A DNA stretch of 64,000 nucleotides from an uncultured Flavobacteriaceae bacterium (GTDB taxonomy: Bacteria > Bacteroidota > Bacteroidia > Flavobacteriales > Flavobacteriaceae): positions 62,001 to 126,000 of the forward strand of contig CAJXVT010000001.1 in assembly GCA_913062575.1 (NCBI GenBank). The letters are read 5' to 3'. Below, piece by piece: positions 1 to 64,000 of the stretch. The translations under genes and the position numbers were made by a program. The notes beneath the pieces were generated by a model. That model searched no databases and was not told the DNA's origin. It was given only the letters and a program-made list of their open reading frames with translations. Numbering within the stretch: the stretch's first letter is position 1; each line of letters begins with the position of its first letter.

Positions 1-306
1 ACTTGGTGTGCTCCTTGTAAAAAAGAAATGCCAGATTTATTGGAAGCCCAACATATATTAAAAAAAGACAACTATGTTTTTCTATTGGTTTCTGATGAGT
101 CTCAAGAGAAAATAGTTGAATTTAAGAATAAAATGAAGTACGGTTTTACCTATTTAAAATCGACTAAAACAACATCTTCATTTGGAATTTATGCATTGCC
201 AACCACTTTTATTTATAATGAAAAAGGAGTGAAAGTAGATGAGGTTATTGGTGCAGTAACATGGAATTCAAAAGAAATGATACACAAGTTAAAAAACATC
301 AAATGA
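1..306 (+). CDS. TlpA/ResA-like thioredoxin-fold protein (5' end missing)
   Basis: The frame is open from base 1, so the gene begins before the window. The first visible residues are T-WCAPC-KK, the thioredoxin WCxxC active site, followed by an alpha/beta core and an LPTTF stretch with the cis-proline of the fold. Proteins of this family are usually membrane-anchored or periplasmic thiol-disulfide reductases. Because the N-terminus is missing I cannot see a signal sequence. The gene ends in an ATGA overlap with the next lipoprotein gene, so the two are probably co-translated. The ORF-track start at base 28 is internal to the gene. Confidence 0.85.
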   Translation, partial: TWCAPCKKEMPDLLEAQHILKKDNYVFLLVSDESQEKIVEFKNKMKYGFTYLKSTKTTSSFGIYALPTTFIYNEKGVKVDEVIGAVTWNSKEMIHKLKNIK

Positions 307-1502
307 AAAAAGTAATCCTAGTATTCTGTATTGTTAGTGTGTTTATTGGTTGCCAAAAAAAAGAATTGGTAATTACTGATATTCCGTTTGAATTTGGAAT
401 TAACAACGCAGAACCAAATTTAGTAGCGCAAGACGGAAAGTTATCACTTTCATGGGTAAACTCTATCAGAGGAAAAGAAGCAACATTGTATTACAGTCAA
501 TTAGAAAATGATGTATGGAATGCACAATCTAAAATTTCTTCTGGAAATGATTGGTTTGTGAACTGGGCAGATTTCCCAGCAAATGCAACTAACGGAGGTG
601 TTTTGTTAACCAGTCATTTGCAAAAGTCGGCTACAGGAACATATACCTATGATGTAATTCTGAATCTCCGAAAATTGAACGGCGAAATTATTAAAGAAAA
701 TTTTTTATTGAATACAGATGGAATGGAAGCAGAACATGGTTTTGTTAGTGTAATTCCTAATGAAAAAGATGGTTTTTTGATTACGTGGTTAGATGGCAGA
801 AATACTGTAAAAGAAATGGAAAATAATCATCATAAAGCAATGACTATTAGAGCTGCTGAAATTTCTAGTGATGGAATAATCTTTAACGAAACTCAGTTAG
901 ACGGTAGAACGTGTGATTGCTGCCAGACTTCAATTACAATGACTCAGAATGGACCAATGATTGTGTATAGGGATAGAAGTAATAAGGAAATTAGAGATAT
1001 TTATTTCTCTCAGAGAATCAATAATAAATGGACAGAACCGACAGTTGTTTATAATGATAATTGGAAAATTAATGGTTGTCCTGTAAATGGGCCAAAAGTA
1101 GTTTCAAATAGTAAAAACACAGCGGTTTCTTGGTTTACAGTAGCTGAAGGAAACCCTAAAGTTAAGATTTCATTTTTATCAGATACTACAACTTTCGATG
1201 CTCCAATTATCTTAAATGACGTGGATGCAATTGGAAGAGTAGATCTTGCTTTTATAAATAACAATGAAGTATTGGTGAGTTATATGGAATCTGATGAAGC
1301 GGACACCTATTTACGCTGTAAAAAAGTGCATAAGAACGGAACTGTTTCTGAAGCGATAACAATTTCTAAAATAAATTCAGGAAGAAGTACTGGTGTTCCT
1401 CAATTAGAAATTATGGACGGTTTTGCATATATGGTTTGGACCACTTCTATTGAAAAGAAAAACCAACTTAAAGCAGTGAAATTTAATCTAGATGGAATTT
1501 AG
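303..1502 (+). CDS. Sialidase-like lipoprotein with a CDCC motif
   Basis: I start this at base 303, not 261. The ATG there overlaps the TGA of the thioredoxin gene (ATGA) and opens a lipoprotein signal, MKKVILVFCIVSVFIGC, with the lipidated Cys about residue 17. The mature ~380 residues hold recurring Tyr/Phe-Ser-Gln...W segments such as IYFSQRINNKWTEP, which resemble the blades of sialidase-type beta-propellers. Catalytic sialidase residues cannot be assigned, so glycosidase activity is not claimed. An unusual TCDCCQTS cluster near residue 205 may bind metal or form disulfides. Co-translation with a thioredoxin-like protein suggests those cysteines need redox care; this is inference. Confidence 0.6.
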   Translation: MKKVILVFCIVSVFIGCQKKELVITDIPFEFGINNAEPNLVAQDGKLSLSWVNSIRGKEATLYYSQLENDVWNAQSKISSGNDWFVNWADFPANATNGGVLLTSHLQKSATGTYTYDVILNLRKLNGEIIKENFLLNTDGMEAEHGFVSVIPNEKDGFLITWLDGRNTVKEMENNHHKAMTIRAAEISSDGIIFNETQLDGRTCDCCQTSITMTQNGPMIVYRDRSNKEIRDIYFSQRINNKWTEPTVVYNDNWKINGCPVNGPKVVSNSKNTAVSWFTVAEGNPKVKISFLSDTTTFDAPIILNDVDAIGRVDLAFINNNEVLVSYMESDEADTYLRCKKVHKNGTVSEAITISKINSGRSTGVPQLEIMDGFAYMVWTTSIEKKNQLKAVKFNLDGI

Positions 1503-1553
1503 TCTAGTCTCTCTTCTGTCTTATCTTAATTTTCTACTAACCACTAACTAATT

Positions 1554-2240
1554 TTACTCAATAATTTCAACTTTCATAGGTACATCAACCACAGGCCATT
1601 CTTTAATATCTGTTTTTAAATTGGCTATCTTACGCATCGCTTCAAATCCAGAAATAACTTCTCCAAAAACAGTATGCTCATTGTTTAAATGATGGGCTCC
1701 ATTTTTACTTTGTACAATGTAAAATTCAAATGGACTTGAGAGTTTGTTTGGGTTGTTCTCCCAATGTCTTGCAGCTGCCAAAGCCCCGTATTTATGTTTT
1801 CTATGCGATCTAAATTCCGGTTTCATTAAATAGTTACCATATTTCTGACGTTGTCGCATGGTATAATCTTCATCAGAATTGCCTCCTTGAATTACAAAGT
1901 TCTTTGCAACTCTATAAAATACTGTAGTATCAAAATATTTAATTTTAGTTAGGAAAATAAAATTAGCTCTATGAATAGGAGTGTCGTTGTATAATCGTAA
2001 TTTAATATCTCCAAAGCTTGTTTTAATAACTACTTTGGTTTCTTTGTTGGTCTTCTCGTATTCAGTAAAAAAAGCCTCTACATTATGTCGTCTTAAACTG
2101 TCCCATGTTTTTTCTGCTTTTTTAATTGGTTTTACTTCCTTTTCTATAATTGGTTCTACTAGTTGTTTATTCTTTTTTTCTTCACAGCTAATTATCGACA
2201 ATAGTAAAGTAATACTTAAAAGTAGTTTGAATAACTTCAT
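1554..2240 (-). CDS. Cyclophilin-type peptidyl-prolyl isomerase lipoprotein
   Basis: About 228 aa if started at MKLFKLLLS; the ORF track adds nine residues that would block the signal peptide. The signal ends LLLSIISCEEKK, a lipobox with Cys about residue 19. A charged linker follows, then a cyclophilin domain from about residue 60 to the end, with the family core FYRVAKNFVIQGGN and a later NNEHTVFGEVISGFEAM segment. Cyclophilins catalyse cis-trans isomerisation of prolyl bonds; this one should act on exported proteins at the cell envelope. It is divergent from idi, with which it shares a very short promoter region, and a second cyclophilin lipoprotein lies at 3.4-4.0 kb. Confidence 0.88.
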   Translation of the reverse strand: MKLFKLLLSITLLLSIISCEEKKNKQLVEPIIEKEVKPIKKAEKTWDSLRRHNVEAFFTEYEKTNKETKVVIKTSFGDIKLRLYNDTPIHRANFIFLTKIKYFDTTVFYRVAKNFVIQGGNSDEDYTMRQRQKYGNYLMKPEFRSHRKHKYGALAAARHWENNPNKLSSPFEFYIVQSKNGAHHLNNEHTVFGEVISGFEAMRKIANLKTDIKEWPVVDVPMKVEIIE

Positions 2241-2261
2241 TTTAAATTGATTGTTTATTGA

Positions 2262-2291
2262 TTGCAAAGATAATTGATTTTGCTACATTTG
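2262..2291 (+). promoter_or_regulatory. Bacteroidota-type promoter of idi
   Basis: TTG at 2262-2264, a 19-base spacer and TACATTTG at 2284-2291 match the Bacteroidota sigma-A consensus (TTG, then TAnnTTTG). The -7 element ends only four bases before the idi ATG, so the transcript should be leaderless or nearly so. Confidence 0.6.
2265..2272 (-). promoter_or_regulatory. -7 element of the divergent cyclophilin gene
   Basis: CAAAGATA on the plus strand reads TATCTTTG on the minus strand, a perfect TAnnTTTG box about 25 bases before the cyclophilin ATG. It sits inside the idi promoter spacer, so the two polymerases cannot bind together. No clear TTG -33 element is seen. Confidence 0.5.
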
Positions 2292-2295
2292 TTTC

Positions 2296-2841
2296 ATGGT
2301 TGAAGAGCAAGTTATTTTAGTTGATACAAATGATAACCAAATTGGTTTAATGCCAAAAATGGAGGCCCATGAAAAAGCATTGTTACATCGTGCATTTTCT
2401 GTATTTACATTTAATGATAAAGGCGAATTACTTCTACAGCAAAGAGCTGCAGATAAATACCATTCGCCGTTATTATGGACTAATACTTGTTGTTCGCATC
2501 AACGAAACGGGGAAACTTCTTTAGAGGCAGGTAAACGTCGTTTACAAGAAGAAATGGGATTTACCTGTGAGTTAGAAGACGTGTTTTCTTTTATCTACAA
2601 AGCACCGTTTGACAATGGATTAACAGAGCATGAATTAGATCATGTACTTATTGGGAAGTTTAACCTAAACCCAGTTGTTAACCCTGAAGAAGTAGAAAGT
2701 TTTAAATGGATGTCTTTGGATGCTGTAAAAGCAGAAATGGAAAATAAACCAGAAATATATACAGAATGGTTTAAAATTATTTTTAAAGAATCATTTGAAA
2801 AGATTACGAATTATAAATCACGAAAACTTGATTTTCTTTAA
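2296..2841 (+). CDS. idi: Isopentenyl-diphosphate delta-isomerase, type I
   Basis: The 181-aa protein has the length and layout of type I IPP isomerase, a Nudix-fold metalloenzyme that interconverts isopentenyl and dimethylallyl diphosphate for isoprenoid synthesis in the cytoplasm. Visible landmarks are LLHRAFSVFTFN at the start of the Nudix fold, WTNTCCSHQ carrying the catalytic Cys and metal-binding His, a Nudix-like RRLQEEMGF helix, and the HELDHV segment near residue 115. The ATG at 2296 lies immediately after a strong -7 box. It is followed after 30 bases by the QueD/PTPS gene and may be co-transcribed with it. Confidence 0.95.
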   Translation: MVEEQVILVDTNDNQIGLMPKMEAHEKALLHRAFSVFTFNDKGELLLQQRAADKYHSPLLWTNTCCSHQRNGETSLEAGKRRLQEEMGFTCELEDVFSFIYKAPFDNGLTEHELDHVLIGKFNLNPVVNPEEVESFKWMSLDAVKAEMENKPEIYTEWFKIIFKESFEKITNYKSRKLDFL

Positions 2842-2871
2842 TCTTTTAGTTTCAATTTTTAAATAAAAAAA

Positions 2872-3285
2872 ATGCCTAAAGTTACTGCACATAGAAAAGC
2901 GCATTTTAATGCGGCACACAGATTGTTTAATCCAGCATGGTCTGACGAAAAAAATGCCACCATTTTTGGAAAATGTAGTAATCCTCATTATCACGGGCAT
3001 AATTACGACTTAACCGTTTCTGTAACTGGAGAAATTGATCCGGTAACAGGGTTTGTAATGGACTTGTCTATTTTACGTGAATTGATTAAAAGCGAAATAG
3101 AAGAAGCTTTTGATCATAAAAACTTAAATGTAGAAGTAGCAGAATTTAAAAACTTGAATCCGACTGTAGAAAATATTTCAGTGGTTATTTACAATAAACT
3201 TAGAGCTAAAATCAAAACATCATTGGACATTTCTGTTACGTTGTATGAAACTCCTAGAAATTATGTTACGTATTCTGGTGAGTAG
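2872..3285 (+). CDS. 6-pyruvoyl-tetrahydropterin synthase / QueD family protein
   Basis: The 137-aa protein matches the PTPS/QueD family in size. Zinc-binding histidines are visible in FNAAHR near residue 16 and in HYHGHNY near residue 40; DHKNLN near residue 80 and the Glu in LYETP near the C-terminus are further family positions. QueD makes 6-carboxy-tetrahydropterin in queuosine synthesis, while PTPS makes 6-pyruvoyl-tetrahydropterin. A QueD-type Cys before the first His motif is not obvious: the CSNP Cys (about residue 36) is the nearest candidate. I therefore leave the exact reaction open. It follows idi on the same strand. Confidence 0.85.
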   Translation: MPKVTAHRKAHFNAAHRLFNPAWSDEKNATIFGKCSNPHYHGHNYDLTVSVTGEIDPVTGFVMDLSILRELIKSEIEEAFDHKNLNVEVAEFKNLNPTVENISVVIYNKLRAKIKTSLDISVTLYETPRNYVTYSGE

Positions 3286-3300
3286 ACAAGTCTAAAGAAT

Positions 3301-3447
3301 TTAATCATCTTCATTCTCCTTTTTGTGTTTTTTATATCCAATAACTAGTCTTACACCCAATCTTGCAGATAAGATGATGTCAATGACTATTACAATGTTA
3401 AAACCGTCTATTATTTTTTATGTTATAATATTTGTCGTTTTTATCAT
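3301..3447 (-). pseudogene. Small membrane-protein ORF interrupted by one in-frame TAA
   Basis: This frame is absent from the ORF track. An ATG at 3447 overlaps the stop of the cyclophilin gene (TAATG), reads nine codons (MIKTTNIIT), meets TAA at 3420-3418, and then stays open for 38 more codons to TAA at 3303. The downstream part has a hydrophobic stretch, IVIVIDIILSARLGVRLVIG, and a charged KKHKKENEDD tail, which looks like a real small membrane protein. The simplest reading is a recently disabled gene, or a sequencing error at one codon. No ATG, GTG or upstream TTG start exists between the stop and the hydrophobic part. Confidence 0.4.
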
Positions 3448-4013
3448 TACTTAATTCTTTTAATAGACCTTATCATTACTGGTTCTATTAAACGTTGATT
3501 TTTATTTTCTCCAGATTGAATTTTTCGAACGATATCCATTCCTTTAATAACTTTTCCAAAAGCAGCAAAACCATAACCATCAGGGTTTCTTTTACCTGCA
3601 AAATCTAATGCGGGTTGTGCATTGATACAAATAAAGAAACTGTTAGTTGCAGTATTCGGCTCACTTCTAGCCATAGATAGTGTTCCGTTTTTATGAAGAA
3701 TTCCGGTTTTCTCGGTCGTTTCTATTTCAATCGCATCAAAATCTTTTCCTTCACCTTTTCCGCCTTGAATAACTTCTATTTTAATATCTCGTGTTGCTTC
3801 GTTTTCTGGAGTTGTTACTCTAAAAAAGGATCCATTTGTATACAAGCCTGCATCCACATATTTTAAAAAGTTAGCAACAGTAATTGGTGCTTTGTCAGGA
3901 TATAATTCTACTATAATGGTTCCTTCGGTAGTTTCAATCTCACAATTAATGGTATTGTTGCAGCTCATTAATGTAATAGCAAATACAAGAAGCATAAATG
4001 TTTTTGATTTCAT
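3447..4013 (-). CDS. Cyclophilin-type peptidyl-prolyl isomerase lipoprotein
   Basis: The 188-aa protein starts with a short lipoprotein signal ending ITLMSCNN (Cys about residue 18). The cyclophilin domain fills the rest: IETTEGTIIVELYPDKAP at its start, a FFRV segment, IEVIQGG in place of the usual IQGGD core, LSMARSEPNTATNSFFI, and FAAFGKVIKGMD. It has a short insertion between FFRV and IQGG compared with minimal cyclophilins. Its role should be prolyl isomerisation of envelope proteins. It is divergent from manA, and a small interrupted ORF overlaps its stop codon. It is a diverged paralogue of the cyclophilin at 1.55-2.24 kb. Confidence 0.88.
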   Translation of the reverse strand: MKSKTFMLLVFAITLMSCNNTINCEIETTEGTIIVELYPDKAPITVANFLKYVDAGLYTNGSFFRVTTPENEATRDIKIEVIQGGKGEGKDFDAIEIETTEKTGILHKNGTLSMARSEPNTATNSFFICINAQPALDFAGKRNPDGYGFAAFGKVIKGMDIVRKIQSGENKNQRLIEPVMIRSIKRIK

Positions 4014-4092
4014 AGTTTTGGTAAGTTGAGTTTTTAAAGATATAGAAAAGTTAATTAATTTATATTTCGTATGTTAAAACTAAATTTCATTG

Positions 4093-4100
4093 TAAATTTG
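4093..4100 (+). promoter_or_regulatory. -7 promoter element upstream of manA
   Basis: TAAATTTG matches TAnnTTTG and lies 19 bases before the manA ATG. A clear TTG -33 element is not seen. Confidence 0.45.
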
Positions 4101-4119
4101 TTTTAGTTAAAAAGAACCT

Positions 4120-5097
4120 ATGAGCATCCACCAATTTTTAAAATTTCAACCAATCCTAAAAGAAAAAATTTGGGGAGGAGAAAAGTTGTCAAACCTTTTA
4201 AATAAGAACTCTACTAAAACCAATATTGGAGAAAGTTGGGAGATTTCTGACGTAGAAAATGATACATCAATCGTTGCAAACGGAGCTTTACAAGGAAAGA
4301 GTTTAAAAGAATTAATTGCTAATTTTAAAGGGGATTTAGTTGGTGATACTATTTACAAACATTTTGGAGAGAAATTTCCGTTATTGATTAAGTTCATCGA
4401 TGCCAAAGAAGCATTAAGCATACAATTACATCCAAATGATGCGTTGGCAAAAGAACGCCACAATTCTTTTGGTAAAACAGAAATGTGGTATGTGATGCAA
4501 GCAGATGAAAAAGCAAACTTAATTGTTGGCTTTCAAAAAGAAGTTACTTCTCAAGAATATGTTAAGAGTCTTGAAAGTAAAACATTGTTAGATATTTTAA
4601 ATATTGATGAAGTTTCTGAAGGTGATGTGTATTTTATTCCGACAGGAAGAGTGCATGCAATTGGAGCAGGTGTGTTGCTTGCAGAGATTCAACAAACATC
4701 AGATGTTACTTACAGAATATATGATTGGGACAGACCAAATCCAGATGGAACGTTTAGAGATTTACATACTGAAGAAGCTATAGATGCAATCGATTATAAA
4801 GTTCAAGATACTTATAAAACTAACTATTTAAAAGTAGAGAACAATTCTTCGGAAATAGTTTCTTGTCCATATTTCACAACAAATGTGTTGCCAATTACAG
4901 AACATATTCAAATTGATCACAGAGGTAAAGACTCTTTTGTTATTTATATGTGTGTAAAAGGTGAAGTGGAATTCAAGCACCAAAATCAACAAGAAAAATT
5001 GCAACAAGGTGAAACAATATTAGTTCCAGCTTGTATCAATGAGTTTTCAATTGATACTACAAGTAACTCGGAATTATTAGAAGTATATATCAAATAA
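4120..5097 (+). CDS. manA: Mannose-6-phosphate isomerase, class I
   Basis: The 325-aa cupin protein has the short-form class I mannose-6-phosphate isomerase layout. It interconverts mannose 6-phosphate and fructose 6-phosphate, feeding GDP-mannose and surface polysaccharides. Landmarks are LKEKIWGGEKL near the N-terminus, LSIQLHPND and GKTEMWYV carrying Gln, His and Glu zinc ligands around residues 105-130, and the GRVHAIGAG motif near residue 175 with the fourth ligand. The C-terminal cupin half ends at residue 325. It sits just upstream of the Kdo8N cluster but has a separate promoter on each side, so it is probably an independent unit. Confidence 0.93.
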   Translation: MSIHQFLKFQPILKEKIWGGEKLSNLLNKNSTKTNIGESWEISDVENDTSIVANGALQGKSLKELIANFKGDLVGDTIYKHFGEKFPLLIKFIDAKEALSIQLHPNDALAKERHNSFGKTEMWYVMQADEKANLIVGFQKEVTSQEYVKSLESKTLLDILNIDEVSEGDVYFIPTGRVHAIGAGVLLAEIQQTSDVTYRIYDWDRPNPDGTFRDLHTEEAIDAIDYKVQDTYKTNYLKVENNSSEIVSCPYFTTNVLPITEHIQIDHRGKDSFVIYMCVKGEVEFKHQNQQEKLQQGETILVPACINEFSIDTTSNSELLEVYIK

Positions 5098-5149
5098 ATC
5101 TACTTTTCAAACTTCATTTTTTAGGACTCATAAACCCATATTAATTTTT

Positions 5150-5157
5150 TATCTTTG
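5150..5157 (+). promoter_or_regulatory. -7 promoter element of kdnA
   Basis: TATCTTTG is a perfect TAnnTTTG box 23 bases before the kdnA ATG, in the gap after manA. Confidence 0.5.
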
Positions 5158-5180
5158 GACTTCATTTAAAAACTAAAAGA

Positions 5181-6374
5181 ATGCCAGGATTTGAATTATT
5201 TGGAGATGCAGAGCGTAAAGAGGTAAATGACGTTTTAGAAAGCGGCGTTTTAATGCGTTACGGATTTGATGGTGCTAGAAACGGACATTGGAAAGCAAAG
5301 GAATTAGAACAAGAATTACAAGATAACTTAGGAGTAAAACATGCACAATTAACAAGTAGTGGAACTACTGCGTTGAATGTAGCATTGGCTGTATTAGGTG
5401 TTGGAGCAGGAGATGAGGTAATTATGCCAACATTTACATTTGTAGCAAGTTTCGAATCTATTTTGGCAGCAGGAGCAACACCTATTTTAGTGGAAATTGA
5501 CGATACATTAACTTTAGATCCTAAAGCTGTTGAAGCTGCAATTACACCAAAAACAAAGGTGGTAATGCCAGTACATATGTGTGGTTCTATGGCGGATTTA
5601 GATGCGTTGAAAGCAATTTGTGATACACATAATTTAATCTTACTAGAAGATGCTTGTCAAGCAATTGGAGCTTCTTATAAAGGACAAAAACTAGGAACGA
5701 TTGGAGATGCTGGTTGTTTTTCTTTTGACTATGTAAAAACAATTACTTGTGGCGAAGGAGGAGCAATGGTTACCAATGACCCAAATTTAGCAGTAAATGC
5801 AGATCATTATACAGATCATGGTCACGATCATGTTGGAAATGATAGAGGAGCAGAATCTCATCCTTTTTTAGGATACAACTATAGAATTTCTGAATTGAAT
5901 GCTGCTGTAGGATTGGCACAAGTAAGAAGATTAGATGGTTTTGTAGAAACACAACGTAAAAATAAGAAAGTATTAAAAGATGCTTTGAAAACAATTCCAG
6001 AAGTAACCTTTAGAAGAATTCCGGATGAAGACGGAGATAGTGCAGGATTCTTATCATTCTTTATGGAAACAAAAGAATTGACAGATAAAGTAGTAAAAGC
6101 ATTTAAAGAACACGGAGTAGATGCATATTGGAATTATTTTGATAACGATTGGCATTATGTACGTAAATGGAGTCATTTAAAAGACCAAGTTTCTTTATTC
6201 CCATTATCTGATCAGATAATGAATGGAATGCAAGATTTAAATACTGCTGAATTCCCACAGTCGGATGATCTTATTTCAAGAAATATTTCTTGTTTGATTA
6301 AATTATCTTGGACAGAAGAGCAATTAAACGAAAGAGCAGCTAATATGGTTGCAGCAATTAAATCAGTACTATAA
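5181..6374 (+). CDS. kdnA: Kdo8N aminotransferase (8-amino-3,8-dideoxy-octulosonate transaminase)
   Basis: This is a 397-aa DegT/DnrJ/EryC1-family PLP aminotransferase. SSGTTALNVAL near residue 55 is the phosphate-binding loop, LLEDACQAIGASY near residue 158 carries the PLP-contacting Asp, and the PLP lysine lies in YVKTITCGEGGAM near residue 187. The MPGFELF start, the unusual TITCGEGG and the YTDHGHDHVGNDRGAESHP segment match what I recall of Shewanella KdnA, which aminates 8-oxo-Kdo to Kdo8N. Its neighbours kdsB and kdnB complete the known route, which supports the assignment more strongly than homology alone. The product should be a positively charged Kdo analogue for the inner core of LPS. 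Confidence 0.88.
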   Translation: MPGFELFGDAERKEVNDVLESGVLMRYGFDGARNGHWKAKELEQELQDNLGVKHAQLTSSGTTALNVALAVLGVGAGDEVIMPTFTFVASFESILAAGATPILVEIDDTLTLDPKAVEAAITPKTKVVMPVHMCGSMADLDALKAICDTHNLILLEDACQAIGASYKGQKLGTIGDAGCFSFDYVKTITCGEGGAMVTNDPNLAVNADHYTDHGHDHVGNDRGAESHPFLGYNYRISELNAAVGLAQVRRLDGFVETQRKNKKVLKDALKTIPEVTFRRIPDEDGDSAGFLSFFMETKELTDKVVKAFKEHGVDAYWNYFDNDWHYVRKWSHLKDQVSLFPLSDQIMNGMQDLNTAEFPQSDDLISRNISCLIKLSWTEEQLNERAANMVAAIKSVL

Positions 6375-6381
6375 ATTAGTG

Positions 6382-6409
6382 TCATTCCTGCGAAAGCAGG
6401 AATCTCATT
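6382..6409. repeat. REP-like palindrome between kdnA and kdsB
   Basis: The sequence GTCATTCCTGCGAAAGCAGGAATC contains a perfect 8-bp inverted repeat, ATTCCTGC/GCAGGAAT, around GAAA. It closely resembles the GTCATTCC...GGAATC palindromes that are dispersed in many bacterial genomes and linked to REP-associated tyrosine transposases. Only one copy occurs in this window. It would form a hairpin in the kdnA-kdsB message and has no T-tract, so it is not a normal terminator. Confidence 0.6.
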
Positions 6410-6431
6410 TTAAGAATAAAATTGATAAAGA

Positions 6432-7163
6432 ATGAAAATTATTGCAATGATTCCTGCTCGTTATGGAGCAACTCGATTTCCGGGTAAATTAATGGCGGAT
6501 TTAGGTGGTAAACCTGTAATTGTTAGAACTTATGAAGCAACTGTTGCTACAAAATTGTTTGATGATGTTTATGTGGTTACTGATAGTGAAATCATTAAAG
6601 CAGAAGTAGAGAAGTATGGAGGAAAGGCAATTATGAGCATTAAAGAACACGAATGTGGTTCTGATCGTATTGCTGAAGCAGTAGAACACTTAGATGTAGA
6701 TATTGTGGTAAATGTTCAAGGTGATGAACCTTTTGTAAAGAAAGAACCTTTAGTAAAAGTTCTTGAGGTGTTTAAAGGAAAAGATGCAGAGCAAATAGAT
6801 TTGGCTTCTTTGATGCAAGAAATTACAGATTGGAAAGATATTACAGATCCAAATTATGTAAAAGTAATTGTTGATAAAAACGACTATGCTTTATATTTTT
6901 CTCGTTCACCAATTCCGTATCCTAGAGATAAAGATGCAGGAGCTAGGTATTTTGAGCATATAGGTGTCTATGCTTTTAGAAAACAAGCAATCTTAGATTT
7001 TTATAAATTACCAATGCGAACACTTGAAGCAACAGAGAAAATAGAATGTATTCGTTATTTAGAATATGGAAAGAAAATAAAAATGGTGGAGACAGATTTT
7101 ATGGGTATCGAAATTGATACACCAGAAGATTTGATTAAAGCTCAAAAATATTTAAACCAATAA
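6432..7163 (+). CDS. kdsB: 3-deoxy-manno-octulosonate (Kdo or Kdo8N) cytidylyltransferase
   Basis: The 243-aa protein has the KdsB hallmarks: [22 protein letters not shown] is the nucleotide-binding start (first 30 residues), VYVVTDSE follows near residue 48, VNVQGDEPF near residue 96 carries the metal-binding Asp, and [12 protein letters not shown] near residue 155 is the sugar-binding segment. It couples CTP with Kdo to give CMP-Kdo, the activated donor for LPS core assembly. Because kdnA is 57 bases upstream and kdnB is in the same cluster, the natural substrate may be Kdo8N, as in Shewanella; substrate choice cannot be read from the sequence. A strong terminator follows. Confidence 0.94.
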
Positions 7164-7167
7164 TACT

Positions 7168-7198
7168 AAAACCTCATATAAATTATATGAGGTTTTTT
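7168..7198 (+). terminator. Intrinsic terminator after kdsB
   Basis: AAAACCTCATATAA and TTATATGAGGTTTT form a long perfect stem around a very short loop, followed by a T-run. It separates kdnA-kdsB from the HAD and CAT-like genes. Confidence 0.85.
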
Positions 7199-7210
7199 AA
7201 TTTTAGATAG

Positions 7211-7903
7211 ATGTATAAAAATATCAAAGTCATTGCTTTTGATGCAGATGATACGCTGTGGGTTAATGAAACTTATTTTAGAGAAGCAGAACATCAGTTT
7301 GCAAAACTATTGACAGCTTTCGAAACCGAAAATAAAATTGAACAAGAGCTTTTTAAGACAGAAATCAAAAACCTTGATTTATATGGTTACGGAGTAAAAG
7401 GTTTTATGTTGTCTATGGTTGAATGTGCTTTAGAAATTTCTAATAACAATTTAAATCCGACGTTATTAAACGATATTTTAAACATTGGTAAAGAGATGTT
7501 AGAAAAACCCATCGAATTGCTAGATGGAGTAGAAGAGGTGTTGAAAGGATTGCAAGGAAAGTACAAATTGATTGTTGCTACCAAAGGAGATCTGTTAGAT
7601 CAAGAACGTAAATTAGAAAAATCTGGCCTGCTGCAGTATTTTCATCACATAGAAGTAATGAGTGAGAAAAAAGCAGCTGATTATAAAAAATTACTTTCTC
7701 ATTTAGATATTGAATCCAAGGAGTTGTTAATGATAGGGAATTCTTTAAAATCAGATATTTTACCACTGGTTAAGATTGGAGCTTCTGCAATTCATGTTCC
7801 GTTTCATACAACCTGGGCTCATGAAGAAGTATCTGCTATTGAGCAATCAACAACTGCGTATAAAACAGTAGCATCAATAACAGAAATATTAGAATTTGTT
7901 TAA
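7211..7903 (+). CDS. HAD-superfamily hydrolase
   Basis: The 230-aa protein has the HAD motifs in order: AFDADDTLW (motif I, nucleophile and acid/base Asp, residues 9-17), a helical C1 cap of about 80 residues, IVATKGD near residue 123 (motif II), and MIGNSLKSDI near residue 175 with the motif IV acidic region after a conserved Lys. It is longer than KdsC, the Kdo-8-phosphate phosphatase, which has almost no cap, so it is not that enzyme. Substrate is unknown; a small phosphorylated metabolite is likely for this cap type. Its stop overlaps the start of the CAT-like gene (TAATG), showing translational coupling. Confidence 0.85.
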   Translation: MYKNIKVIAFDADDTLWVNETYFREAEHQFAKLLTAFETENKIEQELFKTEIKNLDLYGYGVKGFMLSMVECALEISNNNLNPTLLNDILNIGKEMLEKPIELLDGVEEVLKGLQGKYKLIVATKGDLLDQERKLEKSGLLQYFHHIEVMSEKKAADYKKLLSHLDIESKELLMIGNSLKSDILPLVKIGASAIHVPFHTTWAHEEVSAIEQSTTAYKTVASITEILEFV

Positions 7904-8526
7904 TGGAATATTTAGAGATAGAAACCTGGAATCGCAAACAGCATTTCGAGCATTTTAAAGAATTGTTAGATCCTTATTTTGCAGTTACTGTAGAAGTTGA
8001 TGTAACGAAAGCATATCAAACAGCTAAAGAAAAAGAGTTACCGTTTTTTGTGTTGTATTTGCATGCATGTATGAAGGCAATTAATGCTATTGAGAACTTT
8101 AAGTATAGAATTACAAACGAAGAAAGAATTAGAATCTATGATGTAATTCATGCTTCAGCAACCATTATGAGACCAGATCATACTTTTGGGTTTTCATTTA
8201 TTCATTATTCAGAGAGCTTTGATAAGTTTTATCAGAATTTTAATAAAGAAAAAGAACGAATTTTAAATTCAACAGATTTATTTCCACCAATTAATTCTGA
8301 TGATTGTGTGTATTGCTCTGCCTTGCCTTGGATAAATTTCACAGGACATAAGGAGCCAAAGAATAGTGAAAGTGATTCAATTACCAGATTAGCGTTTGGG
8401 AAGTTTGTAGAGAAAGAAAACAAACTAAAAATGCCCGTCTCTATAACGGTAAATCATGCGCTGATAGATGGCTATCATGTGAGTTTGTTTTTTGAAAATT
8501 ATCAAAAAGCATTAGATAGTATTTAA
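7903..8526 (+). CDS. Chloramphenicol acetyltransferase-like (CAT-fold) acyltransferase
   Basis: The 207-aa protein is the size of type A CAT monomers. The catalytic-His region is recognisable as NHALIDGYHVSLFFE near residue 185, equivalent to the HH-x-DG-x-H segment of CAT. CSALPWINFTGH near residue 133 corresponds to the other conserved core segment. CAT enzymes are acetyl-CoA-dependent trimers. The first His of the HH pair is Asn here. The gene is coupled to a HAD gene and lies inside a Kdo8N cluster, so an endogenous acylation role, perhaps of a sugar, is more likely than drug resistance. That role is inference, and no acceptor can be named. Confidence 0.75.
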   Translation: MEYLEIETWNRKQHFEHFKELLDPYFAVTVEVDVTKAYQTAKEKELPFFVLYLHACMKAINAIENFKYRITNEERIRIYDVIHASATIMRPDHTFGFSFIHYSESFDKFYQNFNKEKERILNSTDLFPPINSDDCVYCSALPWINFTGHKEPKNSESDSITRLAFGKFVEKENKLKMPVSITVNHALIDGYHVSLFFENYQKALDSI

Positions 8527-8543
8527 TAACCAAAAAGTTTATT

Positions 8544-8551
8544 TATTTTTG
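8544..8551 (+). promoter_or_regulatory. -7 promoter element of kdnB
   Basis: TATTTTTG fits TAnnTTTG and lies 21 bases before the kdnB ATG, in the short gap after the CAT-like gene. kdnB may thus have its own promoter. Confidence 0.45.
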
Positions 8552-8572
8552 CAGCAAATAAGATAACACACT

Positions 8573-9655
8573 ATGAGTTTTAGAAATTTCCCAATGGTTC
8601 CTCGAGTAGTTTTCGGTAGAGGATGTTTTAATCAATTAGATGAAATATTAGCTCCAAAACGTAAAAGCGAAAAAGCACCATTTATATTTATTGTGGATGC
8701 TATTTTTAAAGGAAATGACTGGTTAATCAGTAGAATCCCATTGCATTTTAACGATAAAATTATTTATGTAAGTGCAGAAGAAGAGCCAAAAACAACTTAT
8801 GTTGATGGTTATAGAGATGATTTAGTAGCTGAGTTTGATGAAATTCCTTCTGGAATTATCGGAATTGGTGGAGGAACAATGTTAGACTACGCAAAAGCGG
8901 TGTCATTAATGTTAACAAATCCAGGAAGCTCTGCAGATTATCAAGGTTGGGATTTAGTAAAAAATCAAGGAGTATATCATGTTGGAATTCCAACAATTTC
9001 TGGAACTGGAGCAGAGGTTTCAAGAACAACAGTTTTAACAGGGCCAGAACGTAAATTAGGGATGAATTCTGATTACACACCGTTTGATCAAGTAGTGTTA
9101 GACCCAGAATTATGTAAAGATGTGCCAACAAATCAATGGTTTTATACTGGTATGGATTGTTATATTCACTGTATTGAATCATTAACTGGAACTTTCTTAA
9201 ATACATTTAGTGAAAGTTACGGAGAGAAATCTTTAGACTTATGTAGAAGAGTGTTTATAGAAAAAGACATTCGTGATGATGAAAGTCAAGACGAATTGAT
9301 GATGGCTTCATGGCACGGAGGAATGAGCATTGCTTATTCTCAAGTAGGTGTTGCGCATGCAATGAGTTACGGTTTGTCTTATTTATTAGGAACAAAACAC
9401 GGAATCGGAAACTGTATCGTTTTTGATCAATTAGAAGAATTTTACCCAGAAGGAGTTGCAGAATTCAAAATGATGGTGAAAAAGCACAATATTGATATTC
9501 CGAAAGGATTGTGTAAAGACTTGTCTGATGCTGAGTTTGATACCATGATTGATGTTTCTTTAAGTTTAGTTCCGTTATGGGAAAACGCTTTAGGAGATGA
9601 TTGGCAAAAAACAATCACTAGAGAAAAGTTAAGAACAATGTTTGAAAAAATGTAA
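8573..9655 (+). CDS. kdnB: Kdo 8-oxidase (iron-dependent alcohol dehydrogenase family)
   Basis: This 360-aa protein belongs to the iron-containing alcohol dehydrogenase family. GIGGGTMLDYAKAVS near residue 98 binds the cofactor. Metal ligands are visible as the Asp and His in TGMDCYIHCIES (about residues 196-200), the His in VGVAHAMSYGL and the His in GTKHGIGNC. The start MSFRNFPMVPRVVFGRG and the SADYQGWDL and DQLEEFYPEG segments fit Shewanella KdnB as I remember it. KdnB oxidises C8 of Kdo to the aldehyde that KdnA aminates. Together with kdnA and kdsB it defines a Kdo8N pathway. Generic fermentation-type alcohol dehydrogenase is the alternative, but the neighbourhood argues against it. Confidence 0.88.
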   Translation: MSFRNFPMVPRVVFGRGCFNQLDEILAPKRKSEKAPFIFIVDAIFKGNDWLISRIPLHFNDKIIYVSAEEEPKTTYVDGYRDDLVAEFDEIPSGIIGIGGGTMLDYAKAVSLMLTNPGSSADYQGWDLVKNQGVYHVGIPTISGTGAEVSRTTVLTGPERKLGMNSDYTPFDQVVLDPELCKDVPTNQWFYTGMDCYIHCIESLTGTFLNTFSESYGEKSLDLCRRVFIEKDIRDDESQDELMMASWHGGMSIAYSQVGVAHAMSYGLSYLLGTKHGIGNCIVFDQLEEFYPEGVAEFKMMVKKHNIDIPKGLCKDLSDAEFDTMIDVSLSLVPLWENALGDDWQKTITREKLRTMFEKM

Positions 9656-9690
9656 TTGTTTTAATTACGTTTTAAATCAATAATTTATAG

Positions 9691-9698
9691 TAAATTTG
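9691..9698 (+). promoter_or_regulatory. -7 promoter element upstream of the 86-aa gene
   Basis: TAAATTTG fits TAnnTTTG and lies 19 bases before the ATG at 9718. Confidence 0.45.
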
Positions 9699-9717
9699 CA
9701 CCCAAAATAAGAAAATT

Positions 9718-9978
9718 ATGGCAAGCATAAAAAATTTAAAAAAAGACATCAACTATACATTAGGTGATATTATTGGTGTTTGTGATTTGGTACAGTTAGA
9801 TCCAGCAAAAGCAGGAAAAGCGGAAGTAGTAATAGACGAAACGATTAATGTATTTGATGCATTAATGGCAAAAGTAAATGCTAAAGGTGTAGAAAATAAA
9901 AAAGCACATTATAAAGCGATTGGAGCAGAGTTAGAAGCAAGTGCTAAAGACCTAGTTGCAAAAATAAATAAGTTATAA
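9718..9978 (+). CDS. Small conserved-looking protein of unknown function
   Basis: This is an 86-aa soluble protein with no signal peptide or membrane segment and no motif I recognise. It is rich in Ala, Lys and Glu and appears mostly helical. Its own -7 promoter box lies upstream and a strong terminator lies downstream, so it is a monocistronic unit. That pattern, together with good codon use, makes it a real and possibly well-expressed gene. No function is proposed. Confidence 0.75.
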   Translation: MASIKNLKKDINYTLGDIIGVCDLVQLDPAKAGKAEVVIDETINVFDALMAKVNAKGVENKKAHYKAIGAELEASAKDLVAKINKL

Positions 9979-10001
9979 TTACAGTTTTTTAACTTAATTT
10001 T

Positions 10002-10036
10002 AAAAATCATCTTTTTCTAAAGATGATTTTTTTTTG
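10002..10036 (+). terminator. Intrinsic terminator after the 86-aa gene
   Basis: AAAAATCATCTTT and AAAGATGATTTTT form a perfect stem with a four-base loop, followed by a long T-run. Confidence 0.85.
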
Positions 10037-10106
10037 TATTTTTATGAAAGTTAAATACTAAAAATAATTATGAACCGTTTATCTTAATAATACCCCAAAA
10101 TTAAGA

Positions 10107-10304
10107 ATGGCTAGAGCAATGTTTGAGTACACAAAGACGGTACTAAAAAAAGTAAGTTTTAATGCAGAATTATTCTGCAAAGAATTAGAAAAAGCATTAC
10201 AGAGGTTATTGCCTCATGAAGTAAATGAATTAACAATTTGGATTAAACAATACACTTCTAATAAACCAGAACTGTATGCTTGTTTAGCTTTAATAAAAGA
10301 ATAA
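10107..10304 (+). CDS. Small conserved-looking protein of unknown function
   Basis: This encodes 65 aa from ATG 10107, or 61 aa from MFEYTK at 10119; the second start fits a compact conserved family better, but neither has a decisive ribosome-binding site. The sequence is helical and charged, with FCKELEKALQRLLPHEVNEL in the middle, and has no signal peptide or metal motif. Related short proteins are, as far as I recall, common in Flavobacteriia, but I do not know a function. It converges on the ECF-sigma operon, and a shared bidirectional terminator covers its stop codon. Confidence 0.7.
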   Translation: MARAMFEYTKTVLKKVSFNAELFCKELEKALQRLLPHEVNELTIWIKQYTSNKPELYACLALIKE

Positions 10305-10335
10305 AAAAAAGGAGAACTATTTGTTCTCCTTTTTT
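10304..10335. terminator. Bidirectional terminator between converging genes
   Basis: AAAAAAAGGAGAAC, a short loop and GTTCTCCTTTTTT form a stem with A- and T-runs on both sides. It contains or touches the stop codons of both neighbouring genes. Confidence 0.85.
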
Positions 10336-10793
10336 AATTTTCTAACTTTTTGACTCTTAAATCTCCTCATCAATCGCCTTTCAAAGTCTCTTTCTCCAAC
10401 TTCTAATAATACAATTTGTTTATAAGAAATGATTTTGCTTAAGTCAGATTGAAAGGTTATGTATCCTTCATAAAGAAGCCTTTTCATTGCTAGCATTTTA
10501 TTAGAAATACTTTTGGCTTGTTTTTCAGTTAAATTATCAATACCTCCAAGTTTATCAATTTCCTTTTTTAATTCGTTTCTTCTTAGATGGTAAAGCTCGT
10601 ATTTTTTCTTTTCGAATTTATTGTAAACTGGCCAAAACTTAGCTGCTTCAGATTCAGATAAATTTAATTTTTCGGTGATGTATGAAACCTTAAGGGTTTT
10701 TATTTTTTTTCTGCTATCTCTATGTTGAGAGAACATACTCAAACTAATGAATAAAGCAAAAATGAAAATTAATATGTGTTTATTGTTTTTCAT
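10317..10793 (-). CDS. Periplasmic helical protein of a sigma-factor operon (Spy/CpxP-like)
   Basis: The 158-aa protein has a signal peptide ending about LSMFSQ, then a mainly helical, highly basic mature part. The segment YITEKLNLSESEAAKFWPVYN recalls the LTxxQ-type helical hairpin proteins Spy and CpxP, which act as periplasmic chaperones or stress sensors. Databases often label such flavobacterial proteins sensor of ECF-type sigma factor; that label rests on context. Its start overlaps the stop of the upstream putative anti-sigma gene (TAATG). It likely works with the anti-sigma and sigma proteins of this operon as an envelope sensor or target. Confidence 0.75.
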   Translation of the reverse strand: MKNNKHILIFIFALFISLSMFSQHRDSRKKIKTLKVSYITEKLNLSESEAAKFWPVYNKFEKKKYELYHLRRNELKKEIDKLGGIDNLTEKQAKSISNKMLAMKRLLYEGYITFQSDLSKIISYKQIVLLEVGERDFERRLMRRFKSQKVRKLKKENK

Positions 10794-11332
10794 TACGATT
10801 CTATTTCTGTTAATAAACTTGAACTATCTATTGTATTTAAATATTCTAATATGTCATCATCATCTATAGATGTGTCGTCTTCTAAAATATTTCTCTCAGT
10901 AAAGTCAGTATCAATAAACTCAATAGCATTAACCGTTGAGTAATCAATATAGTTTTCATCAAACCAGCTATCAAGATCCTCAGATGAAATGGTGTTAAAA
11001 GGATCTTCAGTAGTAAAAATATTTAATCCAATAAAAAGTAGAACACTTGCTGCTGCTGCAGTAGGAATAAATTTTAATACTCTAGATTTTAAAGAAATCA
11101 CTTTTACTTCTTTTTTAGTAATATCTAATTTAGAGAATAAAGTGTCTTCAAAACTTTCAAAATAGCGATCAGGAGTAGAAAATGTATTTCCTACAGGAAA
11201 ATGTTGCTCTCCAATTTTAGAAAACACAGCATCTTCAACAGTGTCAAAATAGTTTTCAGGTATTGAAAAACCATTTTCGTTCTGTGTTTTACCATTGGTA
11301 AAATCGAAGCTATTTTGTTTTTTGTTATTCAT
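10793..11332 (-). CDS. Probable membrane-bound anti-sigma factor
   Basis: The 179-aa protein has a cytoplasmic half of about 88 residues, one membrane segment (FIPTAAAASVLLFIGLNIF, about residues 88-106) and an extremely acidic periplasmic tail. The cytoplasmic half holds two similar segments, GFSIPENYFDTVEDAVFSKI and NTFSTPDRYFESFEDTLFSKL, an internal repeat. No zinc-binding HxxxCxxC is present. Position directly downstream of an ECF sigma gene and the single-pass topology support an anti-sigma role. The family is not one I can name, so this rests mainly on context. Confidence 0.65.
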   Translation of the reverse strand: MNNKKQNSFDFTNGKTQNENGFSIPENYFDTVEDAVFSKIGEQHFPVGNTFSTPDRYFESFEDTLFSKLDITKKEVKVISLKSRVLKFIPTAAAASVLLFIGLNIFTTEDPFNTISSEDLDSWFDENYIDYSTVNAIEFIDTDFTERNILEDDTSIDDDDILEYLNTIDSSSLLTEIES

Positions 11333-11368
11333 TTAATTCTTAGACTTTAAAGTACTTAAAAGGTTTAA

Positions 11369-11917
11369 TTAATGGGGTGTGTTTTTTATATACTCTTCTA
11401 TTTTTCTTACTGCATGAAAATATGACGCCTTTAAAGCTCCTTCTGAGGTTTCTAATATTTGAGAAATATCTTTGTATTTTAAATTATCAAAGTACTTCAT
11501 GTTAAACACCAACTGTTGTTTTGTGGGTAATCTTTTTATTGCTTTCTGTAGTATAATCTGAATTTCATCACCATCAAAATACATATCGCTATTTAAGTTT
11601 GATGCAAGACTATGTTGATAGTCAGAAATATCTACATTACTTTCTCTAGCTCTTTTGTTGATAAAACTAATTGACTCGTTTGTAGCAATTCTATACATCC
11701 AAGAGTATAACTGACTTTCTTGTTTGAATTTATCAATACCTTTAAAAATCTTTATAAAAGTATTTTGCAATACATCATCAGCATCATCATGAGAAATCAC
11801 AATTTTTCGGATGTGCCAATATAGTCGTTCTTTATAGTTGGTAACAAGAGTTCTAAACGCTTTCTCTTTAGTTTGAGCGCTTTGAAGTTGTCCAATAAAT
11901 GTAATTTCGTCTACCAA
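11369..11917 (-). CDS. ECF-subfamily RNA polymerase sigma factor
   Basis: The 182-aa protein has sigma region 2 from about residue 20, with DDADDVLQNTFIKIFKG and the SWMYRIATNESISFINK stretch, and region 4 from about residue 125, with LPTKQQLVFNMKYFDNLKYKDISQ and a helix-turn-helix. The only possible start is TTG at 11917, because a stop codon precedes it directly; the length then fits the family. The two genes downstream encode a putative membrane anti-sigma factor and a periplasmic helical protein, a typical envelope-stress operon. Target promoters are not identifiable here. Confidence 0.93.
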   Translation of the reverse strand: MVDEITFIGQLQSAQTKEKAFRTLVTNYKERLYWHIRKIVISHDDADDVLQNTFIKIFKGIDKFKQESQLYSWMYRIATNESISFINKRARESNVDISDYQHSLASNLNSDMYFDGDEIQIILQKAIKRLPTKQQLVFNMKYFDNLKYKDISQILETSEGALKASYFHAVRKIEEYIKNTPH

Positions 11918-11978
11918 CTAATCATTTTTAGTTTTAGTTTAGACAGTCAGAAGATCAAAAGGTTTAAAAGTAAAATCA

Positions 11979-13427
11979 TTAATTTACTTTTCTTCTTTTT
12001 GTATATCCAAACAGTCTATCTTTCTTAATAATTTCTGCAATTCCTTCTGGAAGCATATCCTCCCAGCCACTTTCATTTGATATGATCATTTTTAAAACTC
12101 TTCTTGAGAAAATATGTAAGATTTCGGGATCAAAATCTGCGATGTCAATAAGTTTTCCATTGTGCTTAAAGAATTTATATAATTCTTTCATTCTAGGGTG
12201 CACCTTAAGATTTTCACTTGTAATATATTCCCCTGAAGCTGCGTCCTTGTAAGGGTACATATAGATTTTTAAATCTCTATAGAACAATTTACCAAATGCT
12301 TCTAAAATTCCACCGCTAATATGTCGGTAGTATTTCTCATCAAAAATTTGAATCAAATTGTAAACTCCCATGGCTAAGGCCATTCTTTCTTTGGTGAACT
12401 CACTAAAATACTCTACTAATTTATAGTATTCTTGGAAATTTGTTATCATAACACTTTGACCAAGAGAACACAATAGTTCAGCCCTGTCTAAAAAGTCACG
12501 TTCGTTTATTTCTCCTTCAGCTCTTAAGTTAGCTAATGTAATTTCGAAAATTATTTGCGAATTGTTAGGGTCTACTTTCTTTTCGCTAAAGAATAATTCT
12601 TTAGATTTCTCAAACATATCCATGTTTACTTTGGTAACGGGTCTAAAACTACCACGTAAGGCCAAAATATTCTTTTTATATAAAACTTGAGCAGGTAATA
12701 AGTTGTTTCCGTCAGAATCAAACATTACAGCGTTTGTCATTCCGTTTTTAACCAATTGTAAACTCATTAATCTGTTGTCTACATACATAAATCGTGGGCC
12801 AGAGAAATTAATCATATCAATTTCTAACTGATCTTTATCTATATTGTCATAAAAGGATTTTACCAATTCCTTCGGATTGTCGTTCATGTAAAACCCACCG
12901 TAAATTAAGTTAACTCCCAAAACACCTAACGTTTCTTGTTGTAAGCGGGCATCAGTTTCTTTAAAGCGTAAGTGCAAAACGATTTCGTTATAATCTTCTA
13001 ATGGATCTAACTGAAAACGAACTCCAACCCAACCGTGGCCTTTAAATTTTTTACTAAAATTAATGGTAGCAACGGTGTTTGCATAACTAAAAAATAATTT
13101 CTCGGGATGTTTTTTTCTGCTTAAACGCTCTTCAATTAAATCAATTTCATGAGTAAGCATTGTTTTTAAACGAGGCTCTGTTACATATCGGTTATCAGAT
13201 TCAATTCCGTAAATGGCATCAGAAAAATCTTTATCATAAGCACTCATGGCTTTTGCAATAGTTCCTGAAGCTCCACCAGCTCTAAAAAAATTACGTACAG
13301 TTTCTTGTCCTGCACCAATTTCAGCAAAAGTTCCATAAATATGAGCATTTAAGTTTACACGTAAAGCTTTACTTCTTGTAGTTGGTACTGAATTTATTTT
13401 TTGATCTCCTTTTAGAGTAATTGCCAT
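11979..13427 (-). CDS. Large conserved protein of unknown function (Gly-rich N-terminal motif)
   Basis: Started at MAITLKG (13427), the protein has 482 aa; the ORF track adds seven unlikely residues. It has no signal peptide or membrane segment. A strongly patterned segment, FAEIGAGQETVRNFFRAGG followed by ASGTIAKAMSAYD, lies near residues 35-70. I recognise it as widely conserved and often mislabelled in databases as TonB-dependent receptor or nicotinate-nucleotide adenylyltransferase; neither fits, as there is no barrel, plug or HxGH motif. The rest is mixed alpha/beta with no motif I know. It has its own -7 promoter box and is monocistronic. Function unknown. Confidence 0.8.
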   Translation of the reverse strand: MAITLKGDQKINSVPTTRSKALRVNLNAHIYGTFAEIGAGQETVRNFFRAGGASGTIAKAMSAYDKDFSDAIYGIESDNRYVTEPRLKTMLTHEIDLIEERLSRKKHPEKLFFSYANTVATINFSKKFKGHGWVGVRFQLDPLEDYNEIVLHLRFKETDARLQQETLGVLGVNLIYGGFYMNDNPKELVKSFYDNIDKDQLEIDMINFSGPRFMYVDNRLMSLQLVKNGMTNAVMFDSDGNNLLPAQVLYKKNILALRGSFRPVTKVNMDMFEKSKELFFSEKKVDPNNSQIIFEITLANLRAEGEINERDFLDRAELLCSLGQSVMITNFQEYYKLVEYFSEFTKERMALAMGVYNLIQIFDEKYYRHISGGILEAFGKLFYRDLKIYMYPYKDAASGEYITSENLKVHPRMKELYKFFKHNGKLIDIADFDPEILHIFSRRVLKMIISNESGWEDMLPEGIAEIIKKDRLFGYTKRRKVN

Positions 13428-13445
13428 GGCTAAAATTTTATATAA

Positions 13446-13453
13446 CAAATGTA
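13446..13453 (-). promoter_or_regulatory. -7 promoter element of the 482-aa protein gene
   Basis: CAAATGTA on the plus strand reads TACATTTG, a TAnnTTTG box 18 bases before the ATG at 13427. Confidence 0.45.
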
Positions 13454-13486
13454 CTAAAAATCGATATTTCTAGTTAATTTTTATGC

Positions 13487-13494
13487 TATTTTTG
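13487..13494 (+). promoter_or_regulatory. -7 promoter element of the MBL-fold gene
   Basis: TATTTTTG fits TAnnTTTG and lies 29 bases before the ATG at 13524. It is divergent from the promoter of the 482-aa gene. Confidence 0.45.
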
Positions 13495-13523
13495 TAAGTA
13501 TAGACTATGATTTTTTATAAACA

Positions 13524-14285
13524 ATGAAAATTACTTTTTTAGGAACTGGAACTTCACAAGGTATTCCGATGATTGCAAACAATCATCCAGTATGTCTATC
13601 TACAAACCCTAAGGATAAAAGATTGCGTTCTTCCATTATGATTTCTTGGGATGATTATAATTATATTGTTGATTGTGGTCCAGACTTTAGAACGCAAATG
13701 TTACGAGAGAATGTACAACGTATAAATGGAGTTTTATTTACGCATGAACATTCTGATCATACAGCTGGCTTTGACGATGTTAGACCTTTTAGCTACCAAA
13801 TGGGAGAAGTGCCTGTGTATTTAGATAAGCGAACGTTAGTGAGTTTGAAAAAACGGTTCGAATATATTTTCACTTCGGAAAACCGATATCCTGGAGCTCC
13901 AAAAGTTGCGGTGAACTTAATTGATGATGCTGTTTTTAATTTAGGCGAAGTGGAAGTAACCCCAATTGAAGTACTGCATGGAGAACTGCCTGTTACTTGT
14001 TATCGATTTAATAATTTTGCATACTTAACAGATATTAAAACGATTTCAGAAAAAGAGAAACATAAACTAAAAGGAATTAAAATATTGGTTGTGAGTGCGC
14101 TAAGGGTAGAGGAGCATCCAACTCATTTTAATTTACAAGAAGCATTAGATTTTGTTAAAGAAATAAATCCAGAGAGAACTTATTTTTCTCACATCAGTCA
14201 TCGATTAGGTTTTCATGATGAGGTTCAAAAACAATTACCCAAAAATGTTTTTTTAGCTTTTGATGGGTTGCAAATTGAGATGTAG
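13524..14285 (+). CDS. MBL-fold metal-dependent hydrolase (PhnP-like)
   Basis: The 253-aa protein has a metallo-beta-lactamase fold: FLGTGTSQGIP at the start, VDCGPDFR near residue 50, the zinc motif FTHEHSDHTAG near residue 73, a later VLHGELPV, and SHISHRLGFHD near residue 225 as the last His ligands. The start and TSQGIP motif are typical of the PhnP/GloB-side branch that includes cyclic-phosphate phosphodiesterases. No phosphonate genes are nearby, so the substrate is unknown. Cytoplasmic, with no signal peptide. The gene stands alone between a divergent and a convergent neighbour. Confidence 0.88.
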   Translation: MKITFLGTGTSQGIPMIANNHPVCLSTNPKDKRLRSSIMISWDDYNYIVDCGPDFRTQMLRENVQRINGVLFTHEHSDHTAGFDDVRPFSYQMGEVPVYLDKRTLVSLKKRFEYIFTSENRYPGAPKVAVNLIDDAVFNLGEVEVTPIEVLHGELPVTCYRFNNFAYLTDIKTISEKEKHKLKGIKILVVSALRVEEHPTHFNLQEALDFVKEINPERTYFSHISHRLGFHDEVQKQLPKNVFLAFDGLQIEM

Positions 14286-14436
14286 TCTTGAGGATTTGCG
14301 TTAAGTTGAATCATGCGAAGTTATGTTGCTAGTCAACTAATTTAGTAGAAGTGGATAGAAAATTCAATGAACACCTTGCAGTCAGGTAATTGCATGTGTT
14401 CTTGAAGTAGTCTAGTGTTTTTGTTTTAAAGTAATT
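14286..14436. other. Intergenic gap between converging genes, nothing convincing
   Basis: This 151-base gap between the MBL-fold and histidine-kinase genes holds a weak GAACAC/GTGTTC inverted pair with a direct TTGCA duplication between the arms, but no T-run hairpin, RNA gene or ORF. Confidence 0.5.
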
Positions 14437-16419
14437 TTATATTTGCTGAAATAATTTTTCAAGCTTTTCCACTGTAAAAGGTTTTTGAAGAACAAAATCA
14501 ATAGCATGATCCTCTTTAGTTTTCTCATCAACCCCCCATCCAGACACAATTACAATTTTTATTTTGTCACCAAAATTATTCCTAATAGTTTCTGCTAATT
14601 CCCACCCATTCATTTCAGGCATACCAATATCTGTAAATACAATATCACAAATATTTTTATTAAGATAATCTAAGGCTTCTTTTCCGCTATTTGCAATAGT
14701 ACATTTATGTCCCATCAATCCCACCAACTCACCAATGTTTTCTGTAATAATGGTGTCGTCATCTACCCACAAAACACTAAAAGAAGCTTTGTTTTCCTGT
14801 TCATTTTTATCTGTTACTTTAATTTCATCTTGCTCAACTATTGGAAAAACTATTTCAATGGAAGTTCCTTTAGTTAATTCAGAGGATTTAACAACTATAT
14901 CTCCTTTGTATTTCTTTAAGGTACTATATACCCCACTCATTCCTAAACCTCTCCCTAATTTGAATCCTTTTGTTGAATAGAACGGTTGAAATATTTTTGA
15001 TTTGGTTTCTTCATTCATGCCTATTCCTGTATCAGTAAAAGTTGCGTATATATTTTTAGCTTTTATACCTGTTCTAATAATAAGCTCCCCGCCTTTGGGC
15101 ATTGCTTCAACACTATTCTTAATTAAATTATAGATAACTAATTTTAATTCCCCGCGGTTACAACTAATTTTCGGAATATCTTCGAAATCGGTTATAACAC
15201 TTATCTTTAATCCTTCTTTTTCCATGTCATCTTTCCATAAGGGGCGTGACTGACGCAAACTGTCTTTAATCAATTTATTAAAATCGATAAGTTTAGCATT
15301 TTTTTCGTCATGTTCTGTGTCACCAAATTTTTGCAAGCCACTAACTCTATCAGCTACGTCATCTATGATAGATTCAATGTCAATTAGGCGCTCAAGAGTA
15401 CTGCTTGAAAAATCATTTTGAAGCTTGATGACGTCTAAATTCCCTATCATTTGTTGTAAAGAATTATTAAAGTCATGAGCAATAGAAGAAGACATCTCTC
15501 CTATTGCTTTAAGTTTTTGATGCTTTATCTGAGCTTTTTCAAATGTTTTTTGTGATGTAATATCCTGATTTGCACCCATTAAGCCAATTACCTTGCCGCC
15601 CTCGCCTAATGCGGGCTGGCAAATGGTTCTTAGTGTTTTTTGTTCATCAGTAGGAAGGTGAATTCGAAATTCAATATCATATGGAATCCCAAAATTTACA
15701 GCTTTATAATAAGAACTATTAAATAATTTGAAGTCATCTGGGTGAACTAGTTTAACGAGTGTATCATATTCTGGAGAACCTTTTTTTGAATCTAAACCCC
15801 AGATAAGAAATGTTTCATCAGACCATTCAATCTTTTGACTTGGGAAATCAAATGTCCAGCTTCCAATTTGTGCTAATCTCTGCGTTTGATTTAAGATGGT
15901 GTTTAATTCATATAGTTTTTTATATTGAGAATCTAACTTTTTTTGATTTTCAACAAGTACGTTATTTTGATTTTCGATTTCTTGTTCGGCAACTTTACGC
16001 TTATGTATGTCTCTGCATACTTTAACCATTTTTATGATTTTACCATTAGTGTTTTTAATAGGGTAGATGTATTCAGAAAACCATTTTTTTTCTCCAAAAC
16101 AATCAAAAAAGATTTCTACTGTTTCACTTTCACCTGTTTTCTTTACTTTTTTAAATGCATTTAGAAGGGTATCTGAAACTTCTTTGTCGAAAAGATCGTT
16201 GGGCATTTTCCCTACTATATCTTCAGGAGATACTGTATAGCATTTAGGGCCATTATAATAAAGGTATTCACCATTGGGCTTATGTATGGTAATCATATCT
16301 TCAGACGCTTTCAATAGTATATTAAAACTGTCTTCGTTTTGACTTAGTTTATTTTCTAATTTAAATTCTTTAATCAGTTTTTCTAAATCTTGATAGGTAG
16401 GTTTTTCAGTCGATTTCAT
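14437..16419 (-). CDS. Hybrid sensor histidine kinase (PAS-PAS-HK-REC)
   Basis: I start at ATG 16419 (660 aa); the longer ORF needs a TTG at 16443. No membrane segment is seen, so it is a cytoplasmic sensor. Order: PAS about 30-150 (ending with FSEYIYPIKN...GKIIKMVKV), a coiled coil, a second PAS about 185-300, the histidine box SSSIAHDFNNSLQQM about 315, the ATPase domain with YNLIKNSVEAMPKGG, DTGIGMNEE and GRGLGMSGVYS, and a C-terminal receiver domain with WVDDD and the phospho-acceptor in FTDIGMPEMNGWE. The AHDFNN box is that of PAS-linked NtrB-type kinases. No DNA-binding partner is adjacent, so the output is unknown. Confidence 0.9.
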   Translation of the reverse strand: MKSTEKPTYQDLEKLIKEFKLENKLSQNEDSFNILLKASEDMITIHKPNGEYLYYNGPKCYTVSPEDIVGKMPNDLFDKEVSDTLLNAFKKVKKTGESETVEIFFDCFGEKKWFSEYIYPIKNTNGKIIKMVKVCRDIHKRKVAEQEIENQNNVLVENQKKLDSQYKKLYELNTILNQTQRLAQIGSWTFDFPSQKIEWSDETFLIWGLDSKKGSPEYDTLVKLVHPDDFKLFNSSYYKAVNFGIPYDIEFRIHLPTDEQKTLRTICQPALGEGGKVIGLMGANQDITSQKTFEKAQIKHQKLKAIGEMSSSIAHDFNNSLQQMIGNLDVIKLQNDFSSSTLERLIDIESIIDDVADRVSGLQKFGDTEHDEKNAKLIDFNKLIKDSLRQSRPLWKDDMEKEGLKISVITDFEDIPKISCNRGELKLVIYNLIKNSVEAMPKGGELIIRTGIKAKNIYATFTDTGIGMNEETKSKIFQPFYSTKGFKLGRGLGMSGVYSTLKKYKGDIVVKSSELTKGTSIEIVFPIVEQDEIKVTDKNEQENKASFSVLWVDDDTIITENIGELVGLMGHKCTIANSGKEALDYLNKNICDIVFTDIGMPEMNGWELAETIRNNFGDKIKIVIVSGWGVDEKTKEDHAIDFVLQKPFTVEKLEKLFQQI

Positions 16420-16519
16420 TTTTTTCTTTTTACTATAGCTCAAATGATATAGAACATCTTGTGTTTTATACAGAAGTTTCTAGTAAGATAGTGAAAAAGA
16501 GTGTTAAAAAAAACACAAA

Positions 16520-17167
16520 CTACAAGCGTTCTTCAATCCAAGATTTGAAATTGTAAAAATTTTGTGGAGCAACTCCATGACCAACAGGGTATTCTGAATA
16601 GATATTTTCTAAGTTGTTTGTCTTTAAGTATTCTGGAGCTTTCCTCGCCCATTCTACAGGTAACACTTGGTCTACAGAGCCGTGAGAAATATAATAATCT
16701 GTAGTGATATTTAAATTAGAAACGTCTTTAGGAGCTAATTCGTCATTGATATAGCCACTTAAAGCTAGTACGTGATTCACTTTGTTTGGGTAGTTTAAGC
16801 TTAGTGCATAACTTAAAATTGCGCCTTGGCTAAAACCTAATAAGAAGGTGTTGTTAGGGTCTGTTTTGTAGGTTGTTTTTATATACGCTATAAAATCTGC
16901 AATTTTTGTCAATGACTTTCTGGCTTCATCAAGGTCGGAAAATTTCTCATCATTGGCGTCTAATGTAATTGCATACCAGGCATAACCGCCAAAAGCCATA
17001 TCATAAGGGGCTCTTGCGCTTACAATTAGTAGCTCGTCTGGTAATTCTGAAGCAAAAGAAAATAAATCTTCTTCGTTACTTCCAAAGCCGTGTAATAAAA
17101 TTAATAATGGCGGGTTTTCTTGTTCGATTTTTGGTTGTCGAACGATATAGTGCAATTCTGAATTCAT
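16520..17167 (-). CDS. Alpha/beta-hydrolase, phospholipase/carboxylesterase family
   Basis: The 215-aa protein has the small esterase layout of the YpfH/EstB family: LILLHGFGSNEEDL near residue 25 (oxyanion hole), the nucleophile elbow LGFSQGAIL near residue 115, an Asp in SHGSVDQVLP near residue 165, and the catalytic His in YPVGHGVAP near residue 197. No signal peptide, so cytoplasmic. Esterases of this family hydrolyse short acyl esters; the physiological substrate is unknown. It begins 3 bases after the dihydroorotase-like gene stop, so it is the last gene of a three-gene operon with that gene and the BatA-like gene. Confidence 0.88.
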   Translation of the reverse strand: MNSELHYIVRQPKIEQENPPLLILLHGFGSNEEDLFSFASELPDELLIVSARAPYDMAFGGYAWYAITLDANDEKFSDLDEARKSLTKIADFIAYIKTTYKTDPNNTFLLGFSQGAILSYALSLNYPNKVNHVLALSGYINDELAPKDVSNLNITTDYYISHGSVDQVLPVEWARKAPEYLKTNNLENIYSEYPVGHGVAPQNFYNFKSWIEERL

Positions 17168-17170
17168 AAG

Positions 17171-18427
17171 TTAATTGATGACCAATTGGTTGTTAGCGAA
17201 AATACCGTAAGCTTTCCCTTTTAATTCTTTTCCTAAAAAAGCACTGTTTTTAGAAGTTGAGTCTATGTATTTCTTAGAAAAAGTATAGCTTTCTTCTGGG
17301 TTAAAAAGTGTTATTTCTGCTTTTTCTCCAATACTAATTGATGTGGATTCAATATTGAAAATTGCTCTAGGTTTGCTAGTGATTGCTTCAATACTATCTT
17401 CTAATGAAAGTACAGAGCTCACAGCTCCAAACAAACTTTCTAAGCCAATTGTACCATCCATTGCTGCACTAAATTCTACTTTTTTATTTTCGATATCTAT
17501 CGGATTGTGATCTGAGGTAATCACATCTATGACCCCGTCTTTTACGGCTTTCTGAAGTGCTTTACAGTCTTTTTTAGTTCGTAATGGTGGTGTTACTTTC
17601 ACATTGCTGTCAAAGCTTTCAAGCTCGTCATCCGTTAAGGTTAAATGATGTGCACTTACGCTACAGGTTACGTGTAATCTTTTCTTTTTCGCTTCTTTAA
17701 TTAAGGCGACAGATTTTGCTGTAGAAACAGTGGAGATATGTAGTTTTCCACCTGTATATTCTAGTAAAAATAAGTCTCTAGCAATTTGAATGTGTTCTGC
17801 TAAAGCGGGGATTCCTTTTAATCCCAATTTTGTGCTATTCACGCCTTCATTTACCAATCCTTCTCCTGCAATAGAAGTGTTTTTGGGAAAGCTAATTACC
17901 AGTCCATCGAAGTTTTGAGCATATAGCAGTGCAACCTTCATAAGGTTGTCATTCTTCACAGCTTTGTTGTAATCTCCAAAACCAATAGCTCCAGACTGCT
18001 GCATGTCATACATTTCTGCCATTTCTTTTCCTTCACTGTTTTTTGTTAATGAAGCAATTGGATGAAGTGATGTGGGGAAAATTTGTGATTTATTGATTAA
18101 AAACTCAACCGCAGATTTATTGTCTATAAATGGATTTGTGTTTGAATTAACTGCTACTGCTGTAAATCCACTTTTAGCTGCTGTTTGTAGGCCGTTGGTA
18201 ATTGTTTCTCGCTCTTCATATCCTGGTTCACCAAAAGAAACACTGGTGTCAAACCAACCGCAAGAAACATGCAGGTTTTTTAACACGATAACGTTGTATT
18301 CTGGTTTATTGGGAATTGAATTTTCGATTTTTTTAATTACGCCATCGGTAATTAAAATGTCTTTTTTTTGATTATTGAATTGACTACTTGAGTCGATTAT
18401 AGTAGCTGATTTTAGTAGCGTACTCAT
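17171..18427 (-). CDS. Dihydroorotase-like protein lacking the HxH metal motif
   Basis: The 418-aa protein aligns throughout with type I dihydroorotases: GWFDTSVSFGEPGYEE about residues 57-72, LHISTVSTAKSV about 230, CSVSAHHLTLTDDEL about 255, and VITSDHNPID about 300, which keeps the catalytic Asp. In active enzymes the first motif reads DxHxHxREPG, with both His binding zinc; here these are Ser. It therefore resembles the inactive DHOase-like partners that stabilise aspartate transcarbamoylase in some bacteria, though no pyrB is nearby. An active dihydroorotase should exist elsewhere in the genome. Its start overlaps the BatA-like gene stop by four bases. Confidence 0.82.
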   Translation of the reverse strand: MSTLLKSATIIDSSSQFNNQKKDILITDGVIKKIENSIPNKPEYNVIVLKNLHVSCGWFDTSVSFGEPGYEERETITNGLQTAAKSGFTAVAVNSNTNPFIDNKSAVEFLINKSQIFPTSLHPIASLTKNSEGKEMAEMYDMQQSGAIGFGDYNKAVKNDNLMKVALLYAQNFDGLVISFPKNTSIAGEGLVNEGVNSTKLGLKGIPALAEHIQIARDLFLLEYTGGKLHISTVSTAKSVALIKEAKKKRLHVTCSVSAHHLTLTDDELESFDSNVKVTPPLRTKKDCKALQKAVKDGVIDVITSDHNPIDIENKKVEFSAAMDGTIGLESLFGAVSSVLSLEDSIEAITSKPRAIFNIESTSISIGEKAEITLFNPEESYTFSKKYIDSTSKNSAFLGKELKGKAYGIFANNQLVIN

Positions 18428-20382
18428 GGTTTGAAGAATTTTAAAATCAATATTTCAAAGAACAAAGATACAATAGCTAATGCTAAAAACCATTTCCAAA
18501 ACCAAGTAACTTTATTTTTTTCTTGATTTGTTTGGAAAACATCAGTGACAGATTCAGAATAGCGTAAGTTCTTGTTGTTGGTGATCAGTTCTTTAATGTT
18601 TAAAAATTGCAACTCACTTTCAAGTGAATTGTTATTGTAGGCAAGGTTTTTTATAGAGGTATTCTCTATTTTCACAGTATATAGCCCTTGTTTATTTGGC
18701 TTTTCTTTGGTCTGTAATGTAACCTTTGATGGATAAGATTGTTGAAGTGGTATAAATGAATTCGTGTTGTCTTGAATAGACAAAACTTGATTTTTAGTAA
18801 GTGATGTTGCTATGTCAATAAAATTAGTTTTGCCAATTGTGTAATATGGTTTTGGGTATTTGGCGCTTAATTTTCCAAAATTATAAAATAGAGGAACTAC
18901 TAAAGGGGAATTTGTGAAATTACTGTTTTGTGTGTTTAGTGAGCTCGAGCTCCAATAAATAATTCCTTTTTGTAATTGAATTTGACTAAAAAACTGTTGT
19001 TGATTGTCAAATTTAATTAAAGAAGAGCTCTTAGTAAAGTTGCTTGGATAATAATTTTTTACTGTTGGATATTGAAAATTCCGTACTTCTTTAGAAAAGA
19101 CATTTTTAAAAAATGGGCTTTTAAAATTGATGTTTGCAATTTTTAATGAATCCTTTTTTAGGTTTTGAATGCGTCCTAAATTTAGTGTGTTGAAAAACGA
19201 ATTATAAGAATTTGTGTTCGCTTTTTGACTCGGAATAATAACCACACTTTTATTTTCATTTAAATGTTTTTGTAGAAATGTAATCAAGGTGTTTGGAATT
19301 CTGTCTAGTTCATTTAAGATGATTAATTCTTGTTTATTTAATGCATTATAATTGATGTTTTGAATGGAGCTGATATTGAAATCGAACTCATTTTTATTGT
19401 ATATTTTTGATAAGAATTCATGATTATTCCCTATGCTAAAAACGTTGATTTTTTTGCTCTGATTTAATGTGAAAAAGAAACTGTTATCAAAGCTAAAAGC
19501 ATCGTCAAAATCAATGGTGATTTTTCCATTTATTTTTTGTGTATTTTGAATCGGGAAGACAATGGTTTTTCTTTCGTTAGTTTTGATTGAGAAAGTTTGT
19601 TTAGCGAAAACAGCATCCTTGTTGTATAATGCTATTGGAATGTTGATTTTTTCAGTTCCCTGATTTTTCACAACAACGTGTACTAAGAAATTTGTATTGC
19701 TTTGGTTTTGTATAAATATACTGTCAATTGATACATTGTTTTTTTGTGTGGTAGCTAATTGTATAAAAGAAACTGAAGATGTTACATTTGTAAATGCTTC
19801 TTTTTTTAGTGCTTTAATTATTTGAAAATCAGATATTAATAAGGCGCTACTTGAGTTGTTAGTTCTATTTATGCTTGAGCTTTTGATTTTTAATAAAACC
19901 TCGTCTAGAGGTCTGGAATCGCTGTTGTTTTTTAAGTTCAAGAGTAGTTTCTTAAGATCAGAAAAGGAAATATTTTTATGTTCGTCAGAATTGGTGAGTA
20001 AACTATAGGTTTCATTTTCTGAAGCGTTTTCTATAATTTCTTTTATAGCATTTTGTAATAGATCTCCTTTTTCTCCTTTTGAGTTTAAACTTAAAGAATT
20101 GTCTAAATATATAAAATTATGATGAATTTCTTTAGTTTTTTTATCACTAATATATGGTTGAGAAAAAGCAATAATTATTGCTGATAAAAGTATTAATCTA
20201 GAAGCCAGTATTAACCATTTTTTTAGCTTAGAACTTTTTCGTGTTTGAAGTACTAATTTTTGTAAAAAGGCAACATTGGTAAATGGTGTTTTTTTAAACT
20301 TTTGCAATTGAAATAAATGCACCAGAATAGGTAGTATTAAAAACACTAAAAAATATAAAATTTCTGGATGTTTAAGTTGCAT
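18424..20382 (-). CDS. BatA-domain membrane protein with VWA-like region
   Basis: The 652-aa protein starts with LKHPEILYFLVFLILPILVH, the BatA N-terminal membrane segment, followed by FKKTPFTNVAFLQKL and a second membrane span about residues 57-75. A VWA-like region begins near residue 90 with IYLDNSLSL, an approximate MIDAS start. The central part is a long, Asn/Ser-rich extracytoplasmic domain, and the protein ends with a third span, WFWKWFLALAIVSLFFEIL. Bat proteins were described in Bacteroides aerotolerance, but their molecular role is unclear. It is the first gene of a translationally coupled operon with a dihydroorotase-like gene. Confidence 0.82.
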   Translation of the reverse strand: MQLKHPEILYFLVFLILPILVHLFQLQKFKKTPFTNVAFLQKLVLQTRKSSKLKKWLILASRLILLSAIIIAFSQPYISDKKTKEIHHNFIYLDNSLSLNSKGEKGDLLQNAIKEIIENASENETYSLLTNSDEHKNISFSDLKKLLLNLKNNSDSRPLDEVLLKIKSSSINRTNNSSSALLISDFQIIKALKKEAFTNVTSSVSFIQLATTQKNNVSIDSIFIQNQSNTNFLVHVVVKNQGTEKINIPIALYNKDAVFAKQTFSIKTNERKTIVFPIQNTQKINGKITIDFDDAFSFDNSFFFTLNQSKKINVFSIGNNHEFLSKIYNKNEFDFNISSIQNINYNALNKQELIILNELDRIPNTLITFLQKHLNENKSVVIIPSQKANTNSYNSFFNTLNLGRIQNLKKDSLKIANINFKSPFFKNVFSKEVRNFQYPTVKNYYPSNFTKSSSLIKFDNQQQFFSQIQLQKGIIYWSSSSLNTQNSNFTNSPLVVPLFYNFGKLSAKYPKPYYTIGKTNFIDIATSLTKNQVLSIQDNTNSFIPLQQSYPSKVTLQTKEKPNKQGLYTVKIENTSIKNLAYNNNSLESELQFLNIKELITNNKNLRYSESVTDVFQTNQEKNKVTWFWKWFLALAIVSLFFEILILKFFKP

Positions 20383-20536
20383 AGTTTGTAATTAACTTTT
20401 CAAATATAGGTAAAGTAAAACACTTTTTTTGAATAAATAACTTCAACTTAAAGGAAGGGTATGTCAAATAAGAATTCCTTTTTTATTTCCATATAAGCAT
20501 CCGAGAATTATACCCGGTTTAGCGATCACTTTGCGA
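20383..20536. other. Intergenic gap, nothing convincing
   Basis: 154 bases between the BatA-like and TIGR02757 genes. I see no ORF, RNA gene or T-run hairpin. The end of the gap contains GCGATCACTTTGCGATTAA next to the TIGR02757 stop, a short GCGAT direct duplication of no clear meaning. Confidence 0.4.
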
Positions 20537-21307
20537 TTAAAATTTTTCAAATACACCTAATCCAAATAAAGCAAAATCATATTTTGAAGGATCATTTTTA
20601 TCGAGTGTTCTTAAATTGGTGTCTAACTCATGTACTGCTTTCCAATCATTTTGTTTTCTAGATAACAAGCCTAGTTTTCTGGAAACGTTTCCTGAATGTA
20701 CATCTAAAGGACAAGATAAATGTGCAGTATTATGTGTTTCCCATATTCCAAAATCAACTCCTTTGTTATCACTTCTAACCATCCAACGTAAAAACATGTT
20801 AATTCTTTTCGCAGCAGAGCCTTTTAATGGATCAGAAATGTGTTTTTGAGTTCGTTGTTGATGCGGAACTTCAAAAAAGGAGCGTTTAAAGTTAGATATA
20901 GCCGTTTTGTAGTTTTTTGTGTTGTCACTTATGGCTAATGCATTCTCAAGCCCGTTATGGTGTTTGTAGATGTGTTGTAATGATCTTATAAACTGAATAA
21001 CATCAATGGAATTGAAAGTTCTGTGCACAAAGTTATTAAGCCGATCTAACTCTGATTCCTGGTGATTTAAAATAAAATCATGAGGAGCATTGTCTAATAA
21101 CTCTACTAATTTTTTAGCATTGCTGATGATCATTTTTCGATTTCCCCAAGCAATTGTAGCGGTTAAGAACCCCGCGATTTCAATATCTTCTTTTTTAGAA
21201 AACAAATGCGGAATTTGTATTGGGTCTGTTGTTATAAAGTTTGGATTGTTATATAATTCAACCTTTTCATCTAAAAAAGTCTTTAAATCTGCTTTATGTA
21301 ATGGCAT
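20537..21307 (-). CDS. TIGR02757 family protein (DUF2400)
   Basis: I start at MPLHKADLK (21307, 256 aa) because the 25 extra residues of the ORF track are a frame inside the upstream protease gene. The helical protein carries the family segments AGFLTATIAWGNRKMIISN near residue 47, FLRWMVRSDNKGVDFGIW near residue 178, and LSCPLDVHSGNVSRKLGLL near residue 200. The fold resembles HhH-GPD DNA glycosylases, yet no catalytic lysine can be assigned and no function is known. The start overlaps the CPBP protease gene by 14 bases, which implies coupled translation. Confidence 0.85.
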   Translation of the reverse strand: MPLHKADLKTFLDEKVELYNNPNFITTDPIQIPHLFSKKEDIEIAGFLTATIAWGNRKMIISNAKKLVELLDNAPHDFILNHQESELDRLNNFVHRTFNSIDVIQFIRSLQHIYKHHNGLENALAISDNTKNYKTAISNFKRSFFEVPHQQRTQKHISDPLKGSAAKRINMFLRWMVRSDNKGVDFGIWETHNTAHLSCPLDVHSGNVSRKLGLLSRKQNDWKAVHELDTNLRTLDKNDPSKYDFALFGLGVFEKF

Positions 21308-21851
21308 CTTTTGTAAGTAAAAAAAGAGAAAATAGTAAACCATTATAGGTTGCATGTAAAGCAATAGACCATAATAGCCCAAACCTCACACGAATAAAAC
21401 CAAAATAGAATCCAGCAAAGACTTGTGGAGCAATCAATATTGGCGAAAACAATAATATGTTAGTAGTGATTTCGTAATTGGTGATGTGAATAAAACCAAA
21501 AAGTAAGGCAAGTGTGTAAAAAGCAATTTTAAAGGCTTTTTTATTTTTAAACAGCGTTAATGGAGCTCTAAAGATGCTTTCTTCTAATATTGGAGCAATA
21601 ACTACAGCGAAAATAAAAAAATGAAAAGCACTTAATTCTTTAAGAAGGCTTTCTGCTGCATGATTTTCAGTAGAAATAAATCCGCTTTCTTCAATTATTG
21701 CAATACATATTGTGAAAAAGAATGATGTAATCAAACTGATAATAAAGATTGAAAAAAACTTTTTCAGTCGATACGTGAAATTGGTGTTCTCGTCTTTTCC
21801 TAAAACAGGATTTTTTATATAAGCAAAGAGTTCAGTTACTGTTTCTTTCAT
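21294..21851 (-). CDS. CPBP-family intramembrane glutamic endopeptidase
   Basis: The 185-aa protein is a polytopic membrane protein with about five spans. The CPBP (Abi) catalytic motifs are present: [11 protein letters not shown] near residue 96 (EExxxR), a FGFIHITNY segment near residue 128 with the second-motif His, and [11 protein letters not shown] near residue 167. In eukaryotes the family includes the CAAX prenyl-protease Rce1; bacterial members include bacteriocin-immunity and signalling proteins. The target is unknown. It is coupled by ATGA to the LolD-like ATPase gene upstream and overlaps the TIGR02757 gene downstream. Confidence 0.9.
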
Positions 21852-22507
21852 ATGATAACACCATCTTTCATTATTAAAGTTCTGTCTGCCATAGCAGCTA
21901 GTTCTTCATTGTGAGTAACTAGCACAAAGGTTTGGCCAAACTTATCACGCAATTCAAAGAATAATTCATGTAGCTTTTTTGCTGAAGCAGAATCTAAGTT
22001 TCCACTTGGTTCATCTGCTAATATTACAGAAGGCTTATTGATTAAGGCTCTTGCTACTGCAACACGTTGTTGTTCTCCTCCAGATAACTGATTTGGTTTG
22101 TGTTCACAACGGTCTTCTAAACCTAAAAAGGTTAATATTTCTTTGGCTCTTTTTTCAGTTTCCTTTTTATCTTTTCTAGCGATAAACGCAGGAATACATA
22201 CATTTTCTAATGCAGTAAATTCTGGTAATAATTGATGAAATTGAAAGATAAACCCGATGTGTTTATTTCTAAATTTAGAAACCTCTTTGTCTGAGATTCC
22301 GTTTAATGAAATATCATTTAAAGTTAGTTCGTAATCTGCAGTAGTCTCAGGTTTGTCTAGAGTTCCTAATATTTGAAGCAAAGTTGTTTTTCCTGCTCCA
22401 GAAGGACCAACTATAGCAACAACTTCACCTTTTTTAATGTGTAGTTGAACTCCTTTTAAAACCTCTACGTTTCCGTAAGACTTATGTATGTTTTTAGCAA
22501 GTATCAT
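21848..22507 (-). CDS. ABC transporter ATP-binding protein, LolD/MacB type
   Basis: The 219-aa protein has Walker [10 protein letters not shown] near residue 34, a Q-loop in [12 protein letters not shown] near residue 92, the signature [15 protein letters not shown] near residue 142, Walker [14 protein letters not shown], and the switch His in VTHNEEL. The LDS...K insert and the overall sequence fit the LolD/MacB/FtsE class that powers lipoprotein release or other envelope processes. No permease is adjacent, which is common for LolD in Bacteroidota. It leads a coupled operon with the CPBP protease and TIGR02757 genes. Confidence 0.9.
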
Positions 22508-22554
22508 AATTAGAAATCAATAGAGCGAATGTATTAAAATAAGTGCTATAAAAC

Positions 22555-22590
22555 AAAAGACCTTGAACGATTATTGCTCAAGGTCTTTAC
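22555..22590 (-). terminator. Terminator of DUF5916 gene 1
   Basis: AAAGACCTTGA and TCAAGGTCTTT form a perfect 11-bp stem about 20 bases after the stop, with T-rich sequence following on the minus strand. It differs from the shared hairpin behind the other two paralogues. Confidence 0.8.
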
Positions 22591-22608
22591 TGGGAGATTT
22601 AATGGAAA

Positions 22609-25032
22609 TTAAAATATGTTTTTCAAGCTGTTGTAATCTATATAGTAGACAAATCGTAATGAGAATACATGCTGACTTGGTTGTTCAAATAAATTATCTA
22701 AATTATCGAAAAAGTCTAAATCTGAGTTTGAATCTCGGTTGAAAATTGAATTACGATACAACGCAATTAATTGACTTCCTGGGGCAAATTGCCACACATA
22801 ATTCAAGTCTAAATTCCAGTTGTTATAGTTAATGTCATTAGCGCCAGCATAAGCTGTTGATGACAATGTTCCATCTGTATTTAACATAGTGTAGTTGTTA
22901 CCGTAATCTACAGAACTCCAATAATGTCTAAATGATAATGATAATGCAGATTTTGTACTAAAGTTATATCTACCAGATAAAGAGTTTGTATAGCTTTTTC
23001 TATCTCTTTGTCCAAAAATTAGATTACTTCCAGCTATGTCAACAAATCCTTGGTCATTTTTAGTTCCAAAATAGGTGAAATCATATTGTAATGAAAACTG
23101 ATTACTAATTCTATAGCTAGGACTAAAACCAAAGTCAAAATTGCTTTTTGAGTCGTTAGAATAGGTTGAGAAACCAGCTCTAAATCTAGTCGTAAATTTC
23201 TTTTGTCTGTTTGTAGAGATATAAGCATTTGCGCTTAATCTTTCTGGTCTGCGAAAATAAACACCACTTGTGTTTCCTTGTCTAGGTTCGTTAAAATCTT
23301 TACTCTCTGTAGCATATCTTATGTTAGATCCGAAGTTTAAGCGGTTTTTTGTTTCAGCGTTTAAACTTATATTGGCTATATATCCTGTATATTCTCCAGT
23401 ATGATGTTGATATTGAAAAGCATTGAATAAGTTTAAGTTTATACGGTTAAAAACTCCCTTAGGTTTTAATGTTCTATATCCTGCACTACTATAAATCATT
23501 CGTTCGTTATTGCTAAACAAGATTCCCATATCATTTGGGTTAAAGTTTTCGTCTTCAAAATTATAACCAACTTCCCAGCTCCAGCTACCAGAATTCTTAC
23601 CAAAACTAGTATCAAAAGTATATCCAGTATTTGGGTTGTTTACATCATCAAAAATGTTACTCATTTTTACAGATCCATCAACATTGTATTTACTATCTTT
23701 TGTTTCTACGTGCCATAATAAACCAGTAGTATTGGCATCTCTGAAATCACCAGCTCTAGTTACATTGGTATTGATAAATGTTACTGAAGAGTTTTTATTG
23801 AACTGTTTGTCTACCACCAAAATATTGTAATTAGAAAATGGATTGATAACTTCTTTTCTAATTTCTTTTGTAGCTGTGTTTTTTATAACAGCTTCTGTTT
23901 TTTCTGTAATAGCATTAAAGAAACCGATTCCTAAACCACTTTTTGTTCTACCTGAAATTTTTATGGCATTCAACATGTTTACTTTATTTGGATAGTCAAT
24001 AAGCTCTTCATCTGCTGTTAATTGCCCAGCAACATTAAATTGATCTATTGGAGAACTACCAATTCTACGAGAATAAAATAAACGTCCTTTGTTAAATAAT
24101 TCTGTTCCTTCAGTAAAAAACTGTCTTTGTTCATCGAATTGTTGCTCAAACGGACCTAAGTTTAAGGTCACATTATCAAAACCAGCTTGACTAAAATCAG
24201 GAATCAATGTTGCATCTAGTGTAAAGTTTTCTGATAGACCATATTTTAAATCCATACCTACATTATAATCGAAATTACTTGTGCCGTTATAATTATTAGA
24301 TATAGATGAAGCGTACGGATATAGTCCTAACCTAGTTGGAGGCTTAATATCTTTAAATCCTTCAACTAACCCATCGTGCTGTGTCCATCTACCTATTGAG
24401 TTGTCAATAAATGTCCAGGTATGTTGCTCGTTTATTTTTTCTAATCTTCTATGAAAATTAAATCCCCAGCTTTGTACTGGTCTGTTAGCAAAACGAATTG
24501 CACTATATGGAATTCTCATTTCTACTACCCAACCTTTGTCGTTTATTTTCGCAGCACTTTCCCAAACAGCACTCCAATTAAAGTCTTCATTACCATTTGA
24601 TACTTTAGAATCTGCTTGATTCCCTGTACTTTGTACAATAAATTCAAAAGGATTCTGTCCATCATCATTTGGGTTGATTGTGACTAAAAAGAAATCTGAC
24701 TGACTAAAATTATCTCTAGTTGCAAATTCTCTTGGAATACTTTTAGGGTCAGGATCTAGCATCATCGCAGAGATATAGATAGCATCATTGTCATATACTA
24801 TTTTTACTTCTGTTTGATATTCTTTTGGTACAAGAACACCGTTACTGGGCCTAAACGTAACAAACTCTTTAATGATTTCTGCATTTTCCCATGCAGCATC
24901 ATCTAATATTCCGTCAAGTTTTGGAGGTGTTGTAATTCGAGTGGTTGTAGTTGTTTTTCTGTCTACTTTCATTTGTGAAAAAGTAAATTGCGCACAAAAC
25001 AAAAATAGGAGTGTAAAAGTTCGTAATAACAT
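22609..25032 (-). CDS. DUF5916 outer-membrane protein with CBM9-like domain (copy 1)
   Basis: The 807-aa protein has a signal peptide ending FCAQFTFSQ. Residues about 35-200 form the CBM9-like domain (PPKLDGILDDAAWENAE and IYISAMMLDPDP). The rest, with DATLIPDFSQAGFDNVTLNL and FTEGTELFNKGRLFYSRRIG in its N-terminal part, should be an outer-membrane beta-barrel, and the last residues, SLKNIF, end in the Phe expected for Bam-assembled proteins. This fusion is typical of Bacteroidota and has no known substrate; ligand or carbohydrate binding at the surface is inferred from the domain. It is the last of three tandem paralogues and has its own promoter and terminator. Confidence 0.88.
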   Translation of the reverse strand: MLLRTFTLLFLFCAQFTFSQMKVDRKTTTTTRITTPPKLDGILDDAAWENAEIIKEFVTFRPSNGVLVPKEYQTEVKIVYDNDAIYISAMMLDPDPKSIPREFATRDNFSQSDFFLVTINPNDDGQNPFEFIVQSTGNQADSKVSNGNEDFNWSAVWESAAKINDKGWVVEMRIPYSAIRFANRPVQSWGFNFHRRLEKINEQHTWTFIDNSIGRWTQHDGLVEGFKDIKPPTRLGLYPYASSISNNYNGTSNFDYNVGMDLKYGLSENFTLDATLIPDFSQAGFDNVTLNLGPFEQQFDEQRQFFTEGTELFNKGRLFYSRRIGSSPIDQFNVAGQLTADEELIDYPNKVNMLNAIKISGRTKSGLGIGFFNAITEKTEAVIKNTATKEIRKEVINPFSNYNILVVDKQFNKNSSVTFINTNVTRAGDFRDANTTGLLWHVETKDSKYNVDGSVKMSNIFDDVNNPNTGYTFDTSFGKNSGSWSWEVGYNFEDENFNPNDMGILFSNNERMIYSSAGYRTLKPKGVFNRINLNLFNAFQYQHHTGEYTGYIANISLNAETKNRLNFGSNIRYATESKDFNEPRQGNTSGVYFRRPERLSANAYISTNRQKKFTTRFRAGFSTYSNDSKSNFDFGFSPSYRISNQFSLQYDFTYFGTKNDQGFVDIAGSNLIFGQRDRKSYTNSLSGRYNFSTKSALSLSFRHYWSSVDYGNNYTMLNTDGTLSSTAYAGANDINYNNWNLDLNYVWQFAPGSQLIALYRNSIFNRDSNSDLDFFDNLDNLFEQPSQHVFSLRFVYYIDYNSLKNIF

Positions 25033-25125
25033 TTTTATATAAATTGATTGATTAATGTAAAGACTTCAAAATTTGTGCTGTGTCACAGTATAGGATGTTA
25101 ATTAAATCTTAAAATATTTTTGAGG

Positions 25126-25133
25126 CAAATTTA
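25126..25133 (-). promoter_or_regulatory. -7 promoter element of DUF5916 gene 1
   Basis: CAAATTTA on the plus strand reads TAAATTTG, with a CAA (TTG) 17 bases further upstream at 25151-25153. It lies 93 bases before the start codon, leaving a moderately long leader. Confidence 0.45.
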
Positions 25134-25171
25134 TGAGCTATTTGACCTTTCAAAAAATGAAATGTAATGAA

Positions 25172-25266
25172 CTGTAAGAGTGGTGTATTCAATTGTATAA
25201 AAAAAGCTTCAAAATCATTTGAAGCTTTTTTAGTGTGACAATTTTTTGTGTTAAAAAATGTTTTTT
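25172..25266. repeat. Direct repeat copy 1: 3' flank of DUF5916 gene 2
   Basis: About 95 bases, beginning CTGTAAGAGTGGTGTATTC and running into the last codons of the gene, are nearly identical to 27807-27901. I see two or three mismatches. The repeat holds a terminator hairpin and therefore duplicates the whole 3' end. Confidence 0.9.
25199..25231 (-). terminator. Terminator of DUF5916 gene 2
   Basis: AAAAAAGCTTCAAA and TTTGAAGCTTTTTT form a perfect stem around ATCA with flanking A and T runs. The same hairpin follows gene 3. Confidence 0.85.
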
Positions 25267-27671
25267 AGTTTGTTGTAATCTATAAAATAGACCATTCTTA
25301 AAGAAAATGTATGTTGATTAGGTTCTTCAAATAGTTTATTTAAATTGTCGAAGAAGTTTATGTTTGCTTGATCATTATAGCTAAAGATTGAATGCCTGTA
25401 AAAAGCAATTAATTGACTTCCTGGAGCAAATTGCCATATGTAGTTTACGTCTAGATTCCAACTGTTAAAGTTTACATTATGATTGTCTGTATAATTACTA
25501 TTTTCTAATTCTCCATTAGATGTGTTCAGTTTTAAAAATTGGCTATCGTATGGAACTTTTGTCCAGTTATGTCTAAAGGATAATGATAAGGTAGATTTTG
25601 TGCTGAAATTATATTTACTAGAAATAGAATTCTCATAAGATAAACGATCTCTTTGTCCGAAAATAATATCAGAACCGCTTGTGTTAACATACCCTTGGTC
25701 ATTATTGCTTCTGTCTAAGTTAAAGCCGTACTGCACAGAGAATTGATTGCTAAAACGATAGTTAGGACTTAAGTTGAAACCATATCCTTCTTTTGGATTG
25801 TCTTTAAAGTAAGTGTAGTACATAAAGTATCTTAAAGAAAGTTTTTTCGTTCTATCTGTTTGTCCCCATTGATTTACATTTAATCTGGTAGGAGTTCTAA
25901 AATAGATTCCGCTCATTGTACCTTGTCTTGGCTCATTAAAATTTTTCCCTTCACTACTGTAGTTAATGTTTCCGCCAAAGCTGTGTCTACTTTTTGTATT
26001 TGACCAAGAAGATAAACTAATATCAGTTCCTGTGTATGTTCCTGGAGTATGTAAGAAATTAACATTGTATTGTAAGTTAACGCCAGCACTATTAAATACA
26101 CCTTTGGGTTTTAAAAGTCTGTAGCCAACAAACCCATATATGGCTTGCTCGTTATTACTAAAAAGTATCCCTAAATCATTTGGATTGTAGTCTTTGTCTT
26201 CAAAATCGTATCCAACTTCACCTCTCCATTTCCCAGATTGTTTACCAACACTTAAATCAAATGATTTTCCAGTATTAGGGTTGTTAATGTCATCAGATAT
26301 CTTGGTGATTTTAAAAGAACCGTCAATGTTATAGTTACTTTTTTTGTCTTCTAAATGCCATAATAAGCCAGTAGCATTTGCATCTCTAAAATCTCCAACT
26401 CTTGTAACATTTGTATTGATTAATGTAACTGACGAGTTCTGATTAAACTGCTGGTCTAAAACTAAAATATTGTAATTTGTTAAAGGATTGGTAACCTCTT
26501 TTCTGGTGTCTTTAGTAGTGTTATTTTCAATTACCGCTTCTGTCTTGCCAGTAATAGCATTGAAAATCCCAATTCCTAACCCTTTTTTTGTTCTTCCAGA
26601 GATCTTTATTGCATTTAGCATTTTCACTTTCCCAGGTTCATTTATTATCGTTTCATTAGCACCAGGATTTGCAGACTCAATTGGAGCTCCACCAATTCTA
26701 CGTGAATAGAATAATTTTCCTTTTGTAAATAACTCAGTTCCTTCCGTGAAAAATTGTCTTTGTTCATCAAATTGTTGTTCAAAAGGACCAAGATTCAATG
26801 TGACATTATCAAAAGCTGTTTGTCCAAAGTCAGGAATTAATGTAGCATCCAAAGTGAAATTTTCTGTAAGACCATATTTCACATCCATTCCTGCACTCCA
26901 GCTAAACTCACTTTCTCCGTTAAAACGAACGGATGTTGTAGATGCATACGGATAGAATGCTAACCTTGTTGGTGGTTTAATGTTCTTAAAATCTTCGATT
27001 AAACCATCATATTGAGTCCAATTTCCTTGTGTATTATCAATATGATTCCAAGTAAACTGTGCATTTAAGTTTTGTATTCTTCTGTGAAAATTAAATCCCC
27101 AAGATTGTACTGGTTGATTTGAGAAACGTAAAGCTCTATATGGAATCTTCATTTCTACAGTCCAACCTTTTTCTGTTATTTTAAAACCGCTTTCCCAAAC
27201 AGCGCTCCAATTAAAGTCTTCATTTCCGTTAGAAATTTTTGAATCTCCTTGTGTACCAGCACTACTTACTATAAATTCAAATGGATTCTGACCATCGTCA
27301 TTAGGGTTAATAGTAACTAAGAAAAAATCTGCGTTCCCAAAATTGTCTCTATTCGTGAATTCTGCAGGTATTTTTAGAGGGTCAGGAGCATACATAAGTG
27401 CACTAATATAAATAGCATCATCATCATAAATGATTTTCACTTCAGTTTTGTGACTTGCTGGTTCAGCTTCTCCATTGTTAGGGCGCATCATTACAAAGTC
27501 TTTTGCAATTGGAATGTTTTTCCAAGCAGCATCATCTAATGCACCGTCAATTTTTGGAGGAGTACTGATTCTGGTTGCCGGTATTTTTTTTCTACTTGAA
27601 TTTAATTGAGAAAAAGAAAGTTGAACAGTTAGTATGAATAAAATTGATAGAATTTGATTTTTTGTTTGCAT
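25251..27671 (-). CDS. DUF5916 outer-membrane protein with CBM9-like domain (copy 2)
   Basis: I start at MQTKNQILS (27671, 806 aa), which opens directly into a signal peptide ending TVQLSFSQ; the track adds 14 residues before it. The architecture is that of copy 1: a CBM9-like domain (PPKIDGALDDAAWKNIP) to about residue 200, then a predicted beta-barrel ending KLKNIF. It is visibly the closest relative of copy 1, with long identical runs such as LDATLIPDFGQ and FNEPRQGTMSGIYFR versus FNEPRQGNTSGVYFR. Function is unknown. The three copies are each monocistronic, so a duplicated gene with its flank, not an operon, explains the cluster. Confidence 0.88.
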   Translation of the reverse strand: MQTKNQILSILFILTVQLSFSQLNSSRKKIPATRISTPPKIDGALDDAAWKNIPIAKDFVMMRPNNGEAEPASHKTEVKIIYDDDAIYISALMYAPDPLKIPAEFTNRDNFGNADFFLVTINPNDDGQNPFEFIVSSAGTQGDSKISNGNEDFNWSAVWESGFKITEKGWTVEMKIPYRALRFSNQPVQSWGFNFHRRIQNLNAQFTWNHIDNTQGNWTQYDGLIEDFKNIKPPTRLAFYPYASTTSVRFNGESEFSWSAGMDVKYGLTENFTLDATLIPDFGQTAFDNVTLNLGPFEQQFDEQRQFFTEGTELFTKGKLFYSRRIGGAPIESANPGANETIINEPGKVKMLNAIKISGRTKKGLGIGIFNAITGKTEAVIENNTTKDTRKEVTNPLTNYNILVLDQQFNQNSSVTLINTNVTRVGDFRDANATGLLWHLEDKKSNYNIDGSFKITKISDDINNPNTGKSFDLSVGKQSGKWRGEVGYDFEDKDYNPNDLGILFSNNEQAIYGFVGYRLLKPKGVFNSAGVNLQYNVNFLHTPGTYTGTDISLSSWSNTKSRHSFGGNINYSSEGKNFNEPRQGTMSGIYFRTPTRLNVNQWGQTDRTKKLSLRYFMYYTYFKDNPKEGYGFNLSPNYRFSNQFSVQYGFNLDRSNNDQGYVNTSGSDIIFGQRDRLSYENSISSKYNFSTKSTLSLSFRHNWTKVPYDSQFLKLNTSNGELENSNYTDNHNVNFNSWNLDVNYIWQFAPGSQLIAFYRHSIFSYNDQANINFFDNLNKLFEEPNQHTFSLRMVYFIDYNKLKNIF

Positions 27672-27806
27672 CTGATATGTATTAATAATTTTTGATTGAT
27701 AGCATAAAGACATGAGAAAATTTAAAATGTCACATTCATATGTGTTAATTAAATCAAAAAATGATTTTAAGCACGAAAACTATCGTTGTTTATAAGTGTA
27801 AAAGGG

Positions 27807-27901
27807 CTGTAAGAGTGGTGTATTCAATTGTATAAAAAAAGCTTCAAAATCATTTGAAGCTTTTTTAGTGTGACAATCTTTTGTGTTAAAAGATGTTTTT
27901 G
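27807..27901. repeat. Direct repeat copy 2: 3' flank of DUF5916 gene 3
   Basis: This is the second copy of the 95-base sequence at 25172-25266, including the terminator and the final codons of the gene. Confidence 0.9.
27834..27866 (-). terminator. Terminator of DUF5916 gene 3
   Basis: Same AAAAAAGCTTCAAA/TTTGAAGCTTTTTT stem as behind gene 2. Confidence 0.85.
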
Positions 27902-30342
27902 ATATTGTTATAGTCTATGAAGTAGACAAATTTCAGTGAAAATGTATGTAAAGAAGGTTGATTAAATAATTCGTTAATGTTATTGATAAAGTTTAATGCA
28001 GATTGATCGTTGGCATTAAATATAGAGTTTCTGTAGAATGCTGTTAATTGACTTCCAGGAGCAAACTCCCAAAGATAATTTAAATCTAAATTCCAGCTAT
28101 TATAATTTACATCATGATTGCCTGTGTACCCATGATCTATTAAAGAACCATCTGTCTTTAAGCTATAAAATTGACTATTGTATTTTACCGTTTGCCAATA
28201 ATGTCTAAAGGATAATGATAAAGAGGATTTTGTACTAAAACTATATTTACTAGACAAGACATTTTCATATGAGTCAGAACCTCTTTTTCCAAAAACAATA
28301 TCATTATTGTCACCTCCAGTATATCCAACGGAGTTTTTAGTGTTACTGTATTTGATTTTATATATTAAACTCATTTTATTGCTAAAACGATACCTTGGAC
28401 CAAATTCAAAACCAAACCTTGATTCATCAGTTCCAAAAACTGTTCTAGCTCTTGCTTTTAAATCAAATGCAAATTGTTTTCTAAAGTCGGTTGAGATAAA
28501 CCCATCAAGTTCCATTTCAGAGTTTCTTTCTAGATAGCGTTGTTCAGAGATTTCTCTTCTTGGCTCGTAAAAATCTTTCTGTTTTCCAATCTTCCCTTTT
28601 GCGTTTAACCCAAATGAGAAGCGTTTTTTAGTGCCCGCAAAAAAACCTAGTCTATAATTGTTTCCTGTATAGACACCAGGTGTGTATAAAAAGCTGTTAA
28701 ATAACCTGAAGTTGACCATGAAGAAGTTGAAATTACCTACAGGTTTTAAAGTTCTATAACTTGCCATTGTGTAGATGGTCTGTTGGTTGTTCCTTCTTTG
28801 AAAACCGATATCATTATAATTAAATTTATCATCTTCCATGTTGTAACCAACTTCTCCTTGCCAGTTACCAGAAATTTTAGCAATACTAGAATCAAAAGCG
28901 TAACCAGTTTCTGTAGCGCCGTTCTCTTTTATGTTACTAGTTTTAATAAATCCATCAGCAAAATAAGTATTAGCCTTATTTGTTATGTGATAAAGTAACC
29001 CAGTTACATTTGCATCTCTAAAATCACCTTCTCTTAATACATTTGTATTAATAAAAGTTACAGAAGAATTTTTATTAAATTGTTGATCTAATACCAATAC
29101 ATTATAATTCGCTAAAGGTTCGGTGACTTTTTTATAATACTCATCAACTGTTGTGGTTCTTTGGGTTATAGTTCTTTTAATTGTTGCGCTGGTTTCATCA
29201 GTTATTGCATTAAAGAACCCTATTCCTAATCCACCTTTTGTTCTGCCAGAAATCTTTAAGGCGTTTAGCATATTTACTTTATTAGGGTTGTCAAACACTT
29301 CTTCATTTGAAGCTAAATTATCATAAGCAGTATAATATCCAACAGGTCTATTTCCAATTCTTCTAGAATAAAACATTCTTCCTTTGTTAAACAACTCTGT
29401 TCCTTCTGTAAAGAATTGTCTTTGTTCGTTAAAACGTTGTTCAAAAGGACTCAAATTTAAAGTGACATTATCAAAAGCAGTTTGCCCAAAATCTGGCACA
29501 AGTGTTAAATCCAATGTAAAATTTTCTGTAATTCCATATTTTAAATCCAGTCCTAAATTGTGATTGTTAACTGTTTCTCCATCAAAATGTGAAACTGAAG
29601 TTGAAGCATATGGATAAAAGCTTAAGCGGGTTGGTGGATTAATATTTCGAATCCCTTTAAGAATACCATCATATTGCGTACGTTTCCCTATTTTATTGTC
29701 AATATGGTTCCATGTGTATTGTGTATTCTGATTAATTATTTTTCTTAGAAATTGAATTCCCCAAGTTTGTACTTCTTGATTTGAAAAACGTAATGCAGAA
29801 TATGGAATTCTCATTTCTACAGACCAGCCGTTATCTAAAATTTGAACTGCACTTTTCCAAACGGCACTCCAACTTCTGTCGGGCCTTCTACTGTTGTCAG
29901 AAACTTTAGCATCTAATTGTGTTCCTGTAACCATTACATCGAATGAAGTTGCATTAACACCATCGTTATTAGGGTTAAGTATTAAAGAAAAATGATCAGC
30001 TTGCCCATCATTGTCTCTACTTGTAAATTCACTTGCTATTTTAGAAGGGTTTGGGTCGTACATCATTGCAGAAACATAAATTGCTTCATCGCTATATAAA
30101 ACTTTTACTTCAGTTCTATAATTAGGATCTTCTTTTTCTCCATTATTAGGTTCCAACATTATGAAATCATTGGCGATTTCTAATCCTTTCCAGGCATCAT
30201 CGGTAAGTAGACCATCAATTTTTGGAGTCTTATTAATGCTGCGTGTTGTGTTTAATGTTTTTTTAGGAATGTCTGTTTGAGAAAACAAAATAGAAGTCGT
30301 AAAAAGAGAGATGTAAAACAGTAGTTTAGAGTGTTTTATCAT
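27886..30342 (-). CDS. DUF5916 outer-membrane protein with CBM9-like domain (copy 3)
   Basis: The 818-aa protein has a signal peptide ending FTTSILFSQ, a CBM9-like domain (TPKIDGLLTDDAWKGLE) and a predicted C-terminal barrel ending NIKNIF. It is the most diverged of the three: the 600-660 region carries extra basic residues, and FNEPRQG is replaced by FYEPRREISEQ. Substrate unknown. It is transcribed from its own -7 box at 30371 and ends in the same terminator as copy 2. This makes the 3' ends of copies 2 and 3 more alike than some coding parts. Confidence 0.87.
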   Translation of the reverse strand: MIKHSKLLFYISLFTTSILFSQTDIPKKTLNTTRSINKTPKIDGLLTDDAWKGLEIANDFIMLEPNNGEKEDPNYRTEVKVLYSDEAIYVSAMMYDPNPSKIASEFTSRDNDGQADHFSLILNPNNDGVNATSFDVMVTGTQLDAKVSDNSRRPDRSWSAVWKSAVQILDNGWSVEMRIPYSALRFSNQEVQTWGIQFLRKIINQNTQYTWNHIDNKIGKRTQYDGILKGIRNINPPTRLSFYPYASTSVSHFDGETVNNHNLGLDLKYGITENFTLDLTLVPDFGQTAFDNVTLNLSPFEQRFNEQRQFFTEGTELFNKGRMFYSRRIGNRPVGYYTAYDNLASNEEVFDNPNKVNMLNALKISGRTKGGLGIGFFNAITDETSATIKRTITQRTTTVDEYYKKVTEPLANYNVLVLDQQFNKNSSVTFINTNVLREGDFRDANVTGLLYHITNKANTYFADGFIKTSNIKENGATETGYAFDSSIAKISGNWQGEVGYNMEDDKFNYNDIGFQRRNNQQTIYTMASYRTLKPVGNFNFFMVNFRLFNSFLYTPGVYTGNNYRLGFFAGTKKRFSFGLNAKGKIGKQKDFYEPRREISEQRYLERNSEMELDGFISTDFRKQFAFDLKARARTVFGTDESRFGFEFGPRYRFSNKMSLIYKIKYSNTKNSVGYTGGDNNDIVFGKRGSDSYENVLSSKYSFSTKSSLSLSFRHYWQTVKYNSQFYSLKTDGSLIDHGYTGNHDVNYNSWNLDLNYLWEFAPGSQLTAFYRNSIFNANDQSALNFINNINELFNQPSLHTFSLKFVYFIDYNNIKNIF

Positions 30343-30370
30343 TGTTTTATATAGTAGTTAGTTTTGTGTG

Positions 30371-30378
30371 CAAAAATA
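30371..30378 (-). promoter_or_regulatory. -7 promoter element of DUF5916 gene 3
   Basis: CAAAAATA on the plus strand reads TATTTTTG, 28 bases before the ATG. Confidence 0.45.
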
Positions 30379-30503
30379 CAGAGGGTTTGAAATAAAAAAT
30401 CATAAAATCATGTTAATTCCTGATAAAAAAATAAGAATATTTTAAGAAGTATTTTTTAGAGGTTATTTTATTAAAATTAAAGTGATATTATAAATTGAAT
30501 TTG

Positions 30504-30511
30504 TATTTTTG
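30504..30511 (+). promoter_or_regulatory. -7 promoter element of sucC
   Basis: TATTTTTG fits TAnnTTTG and lies 24 bases before the sucC ATG. Confidence 0.5.
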
Positions 30512-30535
30512 TGGCGTTAAAAAACATTCTTAAAA

Positions 30536-31732
30536 ATGAATTTACACGAATATCAAGGAAAAGAAATCTTAAACAGTTTTGGCGTTAGAATTCAACGCGG
30601 AATTGTTGCAAGTAATCATAAAGCAGCAGTTGATGCAGCAAAACAATTAACAGTAGAAACTGGTACAAGCTGGTATGTTGTTAAAGCTCAGGTTCACGCT
30701 GGTGGACGTGGAAAAGGAGGAGGAGTTAAGTTGGCTAAAAACTTAGCTGAAGTTGAATCTATCTCTAATGATATCATTGGAATGATGTTGGTAACTCCAC
30801 AAACTTCTGCTGAAGGTAAAAAAGTAAACCAAGTTTTAATTTGTGAGGATGTTTATTATCCTGGAGATTCTGAGCCAGAAGAATATTACATGTCTGTTTT
30901 ATTAAACAGAAACACTGGTAAAAACATGATTATGTATTCTACTGAAGGTGGAATGGATATTGAAACTGTTGCTGAAGAAACTCCGCACTTAATTTTCACT
31001 GAAGAAATTGATCCTACAATGGGATTATTACCTTTTCAAGCACGTAAGATTGCCTTTAACTTAGGGTTGTCTGGTGTGGCTTTAAAAGAAATGACAAAAT
31101 TTGTATCTGCATTATATACTGCATACATAAAGTCAGATTCTTCAATGTTTGAAATTAATCCTGTTTTAAAAACATCAGATTCTAAAATCTTAGCTGTTGA
31201 TGCTAAAGTAACTTTAGATGAAAATGCATTATATAGACATAAAGATTATGCATTAATGCGTGATTTACGTGAAGAGAATCCTATTGAAGTAGAAGCGAAA
31301 GCTGCTGGTTTAAATTATGTTGATTTAGACGGTAATGTTGGATGTATGGTTAACGGAGCTGGATTGGCAATGGGAACTATGGATTTAATTAAACAAGCTG
31401 GAGGAGAGCCTGCAAACTTTTTAGATGTTGGTGGTACTGCAGATGCTGCACGTGTTGAAACTGCATTCGGAATTATCTTAAAAGATCCTAATGTAAAAGC
31501 AATCTTAGTAAATATTTTTGGTGGTATTGTACGTTGTGATAGAGTTGCACAAGGAGTTGTTGATGCATACAAAAGTATGGGAGACAAAATTAATGTGCCT
31601 ATTATTTGTAGATTACAAGGAACTAATGCTGTTGAAGCAAAGGAACTAATTGATAATAGCGGAATGGAAATCATTTCTGCTACAGAATTTCAAGAAGCAG
31701 CAGATAAAGTTGCAGACGTATTAGGTTTGTAA
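30536..31732 (+). CDS. sucC: Succinyl-CoA ligase (ADP-forming), beta subunit
   Basis: The 398-aa protein has the standard SucC length. MNLHEYQGKEIL opens an ATP-grasp domain; VKAQVHAGGRGKGGGVKL near residue 46 is the nucleotide-binding loop, FEINPVL near residue 200 supplies a metal ligand, and the C-terminal ligase domain contains NGAGLAMGTMD, FLDVGGTA and VNIFGGIVRCDRVA. With SucD it converts succinyl-CoA to succinate with ATP synthesis in the TCA cycle. sucD is not adjacent, which is usual in Flavobacteria. The gene is monocistronic, with its own promoter and terminator. Confidence 0.97.
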   Translation: MNLHEYQGKEILNSFGVRIQRGIVASNHKAAVDAAKQLTVETGTSWYVVKAQVHAGGRGKGGGVKLAKNLAEVESISNDIIGMMLVTPQTSAEGKKVNQVLICEDVYYPGDSEPEEYYMSVLLNRNTGKNMIMYSTEGGMDIETVAEETPHLIFTEEIDPTMGLLPFQARKIAFNLGLSGVALKEMTKFVSALYTAYIKSDSSMFEINPVLKTSDSKILAVDAKVTLDENALYRHKDYALMRDLREENPIEVEAKAAGLNYVDLDGNVGCMVNGAGLAMGTMDLIKQAGGEPANFLDVGGTADAARVETAFGIILKDPNVKAILVNIFGGIVRCDRVAQGVVDAYKSMGDKINVPIICRLQGTNAVEAKELIDNSGMEIISATEFQEAADKVADVLGL

Positions 31733-31758
31733 GACATTTCTTAGAAAATATAGTTTAT

Positions 31759-31791
31759 AAAAAACGCCTCACTTATGTGAGGCGTTTTTTT
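31759..31791 (+). terminator. Intrinsic terminator after sucC
   Basis: AAAAACGCCTCAC, TTAT and GTGAGGCGTTTTT form a perfect stem followed by a T-run. Confidence 0.9.
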
Positions 31792-31827
31792 TGCATTATA
31801 TTGTCAAGGAATAAAAAATAACAAATC

Positions 31828-32391
31828 ATGAAAAAAATTCTCCTTATAATTTTATTCCCGCTGCACATGATGGCGCAAGAATCACCAAACTCAGTTAAAT
31901 TTTGGAATTCACTACAAAGCCATTGTGGAAAAGCTTACGAAGGAAAAATAATTGCAGGAGGAAAAGAAGGTGATGGTTTTGTTGGAGAAAAATTAGTAAT
32001 GCATGTTCGTTCTTGTAAAGAGAACACAATTAGAATCCCTTTTTTTGTTGGAGAAGATAAATCTAGAACTTGGGTTTTTACGAAGAGTAAGAATCAATTA
32101 ATTACATTAAAACATGACCATAGGCATAAAGACGGTTCTGAAGATAAAATTACTCAATATGGCGGTTCTAACCCAAATACTGGGCTGGCCAATATTCAGT
32201 TTTTTCCTGCGGATCAGCATACAGCAAGTTTACTATCTTACGCTTCCAATAATGTTTGGTGGGTAACTATTGATAAAACTACATTTACTTATAACTTACG
32301 TAGAATAGGAACTGATCGGTTTTTTTCTGTGAAATTTGATTTAACCAAAGAAATTAGTATACCAAGTGCTCCCTGGGGAAGTAAAGGTTAA
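31828..32391 (+). CDS. Secreted protein of unknown function
   Basis: The 187-aa protein has a signal peptide, MKKILLIILFPLHMMAQ, with cleavage after AQ. The mature part looks beta-rich and carries two Cys (HCGK and RSCKE) about 32 residues apart that may form a disulfide, plus a His/Asp-rich KHDHRHKDGSEDK stretch that may bind metal. I do not recognise a family with a known role. It lies alone between two terminators of nearly identical sequence, downstream of sucC. Confidence 0.75.
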   Translation: MKKILLIILFPLHMMAQESPNSVKFWNSLQSHCGKAYEGKIIAGGKEGDGFVGEKLVMHVRSCKENTIRIPFFVGEDKSRTWVFTKSKNQLITLKHDHRHKDGSEDKITQYGGSNPNTGLANIQFFPADQHTASLLSYASNNVWWVTIDKTTFTYNLRRIGTDRFFSVKFDLTKEISIPSAPWGSKG

Positions 32392-32465
32392 TGTATTTAT
32401 AATGATAGGATGATTAATCCGCCTTTATAATATTGTCAACAAATTTATTTCTTTCCATGTACAAA

Positions 32466-32498
32466 TTAAAACGTCTCACAATTGTGAGGCGTTTTTTT
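32466..32498 (+). terminator. Intrinsic terminator after the secreted protein gene
   Basis: AAAACGTCTCACAATTGTGAGGCGTTTT is a near-perfect stem (one G-T pair) followed by a T-run. Its arms repeat those of the sucC terminator. Confidence 0.8.
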
Positions 32499-32581
32499 GT
32501 TTTGTGAGTTTTGTAATACGTTTGTTGAAAACTTAGCGTGAAAAAAACTCAGCCTTTTCTAACGAACAAAAGACTGTTTCG

Positions 32582-33805
32582 TTAAAATATTTTATAACCG
32601 AAATTAATTGAGAATGATTTGTACTCGTTCGTGTCCCAAGGGTCATTATAACCACCAACTGTATTAAATCTTCCAGACTTAAACATTTGTATGTTTAAAC
32701 TGTATTTTGAATCCCAATTGTAACCAGCTCCAACTACAAACCCTGCTGAAGAAATTATATCTAAATCTGACCTTGTGCTAGAAAGAAATTCAATTTTAGA
32801 GGTAAGGCTCAAATTAATAACATAACCAGCAGTAAGAGTAATTTTTGATTTTTTGTTTAAGAACATGTTATGCTTTATTCCCATTGGTGTCTTAATTGCG
32901 CTGTATTTAAAATTTAAAGGATGTGTAATTGGCAATGTAGGATTATTGTTGGTGAAACTATTAACTACTACATCAAAATCTTTTACAGAATAAGAATGGA
33001 AAGTTGGTTCAATAAACATGGCCCATTTTCCTTTGTTATTTGGAAGCGTATATTCAAATTCAACCCCAAATTGTGGTCTAATTTGTGAACCTAAATCATT
33101 GCTTCGCAATTCAAGACTTGAAAATTGAGCACCAACTTTTAAGTATATGTTGACGGGTTTTTTGATTGAACTGTACTCTTCATAAGCTACTGATGAAGAC
33201 TTTGTGCAAGTAGTATTGTAATTGTGAAAATAAGAAATTAGGTGTTTCTTTCTATAAACTGTTTTTTCTGTTTTTATTTTTTTACAAGGAAGATCTTTTT
33301 TTAATTGTAATTTAAATGCGTTATTTTCTGCAATAAGTCCAGAAGAAGTTAAATATTTTTTATGCTCTAGCTGGATTGGGTTTGAATTATTTATCTGGTA
33401 AAAAAAACGAAATAGCTGATTACTTTGGTACTGCCATAGAGATGCTTTTCCTGACACTAATAATTTTAAGAAGAGTGTTTCTTCTTTATAAATAGGATTT
33501 CTGTTATTCGTTAGTTTTCCTGTGCGATTACTTGAGCGGTCAATAGATAGAGTAAACCTTTTATAATGAATATTGGTGCCAATTTCGAAATTAGAAACAG
33601 TTTCAATTGTTCCGGTTTGTATTTTTGAGTTTTGAGTTAATCTATATTTAAACTCTACAGGATTGTTCTTCCAATCAATGTTTTTAATATAGCAGTTAGT
33701 TTTTGTTCCTGTATTTGTAGTAAATGATCCTTTTTCAAAAGAGATTTGTGCAAAAGAATTTAGGCATAGGAATGCCATTAAAATAAATAAAATTGTCTTT
33801 TTCAT
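32582..33805 (-). CDS. Outer-membrane beta-barrel protein
   Basis: The 407-aa protein has a signal peptide ending CLNSFAQ. The C-terminal ~190 residues show alternating amphipathic strands and end SINFGYKIF, with a terminal Phe, which fits an outer-membrane barrel of the porin-like beta-barrel group. The first ~200 residues contain a basic Cys-containing segment (KKDLPCKKIKTEKTVYRKK). Family membership beyond barrel is not clear and no substrate is suggested. It is on the minus strand next to a TPR/SPOR lipoprotein, from which it is separated by 119 bases, so co-transcription is uncertain. Confidence 0.7.
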   Translation of the reverse strand: MKKTILFILMAFLCLNSFAQISFEKGSFTTNTGTKTNCYIKNIDWKNNPVEFKYRLTQNSKIQTGTIETVSNFEIGTNIHYKRFTLSIDRSSNRTGKLTNNRNPIYKEETLFLKLLVSGKASLWQYQSNQLFRFFYQINNSNPIQLEHKKYLTSSGLIAENNAFKLQLKKDLPCKKIKTEKTVYRKKHLISYFHNYNTTCTKSSSVAYEEYSSIKKPVNIYLKVGAQFSSLELRSNDLGSQIRPQFGVEFEYTLPNNKGKWAMFIEPTFHSYSVKDFDVVVNSFTNNNPTLPITHPLNFKYSAIKTPMGIKHNMFLNKKSKITLTAGYVINLSLTSKIEFLSSTRSDLDIISSAGFVVGAGYNWDSKYSLNIQMFKSGRFNTVGGYNDPWDTNEYKSFSINFGYKIF

Positions 33806-33924
33806 GAGTAGTTTTTAATTTTTTTATAAAAACTAAAGATACTTTTATTTAGTGTCCTAAAAAACTTTTCTAAATACTTTCATTTACCAACAAAATTTAA
33901 TGAAAAGAAGAGTTTTTTTTATGT

Positions 33925-34578
33925 TTAATCAATCTTATACACCCAGATAGAAGTATCAAAATCTTCTTCTAGTGTGATAAGGTAATTGTATGCTTTTGTT
34001 ATTGTTGATAATGAGTTTAGACTCACCAAGTAATTTCCATCTCTACTTCTGATTAGTGTACTTTTTCTTCCTATAGCAGTTAATTTTTTTTGACGTTCAG
34101 TTGCATTTGTTCTTAGTGCATAACTACCCGCTATGATGTGAAAAGGTTTAGATTCAACCACCTTAACCTTAGTAGCTGCTATAGTAATTTCGCTAATTTT
34201 AGTTTTAGGATAGCTTTCATTGGGCTTTATATTTCCAGCATCAACATAAGCTTTTTTTGCTTTGTTGTATTGTTTGTTCTTGAAAAAAGAATCTGCTTCT
34301 TTAATTTTGTTGCTATAATTAACATCTACTCTTTTAGAAAGAAGAACATTGATTTTTTTTATCTGTTCTGTAGGATATACTTCGTCTTTATTTAATTCTA
34401 ATGCTTTTGCATAATGTGCTTTCGCTTCTTCAAATTTTTGACCAGTAAATAAAGAATCAGCTTTTTGAATTTGAACAGTGTATGCTTTGTTGTCTGTACA
34501 AGAAGAGAATGTTATACTTAATATTAGAGTAAATACTAAAAGAAATATATAGGTTGGTTTTTTAACTAAATTTTTCAT
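33925..34578 (-). CDS. Lipoprotein with TPR-like repeats and a SPOR domain
   Basis: The 217-aa protein has a lipoprotein signal ending TFSSCTDN (Cys about residue 27). Two TPR-like units follow: ADSLFTGQKFEEAKAHYAKALEL and ADSFFKNKQYNKAKKAYVDAG. The C-terminal ~75 residues, starting FHIIAGSYALRTNATERQKKL, match the SPOR fold, which binds denuded peptidoglycan at division sites. It should therefore sit in the envelope and contact the cell wall. The exact role is not known. A TATTTTTG promoter box lies 47 bases upstream of the ATG. Confidence 0.8.
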   Translation of the reverse strand: MKNLVKKPTYIFLLVFTLILSITFSSCTDNKAYTVQIQKADSLFTGQKFEEAKAHYAKALELNKDEVYPTEQIKKINVLLSKRVDVNYSNKIKEADSFFKNKQYNKAKKAYVDAGNIKPNESYPKTKISEITIAATKVKVVESKPFHIIAGSYALRTNATERQKKLTAIGRKSTLIRSRDGNYLVSLNSLSTITKAYNYLITLEEDFDTSIWVYKID

Positions 34579-34624
34579 GGTGACTAAGTTTTAATATTAG
34601 AACGATTATTACTCTTGCAAGTAC

Positions 34625-34632
34625 CAAAAATA
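34625..34632 (-). promoter_or_regulatory. -7 promoter element of the SPOR lipoprotein gene
   Basis: CAAAAATA on the plus strand reads TATTTTTG, 46 bases before the start codon. Confidence 0.45.
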
Positions 34633-34678
34633 ATTAATTTTTATTTGATGCTACTTGATTTTTAAATTTAATGATAAA

Positions 34679-34706
34679 AAAAAGCCTCCCGATAGGAAGG
34701 CTTCTT
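34679..34706 (-). terminator. Terminator of the M28 peptidase gene
   Basis: AAAAGCCTCCC, GATA and GGAAGGCTT form a stem with one mismatch, followed by a long T-run on the minus strand. Confidence 0.8.
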
Positions 34707-34732
34707 TTGTATATGTAATTGCAAATGTATTA

Positions 34733-36283
34733 CTATTTAGTAGCCTTATCTACTTCAATACGGTTTTCACGATTTGCTAATTCCCATGCTGTATGGAAAA
34801 CAAGACGAGATCTATTTTCTAACAAGTCATAATTAATTTTATCTGGAGTATCTGATGCTTGGTGATAATCATCATGTGTTCCGTTAAAATAGAAAATAAC
34901 AGGAATGTTGTTTTTTGCAAAATTATAATGGTCAGAACGGTAGTAAAAACGATTTGGATCGTTCTCTTCATTAAAGGTATAATCTAATTCGATATTTGTG
35001 AATTCTTTATTTACTTGTTCAGAAACTTCATGTAATTCTGTACTTAATTTATCAGCTCCAATTAAATAGATATAATTTCTTTCTCCTTTACGTTTTGGAT
35101 CAATACGTCCAACCATATCAATGTTTAAGTTAGCTACGGTATTTGTAAGTGGAACTAAAGGCTCATAATCAGTATAGTATTGAGAACCTAATAATCCTTT
35201 TTCCTCTCCTGTTACGTGTAAGAAAATAACTGAACGTTTTGGACCATGACCTTTATCAGCAGCAGCTTTAAAAGCTTCAGCAATTTCTAATATTGCAACA
35301 GTTCCAGAACCGTCATCATCTGCACCATTAAAAATCTCCCCTTTTGCATTCACTCCCACGTGATCTAAGTGCGCAGAAATGATAATGTATTCGTCTGGCT
35401 TTTCAGACCCTTTAATGATTGCGGCAACATTTTCAGATGCATGAGGTACTTTAATACTTTTGTAGCTCATTTCTAATTTTGTAGCAACTGTAGCAGTCTT
35501 TGTAGATTTAGTAATGTTACCTACTAAAGCTTTACCCATTTTTTCGCTAATTATGAAGTGATAGATTTGAGCTTCTGCATCTTTTTTAGTTGGTAATGAT
35601 AATCTCTTACTACCTCCATTTGCTTCACTTCTTTTATAGAATCTCGAATAACGCTTAAATAAATTATCATCCATAAAGAATAAGGCTGTAGCACCATTCT
35701 TTTTAGCTGCATTTCTTTTCGCTGAAATTGCTTGACGTCCATTTGACCACTTTGAAGCTTTTTTATCTCCGGTAAGTACATTGTTACCATCTTTATCTTG
35801 TGGTTCACCAGCTCTTACAACAACAACTTTTCCTTTTACATCAAGGTTTTTGTAGTCTGAGTGTTTTTCGTCATCAATTCCAAAACCTGCATACACAATG
35901 TCTGCAGCAGAAACTGATCCTGTTGCAACAGATGTTAGTGAAATGTAATCATCAAAATAGTTAAATGATTTTCCGTTTACAGAAATAGCAACCTCTGGTG
36001 TTTTTACAATATTTAAAGGTACATTTTGAAAATAGTTCCCTTCAATAAGAGAGTTAATTCCTAAAGCTTCATACTCTTTTTTAAGATACTCGATAGCTTT
36101 TTTTTGTCCAGGTGCTCCTGTATCACGCCCTTCAAATTCATCTGAAGCGTAAATGTATAAATGTTCTTTTAGCTCCTTTTGTGTAATAGTACTTCCGTAA
36201 GAAACAATGTCTTCTTTTGTAGCTTCTTTTTTACAAGAAAGGACTACTAACATTGCGCCTAATAATAATAGTGATTTTTTCAT
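34733..36283 (-). CDS. M28-family zinc aminopeptidase, lipoprotein
   Basis: The 516-aa protein has a lipoprotein signal ending LVVLSCKKE (Cys about residue 17). A PA-like inserted domain lies about residues 110-260 (DIVYAGFGIDDEKH, KGKVVVVRAGEP). The M28 catalytic part follows: SAHLDHVG near residue 305 (first zinc His and Asp), NGADDDGSGTVAILE (bridging Asp), HVTGEEKGLLGS (catalytic Glu and zinc Glu), NLNIDMVGR, and YYRSDHYNFA near residue 445 (last His). Such exopeptidases process peptides at the cell surface or periplasm. The sequence is complete with no missing ligand. Confidence 0.93.
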   Translation of the reverse strand: MKKSLLLLGAMLVVLSCKKEATKEDIVSYGSTITQKELKEHLYIYASDEFEGRDTGAPGQKKAIEYLKKEYEALGINSLIEGNYFQNVPLNIVKTPEVAISVNGKSFNYFDDYISLTSVATGSVSAADIVYAGFGIDDEKHSDYKNLDVKGKVVVVRAGEPQDKDGNNVLTGDKKASKWSNGRQAISAKRNAAKKNGATALFFMDDNLFKRYSRFYKRSEANGGSKRLSLPTKKDAEAQIYHFIISEKMGKALVGNITKSTKTATVATKLEMSYKSIKVPHASENVAAIIKGSEKPDEYIIISAHLDHVGVNAKGEIFNGADDDGSGTVAILEIAEAFKAAADKGHGPKRSVIFLHVTGEEKGLLGSQYYTDYEPLVPLTNTVANLNIDMVGRIDPKRKGERNYIYLIGADKLSTELHEVSEQVNKEFTNIELDYTFNEENDPNRFYYRSDHYNFAKNNIPVIFYFNGTHDDYHQASDTPDKINYDLLENRSRLVFHTAWELANRENRIEVDKATK

Positions 36284-36377
36284 TTTATCTGGTTGTTATA
36301 TGTAAGTAATCTACGATATTACAAAAAAGAACTAATACATAGTTTGAAAGTGTATCTTTTAACACTTTTTAACAAAA

Positions 36378-36431
36378 TTACAAATGTCTTTTTAACACCT
36401 CAATTTCATCTCTAAACTATGATGCTGATAA
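36378..36431 (-). pseudogene. Decayed second copy of the uvrB 3' end
   Basis: Read on the minus strand, these 54 bases encode LSAS-stop-FRDEIEVLKRHL-stop. Intact uvrB ends LSAAQFRDEIEVLKRHL. The last 37 bases shared by both (36382-36418 and 37626-37662) are identical, while further upstream the copy has decayed and its Gln codon has become TAG. It marks the old junction of uvrB with the sequence leading to the M28 gene. Confidence 0.85.
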
Positions 36432-36513
36432 AGTTCAATAAGGATGGATATTATATACAAGGAATCTCTTGACATAATTTTGTTAAAAACACCTTACAAC
36501 TGCGAGAGGTTAT

Positions 36514-37602
36514 CTATTTGTATTCTTTTAACATATTGTTAGAATATGAAGAGATTTTAGAGTCAATATTAAAGTTTTCATTAAAAGATGTAATAGCATT
36601 TTCTGAATAAGACTCCCAATTATTCATTACTTTATTTAAGTTCTTAAGTAATGAAAATTTTATGTCATTAGAGTAAAATAAGCCATTTTTGTTATTGATT
36701 ATTTCTGTGGATCCTTCTGTTTTTGTAGCTAATACAGGGGTTCCTTCTCTAAGTGACTCAACCATAGTGTTTCCAAAAGATTCAGAAACACTTGAATTTA
36801 TTATTACTAATGAATTGGCAAACGTAACAAATAATTCTTTTTGAGGTAAAGAATTAATAAAAACAATATTATCAAAAACATTATTTTTTTTAGAATAAGA
36901 AATGATTTCTTCTTTTAAGTTTCCATTACCAATAATTTTCAGTTTTATGTCAGGAAATTCTGATAAAACATCTTTAAATTGTTTAATTAATTTTATATGT
37001 CCTTTGGATTTATGTAACCTGCCTGCTATAATTATTGATTGACTCCTATCCTTTAGGTTAATGTATTTAATATTTGAAGGACTGAAAAGGTTTGTATATA
37101 CACCTGTATTCTGATTTTTAACAAATTTTTTATTTATGCTATCTATTAATGTTCCTTTAGAATTGGTGTAAATATGTGTGTTTAGTCTATAAATTATTCG
37201 TTTTCGTGTAATTAGAAATTTATATTTTAATTTGTTGTCAGAGTCAATTTCTGTTTGTTGACTAGTTGTTCTAATCCAAATAATTCTATTTTTAACTCTA
37301 AAAAAGAATGCTATAAGAGTCATTATATTTCCAGAGCCAAACATAGACATTGTCATATATGGCTTGTATTTTTTTATTAACTTGAAGAGAAAGATAAAAT
37401 CTTTAATTTTTGTTGGTCTTTTTGAGGGCCAATTATAATAGGTTATTTTATTTCTATTGATTGGTAACAGGTGATTTGGACAATCTAAAATAAATACAAC
37501 ATTAATATTGTCTTTAGTGAATTCTTCTCCTAGCCTTTTGAATTGATAATTAATTGTTGATGTAAAACTTGAAGTCGCTATGAATATTGTTCTCTTTTTC
37601 AT
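36514..37602 (-). CDS. Glycosyltransferase family 4 protein, probably acquired
   Basis: The 362-aa protein has the GT-B fold of the GT4 family. The N-terminal half is Rossmann-like with FGSGNIMTLIAFFF near residue 90. The C-terminal half has SIIIAGRLHKSKGHIKLI near residue 190, LKIIGNGNLKEEI near residue 222 and the donor-binding EX7E motif in SESFGNTMVESLREGTPV near residue 277. It should move a sugar from a nucleotide donor to a surface glycan; donor and acceptor are unknown. The gene is visibly richer in A and T than its neighbours, no other glycan gene is nearby, and it is bounded by two copies of the uvrB 3' end, so horizontal insertion is likely. Confidence 0.88.
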   Translation of the reverse strand: MKKRTIFIATSSFTSTINYQFKRLGEEFTKDNINVVFILDCPNHLLPINRNKITYYNWPSKRPTKIKDFIFLFKLIKKYKPYMTMSMFGSGNIMTLIAFFFRVKNRIIWIRTTSQQTEIDSDNKLKYKFLITRKRIIYRLNTHIYTNSKGTLIDSINKKFVKNQNTGVYTNLFSPSNIKYINLKDRSQSIIIAGRLHKSKGHIKLIKQFKDVLSEFPDIKLKIIGNGNLKEEIISYSKKNNVFDNIVFINSLPQKELFVTFANSLVIINSSVSESFGNTMVESLREGTPVLATKTEGSTEIINNKNGLFYSNDIKFSLLKNLNKVMNNWESYSENAITSFNENFNIDSKISSYSNNMLKEYK

Positions 37603-37621
37603 TAATATATTTTTCGCTAAT

Positions 37622-39610
37622 TTATAAATGTCTTTTTAACACCTCAATTTCATCTCTAAACTGAGCTGCAGATAAAAAGTCTAATTCTTTAGCTGCTTGT
37701 TCCATGTGTTTACGGGCATTTCTAATTCGTTTTTCAATCTCTGGTTTAGGCAAGTATTCTAAACCTGCTTCTGCAGCTTTATTTTTTGCATTGTCATAAT
37801 GATATGAAGAAACCTCACTCTTAGTTAGCGCATTATCTATGGCTTTAACAATTTGTTTTGGCGTAATATTATTTTCTGTATTGTAATCGATTTGTTTTTC
37901 TCTTCTTCTATTAGTTTCGTCAATTGTTAACTGCATACTTTTTGTAACTTTATCAGCATACATAATTGCCAAACCATTTAGGTTTCTTGCTGCTCTTCCA
38001 ATAGTTTGTGTTAGCGATCGATGTGAACGTAAAAAGCCTTCTTTATCTGCATCTAAAATAGCAACTAAAGAAACTTCAGGTAAATCAAGCCCTTCTCTTA
38101 ATAGATTGACACCAATCAAAACATCAAATTCTCCCTTTCGTAACCCCAACATTATTTCTACACGTTCTAAAGTATCAACATCTGAATGTATATAACGACA
38201 ACGAACTTGAATTCGAGTTAAATACTTTGCCAATTCTTCTGCCATTCGTTTGGTTAATGTTGTTACTAATGTACGTTCGTCTTTTTCTACACGAACCTGA
38301 ATCTCTTCAATCAAATCATCTATCTGATTTAAACTTGGACGAACTTCAATTGTTGGGTCTAACAAGCCTGTAGGACGAATGATTTGCTCAATAAACACCC
38401 CTTCTGTTTTTTGTAATTCATAATCCGCAGGTGTTGCACTTACATAAATTACTTGATTTTGAATTTCTTCAAACTCCTCAAATTTTAAAGGGCGGTTATC
38501 CATAGCAGAAGTGAGCCTGAAACCGTGTTCTACTAAGTTTTCTTTTCTGCTTCTATCTCCACCATACATAGCATGTGTTTGCGGAATTGTAACATGGCTT
38601 TCGTCAATAACCATTAAATAATCATCTGGAAAATAGTCTAACAAACAGAAAGGACGTGTTCCTGGTTCTCTTCCATCTAAATAGCGAGAATAATTTTCAA
38701 TTCCAGAACAATAACCCAACTCACGTATCATTTCTAAATCGAATTCTGTACGCTCTTTTAATCGTTTTGCTTCTAGATGTTTTCCTATTTCTTGAAAGTA
38801 ATCTACTTGCTTCATCATATCATCTTGAATCAAATGAATGGCATTCTGTAAGACATCTGGAGAAGTCACAAATAGGTTAGCTGGATATATTGTTAAATTC
38901 TGAAATTTTTCTAAAATAGCATTGCTTTCTAACTCAAAAGATTCAATTTCATCTATTTCATCACCAAAAAAATGTACTCTATATCCATTGTCTCCGTATG
39001 ATGGATAAATGGTGATAACGTCACCTTTTACTTTAAATGTTCCGCTTTTAACATCAAATTCTGTTCTAGAATATAAACTGGTTACCAGTTGATGTAAGAA
39101 CTTGGTTCTTGATATTGCTTGGCCAACTTCAATCGGAATTACATTCTTTTTAAATTCTACAGGATTCCCGATTCCATATAAACAAGAAACTGATGCAATA
39201 ACAATTACATCTCTTCTGCCAGAAAGTAGGGCAGAAGAGGTGCTTATTCTTAAGCGTTCAATATCATCATTGATAGATAAATCTTTTTCAATATATGTTC
39301 CTGTTACTGGTAAATAGGCTTCAGGCTGATAATAATCGTAATAGGAAACAAAATATTCTACAGCATTCTCTGGAAAAAACTGTTTAAACTCAGAATACAA
39401 TTGAGCTGCTAATGTTTTGTTATGTGCCAAAACCAATGTTGGTCTATTTATTTTTTCAACTACATTTGCTACAGTAAAGGTTTTTCCAGAGCCAGTTACT
39501 CCTAGCAATGTTTGGTGTTTTTCTCCTGTTCCTATCCCATTTGTTAGCTGTTCAATAGCCTGAGGTTGATCTCCTGTAGGTTTAAATTTTGAGTGTAATT
39601 GAAAATCCAT
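37622..39610 (-). CDS. uvrB: Excinuclease ABC subunit B
   Basis: The 662-aa protein is full length. Walker A lies in LGVTGSGKTFTVANV near residue 38, the beta-hairpin in YFVSYYDYYQPEAYLP near residue 87, helicase motifs in VIDESHVT and TSAMDNRPL, QTIGRAARN near residue 540, and the C-terminal UVR coiled-coil motif (AAKELDFLSAAQFRDEIEVL) at the end. UvrB is loaded by UvrA at lesions and recruits UvrC for nucleotide excision repair. Its final 37 bases before and including part of the stop region occur again at 36382-36418, so the insertion regenerated an intact 3' end. Confidence 0.97.
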   Translation of the reverse strand: MDFQLHSKFKPTGDQPQAIEQLTNGIGTGEKHQTLLGVTGSGKTFTVANVVEKINRPTLVLAHNKTLAAQLYSEFKQFFPENAVEYFVSYYDYYQPEAYLPVTGTYIEKDLSINDDIERLRISTSSALLSGRRDVIVIASVSCLYGIGNPVEFKKNVIPIEVGQAISRTKFLHQLVTSLYSRTEFDVKSGTFKVKGDVITIYPSYGDNGYRVHFFGDEIDEIESFELESNAILEKFQNLTIYPANLFVTSPDVLQNAIHLIQDDMMKQVDYFQEIGKHLEAKRLKERTEFDLEMIRELGYCSGIENYSRYLDGREPGTRPFCLLDYFPDDYLMVIDESHVTIPQTHAMYGGDRSRKENLVEHGFRLTSAMDNRPLKFEEFEEIQNQVIYVSATPADYELQKTEGVFIEQIIRPTGLLDPTIEVRPSLNQIDDLIEEIQVRVEKDERTLVTTLTKRMAEELAKYLTRIQVRCRYIHSDVDTLERVEIMLGLRKGEFDVLIGVNLLREGLDLPEVSLVAILDADKEGFLRSHRSLTQTIGRAARNLNGLAIMYADKVTKSMQLTIDETNRRREKQIDYNTENNITPKQIVKAIDNALTKSEVSSYHYDNAKNKAAEAGLEYLPKPEIEKRIRNARKHMEQAAKELDFLSAAQFRDEIEVLKRHL
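37626..37662. repeat. 37-bp direct repeat at the uvrB 3' end
   Basis: AAATGTCTTTTTAACACCTC and the following 17 bases are identical to 36382-36418. The two copies flank the glycosyltransferase gene in direct orientation. Confidence 0.92.
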
Positions 39611-39615
39611 AAAGA

Positions 39616-39623
39616 CAAAAATA
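39616..39623 (-). promoter_or_regulatory. -7 promoter element of uvrB
   Basis: CAAAAATA on the plus strand reads TATTTTTG and ends five bases before the uvrB ATG, suggesting a leaderless or near-leaderless message. Confidence 0.45.
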
Positions 39624-39657
39624 AGTATTCTGAAATGGAAAAAATAAGAAGTTTCAC

Positions 39658-41100
39658 TTATTTTCTAAGCAAACTAAAATGCCCAGTTTGTTTTCTGATA
39701 TTTCCATTAATATCTTCTAAAACAGCATTGAACCAATAATCATTTGATGGTAGTTTTTTTCCATTGTAAGTCCCATTCCAACCATTATCATCTTTGTGAT
39801 TGATAATGGCAACAACTTTTCCATATCGATCAAATATTTGCACTTCTGCTTTGGTGTAGAAGGCATTATCTGCTCCCATTACTTTCCATGTATCAAAGAC
39901 GCCATCATTATTTGGTGTAAAATGCCTTTGAAAAAACAAGAAAGATAATTGCTGACTACTTGTAATTCCACAGCCATTTTTATCTCTTATGTACACGGTA
40001 TGTAATCCAGGACTAATTTGATTAAAAGTGAAAGATAAATTTTCTGTTCCTTTTGAGAAACTTGCAGGGTTTGTACTGTTTAGTGCATATTCATAATCTC
40101 CAATTCCAGAAATAGTAATCGTAAGCGTGTTTTCTGTTGGATTGTCAACATTATCTGTTAGTTCTGTAGCCGTAATTAATGCTTTGTTAGATTCAATTAC
40201 AGTAAATGTATTATAACCTGTACAAGAAGAATCGTCTAAGGGATTTTCAATATCATTTTGATATGCTCTATAGGCTTCTACATAATAAGTTCCTTGCACA
40301 TTTGCTTTGTGAACAGCACTTGTTGCTCCAGTAATTAAATTTCCGTTTAAAAACCATTGATAGATGTCTGTTTGAGTTCCTGTATCTGCATTTAAATCTA
40401 TCGTTATTGGTTGAGGATTGTCTATAGGATTGTTTACACATAGATACAAAGGAGCTGTGTTTCCTTGCGGAATTGGACGCGTGTTTACAAATACTTTAAA
40501 TTGACCGATACCAGAACAAGCATTGGTTCCAATAGTAGATATTCGAACAAAAACATCTGAATTATTAACAAACAAATCATCATCATACGGAGTTTCAATT
40601 AGATTTGTTTGCAGCGCAGCATCATTAGCTGTTCTGTAATATTCAAAGGTGTGTGTTGCTAAAGAAAAAGCACCATTAGAATCTGCAATAATAGCATCTG
40701 TTTTAGCATTGAAATCATAGTATGTGTTTCCAGACCCAAGACTGTTTACTGCGCCAGGTATGTTTGCGTTTAAGTCTATCTCACATCCGTACATATCTGG
40801 GTAATTACTTAAACTAGTTGGATTTACTTTCAATTCAATTTCACCAAATTCAACACATCCAGTACTAGTATTGGTTAGTCTGGCAATTACTTTGTAGTTG
40901 TTTACTAATGTTGTTGTTAAGTTGGTATAAGAGTTTTTATTACTAATTGGAGAGGTAAAGTTAATATCCGATGTTTCAAAAAAGTCAACAATTATATTTG
41001 CAACATTGTTTGTGAGTTCTGCTTCTTTAGATTCTAAATTAAAAATGGTAATTCCATCTATTGGATTTGAATCAATATCACATTGTTCGTAAGCAGGAAT
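39658..41100. repeat. Paralogous 3' segment A of the two T9SS genes
   Basis: This part of the first T9SS gene matches 44266-45720 of the next gene both in DNA and protein, with runs such as CACCATCATTATTTGGTGTA identical. It covers about the last 480 codons. Confidence 0.85.
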
Positions 41101-44100
41101 AGTAGTAAATATAGGTTTTGGGTCTACGTTTAAGATTATGGAGTTTGAAGTAAATTCACAACTGTTTCCAGTTCTTCCTAGTTGAACTCTGAATTGATGA
41201 TTGTTGTATGTTGTTAATACATCAGTAATTAACAAACTGTTAGTTATTGCTCCACTATATACTGTATTATCAATAATATCATTCCAGTTTACTCCGTCTG
41301 TACTAAGTTGCCATTGAAAAGTGTCAGCATTTGAATCTATGGTTAGATTTGAGTTTGTGGCTTCACAAAAAACAATATCTTCAAATGGTGAGTTTAAAAC
41401 AATTGGAGCAGCGACTAAATAATTGATATGTGGAGTTGTATATCCATCAGTAACATTGATAACTTGACCCAATGTGTTAACCGTGATGGGTAAATCCCCT
41501 AACAAACCATCACTATTTATATCAGTAAACCCAGCTTCGGTAACGTCAAAACAGGTGTCATTATCACTATCTAATTCTAAAAAGTTGAATATTGAATCAG
41601 TATCTGTGTCTATAATGATATATCCTATTAAATTACTATCAGGATTGGTTTCAAGCGTATCAACAAAACCATTTAAACCAATTAATGCGATTGCATTATC
41701 AATCATTCCGTCAAAATCTGTATCTGGTAAACCATGACCAGACTCTTCTAAGTCAAAAACCCCATCATTATCAGAATCTACATCTAAGAAGTTGAACACA
41801 GTATCGTTATCCGAATCTGAAGGTGAAATTGCAATATCAAAAACATCGTCTAAGCCATCAATATTTGCATCTGTATTTAATAACGTTATATGGGTACCAT
41901 TCTTTTCTACTAGATCAGGAATTCCATCATTGTCAGAATCAGCATCTAAGCTATTGACAATTCCATCATTGTCAGTGTCGATATCAAAACTTGTTAACTG
42001 TATATTTCCAGCAAAAACAGAGTTTTCTGTTAGGTTGCTCAAATGATGTGCAAAAGAAATTTGACTTACTTGATTTGCAATAAATTGATACGGTGTTGAT
42101 CCACTAGAACTTGGGTTGTATTTGAATCTGATTTCTGATGCAGAAAAATCTACTACTCCAGATTCGAAAATCCCATCAAAATTTGTGTCAACCAATAGTT
42201 GATTGTCAGGATCTAAAAGTGTTATGTTTTTGTTTGATGGCGCTATTTTTATAATAAAATATTCGCCAGTAATATTTGTATGATTTGTACCTGTAGTTTC
42301 TGTAAAATTAAAATTGACAGGCTGTGTAAAACCTAAAGTATACTCTAAATTAGAGGTGTTTGCAGCTTTTGCTGTAGAGGTAAAATTACCATTACTTTGA
42401 CCAATAAATGTATTTGTTGTTCCGTTAATATTGTTCTGTGTAAATGTGCTTGAGATGATGGATGCATTTGTTGTTGCGTCTATAAAAACAATTTCTGGAT
42501 TCGAGATGTCTACCAAGTTTAGGGAAGCGTCACCTTTTCCTTCGTCAGAATTTAAAATTCCGTCATTATCAATATCAATATCTTTGTTGTCAATGATTCC
42601 ATCATTATCGTAATCATCAGGGCAAATACTTACAGGGATTTCAACCGATTCAAACTGTAAACCAGAACAATTTATAGTTGCTATTAATTTATAGTTACCG
42701 GGTAGCGTAGGAACAAGGTTACTACTTGTAATCCCTGTTGTAACATACCCAGATCCATCATCAAAAAACCATTCAAACTGATCGAAAATATCAATATTTG
42801 TTGCAGACAATGTTATGTTAGGAATACAAGTTCCTAAGGTTTGAACAGTTGTATTTAAATTTATTTCAGGAGCTGATGGGAAACCAGAATAAAAACTTCC
42901 AGAAGTTGCTGCTCCATTAAAATTATAGTAGGCGCAATACAATTCTCCAGAGCTTTCTATAGAGACATCTCCTGTTAATCCAGAGACTTTATATGTCACA
43001 TAATTTGTATTACCAGTTACATCTTGTGGTAACGCATTAATAGGTTGTGAATTAACAGTAACTGTTGCATTTTTGTTAGTAATAATTGTAATACCACCAG
43101 TATAAATTGTGGTTCCAATATTTTGAATGCTAGCAATAGAATTTACATTTCCTCTGTTTTCACAACTTAATGGAGGAACAAAAAACAACCCTTGATTTGC
43201 TTCACTATTATTTGCACCAATTCCTTGATATGCAAATACATTTTTACTTGTAGAGACATACATGTTTTGGTTGGCAGAATAATTATCTCCTTCAATCAGG
43301 TAGTATTCACCTGCATTTATGGTTGTAATTGGTGTATTTCCGTTAATACTAATGCTTGTGTTGTCTTCATGAGCAACAAGCAGCACGTTTTCCCAATTAT
43401 TATTACCATCTCCTTTTACAAAGATATATTCGTTTCCTACTTTTGAATAATCTACAATTTGATCGATTCCATAATCTCTTCCGCCGCCATTATCAAAACT
43501 ACCATTAGCAGAGCCAGAGTTTACAACAATTGGTTTATCAGACTGTACCAAAGCGCCAATCAATCCATCTCGATTTATAACACTTTCAGAGCTATTTGTA
43601 GCAATTGTGTAGCTTTCTCCTTCATCTAAATTGATGACAACAGGAAAAGTTCCAGTATAATTTTTTATTATTAATCCAACAGGTAAATCATCAAAAGTCA
43701 CAACAGTGTTGTCTTCTGTAGCCATAACAGATACAAAATTCATGTAGTTTGTTTGTGGGTTTTGATTTGTAAAAGAACCGACTCTAAATGTGCTTCCTAA
43801 TGCAGATAGTCCTTTGCTTACTAAAGCTCCAGCTTGTGCTCCATTTCCAGCTTTCATTCTTAAAGACACATAAATAACATCTTCGGCTTCTATGATATAG
43901 CCTTTGTTGTTTTGTACAACACTAGATTGGTTTGATTCGATAAAAAGTTGTCCATATCCTGTTCCTAACGAAATTTCAACAGGACTTGTGTTCGAAACGA
44001 TCCCAGAAATAGTACTTGATGATGGTTGTCCAACAGGCGTTATTGTATAAGTAACATTTTTTGTGCTTGGTGTAGAAATATAAAAATACTGACTTTCTGG

Positions 44101-44232
44101 ATTTGCATTTCCAAACTCAGCACTTGTTAATGGCGGAATAAAATGCTTTTTACTTAATTGTGCCTGAATTTTTGTTGAACAGACAAGTAGTACGAATAAA
44201 AATAGTAGAAATATTTCAGATTTATTTTTCAT
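39658..44232 (-). CDS. Giant secreted T9SS protein with type B sorting domain
   Basis: Started at MKNKSEIFL (44232; the track start is a GTG two codons earlier), the protein has 1524 aa and a signal peptide ending TKIQAQ. Residues about 30-360 resemble the IgGFc-binding-protein N-terminal domain of adhesins. The middle contains several Asp-rich calcium-binding type-3-thrombospondin-like runs such as DNDGIIDNKDIDIDNDGI, from about 545 to 920. Ig-like domains follow, and the last ~85 residues (FTPNNDGVFDTWKV to GHFSLLRK) are the gliding-motility/type B T9SS sorting domain. It should be exported by the type IX system and act at the surface, perhaps in adhesion or gliding. Confidence 0.88.
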   Translation of the reverse strand: MKNKSEIFLLFLFVLLVCSTKIQAQLSKKHFIPPLTSAEFGNANPESQYFYISTPSTKNVTYTITPVGQPSSSTISGIVSNTSPVEISLGTGYGQLFIESNQSSVVQNNKGYIIEAEDVIYVSLRMKAGNGAQAGALVSKGLSALGSTFRVGSFTNQNPQTNYMNFVSVMATEDNTVVTFDDLPVGLIIKNYTGTFPVVINLDEGESYTIATNSSESVINRDGLIGALVQSDKPIVVNSGSANGSFDNGGGRDYGIDQIVDYSKVGNEYIFVKGDGNNNWENVLLVAHEDNTSISINGNTPITTINAGEYYLIEGDNYSANQNMYVSTSKNVFAYQGIGANNSEANQGLFFVPPLSCENRGNVNSIASIQNIGTTIYTGGITIITNKNATVTVNSQPINALPQDVTGNTNYVTYKVSGLTGDVSIESSGELYCAYYNFNGAATSGSFYSGFPSAPEINLNTTVQTLGTCIPNITLSATNIDIFDQFEWFFDDGSGYVTTGITSSNLVPTLPGNYKLIATINCSGLQFESVEIPVSICPDDYDNDGIIDNKDIDIDNDGILNSDEGKGDASLNLVDISNPEIVFIDATTNASIISSTFTQNNINGTTNTFIGQSNGNFTSTAKAANTSNLEYTLGFTQPVNFNFTETTGTNHTNITGEYFIIKIAPSNKNITLLDPDNQLLVDTNFDGIFESGVVDFSASEIRFKYNPSSSGSTPYQFIANQVSQISFAHHLSNLTENSVFAGNIQLTSFDIDTDNDGIVNSLDADSDNDGIPDLVEKNGTHITLLNTDANIDGLDDVFDIAISPSDSDNDTVFNFLDVDSDNDGVFDLEESGHGLPDTDFDGMIDNAIALIGLNGFVDTLETNPDSNLIGYIIIDTDTDSIFNFLELDSDNDTCFDVTEAGFTDINSDGLLGDLPITVNTLGQVINVTDGYTTPHINYLVAAPIVLNSPFEDIVFCEATNSNLTIDSNADTFQWQLSTDGVNWNDIIDNTVYSGAITNSLLITDVLTTYNNHQFRVQLGRTGNSCEFTSNSIILNVDPKPIFTTIPAYEQCDIDSNPIDGITIFNLESKEAELTNNVANIIVDFFETSDINFTSPISNKNSYTNLTTTLVNNYKVIARLTNTSTGCVEFGEIELKVNPTSLSNYPDMYGCEIDLNANIPGAVNSLGSGNTYYDFNAKTDAIIADSNGAFSLATHTFEYYRTANDAALQTNLIETPYDDDLFVNNSDVFVRISTIGTNACSGIGQFKVFVNTRPIPQGNTAPLYLCVNNPIDNPQPITIDLNADTGTQTDIYQWFLNGNLITGATSAVHKANVQGTYYVEAYRAYQNDIENPLDDSSCTGYNTFTVIESNKALITATELTDNVDNPTENTLTITISGIGDYEYALNSTNPASFSKGTENLSFTFNQISPGLHTVYIRDKNGCGITSSQQLSFLFFQRHFTPNNDGVFDTWKVMGADNAFYTKAEVQIFDRYGKVVAIINHKDDNGWNGTYNGKKLPSNDYWFNAVLEDINGNIRKQTGHFSLLRK

Positions 44233-44265
44233 TGCCACTAATATAAATGAAAAATATGAAAGAGC

Positions 44266-45720
44266 TTATTTTCTTAGCAAACTAAAATGTCCGGTTTCTT
44301 TTCTGATATTTCCATTCATGTCTTCAAGTACTGCATTGAACCAGTAATCGTTTGACGGTAGTTTTTTGCCGTTATAAGTTCCGTTCCACCCATCACTGTC
44401 TTTATCAGTGATTAAAGCAACAACTTTTCCGTATCTGTCAAATATTTCTACTCTAGCTGATTTATAAAAACTATTGTTTGATCCAAGAATTTTCCAAGTA
44501 TCATACACACCATCATTATTTGGTGTAAAATGCCTTTGAAAAAACAAGAAAGATAATTTTTGGCTAGAAGTTGTTCCGCAGCCATTAAGGTCTCTAATGT
44601 AAACAGTATTTAGCCCTGGTTTAACTTCGTCAAAAGTAAAGGTTAAGTTTCCTGTGCCTTTAGAAAAACTTGAAGGATTTGTACTATTCAATGCGTATTC
44701 ATAATCTCCAATTCCAGAAATTGTAATCTTAAGGATATTTTTTTCTGGGTTGTCAACATTGTCTGTTAATGTAGTAGAAACTATAAGGGCTTTATTCGAT
44801 TCAATAATGGTAAATGTGTTGTAACCAGTACTGCTTGTGTTGTCATTAGGGTCATTAACATCATTCTGATATTCTCTGTAAGCGATTACTTTATAAGTTC
44901 CTTGAACATTTGCTTTGTGAATAGCATTTGTAGCTCCAGTAATTAAATTGCTATTTAAAAACCATTGATAGGTATCAGTTGGGATTCCTGTATCAGCATT
45001 TAAATCGATTGTAATTTGCTGAGGGTTGTCAATCGGGTTATTGACACATAAATATTGAGCGTTTGTATTTCCAAGTGGAATAGGACGTGTATTTACAAAA
45101 ATTTTAAACTGTCCAATTCCAGAACAAGCATTTGTTCCAATGGTTGAAAGACGCACAAAAATAGTTGAATTATTTACAAAATAATCATCATCATAAGGAG
45201 CAACAATTTGATTTGTTTGTAAAGTAGCATCAGTTGCTGTTCTGTAATATTCAAAAGTATGTGTTGCTAAAGAAAAGGCGCCTCCAGAATTTGCAATTAT
45301 ATCTGTTGTTTTAAGATCAAAATCAAAGAAAACATTCCCAGAGCCTAAACTATTTGTAGAATTTGGAATGTTTGCATTTACATCAGATTCTGTTAAGTAT
45401 AAATCAGGATAACTTGCTAATGAAGTCGCATTTGTTTTTAACTCAATTTCTCCAAATTCTTGACAACCACTTGTGTTATTTGTAATTCGAACAGTAAGTT
45501 TATGTGAATTAAGGTTTGTAGAAATTAGGTTTCTATAATTCCCTTTGTTAAGTATTGGGTTGGTGAAGTTAACATCTGAAGTTTCAAAAAACTCTACAGT
45601 AACATCTAACGCATTATTTGTTAAAAGACCTTCTTTAGATTGTAAGTTGAAAGAAGTAATTCCATCGGCAGGATTAGAATCAAAATCACACTGCTCATAT
45701 AAAGGAATAGAAAACACTTC
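44266..45720. repeat. Paralogous 3' segment B of the two T9SS genes
   Basis: Second copy of the shared segment at 39658-41100. The N-terminal halves of the two genes are unrelated, so the boundary near YEQCD marks a module junction. Confidence 0.85.
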
Positions 45721-47172
45721 AGGCAAGGGAAGGAATTCTACTTCAACTGAGCTATTGTACTTATTTATTCTTCCACAAGCATCTATAATTATCATTTCTA
45801 AATTATACACCCCAGTTCCATAATTTACGTAATCAATTGAAATACTTCTGGTTGTTATATTTACACTTGGGTCTCCTTTTTTGGTCCATTTATAAGTCGA
45901 CCCTGAAACTCCAACTATTTCAGGCTCCATATCTAAAACTTGACCATTACAAACAAATTGTTTCTCTTCGTTTAAATTGATTGTTTTTGTATCAATATCT
46001 ACAATGTTTATTGGAGAGAAGAAAGATTGTATAAAAGGTGGCAAACCTTCAGATGAAGTTGCTAATCCTAATGAAACTCCATCATGAATATAATTAACGT
46101 CTAAACCGTCATTTTCTGGGAAATTGATTACACCTAAAGTGTTTTCTCTACTTTTTGCATAATATATTTTACCATCTGCCCCTAACTGTAAAGCACCGCG
46201 AAACCCTGTAAAGGAATGAATGTTTACTCGTGAGTTGTTTATTATATTGATATCTGAAGATTCAATGTCAAACTGGTATAAAGTGGTGTTTTCAGGGTCG
46301 TTGTTGTTTTGACTATGTGTACCAGTAGAAATGTATAATTTCTTACTATTTTGAGAAAATTCAACGCCATAGCCTAAATTAGAACTAATATTAATTGCTC
46401 TTTGGTTTGTAATAATTCCACTTTGAGTATCAAAATCAAAAATATAAGTGTTTTCTTGTTGATTTGCAGAAACAATTTTAGTTCCGTCAGGAGAAACTTT
46501 TAAATAACCTCTTCTGCTAAATATTGGACTACTTATCGGTGATATTATTGGTGAAGTAACCTGCACTCCATTAGTGTCAATTTTATAAGCATAAAACTCA
46601 TCGTATGTACTAGAAATAATCCAGAAGGTATCACAGTCTTTTCCTTGTACAGAAGTGATTTTTTCAGACCAATTATCACCATTTCCATTTGATAAATCAA
46701 TGGAGCCAGAAAGAACCTCTCCTAAACCAGCATTTTTTGTAAGGTCTATAGTGTACAAGTTTAAGCCATATCCATCTTCTATTTTTGTACCACCACTAAA
46801 ACTTGGTCCATTATCTACAGTAAATAAATAATAAATATCTGTAATGGTTGGATGTGGCACAACTACAGCAGATTGAGTGCTTGAAGGGTTTCCTAATAAA
46901 TCATCAGCAGGTAAACCATTTGTATAATTCATTATAGTATGAGTTTTATCCCATACTGTAATCCCATCAGAATAAAAAAGAAGATTTCCTTCTTTGTCTG
47001 CAATTGTCGAACATCCTTCAAATGTATCTAATTGTCCGTCTACTAAAGCTACGGGGGATCCAGAAGAAAAATCGAGTCCGGCATTGTGACCGAAATACCA
47101 AAAATTCGCCTCTTTTTGCCCGTAAGTACTAATTGTAATTAGAAATAATATAGCACTTAAAAATATTCTCAT
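44266..47172 (-). CDS. Secreted T9SS protein with beta-propeller and type B sorting domain
   Basis: The 968-aa protein has a signal peptide ending TISTYGQ. Its first ~370 residues look like a beta-propeller, with NFWYFGHNAGLDFSSG at the start and repeating blades such as GYLKVSPDGTKIVSANQ. From about residue 485 (YEQCDFDSNP) to the end it is near-duplicate to its neighbour: Ig-like segments, then FTPNNDGVYDTWKI to GHFSLLRK, the type B sorting domain read by the type IX system. Role: surface-exposed, probably adhesion or motility; ligand unknown. It lies 33 bases upstream of the other T9SS gene, so both are likely in one operon. Confidence 0.88.
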   Translation of the reverse strand: MRIFLSAILFLITISTYGQKEANFWYFGHNAGLDFSSGSPVALVDGQLDTFEGCSTIADKEGNLLFYSDGITVWDKTHTIMNYTNGLPADDLLGNPSSTQSAVVVPHPTITDIYYLFTVDNGPSFSGGTKIEDGYGLNLYTIDLTKNAGLGEVLSGSIDLSNGNGDNWSEKITSVQGKDCDTFWIISSTYDEFYAYKIDTNGVQVTSPIISPISSPIFSRRGYLKVSPDGTKIVSANQQENTYIFDFDTQSGIITNQRAINISSNLGYGVEFSQNSKKLYISTGTHSQNNNDPENTTLYQFDIESSDINIINNSRVNIHSFTGFRGALQLGADGKIYYAKSRENTLGVINFPENDGLDVNYIHDGVSLGLATSSEGLPPFIQSFFSPINIVDIDTKTINLNEEKQFVCNGQVLDMEPEIVGVSGSTYKWTKKGDPSVNITTRSISIDYVNYGTGVYNLEMIIIDACGRINKYNSSVEVEFLPLPEVFSIPLYEQCDFDSNPADGITSFNLQSKEGLLTNNALDVTVEFFETSDVNFTNPILNKGNYRNLISTNLNSHKLTVRITNNTSGCQEFGEIELKTNATSLASYPDLYLTESDVNANIPNSTNSLGSGNVFFDFDLKTTDIIANSGGAFSLATHTFEYYRTATDATLQTNQIVAPYDDDYFVNNSTIFVRLSTIGTNACSGIGQFKIFVNTRPIPLGNTNAQYLCVNNPIDNPQQITIDLNADTGIPTDTYQWFLNSNLITGATNAIHKANVQGTYKVIAYREYQNDVNDPNDNTSSTGYNTFTIIESNKALIVSTTLTDNVDNPEKNILKITISGIGDYEYALNSTNPSSFSKGTGNLTFTFDEVKPGLNTVYIRDLNGCGTTSSQKLSFLFFQRHFTPNNDGVYDTWKILGSNNSFYKSARVEIFDRYGKVVALITDKDSDGWNGTYNGKKLPSNDYWFNAVLEDMNGNIRKETGHFSLLRK

Positions 47173-47196
47173 TCGACAGATTTTTTATTCGAACGT

Positions 47197-47204
47197 CAAA
47201 TATA
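47197..47204 (-). promoter_or_regulatory. -7 promoter element of the T9SS gene pair
   Basis: CAAATATA on the plus strand reads TATATTTG, 24 bases before the start codon of the 968-aa gene. Confidence 0.45.
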
Positions 47205-47215
47205 GTTGAAAAGTA

Positions 47216-48061
47216 TTATAAATCTCTCTTTTTTAATAGTGCATACGATAGGTAAATAAAGATTGCCGTCCAAACAGAAACAATTAAGACATCTGTAAAC
47301 TGTACAGAGAAATCTTTTGTTATTTGTTGTCCAATAGTATTCGCTACAGATCTAACGGCATTTAATCTTGTAATGGGTTCTTTAATAAGGTTAGCCATCG
47401 CTTCTAATGGTAAATACTGCATAATACTATTTACTTGTTCTGTGGTATTATCAACAGATCTAAAAGACCAAAATAAATACCCTTTAAACATGCTCTCTAT
47501 TATCAGCCAAATAAAAATGGCTCCTACAGCAAATGCTGAGCGTTTTACTAAGATTCCAAAGAAAAGCCCCATTGAAAAGAATCCAACCAACTTAATAAAG
47601 AAGGCGAGTAAGTATTCTAAATTAGAAAAAACAATTGCGAATTCATCATAATCAGAATAAATTAAACCTAGAATTAAAGAAGTAATAAAAACAAAAAGTG
47701 TTGATACTGCTGCAAAAACAATTACTGTGTAAAACTTAGAAAGAATAAATTCTTTTTTACTCAATCCATCAATTAAGTTTTGTTTTAAGGTTTTATTGCT
47801 GTATTCATTTGCCATCATAGAAACTATTACAAGTAATAAAAAGAACTTGAAAATTGCAGCCATATATGTGTTGAAATGCCAGATGTATGGGAAATTGAAT
47901 ATACCTTGATCTGCAAGGTGAAATTTCACGAATCCAATATCAAATTTTATAGCGGCTATTAATGCAATTGAGGTTAATAAGGCAAAGTAAATGATAGATA
48001 AAACTTTACTTGCTTTGTTGTGTTTTAATTTATGAAATTCTATATTTAGTAATCTAAACAT
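47216..48061 (-). CDS. ABC-2 type transporter permease
   Basis: The 281-aa protein is all-helical with six predicted membrane spans, at about residues 20-40, 60-85, 110-135, 145-170, 175-195 and 255-275. Its MFRLLNIEFHKLKHNKASK start is typical of ABC-2 permeases of the bacitracin/lantibiotic-export and Cu-processing type. A conserved QNLIDGLSKKEFILSKF segment couples to the ATPase. It lies just downstream of its ATPase gene. The exported substrate cannot be told; self-immunity or envelope stress are the usual roles. Confidence 0.85.
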   Translation of the reverse strand: MFRLLNIEFHKLKHNKASKVLSIIYFALLTSIALIAAIKFDIGFVKFHLADQGIFNFPYIWHFNTYMAAIFKFFLLLVIVSMMANEYSNKTLKQNLIDGLSKKEFILSKFYTVIVFAAVSTLFVFITSLILGLIYSDYDEFAIVFSNLEYLLAFFIKLVGFFSMGLFFGILVKRSAFAVGAIFIWLIIESMFKGYLFWSFRSVDNTTEQVNSIMQYLPLEAMANLIKEPITRLNAVRSVANTIGQQITKDFSVQFTDVLIVSVWTAIFIYLSYALLKKRDL

Positions 48062-48119
48062 GGTGTTTTATATTTTTGTGAATTTGATCTCGATAGCACA
48101 CGAGTTAATATTCAGTTGA

Positions 48120-49019
48120 TTAATTGTTGTTTGTTAATTTTAAGAATTGTTGTTCTAAGCTTGGTTTACGTTTTACCAAATGAGATAACGTAATTCCTTT
48201 GTTAAATAAGAATGTGTTCATCTCTGATGCAGACATTACTTCATTTAACGTGGCTATAATAATTTCGTCCTCTTTTTTAACAGAACTTATTGATGTGTGT
48301 TGCTCTAAAACCTCAATAAGGTTTGCTTCATCACTTTCAACTTTTAATTCAAATAATCCATTAGAAGCGGTCAATTCATCAACTCTTCCAGAGTATAATT
48401 TTATTCCTTTTCTAATAACAACAACATGGCTACACACTTTTTCAACCTCGTCTAATAGGTGAGAAGCTAATAAAATAGTAGTTCCTTTTTTTGCAATCTC
48501 TTTTATAATCTGTCTAATTTCATGAATTCCTTGAGGGTCCAAACCGTTGGTTGGTTCATCAAGTATTAAAATCTCAGGATCGTTTAATAAAGCAGAAGCA
48601 ATTGCTAAACGTTGTTTCATCCCTAATGAATAGGTTCTAAACTTACTGTCTCTACGTTCAAAAAGGTTTACGGTTTTTAATTTTTCATCAATTTTATCAA
48701 AAGAAACACCTTTAATTTTGCAAATCAATTTTAAATTTTGAGTTGCAGTCATATAAGGATAAAAGTTTGGGCGCTCAATAATGGCTCCAACCTTTTTAAG
48801 TGCTTCATGAGTTGTTAATCCGCCATCGAACCAGCTAAATTCTCCCGAAGTTCTGTTTACAACATTTAAAATGATTCCTAAAGTGGTAGATTTTCCACTT
48901 CCATTTGGTCCTAAAATTCCATACACATTTCCCTTTTGAATGTCAAAAGAAAGATTGTTTACTGCATGTACTGGGCCAAATTTTTTGTCTAAATTCTTTA
49001 AAGATAAGATAGTTTCCAA
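48120..49019 (-). CDS. ABC transporter ATP-binding protein
   Basis: The 299-aa protein has Walker A GPNGSGKSTT near residue 40, a Q-loop region VGAIIERPNFYPYMTA near residue 77, a signature variant YSLGMKQRLAIASALL near residue 130, Walker B ILILDEPTNGLDP and the switch His in LLASHLLDE. The extra C-terminal ~80 residues are typical of ABC-2 ATPases. Its first codon is TTG (METILS); no in-frame ATG exists nearby. It is the upstream partner of the permease at 47.2 kb. The pair is a complete ABC-2 exporter with unknown substrate. Confidence 0.9.
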   Translation of the reverse strand: METILSLKNLDKKFGPVHAVNNLSFDIQKGNVYGILGPNGSGKSTTLGIILNVVNRTSGEFSWFDGGLTTHEALKKVGAIIERPNFYPYMTATQNLKLICKIKGVSFDKIDEKLKTVNLFERRDSKFRTYSLGMKQRLAIASALLNDPEILILDEPTNGLDPQGIHEIRQIIKEIAKKGTTILLASHLLDEVEKVCSHVVVIRKGIKLYSGRVDELTASNGLFELKVESDEANLIEVLEQHTSISSVKKEDEIIIATLNEVMSASEMNTFLFNKGITLSHLVKRKPSLEQQFLKLTNNN

Positions 49020-49101
49020 TGAAATTGTTTTAGTCGATTATGGTTATTTGACGAACAAGGTACTGAAATGTTACAGAAAAAAGGGAATCAAAAAAAGGAA
49101 A

Positions 49102-49596
49102 TTAATAATTATCAAAATCAATATCATCTAATGACTCAAAATCATTGTCGCCAAATTCATTATCAAAAGAATCTTCGTTTTTCTCTGCAATAAACTCTTT
49201 TTCTGGAGCTTCATCTGGAATTTCACCAATTGACATTAGAATTGTTGGCTCAGATAATAGTTCGTTATTGCTATCAATAACCTCCACGTAAAAGGACCAC
49301 ATCTTAAAGAAGTCATACACGTAAATTAATTTATCATTGGTGTTTGGTAGTGTCTCTTTTAAAATACAAGTACTCATAGAAATTTCATCACCAAATTCTG
49401 ACATGTTAAATAATGGAATCTCTTCTCCTTGATTCCATTCATGATCTGATCTGTAGAAAGAAGCCATTTCTTGACCGTTAAAACCAAAAGCTTTGGCAAT
49501 AAACAAATGCAATTCCTCTAAGTTAATTGAGTTATTAACTGTTAAAGTTCTAATTACATCTTCTTTTGTGTCTAAAATGACGCGTACTTTATACAT
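49102..49596 (-). CDS. pRiA4b ORF-3-like protein
   Basis: The 164-aa protein matches the plasmid pRiA4b ORF-3-like family: MYKVRVILDTKEDVIRTLTV, the LEELHLFIAKAFGFNG helix, EWNQGEEIPL and YVYDFFKMWSFYVEV. Acidic residues dominate the last 35 positions (DNEFGDNDFESLDDIDFDNY). Database names such as IS1096 passenger protein come from one mobile element; nothing else here suggests a transposon, so I read it as a chromosomal gene. Function is unknown. A TATTTTTG promoter box lies upstream. Confidence 0.82.
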   Translation of the reverse strand: MYKVRVILDTKEDVIRTLTVNNSINLEELHLFIAKAFGFNGQEMASFYRSDHEWNQGEEIPLFNMSEFGDEISMSTCILKETLPNTNDKLIYVYDFFKMWSFYVEVIDSNNELLSEPTILMSIGEIPDEAPEKEFIAEKNEDSFDNEFGDNDFESLDDIDFDNY

Positions 49597-49620
49597 CCTG
49601 AATTCCTTCTAATTATGCTG

Positions 49621-49628
49621 CAAAAATA
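49621..49628 (-). promoter_or_regulatory. -7 promoter element of the pRiA4b ORF-3-like gene
   Basis: CAAAAATA on the plus strand reads TATTTTTG, 24 bases before the ATG at 49596. Confidence 0.45.
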
Positions 49629-49667
49629 CAATAAATAATATGTATTTTTACCATAAAATAATCTAGA

Positions 49668-50087
49668 ATGACAGAAAAATCAGCAATCCTAAAAAGTTTC
49701 AATGAGCGTTGCAAAAATACACTTATGGAAACTCTAGAAATAAAATATACTGATATTGGTGATGATTATTTAGTGGCAACCATGCCTGTGAATTCTAGAG
49801 TTCATCAACCCTATGGTTTATTACATGGTGGCGCAACTGCTGCATTAGCAGAAAGCGTGGGAAGTGCAGCATCGGCTTTTTTTGTTGATAACAGTAAGTT
49901 TATTGTAAAAGGGATTGAACTTTCAATTAACCATCTAAAAAGTGTTAAAGAAGGAGAAGTGACAGCTACAGCAAAAATATTGCACGAAGGAAGAACTACA
50001 CATTTGTGGGAAATTAAAGTTGTGAATGAGAAAGACGAGTTAGTTTCGGTTAGTAAACTTACTAATATCGTATTAGAGAAGATGTAA
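49668..50087 (+). CDS. Hotdog-fold thioesterase (MenI/PaaI type)
   Basis: The 139-aa protein has the hotdog thioesterase layout, with the active-site region LLHGGATAALAESVGSAAS near residue 47 (Glu of ALAES is the catalytic acid in this class) and VKGIELSINHLKSVKEG near residue 76. Such enzymes hydrolyse acyl-CoA thioesters. The downstream isochorismate synthase-like gene makes 1,4-dihydroxy-2-naphthoyl-CoA hydrolase (MenI) the best guess for menaquinone synthesis. A PaaI-like phenylacetate role is the alternative. It is immediately followed by the alpha/beta-hydrolase gene without a gap. Confidence 0.82.
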   Translation: MTEKSAILKSFNERCKNTLMETLEIKYTDIGDDYLVATMPVNSRVHQPYGLLHGGATAALAESVGSAASAFFVDNSKFIVKGIELSINHLKSVKEGEVTATAKILHEGRTTHLWEIKVVNEKDELVSVSKLTNIVLEKM

Positions 50088-50945
50088 ATGAAGTTATTCA
50101 AGAAAATTTTAAAAATAGTAGGTGCAATTTTTGTATTGCTATTGGTTACTGTTTATATACTATTTGTAAATTTCTCCTCACCTAAATCAGATATAGAAAT
50201 AGCAGAAGAATTTGAAAACAGCATCTACAAACCTATAATTTCTAAAGAAAAATATAAGAATTTCGAATTTAGAAAATTATCCATGCAATCAAAAATAGAT
50301 ACAACTAAATATACGCTTGTGTTTGTTCATGGTGCAATAGGTTCTTCTTTGGATTTTAAAAAATACATGTCAGATTCTTTATTGAATAGCAAGGCAAATA
50401 TGATTTCTTACGATAGAATAGGGTATAATTACGAAGACATACATTTAGCCCAGAAATCTATAGATTTTGAAGTAGCAATTTTAAAAGAGGTGTTGAAAAA
50501 AATAGACCCCAAAAAGACAATTTTGATTGGGTATTCTTATGGCGGCCCAATTACTTTAGCGTTAAAAGAACAATTTAAGAAGATTGTATTGTTAGCTCCT
50601 GCGGTTTATAGTGTAGTAGAACCAATGCCTTGGATGGTGAATTTCTATAAATGGAAAGCAACTAGATGGTTGGTTCCACATTCATGGAAATCAGCATCAG
50701 AAGAAAAAATCACACATCAAGCAGAATTGCAGAAATATGAAAACACTTGGAGTGATACTCCTTCACAGGTGATAAGTATTCATGGAGATTCAGATCAAAT
50801 TGTACCTTATGAAAACTCACTGTTTTTAGAACAACAATTTTCGGAGAAACAATTTAAATTAGTAACTATTCCAAAAGCTGGACATGGATTAGTTTGGAGT
50901 AATTTTGATTTTATAAAAGAAGAATTTTTAAAAGTATTAGATTGA
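50088..50945 (+). CDS. Membrane-anchored alpha/beta hydrolase
   Basis: The 285-aa protein has one N-terminal membrane span (about residues 8-26), then an alpha/beta-hydrolase domain: LVFVHGAIGSSLDF near residue 80 for the oxyanion loop, the nucleophile elbow ILIGYSYGGPITLAL near residue 146, HGDSDQIVPYENS near residue 230 for the acid, and PKAGHGLVWSN near residue 265 for the catalytic His. It sits between a MenI-like and a MenF-like gene and overlaps the latter (TTGA), so a menaquinone-linked role is conceivable. MenH proteins are usually soluble, however, so I do not call it MenH. Confidence 0.75.
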   Translation: MKLFKKILKIVGAIFVLLLVTVYILFVNFSSPKSDIEIAEEFENSIYKPIISKEKYKNFEFRKLSMQSKIDTTKYTLVFVHGAIGSSLDFKKYMSDSLLNSKANMISYDRIGYNYEDIHLAQKSIDFEVAILKEVLKKIDPKKTILIGYSYGGPITLALKEQFKKIVLLAPAVYSVVEPMPWMVNFYKWKATRWLVPHSWKSASEEKITHQAELQKYENTWSDTPSQVISIHGDSDQIVPYENSLFLEQQFSEKQFKLVTIPKAGHGLVWSNFDFIKEEFLKVLD

Positions 50946-52012
50946 AAAGAATAGAAGATAAAATTGTAGAATCTTATAAGAGTCAACTCCCTTTTGTAGT
51001 ATATAATAAACCAAATACAAAGGAGGTTTATGGTGTTTTTCAAAAGAATGACAAATTAAATACAATAACAAATGAATTTGATAAAAAGGGATTTGTTTTT
51101 GCTCCATTTAGTTCAAATGAAAAAATTGTTCTCTTTGAGTTTGAGAATTCAGATTTTGTTGACGGTACTTTTAAATTTGATTCTCAGCCTATTCAACCAA
51201 ATTCTAAAATTGAGACAACATCAAAAGAGCATCATATAACTTTGGTTAAAAATGGAGTTGAGGCTATCAATAAACATCAGTTTAAAAAGGTTGTATTGTC
51301 AAGAAAGCAGCGTGTAGAGGTTTCTAATTTTGATATAATTACTACTTATAAAAAACTATTGCAAACCTATTCGAATGCATTTGTATATGTTTGGTTTCAT
51401 CCAAAAGTAGGGTTGTGGTTTGGAGCAACGCCAGAAACATTGGTAAAGCTAGAAGATAATCATTTTACAACAATGGCTTTAGCAGGAACTCAGGTTTATA
51501 AAGAAAATGAACAACCAAATTGGAATCCCAAAGAAATTGTCGAGCAAGAATTTGTAACAGAATATATTGTTTCAAAACTTTCAGGTTTTTCTAAAAACTT
51601 AGAGATTTCTGAAACAAAAAGTGTAAGAGCGGGTTCTTTACTGCATTTAAGAACAGAAATTAAAGGTGAGTTAGATGTAAAGGCGAATAACAGCTTGTTT
51701 TCTTTGGTTGATTTATTGCATCCAACACCAGCGGTTTGTGGTTTGCCAAAAAATGTAGCAAAGCAATTTATTTTAGAGAACGAAAATTATAATAGAGCCT
51801 ATTATACTGGGTTTTTAGGTGAATTGAACATGAGCTCAAAAAACGATAAAGATTCCCATTTATTTGTCAATTTACGATGTATGGAAGTAGAAGGAAACGA
51901 GGCCTCTATATTTGTTGGTGGAGGAATCACAAAAGATAGTAACCCAGAAAAAGAGTGGGAAGAAACCGTTCAGAAAAGTCAAATAATGTTAAATGTATTA
52001 GATACTCAATAG
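50942..52012 (+). CDS. menF: Isochorismate synthase (chorismate-binding protein)
   Basis: The 356-aa protein belongs to the chorismate-binding family. The C-terminal ~260 residues hold the core: KKVVLSRKQRVEVS near residue 117, WFGATPETLVKL near residue 158, TMALAGTQ near residue 178, LLHPTPAVCGLPK near residue 258, and YTGFLGE plus VGGGITKDSNPEKEWEET near the end. Isochorismate synthase converts chorismate to isochorismate, the first committed menaquinone step; salicylate or siderophore synthesis is less likely with a MenI-like gene upstream. Translation starts at TTG, inside a TTGA overlap with the hydrolase stop, which implies strong coupling. A terminator follows. Confidence 0.88.
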   Translation: MKRIEDKIVESYKSQLPFVVYNKPNTKEVYGVFQKNDKLNTITNEFDKKGFVFAPFSSNEKIVLFEFENSDFVDGTFKFDSQPIQPNSKIETTSKEHHITLVKNGVEAINKHQFKKVVLSRKQRVEVSNFDIITTYKKLLQTYSNAFVYVWFHPKVGLWFGATPETLVKLEDNHFTTMALAGTQVYKENEQPNWNPKEIVEQEFVTEYIVSKLSGFSKNLEISETKSVRAGSLLHLRTEIKGELDVKANNSLFSLVDLLHPTPAVCGLPKNVAKQFILENENYNRAYYTGFLGELNMSSKNDKDSHLFVNLRCMEVEGNEASIFVGGGITKDSNPEKEWEETVQKSQIMLNVLDTQ

Positions 52013-52076
52013 GTATAGGTTTTAGAGTTTTTATTTGTCCAAAAGGCAAAAAAACTAAATCTATTGAGTGTAAATA

Positions 52077-52112
52077 AAAACGCCATCTAAATTAGTTAGA
52101 TGGCGTTTTTTG
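52077..52112. terminator. Bidirectional terminator after menF
   Basis: AAAAACGCCATCTAA and TTAGATGGCGTTTTT form a perfect stem with a short loop and flanking A- and T-runs, between menF and the convergent PUR gene. Confidence 0.9.
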
Positions 52113-52131
52113 TGTGAGAATTATTTGAATA

Positions 52132-52503
52132 TTAGATGTCTTCAAATGATACATCTGTAAAGCTTTCTGTAGAGGTTGTTTCTGTTGTGTCTTCAGATTC
52201 TACTTCTGTTTTTTTATAATCTTTTTGGTGTCTTTCGCTTATTACTTCTTGACCTTTTTCATTTACAATATAATCGGTTGCTGCTTTTAACATCTCATTA
52301 AATTCAGAGAAGTCTTCTTTATATAGGTAAATTTTATGCTTTTGGTAATGGAAAGATCCATCGTCATGTGTAAATTTTTTACTTTCTGTTATTGTTAGAT
52401 AGTAATCATCTGCCTTTGTAGATCTAACATCAAAAAAGTACGTTCTTCTTCCTGCTCTTAAAACTTGAGAAAAAATCTCTTCTTGTTCTACTCTCTCTGC
52501 CAT
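52132..52503 (-). CDS. PUR-family DNA/RNA-binding protein
   Basis: The 123-aa protein is a single-repeat PUR-domain protein of the type found in Bacteroidota and Borrelia. The segments FSQVLRAGRRTYFFDVRSTK near residues 11-30 and YYLTITESKKFTHDDGSFHYQKHKIYLYKEDF form the conserved beta-rich core. The last ~40 residues are acidic and Thr/Ser-rich, with several ESEDTTETTSTES repeats, and look disordered. PUR proteins bind purine-rich single-stranded nucleic acids and regulate gene expression; targets here are unknown. A TAGATTTG box lies 44 bases upstream. Confidence 0.9.
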   Translation of the reverse strand: MAERVEQEEIFSQVLRAGRRTYFFDVRSTKADDYYLTITESKKFTHDDGSFHYQKHKIYLYKEDFSEFNEMLKAATDYIVNEKGQEVISERHQKDYKKTEVESEDTTETTSTESFTDVSFEDI

Positions 52504-52546
52504 AATAATCTAGTAATAAAATTAATTGTTGTTTTATTTTGCTGAA

Positions 52547-52554
52547 CAAATCTA
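52547..52554 (-). promoter_or_regulatory. -7 promoter element of the PUR gene
   Basis: CAAATCTA on the plus strand reads TAGATTTG, a TAnnTTTG box 43 bases before the ATG. Confidence 0.45.
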
Positions 52555-52584
52555 AAAAAATATTTCACTATTTCTAATGAAACC

Positions 52585-54339
52585 TTAATTTTCTTTTTCT
52601 AAAAGTTGTTGTTCATATAATTCTTTGTAATATCCTTCTTCTGTTATTAGTTGATTATGAGTGCCTTGCTGTGTGATTGTCCCGTTGTCAAGTACAATTA
52701 TTTTATCAGCATTTTTAGCTGAAGAAACCCTATGACTTATAATAAATGTTGTTTTGTTTTTTGATACTTTTTCTAGGTTTGATAGTATTTTCTCTTCAGT
52801 TTCTGTGTCTACAGCTGATAAACAATCATCAAAGATTAATATTTTTGGATTTTTTATGATCGCTCTAGCTATAGAAACACGTTGCTTTTGTCCGCCAGAC
52901 AACGTTACGCCTCTTTCGCCAAGAATAGTATCATAACCTTCTTTAAACCCAATAATATTCTCGTGAATAACAGCGTTTTTTGCAGCTTCAATAATTTCTT
53001 CTTTAGAAGCATCATCTTTACCAAACTTAATGTTATTTATTATTGTATCAGAAAACAAAAATGGATCTTGAGGAACAAAACCAATTTGATTTCTTAAATC
53101 TGTTAGGTTTGTTTCTTTTATTGGTGTATTGTCTACAGAAATAGTTCCTTCTGTTGGATCATATAATCTAGAAAGTAGATTAATGATTGATGATTTACCT
53201 GAGCCTGTTTTTCCTAAAACGGCAATGGTTTCTCCAGTATTTACTTTAAAACTAATATTGTTTAATGCAGTAATATTAGTGTCGTCATAGGTAAGACTTA
53301 CATTTTTAAATTCGACAGAACCGGTAATTTCTGAATGCTCTTGATTGGTGTTTTTAATCTCTGGAACTTGCTTTAAAAACTCATTAATCCGTTGTTGAGA
53401 AGCTTCAGCTTGTTGCACCATAGAAGTAACCCAACCTACAATAGCAACCGGCCAAGTTAAAATGTTTACATATAAAATAAATTCAGCGATAACTCCAATC
53501 GGAATTTCACCAGCAATGTATTGTTTACCTCCAATGTAAATAACCAACAAGTTACTGGCTCCAATTAATAGCACCATTAAGGGAAAGAAAATAGCTTGTA
53601 CTTTATATAAATCAATGTTTTTTTTCTTACTGTCATCGGCTAAAACATCAAAGTTTTTAATGATCGATTTTTCAATTCCGTAAGATTTTACCACATTAAT
53701 TCCAGAGAAAAACTCTTGATTAAAGGTTGTTAATTTTGATAAATATTGCTGTACAACGGTGCTTTTTTCATTGATAACCTTACTTAGTATAAAAACAGAT
53801 ATAGATAAAACCGGAAAAGGAATTAATGTATATGCAGTAAGTGTTGGATCAATACTAAACATTTGATAAAAACCGACAATAAACAATACAATCATGTTCA
53901 TACTATACATTATTGCAGGTCCAAAATACATTCTTACTTTAGAAACATCCTCACTAATTCGATTCATTAAATCTCCTGTTCTGTTTTTTTTGTAGAAATT
54001 TATAGACAATTGTTGGTATTGTTGGTAGATTTCATTCTTTAAGTCAAATTCAATTAATCTAGAGGTAACTATAATAGTTTGTCTCATTAAAAAGGTGAAA
54101 AAACCAGCAATTAATGTCACACCAATTATCATTAATATATTTATTAATAATAAGTGTTTTATGTCTTCAGTATCAGAAATGGTTCCTTTTCTGTACTCAT
54201 CAACAATATTGAAAGAATCTCCAATTATTCTTGGAATCTTTAAAGAAAGTATCTTTGATAATACAGTAATAATTATTCCAATTAATAACCGGTATTTATA
54301 TTTTAAAAAGTATTTGTTTAAATATTTTAAAGCCTTCAT
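52585..54339 (-). CDS. ABC exporter, fused membrane and ATPase domains (MsbA/MdlB type)
   Basis: The 584-aa half-transporter has a six-span membrane domain (about residues 18-320; SINFYKKNRTGDLMNRISED is the conserved coupling segment) and an ATPase domain from about residue 340: Walker A GKTGSGKSSI, Q-loop FVPQDPFLFS, signature LSGGQKQRVSIARAI, Walker B ILIFDDCLSAVD and switch ISHRVS. It should dimerise and export lipids, peptides or drugs. In Flavobacteria this gene type usually lies near the leucine dehydrogenase gene, as here, but no substrate can be inferred. It is divergent from the leucine dehydrogenase. Confidence 0.93.
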   Translation of the reverse strand: MKALKYLNKYFLKYKYRLLIGIIITVLSKILSLKIPRIIGDSFNIVDEYRKGTISDTEDIKHLLLINILMIIGVTLIAGFFTFLMRQTIIVTSRLIEFDLKNEIYQQYQQLSINFYKKNRTGDLMNRISEDVSKVRMYFGPAIMYSMNMIVLFIVGFYQMFSIDPTLTAYTLIPFPVLSISVFILSKVINEKSTVVQQYLSKLTTFNQEFFSGINVVKSYGIEKSIIKNFDVLADDSKKKNIDLYKVQAIFFPLMVLLIGASNLLVIYIGGKQYIAGEIPIGVIAEFILYVNILTWPVAIVGWVTSMVQQAEASQQRINEFLKQVPEIKNTNQEHSEITGSVEFKNVSLTYDDTNITALNNISFKVNTGETIAVLGKTGSGKSSIINLLSRLYDPTEGTISVDNTPIKETNLTDLRNQIGFVPQDPFLFSDTIINNIKFGKDDASKEEIIEAAKNAVIHENIIGFKEGYDTILGERGVTLSGGQKQRVSIARAIIKNPKILIFDDCLSAVDTETEEKILSNLEKVSKNKTTFIISHRVSSAKNADKIIVLDNGTITQQGTHNQLITEEGYYKELYEQQLLEKEN

Positions 54340-54505
54340 TTATGAATTTTATCGCTAGGATATTAGAATTTAAGTTTAATTAGTGTTGAATTGTTCTTAA
54401 TAATATCATAATTAAACATTGTTTTTTTTGATATGATTTGCTAATATCATATTTTCGCGTCATAAATTTTGAGAAATATTTAATTTTAGGATAAATCAAT
54501 TACAT

Positions 54506-55606
54506 ATGACAGCAAACATATTAGATGCAAAAGAATTAAAAAAAGATCCTGTTTTTGGACAACTTTCTTTTGATGGTCACGAACAAATCGTTTTTTGCAA
54601 CGACGAAGATACAGGATTAAAAGCAATAATTGGTATTCATAATACGGTTTTAGGCCCAGCTTTAGGAGGAACTAGAATGTGGACATATCAAAGTGAATGG
54701 CATGCATTAAATGATGTTTTGCGTTTGTCTAGAGGAATGACTTATAAAGCAGCAATTACTGGATTAAACCTAGGTGGTGGAAAAGCAGTAATCATTGGTG
54801 ATGCAAAAACGCAAAAGAATGATGCTTTGATGCGCAGATTTGGTGAGTTTGTTCATTCGTTAAGTGGGAATTACATTACTGCAGAAGATGTAGGGATGGA
54901 AACACGTGATATGGATGTTGTAAGAGAAGTTACACCTCACGTTACAGGTATTTCTGAAAGTAAAGGTGGAGCAGGAAACCCATCTCCAATTACAGCTTAT
55001 GGTGTTTATATGGGAATGAAAGCTGCAGCAAAGTACCAATTTGGTACTGAAAACTTAGAAGGTAAAAAAATCTTAGTTCAGGGAGTTGGGCATGTTGGAG
55101 AAACATTAGTAAAACATATTACAGAAGAAGGAGCAAAAGTTATAATCAACGATATCAATGAAGCTCGTTTAGAAGAATTAAGTAAAAAGTATGGAGCAAA
55201 TGTTGTTTTAGGAAACGATATTTATGGATTAGATGTTGACATTTATGCACCTTGTGCAATGGGAGCAACTATTAATGACGCAACTATTAATCAATTAAAA
55301 GCGAAAGTTATTGCTGGTGCAGCCAACAATCAATTAGCTGATGAGATTAAGCATGGAAGATTGTTAAAAGAAAAAGGAATTGCATATGCACCTGATTTTT
55401 TAATTAATGCTGGTGGAATTATCAATGTATATGCTGAGTTAGAAGGATATGGTAAAGATGAAATCGTTCGAAAAACAGAAAATATCTACAATACTACTTT
55501 AGATATTTTCAATCATTCTAAAAAAGAAGACATCACAACACATAGAGCAGCATTTAATATTGCACAAAACAGAATTGATACTCGTAAAAAAGAACAAAAC
55601 AAGTAG
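54506..55606 (+). CDS. Leucine dehydrogenase (Glu/Leu/Phe/Val family)
   Basis: The 366-aa protein matches branched-chain amino acid dehydrogenases. LGPALGGTRMWTY near residue 50 and GLNLGGGKAVIIGD near residue 92, with the catalytic Lys after the Gly-rich turn, form the substrate domain. GVGHVGETLVKH near residue 192 is the NAD-binding Rossmann loop, followed by INDIN with the acidic residue that selects NAD. It oxidatively deaminates leucine, valine or isoleucine to the keto-acids. A Phe-type specificity cannot be ruled out. The gene is divergent from an ABC exporter, and a TATTTTCG near-match to the promoter box lies upstream. Confidence 0.93.
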   Translation: MTANILDAKELKKDPVFGQLSFDGHEQIVFCNDEDTGLKAIIGIHNTVLGPALGGTRMWTYQSEWHALNDVLRLSRGMTYKAAITGLNLGGGKAVIIGDAKTQKNDALMRRFGEFVHSLSGNYITAEDVGMETRDMDVVREVTPHVTGISESKGGAGNPSPITAYGVYMGMKAAAKYQFGTENLEGKKILVQGVGHVGETLVKHITEEGAKVIINDINEARLEELSKKYGANVVLGNDIYGLDVDIYAPCAMGATINDATINQLKAKVIAGAANNQLADEIKHGRLLKEKGIAYAPDFLINAGGIINVYAELEGYGKDEIVRKTENIYNTTLDIFNHSKKEDITTHRAAFNIAQNRIDTRKKEQNK

Positions 55607-55625
55607 AAAATTTCAATAAAAATCA

Positions 55626-55633
55626 TATTTTTG
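55626..55633 (+). promoter_or_regulatory. -7 promoter element upstream of nusB
   Basis: TATTTTTG fits TAnnTTTG and lies three bases before a strong terminator hairpin. It is the only good box in the leuDH-nusB gap. Confidence 0.4.
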
Positions 55634-55635
55634 CA

Positions 55636-55666
55636 GGGCGTTAGAATTTTTCTAACGCCCTTTTTT
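55636..55666 (+). terminator. Terminator between leucine dehydrogenase and nusB
   Basis: GGGCGTTAGAA and TTCTAACGCCC form an 11-bp stem with a very short loop followed by TTTTTT. It ends leucine dehydrogenase transcription but also lies between the nusB -7 box and the nusB start. Confidence 0.85.
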
Positions 55667-55682
55667 AAACAAGTTCTTTAGA

Positions 55683-56621
55683 ATGATTAATAGAAGACAT
55701 ATTAGAGTCAAAGTAATGCAGTCAGTTTATGCAATGATAACGTCAAAAGCTGATGATTTAATTAGAGAAGAAAAATTCTTAAAACTTAGCATTCAAAAAC
55801 TGTTAGACTTGTATGTTTTACAGCTGCAATTAATAGTTGAAGTGCAGAAGTTGGCAACTCAAAAGCTAGCAATATCTAAAAAGAAACATTTGGCAACTAA
55901 AGAAGAATTAAGCCCAAATACAAAGTTTATAGAAAACCAAGCGATACTAAATTTAGTTAATAGTACATCATTTGTTACTTTTAAAAACGATAACAACATC
56001 AATAATTGGACTTTAGATGATGAATACGTTAAAATTATTTGGAAGAAACTTGAGAAAAGCGATCTGTATAAGGCGTATTTGAATTCTGGAGATTCTTCAT
56101 TTAAAGAAGATAAAAACTTTGTGCAAGATTTTTTCAAAGAAATTATTGCTCCTGATGATAAATTGGCTGACTATTACGAAGATCAAAATATTAGCTGGTT
56201 AGATGATATTCCGTTTGTAAATACTTGGATTGTTAGAACTTTAAGCAAATTGAAACAAAACAAAATTTTTGTTTTGGATAAATTATACAAAGATGAAGAC
56301 GATGAAAAATTTGTATTAGAGCTATTTAGAAAAGTAATCTTACATCATACATCATATGAAGAAGATATCAGTGATAAAACTCCAAATTGGGAAACTGATA
56401 GAATTGCAGATATTGATATGATATTAATAAAAATGGCAATTGCAGAATTTTTAAAATTCCCATCAATTCCAGTTAGAGTTACTATTAACGAGTATATAGA
56501 AATATCTAAAGATTACTCAACAAACAAAAGTGGTTATTTTATTAATGGTGTGTTAGATAAGTTATCTAAAGAATACGAGAAAAATAAAACACTTAATAAA
56601 ATTGGTAGAGGATTGTTATAA
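55683..56621 (+). CDS. nusB: Transcription antitermination factor NusB (long form)
   Basis: The 312-aa protein is about twice the length of E. coli NusB, as usual in Bacteroidota. It opens with INRRHIRVKVMQSVYAM, the NusB start, and the C-terminal third (residues about 215-300) has the NusB core: DRIADIDMILIKMAIAEFL, PSIPVRVTINEYIEISKDYS and GYFINGVLDKL. The middle ~150 residues are an extra helical N-terminal extension relative to the classical protein. NusB binds boxA RNA with NusE (S10) and supports rRNA antitermination. It heads the cluster nusB-DUF1573-yajC-ybbR-coaE. Confidence 0.92.
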   Translation: MINRRHIRVKVMQSVYAMITSKADDLIREEKFLKLSIQKLLDLYVLQLQLIVEVQKLATQKLAISKKKHLATKEELSPNTKFIENQAILNLVNSTSFVTFKNDNNINNWTLDDEYVKIIWKKLEKSDLYKAYLNSGDSSFKEDKNFVQDFFKEIIAPDDKLADYYEDQNISWLDDIPFVNTWIVRTLSKLKQNKIFVLDKLYKDEDDEKFVLELFRKVILHHTSYEEDISDKTPNWETDRIADIDMILIKMAIAEFLKFPSIPVRVTINEYIEISKDYSTNKSGYFINGVLDKLSKEYEKNKTLNKIGRGLL

Positions 56622-56650
56622 TTACTATTTTTACTCAAAATATTTAAATC

Positions 56651-57112
56651 ATGAAAAAAATAATCATTTTTAGTCTAGTGGCTTCATTAGGGATATTTAC
56701 AGCTTGTAATGAAGGTAATGCTGCTGCAAAAGTAGATTTAACAAAATTAGAAGCAGCTAAACAAAGAGATATAGATATTAGTAAAGGAGCTCCAATAATT
56801 AAATTTGATAAATTAGTATATGATTTTGGAACTGTTACTGATGGAGATATCGTTGAAACTACGTTTATTTTAACTAACATTGGTAAGTCTGCTTTAGTAA
56901 TTACAGATGCAAAAACAACTTGTGGTTGTACAGTACCAACTTGGCCAAAAGACAAACCAGTATTACCTGGAGAATCAACTGAAATTAAAGTTAAATTTAA
57001 TACAGCTGGTAAAGGTGGAGGAAGACAATCTAAAGACGTGACTTTATTTACAAATACAGCCGTTGGTAGAGAAGTTTTAAAATTAAAAGGAATAGTAAAT
57101 AGAAAAAGTTAG
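56651..57112 (+). CDS. DUF1573 lipoprotein
   Basis: The 153-aa protein has a lipoprotein signal ending GIFTACNEG (Cys about residue 19). The mature part is one DUF1573 Ig-like domain, with KLVYDFGTVTDGDIVETTF near residue 56, LTNIGKSALVI, TTCGCTVPTWP near residue 98 with the family Cys pair, and VKFNTAGKGG. DUF1573 domains are common surface or periplasmic beta-sandwiches in Bacteroidota with no defined activity. It lies 29 bases after nusB and 18 before yajC, so it belongs to the operon. Confidence 0.92.
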   Translation: MKKIIIFSLVASLGIFTACNEGNAAAKVDLTKLEAAKQRDIDISKGAPIIKFDKLVYDFGTVTDGDIVETTFILTNIGKSALVITDAKTTCGCTVPTWPKDKPVLPGESTEIKVKFNTAGKGGGRQSKDVTLFTNTAVGREVLKLKGIVNRKS

Positions 57113-57130
57113 TATTAAATAATTAAAAAT

Positions 57131-57439
57131 ATGATGTTTTTACAAGCAAGCACAAGTGGAATAAGTAGTATGTTGCCTTTTTTAGCAATGATTGTTGTAA
57201 TTTATTTTTTTATGATTAGACCACAAATGTCTAAACAAAAGAAAGAAAAAAAATTTCAAACAGATATTAAAAAAGGAATAAAAGTAATTACTAGTAGCGG
57301 AATTCACGGTAAAATTGTTGAGTTAAATGAAAGTGATAATACCGTTACAATTGAAACTGGTGCAGGTAAAATAAGATTCGAAAAATCTGCAATATCTATG
57401 GACTTAACAAATAGGTTAAACAATCCATCAACAAAATAA
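57131..57439 (+). CDS. yajC: Preprotein translocase subunit YajC
   Basis: The 102-aa protein has one membrane span near the N-terminus (MLPFLAMIVVIYFFMIRP, about residues 17-34) followed by the family signature FFMIRPQMSKQKK and a small cytoplasmic domain with GIKVITSSGIHGKIVEL and VTIETGAGKIRFEKSAI. YajC associates with SecDF-YajC in protein export. The start could be MMFLQ or MFLQ; both give the same protein type. A perfect terminator follows it, ending the nusB-DUF1573-yajC part of the cluster. Confidence 0.95.
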   Translation: MMFLQASTSGISSMLPFLAMIVVIYFFMIRPQMSKQKKEKKFQTDIKKGIKVITSSGIHGKIVELNESDNTVTIETGAGKIRFEKSAISMDLTNRLNNPSTK

Positions 57440-57461
57440 TAGATTATTAAATCTAAATTTT

Positions 57462-57488
57462 AAAAGAGAGCTTTAAGCTCTCTTTTTT
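57462..57488 (+). terminator. Intrinsic terminator after yajC
   Basis: AAAAGAGAGCTT and AAGCTCTCTTTT form a perfect 12-bp stem followed by a T-run. Confidence 0.9.
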
Positions 57489-57559
57489 ATTGAAAATAAA
57501 ATACTTCGTTGCGTTTTAAATTTGCTTTATGTAGCTTGCAAATAATATAAAACTAGTTA

Positions 57560-58501
57560 ATGCATAAAATAAAACACCAAAATAAAATACCAAAATCTTT
57601 TTTTGTTGCTATTGGAGTCGCGTTGTTTTTTTGGTTATTAACGAAGTTATCAAAAGAGTATCAAACGGTAATTACTTTACCTGTTGTCTATGTAAATCTT
57701 CCACAAGATAAATTGATACAAAGCGAGCCTTTAAAAAAGATTGATATACAGGTTAAAGCAACAGGTTTTAGATTGCTAGGGATTAGTATTGTAAAAAAAA
57801 CTATAAAATTAGATGCAAGCAAGCTTCAAAGAAAAAGTAACTTAGGTTTTTTCTTTTTGATAGAACATCAGAAAATAGATATTCAAAATCAAGTGAGTAA
57901 TAATTTTATGATTGGTCAAATAGTACAAGATACTATGTATTTAGATTTAGGTCAATTGGCAACTAAAAAAGTGCCAGTTAAAGGTGATTTCGATTTTAAT
58001 TATCAATTAGGATTTCATTTAACGAAACCAATAAAAATTACTCCAGATTCTGTTTTGGTGTCTGGCCCACAAAAACAGTTAGATACTTTATCTCATTTAC
58101 AACTCCAAAAACTAGCTATAAATGACATCTCAAAATCAATAAAACAAACATTAACGATTAATGAAGTGTCTGAAACCATTAAGTTTCAAGTTAAAAATGT
58201 TGAAATTTTTGGTGAAGTAGATCGGTTTACAGAAGGAAGTTTTGAAACAACTTTTGAAATAATAAATATGCCAGACAGTATTCGTGTCAATACATTTCCA
58301 AAAACGATTAAAATTGTGTATCAAGTCGGATTAACAAATTTTAATAAAGTAACTAGTACTTCATTTAAAGTTGTTTGTGATTTTAGGGTATCACAACTTA
58401 ATAATCTTAATTATTTAATTCCTAAAGTGATTACAAAACCAGGGTTTGTGACTTCGGTAAAATTGATGCCAGCTAAAATTGAATATTTAATACAGAAATA
58501 A
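57560..58501 (+). CDS. YbbR-like domain protein (CdaR-related)
   Basis: The 313-aa protein has one N-terminal membrane span, KSFFVAIGVALFFWLLTKLS (about residues 13-32). The extracytoplasmic part shows repeated YbbR-type units such as KIDIQVKATGFRLLG near residue 63, VKGDFDFNYQLGFHLTKP near residue 140 and PDSVLVSGPQKQLDTL near residue 160. In Firmicutes YbbR/CdaR regulates the diadenylate cyclase CdaA; no cyclase gene is next to it here, so that link is only family knowledge. It abuts coaE (1-base gap) and likely shares a transcript with it. Confidence 0.85.
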   Translation: MHKIKHQNKIPKSFFVAIGVALFFWLLTKLSKEYQTVITLPVVYVNLPQDKLIQSEPLKKIDIQVKATGFRLLGISIVKKTIKLDASKLQRKSNLGFFFLIEHQKIDIQNQVSNNFMIGQIVQDTMYLDLGQLATKKVPVKGDFDFNYQLGFHLTKPIKITPDSVLVSGPQKQLDTLSHLQLQKLAINDISKSIKQTLTINEVSETIKFQVKNVEIFGEVDRFTEGSFETTFEIINMPDSIRVNTFPKTIKIVYQVGLTNFNKVTSTSFKVVCDFRVSQLNNLNYLIPKVITKPGFVTSVKLMPAKIEYLIQK

Positions 58502-58502
58502 T

Positions 58503-59099
58503 ATGGTTGTAGGTTTAACAGGCGGAATCGGAAGTGGGAAATCTACTGTATTAAAAGAATTTCAAGAGATTGGAAATATAGCTGTATATAATGCAGATGA
58601 AGAAGCCAAAAAATTAATGGTATCGTCTTCTGTAATCCGTGCTAAAATCAGTAGCGAGTTTGGGAGTCAATCTTATACAAACAATGAGTTAAATCGCTCT
58701 TATATATCTTCTGTAGTATTTGCAGACAAAGATAAATTATCAAAATTAAATGCTATTGTCCATCCAGAGGTTTTTAAGCATTTTAAAAATTTTGTAGCTT
58801 CAAATCTAGATAAAGAGTATGTGCTTTATGAAAACGCAATTTTGTTTGAAAATGGAAGCGATGTTTTATGCGATGTAATTATTTGTGTTGTTGCCAGTAA
58901 ACAGGTAAGAATTCAAAGAGTTGTTAAAAGAGATGGAGTTACAGAAACAGAAGTGATTCGTAGAATCCGCAATCAATGGAGCGATTCAAAAAAGAGATTA
59001 CTATCTAACTATATCATACACAATCAGAATGTTAACAATCTACAAGGTCAAATTATTAGAATTCATAATAATTTAACAGAAAACAAAGCTCAAATTTAA
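58503..59099 (+). CDS. coaE: Dephospho-CoA kinase
   Basis: The 198-aa protein opens with MVVGLTGGIGSGKSTVLKEF, the P-loop, and has YNADEEAKKLM near residue 33 for the substrate Asp, VHPEVFKHFKNF near residue 86, LYENAILFENG near residue 108 and QRVVKRDGVTETEVIRRIRNQ (LID region) near residue 138. It phosphorylates dephospho-CoA to CoA, the last step of coenzyme A synthesis. The order ybbR-coaE is typical of Flavobacteria. Length and motifs are complete. Confidence 0.95.
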   Translation: MVVGLTGGIGSGKSTVLKEFQEIGNIAVYNADEEAKKLMVSSSVIRAKISSEFGSQSYTNNELNRSYISSVVFADKDKLSKLNAIVHPEVFKHFKNFVASNLDKEYVLYENAILFENGSDVLCDVIICVVASKQVRIQRVVKRDGVTETEVIRRIRNQWSDSKKRLLSNYIIHNQNVNNLQGQIIRIHNNLTENKAQI

Positions 59100-59140
59100 A
59101 TAAGTTCATTTTTTTTCTTAAAAAATTCTTAAAATCTTAG

Positions 59141-59198
59141 TAAATTTGTTAATATGCGTTAAAAACGTCAGTTAACAACATTTAAACGCATATTTTTG
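59141..59198 (+). promoter_or_regulatory. Promoter and 10-bp inverted repeat before the two-component genes
   Basis: Two -7 boxes occur, TAAATTTG (59141-59148) and TATTTTTG (59191-59198). Between them AATATGCGTT (59151-59160) and AACGCATATT (59185-59194) form a perfect 10-bp inverted repeat with a 24-base spacer centred on the palindrome GTTAAC. It is a good candidate operator for autoregulation. Confidence 0.55.
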
Positions 59199-59199
59199 A

Positions 59200-60780
59200 A
59201 TGATGGGTAAAAAAATGTTTGTCCTTATTGTAGTTTTAATGAGCTTTTCTTTAATCGGAATTGTGACTGTCCAAATATATTGGATTGGCAATGCTGTTGA
59301 GACAAAAAATAAGCAGTTTAAGAGTGATGTTAAAAAATCCTTGGCGCAAGTTTCTGCAGAAGTTAGTGAAAAAGAATACTTAGAGTTTTATAGAAAAATA
59401 AGCCCATATCTTGAGGTTACAGGTAAGCCGTCTGATAGTCAGATTCATAACTACATGTTGCAGCAAATTGATACTACAGGAAAACAATTATTTTCATATA
59501 GTTTCACTTTTGTAGAGCAAGGAATTGAAATTCCTACAGAAATTTTAGCAAATGATAGTTTAGATATTGTCGTGAAAAGAATCGCTAGTAAAGAAGATAT
59601 TTCTACTTTTTCAAATATTACTTCAAACAGTGATTTTGCAAATAATAATAGCTCACAGACCTTTACAAAAATTCAGCGTAATCAAGTTCAAGAAGAAGCC
59701 TACATAAAAGAAGTATTTAATAATTTCAGAGCATCTTTTCCAATACCTATTCATCAGAGAGTTAGTAATAGAGAGTTAAATTTATTATTAAGTGAAGCAT
59801 TTACCAAGCATGGAATTGATATTGATTTTAAATATGGAGTTTACAGTACGGATGGATATTTAACTAATTTAAAATCGGGATACTACACAATAAACAAAGC
59901 AAATAGTATTGGACGTCCATTGTTTATAAATAATGGAGAGAGTAAATTCACCTTATATGTTACTTTCCCAAACCAACAGGAACACATCATATCTGATATC
60001 TCAAATATATTATTTCTCTCTTTATTTTTTATTTTTATTATTATCGTTGCATTTTCTAGTTCTTTATATCAATTGATTAGACAAAAGAAAATATCAGAAA
60101 TTAAAACGGATTTCATTAATAATATGACGCATGAGTTTAAGACGCCCATAGCAACAATCAATTTGGCTTTAGATGCCATTAAGAATCCGAAAATCATCAA
60201 TGATAACGAAAAAGTAAAACGTTATGTTAAGATGATTCGTGAAGAAAACAAACGTATGCATGGCCAAGTAGAAAACGTTTTAAGAATTTCTAAATTGGAG
60301 AAAAATCAATTAGAGATTAGTAAGGTTGCACTTGATGTGCAAGATGTAGTTGAAGAAGCTATTTCTCATGTTAGATTGTTAGTTAATAATCAGAAAGGAA
60401 CCATAACAACACATATTCAGGCAGTACGCTCAGAAATATTAGGAAATCAATTGCACTTAACAAATGTAATTATAAACATGTTAGAGAATGCGTTGAAGTA
60501 TTCTGAAGGAGAGCCAAATATTGAAGTTTTTTCAGAAAGCACAGCAAAATTTTTTATTCTTAAAATTAAAGATGATGGAATTGGAATGGGGAAAAGCGCT
60601 CAGAAATATGTGTTTAATAAATTTTATAGAGAGCACAAAGGAAATGTACATAATGTTAAAGGACATGGATTAGGTTTGGCTTATGTAAAAGAAATTGTAG
60701 AGAACCATCAAGGAACGGTTTTTGTTGAAAGTGAAAAAGGAAAAGGAAGTACGTTTACGGTAAAATTGCCATTAATTTAA
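59200..60780 (+). CDS. Sensor histidine kinase, membrane-bound
   Basis: The 526-aa protein has a first membrane span at about residues 6-28, a ~235-residue extracytoplasmic sensor region, and a second span at about residues 268-288 (ISNILFLSLFFIFIIIVAF). HisKA follows with MTHEFKTPIATINLALDAI (phospho-His about residue 312), then the ATPase with IINMLENALKYSEG near residue 428, KDDGIGMGKSA and GHGLGLAYVKEIVENH. There is no HAMP domain. The architecture resembles the RprX type of Bacteroidota. Its response-regulator partner follows 13 bases after its stop. Signal unknown. Confidence 0.93.
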   Translation: MMGKKMFVLIVVLMSFSLIGIVTVQIYWIGNAVETKNKQFKSDVKKSLAQVSAEVSEKEYLEFYRKISPYLEVTGKPSDSQIHNYMLQQIDTTGKQLFSYSFTFVEQGIEIPTEILANDSLDIVVKRIASKEDISTFSNITSNSDFANNNSSQTFTKIQRNQVQEEAYIKEVFNNFRASFPIPIHQRVSNRELNLLLSEAFTKHGIDIDFKYGVYSTDGYLTNLKSGYYTINKANSIGRPLFINNGESKFTLYVTFPNQQEHIISDISNILFLSLFFIFIIIVAFSSSLYQLIRQKKISEIKTDFINNMTHEFKTPIATINLALDAIKNPKIINDNEKVKRYVKMIREENKRMHGQVENVLRISKLEKNQLEISKVALDVQDVVEEAISHVRLLVNNQKGTITTHIQAVRSEILGNQLHLTNVIINMLENALKYSEGEPNIEVFSESTAKFFILKIKDDGIGMGKSAQKYVFNKFYREHKGNVHNVKGHGLGLAYVKEIVENHQGTVFVESEKGKGSTFTVKLPLI

Positions 60781-60793
60781 AAAATCATTATTT

Positions 60794-61489
60794 ATGGGAA
60801 GTAAAAAAATATTATTAGTAGAAGATGATCCAAATTTTGGAACAGTATTAAAAGATTATTTAGCATTACATGATTATAATGTAACACTTGCAAAAGATGG
60901 TATTGAAGGCTTAATTGAATTTAAGAATAACGATTTTGATCTTTGTATTTTAGATGTAATGATGCCGCGTAAAGATGGTTTTTCTTTAGCAGCAGATATA
61001 AGATCTACAAATAAAGAAATTCCGATTGTCTTTTTAACAGCAAAGACAATGAAAGAAGATGTGTTAAGAGGATATCAAGTAGGAGCAGATGATTATTTAA
61101 ATAAGCCTTTCGACTCTGAAGTATTGTTATTTAAAATTAAAGCGATTTTACAAAGAAAAGAGTCTGACACTAATAAAGAAACTGACGAGTTTGAATTTAA
61201 TATTGGTAACTTCTTTTTCAACTCTAAATTAAGACATCTTTCATATGATAAAGGAGAAATTCAAAAACTATCTCCAAAAGAAAGTAAATTGTTGAAAATG
61301 TTAGCTGTGCATAAAAATGATTTAATGCCAAGAGAATTAGCATTAACTAAAATATGGAGAGATGATAACTACTTTACCTCACGAAGTATGGATGTTTATA
61401 TTGCAAAATTGCGTAAATATCTAAAGAATGACGAGGATGTAGAGATTCTAAACATCCATGGAGAAGGATTTAGATTGGTTGAAAAATAG
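60794..61489 (+). CDS. OmpR-type response regulator
   Basis: The 231-aa protein has a receiver domain (LLVEDDPNFGTVLKDYL near residue 8 with the acidic pair, phospho-Asp in CILDVMMPRKDGF near residue 54, VFLTAK with the conserved Thr/Lys, and DDYLNKPF) and a C-terminal winged-helix domain from about residue 130, with LSPKESKLLKMLAVHKND and SRSMDVYIAKLRKYL (recognition helix). It is the cytoplasmic output of the kinase upstream. The inverted repeat in their shared promoter is a plausible autoregulatory site. A terminator follows. Confidence 0.95.
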   Translation: MGSKKILLVEDDPNFGTVLKDYLALHDYNVTLAKDGIEGLIEFKNNDFDLCILDVMMPRKDGFSLAADIRSTNKEIPIVFLTAKTMKEDVLRGYQVGADDYLNKPFDSEVLLFKIKAILQRKESDTNKETDEFEFNIGNFFFNSKLRHLSYDKGEIQKLSPKESKLLKMLAVHKNDLMPRELALTKIWRDDNYFTSRSMDVYIAKLRKYLKNDEDVEILNIHGEGFRLVEK

Positions 61490-61509
61490 ACAGAATACAC
61501 TTCACATAA

Positions 61510-61546
61510 TAAAAAAAGCTCAATTAATTTTAATTGAGCTTTTTTA
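61510..61546 (+). terminator. Intrinsic terminator after the two-component genes
   Basis: AAAAAAAGCTCAATTAA and TTAATTGAGCTTTTTT form a long perfect stem with a short loop and T-run. Confidence 0.9.
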
Positions 61547-61580
61547 GTAACTTTGATTTTGTATAAAATCAATTTAACAA

Positions 61581-62201
61581 ATGGCAGAATTTATAAAGTT
61601 GTATAACGAAAACCCTAATGAAAAAGAAATAGAAAAGGTTGTGAAGGTGTTACGAAACGGTGGATTGATTATTTATCCAACAGATACAGTTTATGGTTTA
61701 GGCTGTGATTTTACAAATACAAAAGCCTTAGAAAAAATAGCTAAATTAAAAGGAGTGAAGTTAGAAAAGGCTAATTTTTCTTTTGTGTGTAATGATTTGA
61801 GTCATCTGTCAGACTATGTTAAGCAAATTGATACACCAACCTATAAAATTTTAAAAAGAGCATTACCAGGGCCTTATACTTTTATTTTACCTGGAAGTAA
61901 TAACTTACCAAAGGTTTTTAAAAAGAAGAAAACAGTCGGAATTCGTGTGCCGGATAATAATATTGCTAGAACTTTGGTAGCCGCATTAGGTAACCCAATA
62001 ATTTCTACTTCAATTCGCGATGATGATGATGTGATAGAATACACAACAGATCCTGAGTTGATTTATGAGAAATGGAAAGACATTGTTAGTTTGGTAATTG
62101 ATGGCGGTTATGGAGATAATGAAGCTTCTACAGTAATAGACTTAACAGATGCTGAGCCTTTTGTAATAAGAGAAGGGAAAGGAAGCTTAGATATTTTGTA
62201 A
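61581..62201 (+). CDS. L-threonylcarbamoyladenylate synthase (TsaC/Sua5/YciO family)
   Basis: The 206-aa protein has the YrdC-like fold: GGLIIYPTDTVYGLGCD near residue 28, KLKGVKLEKANFSFVC near residue 55, LPGPYTFIL near residue 93, VGIRVPDNNIARTL and IISTSIRDDDD. TsaC/Sua5 proteins make threonylcarbamoyl-AMP for the t6A37 tRNA modification. The usual KRP motif reads KGVKLEKAN here (KxR lost), a YciO-like feature; YciO has unclear or weak activity, so the exact role is uncertain. It is convergent with the GT2 gene with a gap of only six bases and no hairpin. Confidence 0.85.
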   Translation: MAEFIKLYNENPNEKEIEKVVKVLRNGGLIIYPTDTVYGLGCDFTNTKALEKIAKLKGVKLEKANFSFVCNDLSHLSDYVKQIDTPTYKILKRALPGPYTFILPGSNNLPKVFKKKKTVGIRVPDNNIARTLVAALGNPIISTSIRDDDDVIEYTTDPELIYEKWKDIVSLVIDGGYGDNEASTVIDLTDAEPFVIREGKGSLDIL

Positions 62202-62207
62202 AGAATT

Positions 62208-63206
62208 CTATTTTAAATCCTTAAATTTTTTCCTTTTTAAAAAGAAATGTTGCCAAACAATACTTGTATGGAGGTTGTAATCAGATTTTTTTTGCAACTT
62301 TCTACGCTTCTTTAAATATTTATTAAAGTTCGCATAAAAACCAAAGTGTGCTTTTATAATTGCCCAAGTATGAATTGGTCTTAATTCAATCATAAATTTA
62401 ACTCCAGCAATTCCGTCTAAAATCAACCGAGAAAATACAACAAATAAAAACCATTGTTTAGGTACATTTTTAACGACATTAAGTAAGCTATTTCTAAAAT
62501 TTAAGAATGTTTTATGCGGATTTGTTTCTTGCAAAGTTGCTCCGCCAACATGATATACAGTAGAATCACCAACGTATTTTATAGTATATCCTTCATTTTG
62601 AGCTCTCCAACACAAATCAATTTCTTCTTGATGGGCAAAATAATCTTCATCAAAACCACCTAATTGATGATATACTTTTGACCGAATAAATAAACAAGCA
62701 CCAGAAGCCCAGAAAATTTCTGAAACATCATCAAACTGTCCGTTGTCTGTTTCTAAATGATTAAAAATTCTTCCTCTACAATATGGATATCCAAACAAAT
62801 CAACAAAACCACCACCAGCTCCAGCATATTCAAATTTTGTTTTGTCTTTGAAGTCTAATAATTTTGGCTGAATTATAGCTGTGTTTTCTTCATTGTTAAA
62901 AATTGTAATAACTGGAGTAAGCCAATTTTCTGTTACTTCAATATCAGAATTTAATAAGCAATAAAGATCAGCATCAATTTGCTGTAATGCATCATTATAT
63001 CCTTTTGCATAACCGCCATTGGTTGCATTTTTAATAATTTGTATAGAAGGATAATATTCTTTGATAAATTGAATAGAAGTATCTGTAGAAGCATTGTCTG
63101 CTACGTAGATTGTAGCTTTTTCAGAACTGTAATTTACTACAGATGGTAAAAATTGTTCAAGCAATTTTTGTCCATTCCAATTTAATATGACGATAGCAGT
63201 TTTCAA
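62208..63206 (-). CDS. Glycosyltransferase family 2 protein
   Basis: The 332-aa protein has the GT-A fold of the rhamnosyltransferase-like GT2 group: VILNWNGQKLLEQFL at the start, YVADNASTDTSIQF near residue 34, NGGYAKGYNDAL near residue 64, LLNSDIEV near residue 84 (DXD-like metal site), and ASGACLFIRSKVY plus FDEDYFAHQEEIDLCWRAQ near residue 200. A C-terminal hydrophobic helix (FLFVVFSRLILDGIAGVKFM) suggests membrane association. Sugar and acceptor are unknown. The start codon appears to be TTG (63206); no ATG fits. The length is normal. Confidence 0.9.
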   Translation of the reverse strand: MKTAIVILNWNGQKLLEQFLPSVVNYSSEKATIYVADNASTDTSIQFIKEYYPSIQIIKNATNGGYAKGYNDALQQIDADLYCLLNSDIEVTENWLTPVITIFNNEENTAIIQPKLLDFKDKTKFEYAGAGGGFVDLFGYPYCRGRIFNHLETDNGQFDDVSEIFWASGACLFIRSKVYHQLGGFDEDYFAHQEEIDLCWRAQNEGYTIKYVGDSTVYHVGGATLQETNPHKTFLNFRNSLLNVVKNVPKQWFLFVVFSRLILDGIAGVKFMIELRPIHTWAIIKAHFGFYANFNKYLKKRRKLQKKSDYNLHTSIVWQHFFLKRKKFKDLK

Positions 63207-63253
63207 GGTTGTAAACTTACGTTTTAAAAGTGAATCTGATAGGTAACAATTTG

Positions 63254-63697
63254 TTAATTGTAAGTAGGTATATCTTTTAAGAAAATATAGGTTTCTTTTT
63301 TAAAATCCATTTTGCAAAAAAAATGCTCTAATCCGTTTGTAACAATTAAATAATTAGCTCTTAATTTTAAATTATATCTAGCAATCTGATCAAAAGTATC
63401 TTGTGATATTTTTATATGTGGCGCTTTACATTCAACAATAATATCTGGATTTCCTTCTTTGTTAAAAATAACAATGTCGGTTCTTTTCTTACGGTTATTT
63501 ATGATTAACTGCTTTTCTAATGCTATTAAAGAAACAGGATATTTTTTTTCATCAATTAAAAAACACACAAAATGTTGACGGACCCATTCTTCTGGAGTTA
63601 AGACAAAATATTTTTTTCTCAAATTATCGAAAATAAGCGTATGTTTTTCGCTATTTTTGAGTTTGAAAGGATATGTAGGAAGATTGAGTTTTTGCAT
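63254..63697 (-). CDS. HsdR_N (type I restriction enzyme R N-terminal) domain protein
   Basis: The 147-aa protein starts at ATG 63697; the track uses a TTG one codon before. The PD-(D/E)XK nuclease signature is visible: RTDIVIFNKEGNPDIIVECKAPH, with the acidic residue and ExK, near residues 70-95. Only the HsdR N-terminal nuclease domain is present; no helicase domain and no hsdM or hsdS genes occur, so it is not part of a restriction system here. Proteins like this lie next to holA in many Flavobacteria. The role is unknown; a DNA-repair nuclease is one guess. A TACTTTTG box overlaps its start region. Confidence 0.82.
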   Translation of the reverse strand: MQKLNLPTYPFKLKNSEKHTLIFDNLRKKYFVLTPEEWVRQHFVCFLIDEKKYPVSLIALEKQLIINNRKKRTDIVIFNKEGNPDIIVECKAPHIKISQDTFDQIARYNLKLRANYLIVTNGLEHFFCKMDFKKETYIFLKDIPTYN

Positions 63698-63701
63698 CAA
63701 T

Positions 63702-63709
63702 CAAAAGTA
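63702..63709 (-). promoter_or_regulatory. -7 promoter element of the HsdR_N gene
   Basis: CAAAAGTA on the plus strand reads TACTTTTG and ends four bases before the ATG, another near-leaderless arrangement. Confidence 0.4.
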
Positions 63710-63714
63710 AGAAA

Positions 63715-64000
63715 ATGAGCGAAATAAATACCATAGTTAATAATATTAAAGAAGGAAATGTAAAGCCTATTTACTTTTTAATGGGTGAAGAGCCTTATTA
63801 TATTGATCAAATATCTAGCTTTATAGAGAAAACCGTTTTAGATGAAGCAGAAAAAGGTTTTAATCAAGTAGTAATGTATGGTAGAGATGTTTCTATAGAA
63901 GAGATCGTTTCTTCGGCAAAACGCTATCCAATGATGGCAGAAAAGCAGGTTATTATTGTAAAAGAAGCACAAGATTTAAGTAGAACGATTGAGAAATTGA
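63715..64000 (+). CDS. holA: DNA polymerase III delta subunit (3' end missing)
   Basis: Absent from the ORF track because it runs off the window. From ATG 63715 it reads 95 codons, beginning MSEINTIVNNIKEG and then KPIYFLMGEEPYYIDQI, the typical delta-subunit start with the Gly-Glu-Glu/Asp loop before the first clamp-loader helix, followed by FNQVVMYGRDV and AEKQVIIVKEAQDL. HolA opens the beta clamp in the clamp-loader complex. It is divergent from the HsdR_N gene with a gap of 17 bases, so both promoters must overlap. Confidence 0.92.
   Translation, partial: MSEINTIVNNIKEGNVKPIYFLMGEEPYYIDQISSFIEKTVLDEAEKGFNQVVMYGRDVSIEEIVSSAKRYPMMAEKQVIIVKEAQDLSRTIEKL

Follow-up and report, generated by a model that had tools for sequence, protein, structure and literature searches.

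Insertion of a glycosyltransferase gene at the 3′ end of uvrB and recurrent duplication of core-gene ends in a genus of Flavobacteriaceae

The uvrB locus and its empty counterparts

The stretch of DNA analyzed here (64,000 nucleotides, in the following called the window) originates from an uncultured Flavobacteriaceae bacterium, whose genome carries the number G000 in the comparison with its relatives. Its genus is the one holding Tenacibaculum and some Polaribacter genomes. In the direction of transcription, the intact uvrB of the window is followed by a gene for a GT4-type glycosyltransferase, a broken second uvrB end and the gene of an M28 peptidase (Table 1). The presence of this second end beyond the glycosyltransferase, the 37 identical bases shared by both ends and the AT-richness of the enclosed gene had been pointed out in the initial annotation of the window, and all three could be reproduced. 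The second end, which reads LSAS-stop-FRDEIEVLKRHL-stop, matches the end of uvrB over 55 bp (90.9% identity, E ~1e-15). Within the window the 37-bp block occurs exactly twice, and the mismatches of the extended 55-bp match are all located outside of it (permutation p = 0.004). The bases upstream of the block are indeed diverged, as had been annotated, yet they are still recognizable as uvrB for ~18 bp before the homology ends. The GC content of the glycosyltransferase gene is below that of uvrB (0.336), the M28 gene (0.333) and the entire window (0.311), and it is the lowest among the 39 ORFs of at least 200 aa in the window.

Table 1. Features of the uvrB locus (positions in the window; an empty cell in the strand column denotes a non-coding feature)
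Feature	Position	Strand	Remarks
uvrB, intact	37622..39610	-	UvrB, UvrB_inter and UVR domains; relatives 82-91% identical
Last 55 bp of intact uvrB, copied at 36378-36432	37622..37676	-	
37-bp identical block, copy in intact uvrB	37626..37662	-	
19-bp spacer between uvrB and glycosyltransferase gene; differs from native post-uvrB spacer	37603..37621		comparison with G092
GT4-type glycosyltransferase, cargo, AT-rich	36514..37602	-	PF00534, 5.5e-24; GC 0.249
81-bp tail from glycosyltransferase stop to uvrB remnant	36433..36513		presumably foreign
uvrB 3′-end remnant (native end)	36378..36432	-	
37-bp identical block, copy in remnant	36382..36418	-	
Native uvrB-M28 spacer	36284..36377		homologous to spacer directly after uvrB in empty-site genome G092
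M28 peptidase, native downstream neighbor	34733..36283	-	domain match; order in relatives
sucC, core gene facing uvrB across the hotspot	30536..31732	+	scar in 5 other genomes, none seen here

Empty sites with a single uvrB end in front of the M28 gene, which the initial annotation had predicted, exist in two relatives. In G092, the uvrB of which is 89% identical, the M28 gene lies ~105 bp after uvrB with no gene between, and G066 likewise passes from uvrB to M28 in ~105 bp. Other cargo, which had also been anticipated at this site, is present as well, with other genes being located between uvrB and M28 in G011, G087, G014, G153 and G025. The bases after uvrB in G092 match those after the far copy in G000, not those after the intact uvrB. 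As the post-uvrB spacer of G092 corresponds to the sequence beyond the far copy, the gene end beyond the glycosyltransferase is the native one, and the enclosed 1.2 kb were inserted. Compared to G092, the recipient end is duplicated in G000 and the native spacer is retained. The nearest relative of the glycosyltransferase in the genus is 46% identical (search over 98 genus genomes), and neither a close copy nor a donor of its gene was found with the thresholds applied to 168 genomes of the genus and 400 of the family.

Recurrence at uvrB, sucC and other gene ends

DNA downstream of uvrB was surveyed from ~154 of the 168 genomes of the genus. Nine uvrB-end remnants (~55-255 bp) were found among these loci, distributed over eight genomes (G000, G009 with two remnants, G028, G037, G039, G075, G079 and G159). 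An opposite-strand control of the same ~154 loci did not yield any match at 1e-4, and no uvrB remnants were present in 80 loci from the wider family. G075 and G079 contain the same cargo and may perhaps not be independent. The single-contig genomes G009, G028, G037 and G039 show the same layout as the window. Overall, the cargo at uvrB varies and includes GT4 enzymes, outer-membrane-type proteins, a propeller protein, a HisKA-like membrane protein, a Bor-type lipoprotein and a VWA protein. The glycosyltransferase insertion belongs to a class of events that recur. Among the passengers found beside uvrB in the genus, members of an outer-membrane-barrel-like family recur most often, and this family is also represented in the window at 32582-33805, three genes past the uvrB remnant.

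In G009 (locus L116) two of these scars are stacked, in the order uvrB, cargo, remnant, outer-membrane-type cargo and older remnant. The remnants are located at +3281 to +3558 and +6080 to +6221 from the uvrB stop, the outer one is older and more decayed, and the cargo differs between the two. An outward position of the older remnant would result from every new gene being inserted beside uvrB.

The usual partner of uvrB in the genus is sucC, which faces it within 8 kb in 107 genomes. No gene lies between the two in 23 of them, while the rest contain one to six genes. Where genes intervene, the first one after uvrB is co-oriented with uvrB in 65 cases and opposed in 19. A gene-end scan of the loci (2242 ORFs, 3.3 Mb) unveiled that sucC exhibits a scar in five of the 107 genomes (G043, G045, G082, G110 and G126; remnants of 194-311 bp), which, judging from shared cargo and borders, represent about three events. 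A single scar at proA was found in G104. A second gene-end scan (~800 kb, 624 ORFs) yielded one further scar, which belongs to the window's own genome. On contig C5 of G000 (L286), 79 bp from the end of a gene for a YitT-type membrane protein (10741-11583) are repeated at ~9563-9641, and a reversed SPFH/stomatin-like gene lies between the gene and the remnant. Reversed cargo also accompanies a gene-end scar in Lutibacter flavus (L141). As sucC, proA and the YitT gene are scarred too, the process is general but concentrated at uvrB and sucC. Duplications of the 5′ end, the upstream mirror of these scars, were not seen for sucC, and the other 5′ matches in the gene-end scans look like paralogs or repeats.

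A counterpart at sucC is a PL28 ulvan-lyase insertion, which is present in G110 (L248) and absent from its 99%-identical sister G111 (L244). In G110 the duplicated stretch flanking the ulvan-lyase gene extends from -202 of sucC through its terminator. As the insertion of G110 is also present in G043, it appears possible that G111 has lost it by recombination between the repeats, which may have been precise.

Routes of insertion

The identical stretch shared by remnant and intact uvrB varies from event to event. Relative to the uvrB end, it covers -39 to -3 in G000, ~-78 to -25 in G028 and ~-234 to -72 in G009, and the block conserved in G000 falls precisely into a diverged part of G009. No crossover core shared between independent uvrB events was found. 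In addition, none of the 13 carriers inspected contains a tyrosine integrase (PF00589) within 40 kb of uvrB; a serine recombinase or an integrase acting in trans could have escaped this search. A left border at ~-234, near an A-rich tract, is common to G009 and G037. A fixed left border for all remnants was considered and rejected, as G075 comes close to this position (~-228), but other starting points are seen in G028, G000 and the sucC events.

For one event a donor-like relative could be identified. The insert of G037 is 96.5% identical over 1.4 kb to the sequence directly after uvrB in G033. Where this insert ends, G033 runs on into its own terminator, with no uvrB remnant there, and G037 lacks an internal part (two genes) of the G033 arrangement. 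By eye, the remnant of G037 exhibits ~5 differences from its own uvrB between ~-234 and -45, whereas the uvrB of G033 differs at ~20 positions. The spacer of G037 is G033-like, and the last ~45 bp of its intact uvrB are less clearly so (also judged by eye). In G037, the alignment is best explained by homologous recombination near the end of uvrB at one border of the insert and by a joint lacking homology at the other border, the recipient end being retained in two copies. The combination of these two joints, which characterizes homology-facilitated illegitimate recombination (HFIR), was found for G037 only. Inspection of its joint revealed only short similarity, the donor not being exact, and clear microhomology was seen at none of the joints.

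A site-specific element was rejected because the duplicated stretch varies between events, several genes serve as targets and no tyrosine integrase was found within 40 kb of uvrB in the 13 carriers. Favored instead as the origin of the glycosyltransferase gene, with a probability of about 0.68, is a homology-assisted insertion that needs no integrase and duplicates the gene end. Incoming DNA would have consisted of a donor uvrB end followed by the glycosyltransferase gene, a donor side that is proposed by analogy with G037. On one side it would have recombined with the recipient uvrB end by homology. Its other side would have been attached, with at most limited homology, somewhere within the recipient uvrB end, so that the last uvrB bases of the recipient were kept twice. 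One copy of these bases would then complete a working uvrB and the other one persist as a dead remnant beyond the cargo. Such an insertion would presumably depend on RecA, and the order of strand exchanges described here is likewise presumed. Acting at core-gene 3′ ends, at which inserted DNA causes little damage, the same mode of insertion could have turned the convergent uvrB-sucC interval into a hotspot of the genus. The recurrence of such scars with other passenger genes suggests that related sea bacteria gain single genes by ordinary recombination at core-gene ends and not via a dedicated mobile element.

Natural transformation is a plausible route of uptake. DprA is present in the genome of the window and ComEC in 39 of 39 good genus genomes; ComEC was not found in the genome of the window, which is 68% complete. 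Members of the Flavobacteriaceae such as Riemerella are competent (PMC7965970).

Some observations count against plain HFIR. Recipient DNA is duplicated here, where HFIR usually deletes it, and the remnants of G009, G037, G082, G110 and G043 are also diverged at their left edge, with a nearly identical middle, which is not predicted by plain HFIR. Also to be counted against the favored insertion are the left border common to G009 and G037, the lack of clear microhomology, the lack of a donor for the glycosyltransferase and the weak signal for a genus-wide co-transfer of the uvrB tail with the cargo (+1.6 points for the last 50 bp, p 0.004, from non-independent pairs). The weakness of this signal is partly explained by many of the "shared" downstream regions being inherited sucC. 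The diverged left edges fit better with a donor that already contained a remnant (double crossover), with an end-joined circle or with later gene conversion. All three routes are integrase-free and use the recombination of the cell itself, and no firm choice is made among them.

The end-joined circle also represents the strongest rival for the glycosyltransferase event itself. Here, a circle of donor uvrB end and glycosyltransferase gene would have entered the uvrB end through a single homologous crossover of the Campbell type, likewise without an integrase. It would give the same layout and account for the diverged left edges of the remnants. In E. coli, partial duplications are the main product obtained with one-ended homologous DNA; these comprise 109-950 bp of the lacZ end and were attributed to circles missing part of the homology (PMC3240628). 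The same duplications are a laboratory precedent for the favored insertion as well. However, a circle predicts donor sequence left of the crossover, whereas the remnant of G037 is closer to its own uvrB than to that of the donor-like G033, unless gene conversion followed. Also speaking against a circle, the intact sucC end of G110 hardly differs from that of the empty-site relative up to and including the terminator. Integration of a circle is regarded as rather unlikely.

The initial annotation had favored an element carrying its own uvrB end, for which it suggested looking for an integrase elsewhere; this would be a small CIME-like unit, integrated site-specifically with an integrase provided in trans. 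One half of this view, an acquired insertion leaving a second gene end, agrees with the results presented here, while the other half, an integration core of its own, had to be given up. In line with such an element, direct repeats are located on both sides of the cargo, one of which completes the target gene (37 bp identical, 55 bp at 91%), the first gene downstream of uvrB is in most cases co-oriented with it, and several insertions occurred at the same gene end. Yet, the events have no core in common, the same scar is found at sucC, proA and the YitT gene, reversed cargo exists, the repeats reach up to 311 bp, and the vicinity of uvrB is devoid of tyrosine integrases in the 13 carriers, which makes site-specific integration quite improbable. 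To a similar degree improbable is a dedicated gene-capture process of the clade, which would recognize 3′ ends of core genes, add single-gene cassettes in a last-in-first-out manner and rely on a novel recombination protein for the long duplications.

An old local tandem duplication of the uvrB end without foreign DNA would explain the partial direct duplication, but it was rejected because of the empty site in G092 and the composition of the glycosyltransferase gene, which exceeds the other large ORFs of the window in AT content, lacks any close relative in the searched genomes (the initial annotation would have taken the same gene in all relatives as a sign of such a duplication) and is absent from the empty sites. 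An assembly error is just as far-fetched, as despite the incomplete genome with its 87 contigs the two copies differ, the contig has a length of 137 kb and the single-contig genomes exhibit the same layout.

Relation to known systems

In mechanism, the favored homology-assisted insertion is closest to HFIR, and in its setting it is closest to the integrase-free hotspots described in 2017 (PMC5635113). HFIR is known from Streptococcus pneumoniae, Acinetobacter baylyi and Pseudomonas stutzeri (PMC3240628), and it shares with the events described here the homology on one side, the non-homologous joint on the other and inserts in the order of ~1 kb. Classical HFIR, however, mostly deletes recipient DNA and exhibits 3-10 bp of microhomology (PMC3240628), whereas here duplication was observed and clear microhomology was not seen. 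With the integrase-free hotspots the uvrB-sucC interval has in common a fast turnover of single genes between two core genes and the lack of a recognizable mobile element. Unlike in the model for these hotspots, which assumes a double homologous crossover in both flanks (PMC5635113), the end of one flanking gene is present in two copies, which mark the event.

Insertion with long target duplication (Nobusato et al., 2000, Gene 259:99) is described for Helicobacter pylori, where it mainly concerns restriction-modification genes (PMC1643837, PMC3154945). The likeness consists in a gene being placed between two direct copies of a long target stretch that is single in the empty allele, an arrangement which is seen for G000 compared to G092 and for G110 compared to G111. 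Unlike in the Helicobacter cases, the cargo is ordinary (GT4, OMP, PL28, Bor, VWA and HisKA-type) and does not include a restriction-modification system, and the insertions target core-gene ends at a hotspot and can be stacked. Restriction-modification cargo is typical of this kind of insertion, but perhaps not a defining feature.

Integrative elements of the CIME, ICE and island type sit in 3′ ends of protein genes. They resemble the scars in the regenerated gene end and the direct repeats at both ends, but the scars have no integrase nearby, no fixed core and several unrelated target genes. From integron gene cassettes they differ in the lack of a nearby integrase and in the varying orientation of the cargo, which is reversed at the YitT gene and in L141. 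Altogether, ordinary cargo, core-gene ends as targets, stacking and the concentration in one genus give these insertions a character of their own among the known kinds.

Many hotspots of gene gain in bacteria do not contain an integrase, and the uptake of genes at these sites has mostly been deduced from statistics (PMC5635113). Gene-end duplications, in turn, are readable scars of single events, which give the insertion point, the recombining side and sometimes a donor-like relative. If the favored homology-assisted insertion is true, genome scans for duplicated gene ends would allow such events to be counted across bacteria and related to natural transformation. Examples of single genes introduced by the process in this clade are the ulvan lyase beside sucC and the glycosyltransferase beside uvrB.

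Two further observations concern other genes of the window. At ~22600-30342, on the minus strand, the window contains tandem paralogous genes of ~820 aa with similar C-terminal ends. The genes at 39658-44238 and 44266-47172 encode adjoining large secreted proteins, which exhibit nearly the same gliding-motility-type C-terminal domain (ending GHFSLLRK).

Follow-up and report, generated by a model that had tools for sequence, protein, structure and literature searches.

The window is the whole stretch of DNA that was analysed, 64,000 nucleotides in length with a G+C content of 31%. Within it, a YbbR-like gene, coaE, a spacer, a histidine kinase gene, an OmpR/PhoB-type response regulator gene, a likely terminator and a Sua5/YrdC gene follow one another in this order. 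The terminator stem lies directly after the regulator gene and likely separates it from Sua5/YrdC. The sequence-only reading had reported a perfect inverted repeat in the promoter of a two-component system, and the domains of the two downstream genes confirm a histidine kinase and an OmpR/PhoB-type response regulator. The close named relatives of the source genome are Polaribacter and Tenacibaculum, and in most relatives, too, coaE precedes the kinase gene. The features of the locus are as follows.

58503–59099, plus strand: coaE (dephospho-CoA kinase), the gene upstream (Pfam CoaE; NCBIfam TIGR00152 above cutoff).
59117–59133, plus strand: upstream TTAA pair, CTTAA-N6-CTTAA (TTAA at 59118 and 59129; 11-bp period; approximately −86 to −70).
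59141–59148, plus strand: box 1, TAAATTTG, a possible weak or secondary −7 element.
59148–59162, plus strand: main operator, direct repeat GTTAA-N5-GTTAA (approximately −55 to −41 from the predicted start; binding predicted).
59151–59160, plus strand: left arm of the inverted repeat, AATATGCGTT, exact; it covers part of half-site 1, the half-site spacer and part of half-site 2.
59185–59194, plus strand: right arm of the inverted repeat, AACGCATATT, exact; it overlaps the first half of box 2.
59191–59198, plus strand: box 2, TATTTTTG, the sigma-A −7 element of the kinase operon promoter.
59203–60780, plus strand: histidine kinase (HisKA and HATPase_c), with the conserved ATG at 59203.
60794–61489, plus strand: OmpR/PhoB-type response regulator, RprY-like (Response_reg and Trans_reg_C), the predicted binder of the operator.
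61512–61545, no strand assigned: likely terminator of the kinase–regulator operon (15-bp perfect stem, 4-nt loop, T run at the end).

The kinase and the regulator belong to the OmpR/PhoB-family two-component systems. The receiver and winged-helix domains of the regulator and the HisKA and HATPase domains of the adjoining kinase are all above the Pfam gathering scores. The best NCBIfam model for the regulator is RprY (NF051850), at 285.6 bits, which is under the curated cutoff of 370. Its score against the CpxR equivalog is 115.2 bits, far under the cutoff of 341. Because it falls below both equivalog cutoffs, the regulator is named RprY-like, and Cpx-like in action only. In the AlphaFold model, the kinase consists of a transmembrane helix, an extracytoplasmic domain (approximately residues 72–257), a second transmembrane helix and the kinase catalytic core. 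This layout is consistent with envelope sensing but is unspecific for it.

Conservation was assessed in coaE–kinase spacers from 71 distinct Polaribacter/Tenacibaculum-type loci and from 63 other Flavobacteriaceae. Column conservation was calculated from the 63 of the 71 Polaribacter/Tenacibaculum-type spacers that could be stacked on the window spacer. The direct repeat GTTAA-N5-GTTAA is perfect in 61 of the 71 loci, and it is conserved where the remainder of the spacer is not. In the 63 stacked spacers, the columns at 59148–59153 and 59158–59163 carry approximately 2 bits each. Both TTAA of the upstream pair are kept in 60 of 63 relatives. In the other Flavobacteriaceae, GTTAA-N6-GTTAA is found upstream of the kinase in 56 of 63 spacers, and the half-site period is 11 bp compared with 10 bp in the window. 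A uniform N6 half-site spacing was discarded as wrong for the Polaribacter/Tenacibaculum-type clade, which has N5. The start-to-box distance is 43 in one spacer group and 44 in the other, which means that the second half-site stays approximately 28 bp from the −7 box and the first has moved by one base. OmpR/PhoB regulators typically bind tandem direct repeats. The suggestion that the locus holds a binding site for the adjacent regulator is well supported by comparison, but the symmetry given for that site was wrong: it is a tandem direct repeat and not an inverted repeat.

As a negative control, 576 ORF upstream regions, drawn jointly from the window and the loci of 80 relatives, were searched for GTTAA-N5/6-GTTAA. 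The motif is present in 74 of these regions, 73 of which belong to this kinase. GTTAA-N5-GTTAA occurs at just one further position in the window (GTTAAAAAGTGTTAA, 36359–36373, minus strand). An ORF for an M28-family peptidase (36283 to 34733, minus strand) lies approximately 75–90 bp downstream of this repeat, and there is no TAnnTTTG at the usual distance from the repeat.

The two −7 boxes that had been reported on either side of the repeat are present, and the terminal G of box 1 is at the same time the initial base of the first GTTAA. GTTAA-N5-GTTAA sits 28 bp upstream of box 2. The two boxes differ in conservation. Of 63 relatives, 62 have TAnnTTTG within 1 bp of box 2, and 19 keep it at box 1. 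Two transcripts, with and without a leader, had been proposed, but these counts make one main, probably leaderless promoter the simpler reading, and a pair of equal promoters was rejected on the weak retention of box 1. Box 2 was also thought to end one base before the start codon, at 59200. The start codon is at the position aligned with 59203 in 148 of 149 homologous loci, and an ATG aligns with 59200 in nine of the 149; the gap between box 2 and the conserved start is thus 4 nt. In Flavobacterium psychrophilum, the TAnnTTTG box spans −12 to −5, and 5.5% of mapped mRNAs are leaderless (PMC9723704). With this spacing, transcription from box 2 would begin at 59203, on the first base of the conserved ATG, and the main kinase-operon transcript is probably leaderless.

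The inverted repeat itself has a different distribution. It is as described, with AACGCATATT the exact reverse complement of AATATGCGTT across a 24-nt spacer, and the genome search that had been suggested for AATATGCGTT-N24-AACGCATATT returns one copy in the source genome assembly (2.36 Mb, 68% complete). The GTTAAC placed at the spacer centre (59171–59176) is one base off the dyad, centred at 59173.5 compared with 59172.5 for the repeat, and GTTAAC is present in none of 62 relatives. Perfect 10-bp arms with spacers of 20–28 nt occur three times in the window, compared with a mean of 2.15 (range 0–6) in dinucleotide shuffles. As the number of comparable repeats matches the shuffles, the inverted repeat needs no explanation. 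Among 63 distinct homologous coaE–kinase spacers, those of the source genome and L004 alone have perfect arms, and nine of the ten pairs are kept in L003. Neither L005 and L006 nor any relative at a greater distance has retained the repeat. This lack of conservation is what the sequence-only reading had named as evidence against its site. Complementarity of the arms at homologous positions averages 3.95 of 10 pairs, compared with 3.82 when the right arms are permuted among loci (n = 63; permuted maximum 4.0). In the stacked spacers, those right-arm columns that do not belong to the −7 box are near random.

These data bear on two explanations that give the inverted repeat a function. In the first, which was also the first proposal of the sequence-only reading, a two-fold symmetric dimer binds the inverted repeat as its operator; the ten perfect pairs and the perfect or nearly perfect arms of L004 and L003 speak for it. 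Such an operator is nevertheless very improbable, and it was rejected on the chance-level count and the loss from other relatives; complementarity equals the permuted null, and the left arm is made up mostly of conserved half-sites that are retained while the right arm varies. More improbable still is an RNA hairpin formed by the two arms that controls box 2 or kinase translation, an idea close to the hairpin that had been proposed to control the downstream −7 box. The 10-bp stem does form in a fold of the isolated 44-mer (−8.4 kcal/mol, z −2.33). However, a transcript from the poorly conserved box 1 would start at approximately 59153, within the left arm, and its MFE structure leaves the arms unpaired and is no more stable than shuffles (z +0.19), the result on which the hairpin was rejected. 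The region is untranscribed from box 2, and the arms show no covariation. The inverted repeat is probably a coincidence lying over a genuine, conserved direct-repeat operator. A striking inverted repeat can come about by chance across two unrelated conserved elements.

The promoter layout recurs elsewhere in the genome. A search of 59 genomes with the pattern GTTAA-N5/6-GTTAA-N27/29-TAnnTTTG returns a handful of sites per genome. In the source genome, the sites with the full layout precede this kinase, a DegP/HtrA-like protease on G000:C14 (promoter at 19290–19339), an outer-membrane-type ORF (G000:C15) and another kinase, which is RprX-like (G000:C47). Proteases of the DegP type serve quality control in the periplasm. 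The protease contains Trypsin_2 and PDZ domains. Its best family is Do/DegP (TIGR02037), at 361.9 bits, and it is called DegP/HtrA-like because this score is under the curated cutoff of 416.2. The degP promoters of 48 of 50 Flavobacteriaceae genomes, nearly all from different genera, contain GTTAA-N5/6-GTTAA, compared with 0.2 in shuffles. In these 50 genomes the degP repeat is mostly N6, lies 27–28 bp from TAnnTTT[G/A] and is never found on the reverse strand. In 20 further genomes that are divergent or lack the kinase, the degP upstream stretch contains the repeat in 19. The sole exception (G133) has neither the degP repeat nor this kinase and regulator. A third conserved block, AAATGTTAAAAT, comes just before the −7 box both in the kinase promoters of other Flavobacteriaceae (e.g., L055 and L076) and in Polaribacter-type degP promoters (e.g., L190). 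This block is absent from the kinase promoter of the window and present at degP of the source genome.

In 20 complete genomes, the pattern has 49 matches, of which 29 are this kinase (17) or degP (12) by coordinates. The remaining 20 matches are no excess over the 28 in a reversed-pattern control, and a wider core regulon across the family was rejected for these genomes. Sites with the same layout also occur in single lineages (L191, L194), before genes named here by sequence appearance alone: a thioredoxin-fold exported protein in G028 and a prolyl-oligopeptidase-like lipoprotein in G005, the latter with similar cases in G015 and G016.

The reading judged likely from these sequences is that the coaE–kinase spacer is the autoregulated promoter of the kinase operon, that the regulator acts on this operon and on degP through the direct repeat, and that the inverted repeat is incidental. 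The phosphorylated regulator (60794–61489) would bind the tandem GTTAA half-sites at 59148–59162 as a head-to-tail dimer, and a second dimer would probably occupy the TTAA pair at 59117–59133. The bound protein would act on RNA polymerase at TATTTTTG, with the transcript probably starting at the ATG at 59203. The same regulator would drive the DegP/HtrA-like protease gene through the same layout. The most likely role of the kinase is to monitor the envelope, which would make the system Cpx-like. Binding of the repeat by the regulator, the activating rather than repressing effect of that binding, and what the kinase senses are all predictions. A broader proposal has about an even chance of being correct. 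In it, Flavobacteriaceae almost universally possess an envelope-stress two-component system, and across the family the core regulon of this system would consist of just two promoters, those of its own operon and of degP. The system would act through GTTAA-N5/6-GTTAA fixed 27–28 bp upstream of the Bacteroidota −7 box, and one clade would have changed its half-site spacing by a single base without altering the distance to that box.

The identity of the bound regulator and the sign of its effect are the points at which other explanations compete. The GTTAA repeat may belong to another OmpR-family regulator, either an orphan or the product of a paralogous pair (HK2/RR2), which would control both the operon and degP. 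The HK2/RR2 promoter does have its own GTTAACGNGTGTTAA-type site, and RR2 also scores best against the RprY model. This kinase, however, is present in 147 of 151 Flavobacteriaceae genomes and HK2 in 52 of 151, and HK2 is missing from 29 of the 48 genomes with a degP site. The spread of this kinase matches that of the degP sites, and for this reason the regulator adjoining it is favoured as the probable binder of the repeat; control by another regulator is improbable. One genome (G157, 80% complete) has the degP repeat with the kinase and the regulator undetected, which possibly reflects an assembly gap. In G202, the regulator lies at a contig edge, so the kinase is cut off. In several of the most divergent genomes, the degP site is present and the kinase is without a perfect repeat. 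If the adjoining regulator does bind, it might still repress the promoter, and this negative autoregulation is unlikely but carries more weight than the use of another regulator. RprY of Porphyromonas gingivalis has been proposed as a negative autoregulator (PMC3646045). That protein has no kinase partner and its site is undefined. At the locus, no −33 element is obvious and the core promoter has the repeat on its upstream side (approximately −55 to −41), a layout more usual for activation. Activation is more likely than repression on this architecture.

The paralogous pair HK2/RR2 (L186; G000:C47:7000–11500) is preceded by its own GTTAACGTGTGTTAA repeat at the −7-box distance. This repeat is shared with a divergent Porph_ging (GLPGLI-type) gene, and the corresponding site in relatives reads GTTAACGAGTGTTAAC.

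The closest known systems each share some features with this one. E. coli CpxRA autoregulates, and, like the system here, it is a two-component system with an extracytoplasmic sensor region. E. coli CpxR controls degP/htrA (PMC6737893). The promoter architecture shared here by degP/htrA and the kinase operon would parallel this pairing of targets, but the promoter type differs, the regulator is not a CpxR equivalog, and no CpxP-like or other folding genes were found in the core set. RprXY of Bacteroides fragilis and P. gingivalis is alike in that RprY is the best NCBIfam family of the regulator, and it differs in that the regulator is below the equivalog cutoff. EMSA experiments showed binding of P. 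gingivalis RprY to its own promoter; the protein also binds the promoters of stress genes including chaperones, and it is reported as a repressor (PMC3646045). The reported RprY targets are chaperones, ahpC and nqrA rather than degP, and no binding motif is given in the RprY literature examined.

SaeR of Staphylococcus aureus binds GTTAAN6GTTAA (PMC5083920). The two systems share an OmpR/PhoB-family regulator, the GTTAA half-site and its arrangement as a direct repeat. The N6 spacing of SaeR is that of most Flavobacteriaceae kinase and degP promoters, whereas the kinase site in the window is N5. Unlike the system here, SaeRS is Gram-positive and controls secreted virulence proteins, and the match between SaeR and the DNA-binding domain of the regulator is weak (E 0.001) and shows no orthology. 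In F. psychrophilum, a sigma-54 protein-quality regulon uses −24/−12 promoters at groESL, dnaK, clpB, lon and other genes (PMC9723704). It is similar in concerning flavobacterial protein quality control and envelope stress. It differs in that a sigma-A box is part of the degP layout here, and the selection of genes listed for that regulon does not include degP (PMC9723704).

Envelope monitoring in the Bacteroidota is poorly mapped, and the motif supplies a testable operator together with a target, degP. It also gives a simple rule for finding promoters, a GTTAA direct repeat 27–28 bp upstream of TAnnTTTG. No description of the GTTAA-repeat motif or its regulon was found among those open-access papers that the literature search covered. 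The kinase–regulator pair occurs in nearly every Flavobacteriaceae genus sampled. Outside this family, in a small sample with uncertain orthology, related kinases with GTTAA tandem repeats upstream are found in several other Bacteroidota families. The degP sites, in the same sample, are mostly confined to Flavobacteriaceae; the exceptions are two members of the Flavobacteriales that do not belong to this family and two genomes at a greater distance. Two distantly related Bacteroidota kinases (L398 and L408) are preceded by ladders of four GTTAA half-sites in steps of 10–11 bp, which suggests that the half-site is old in the phylum.
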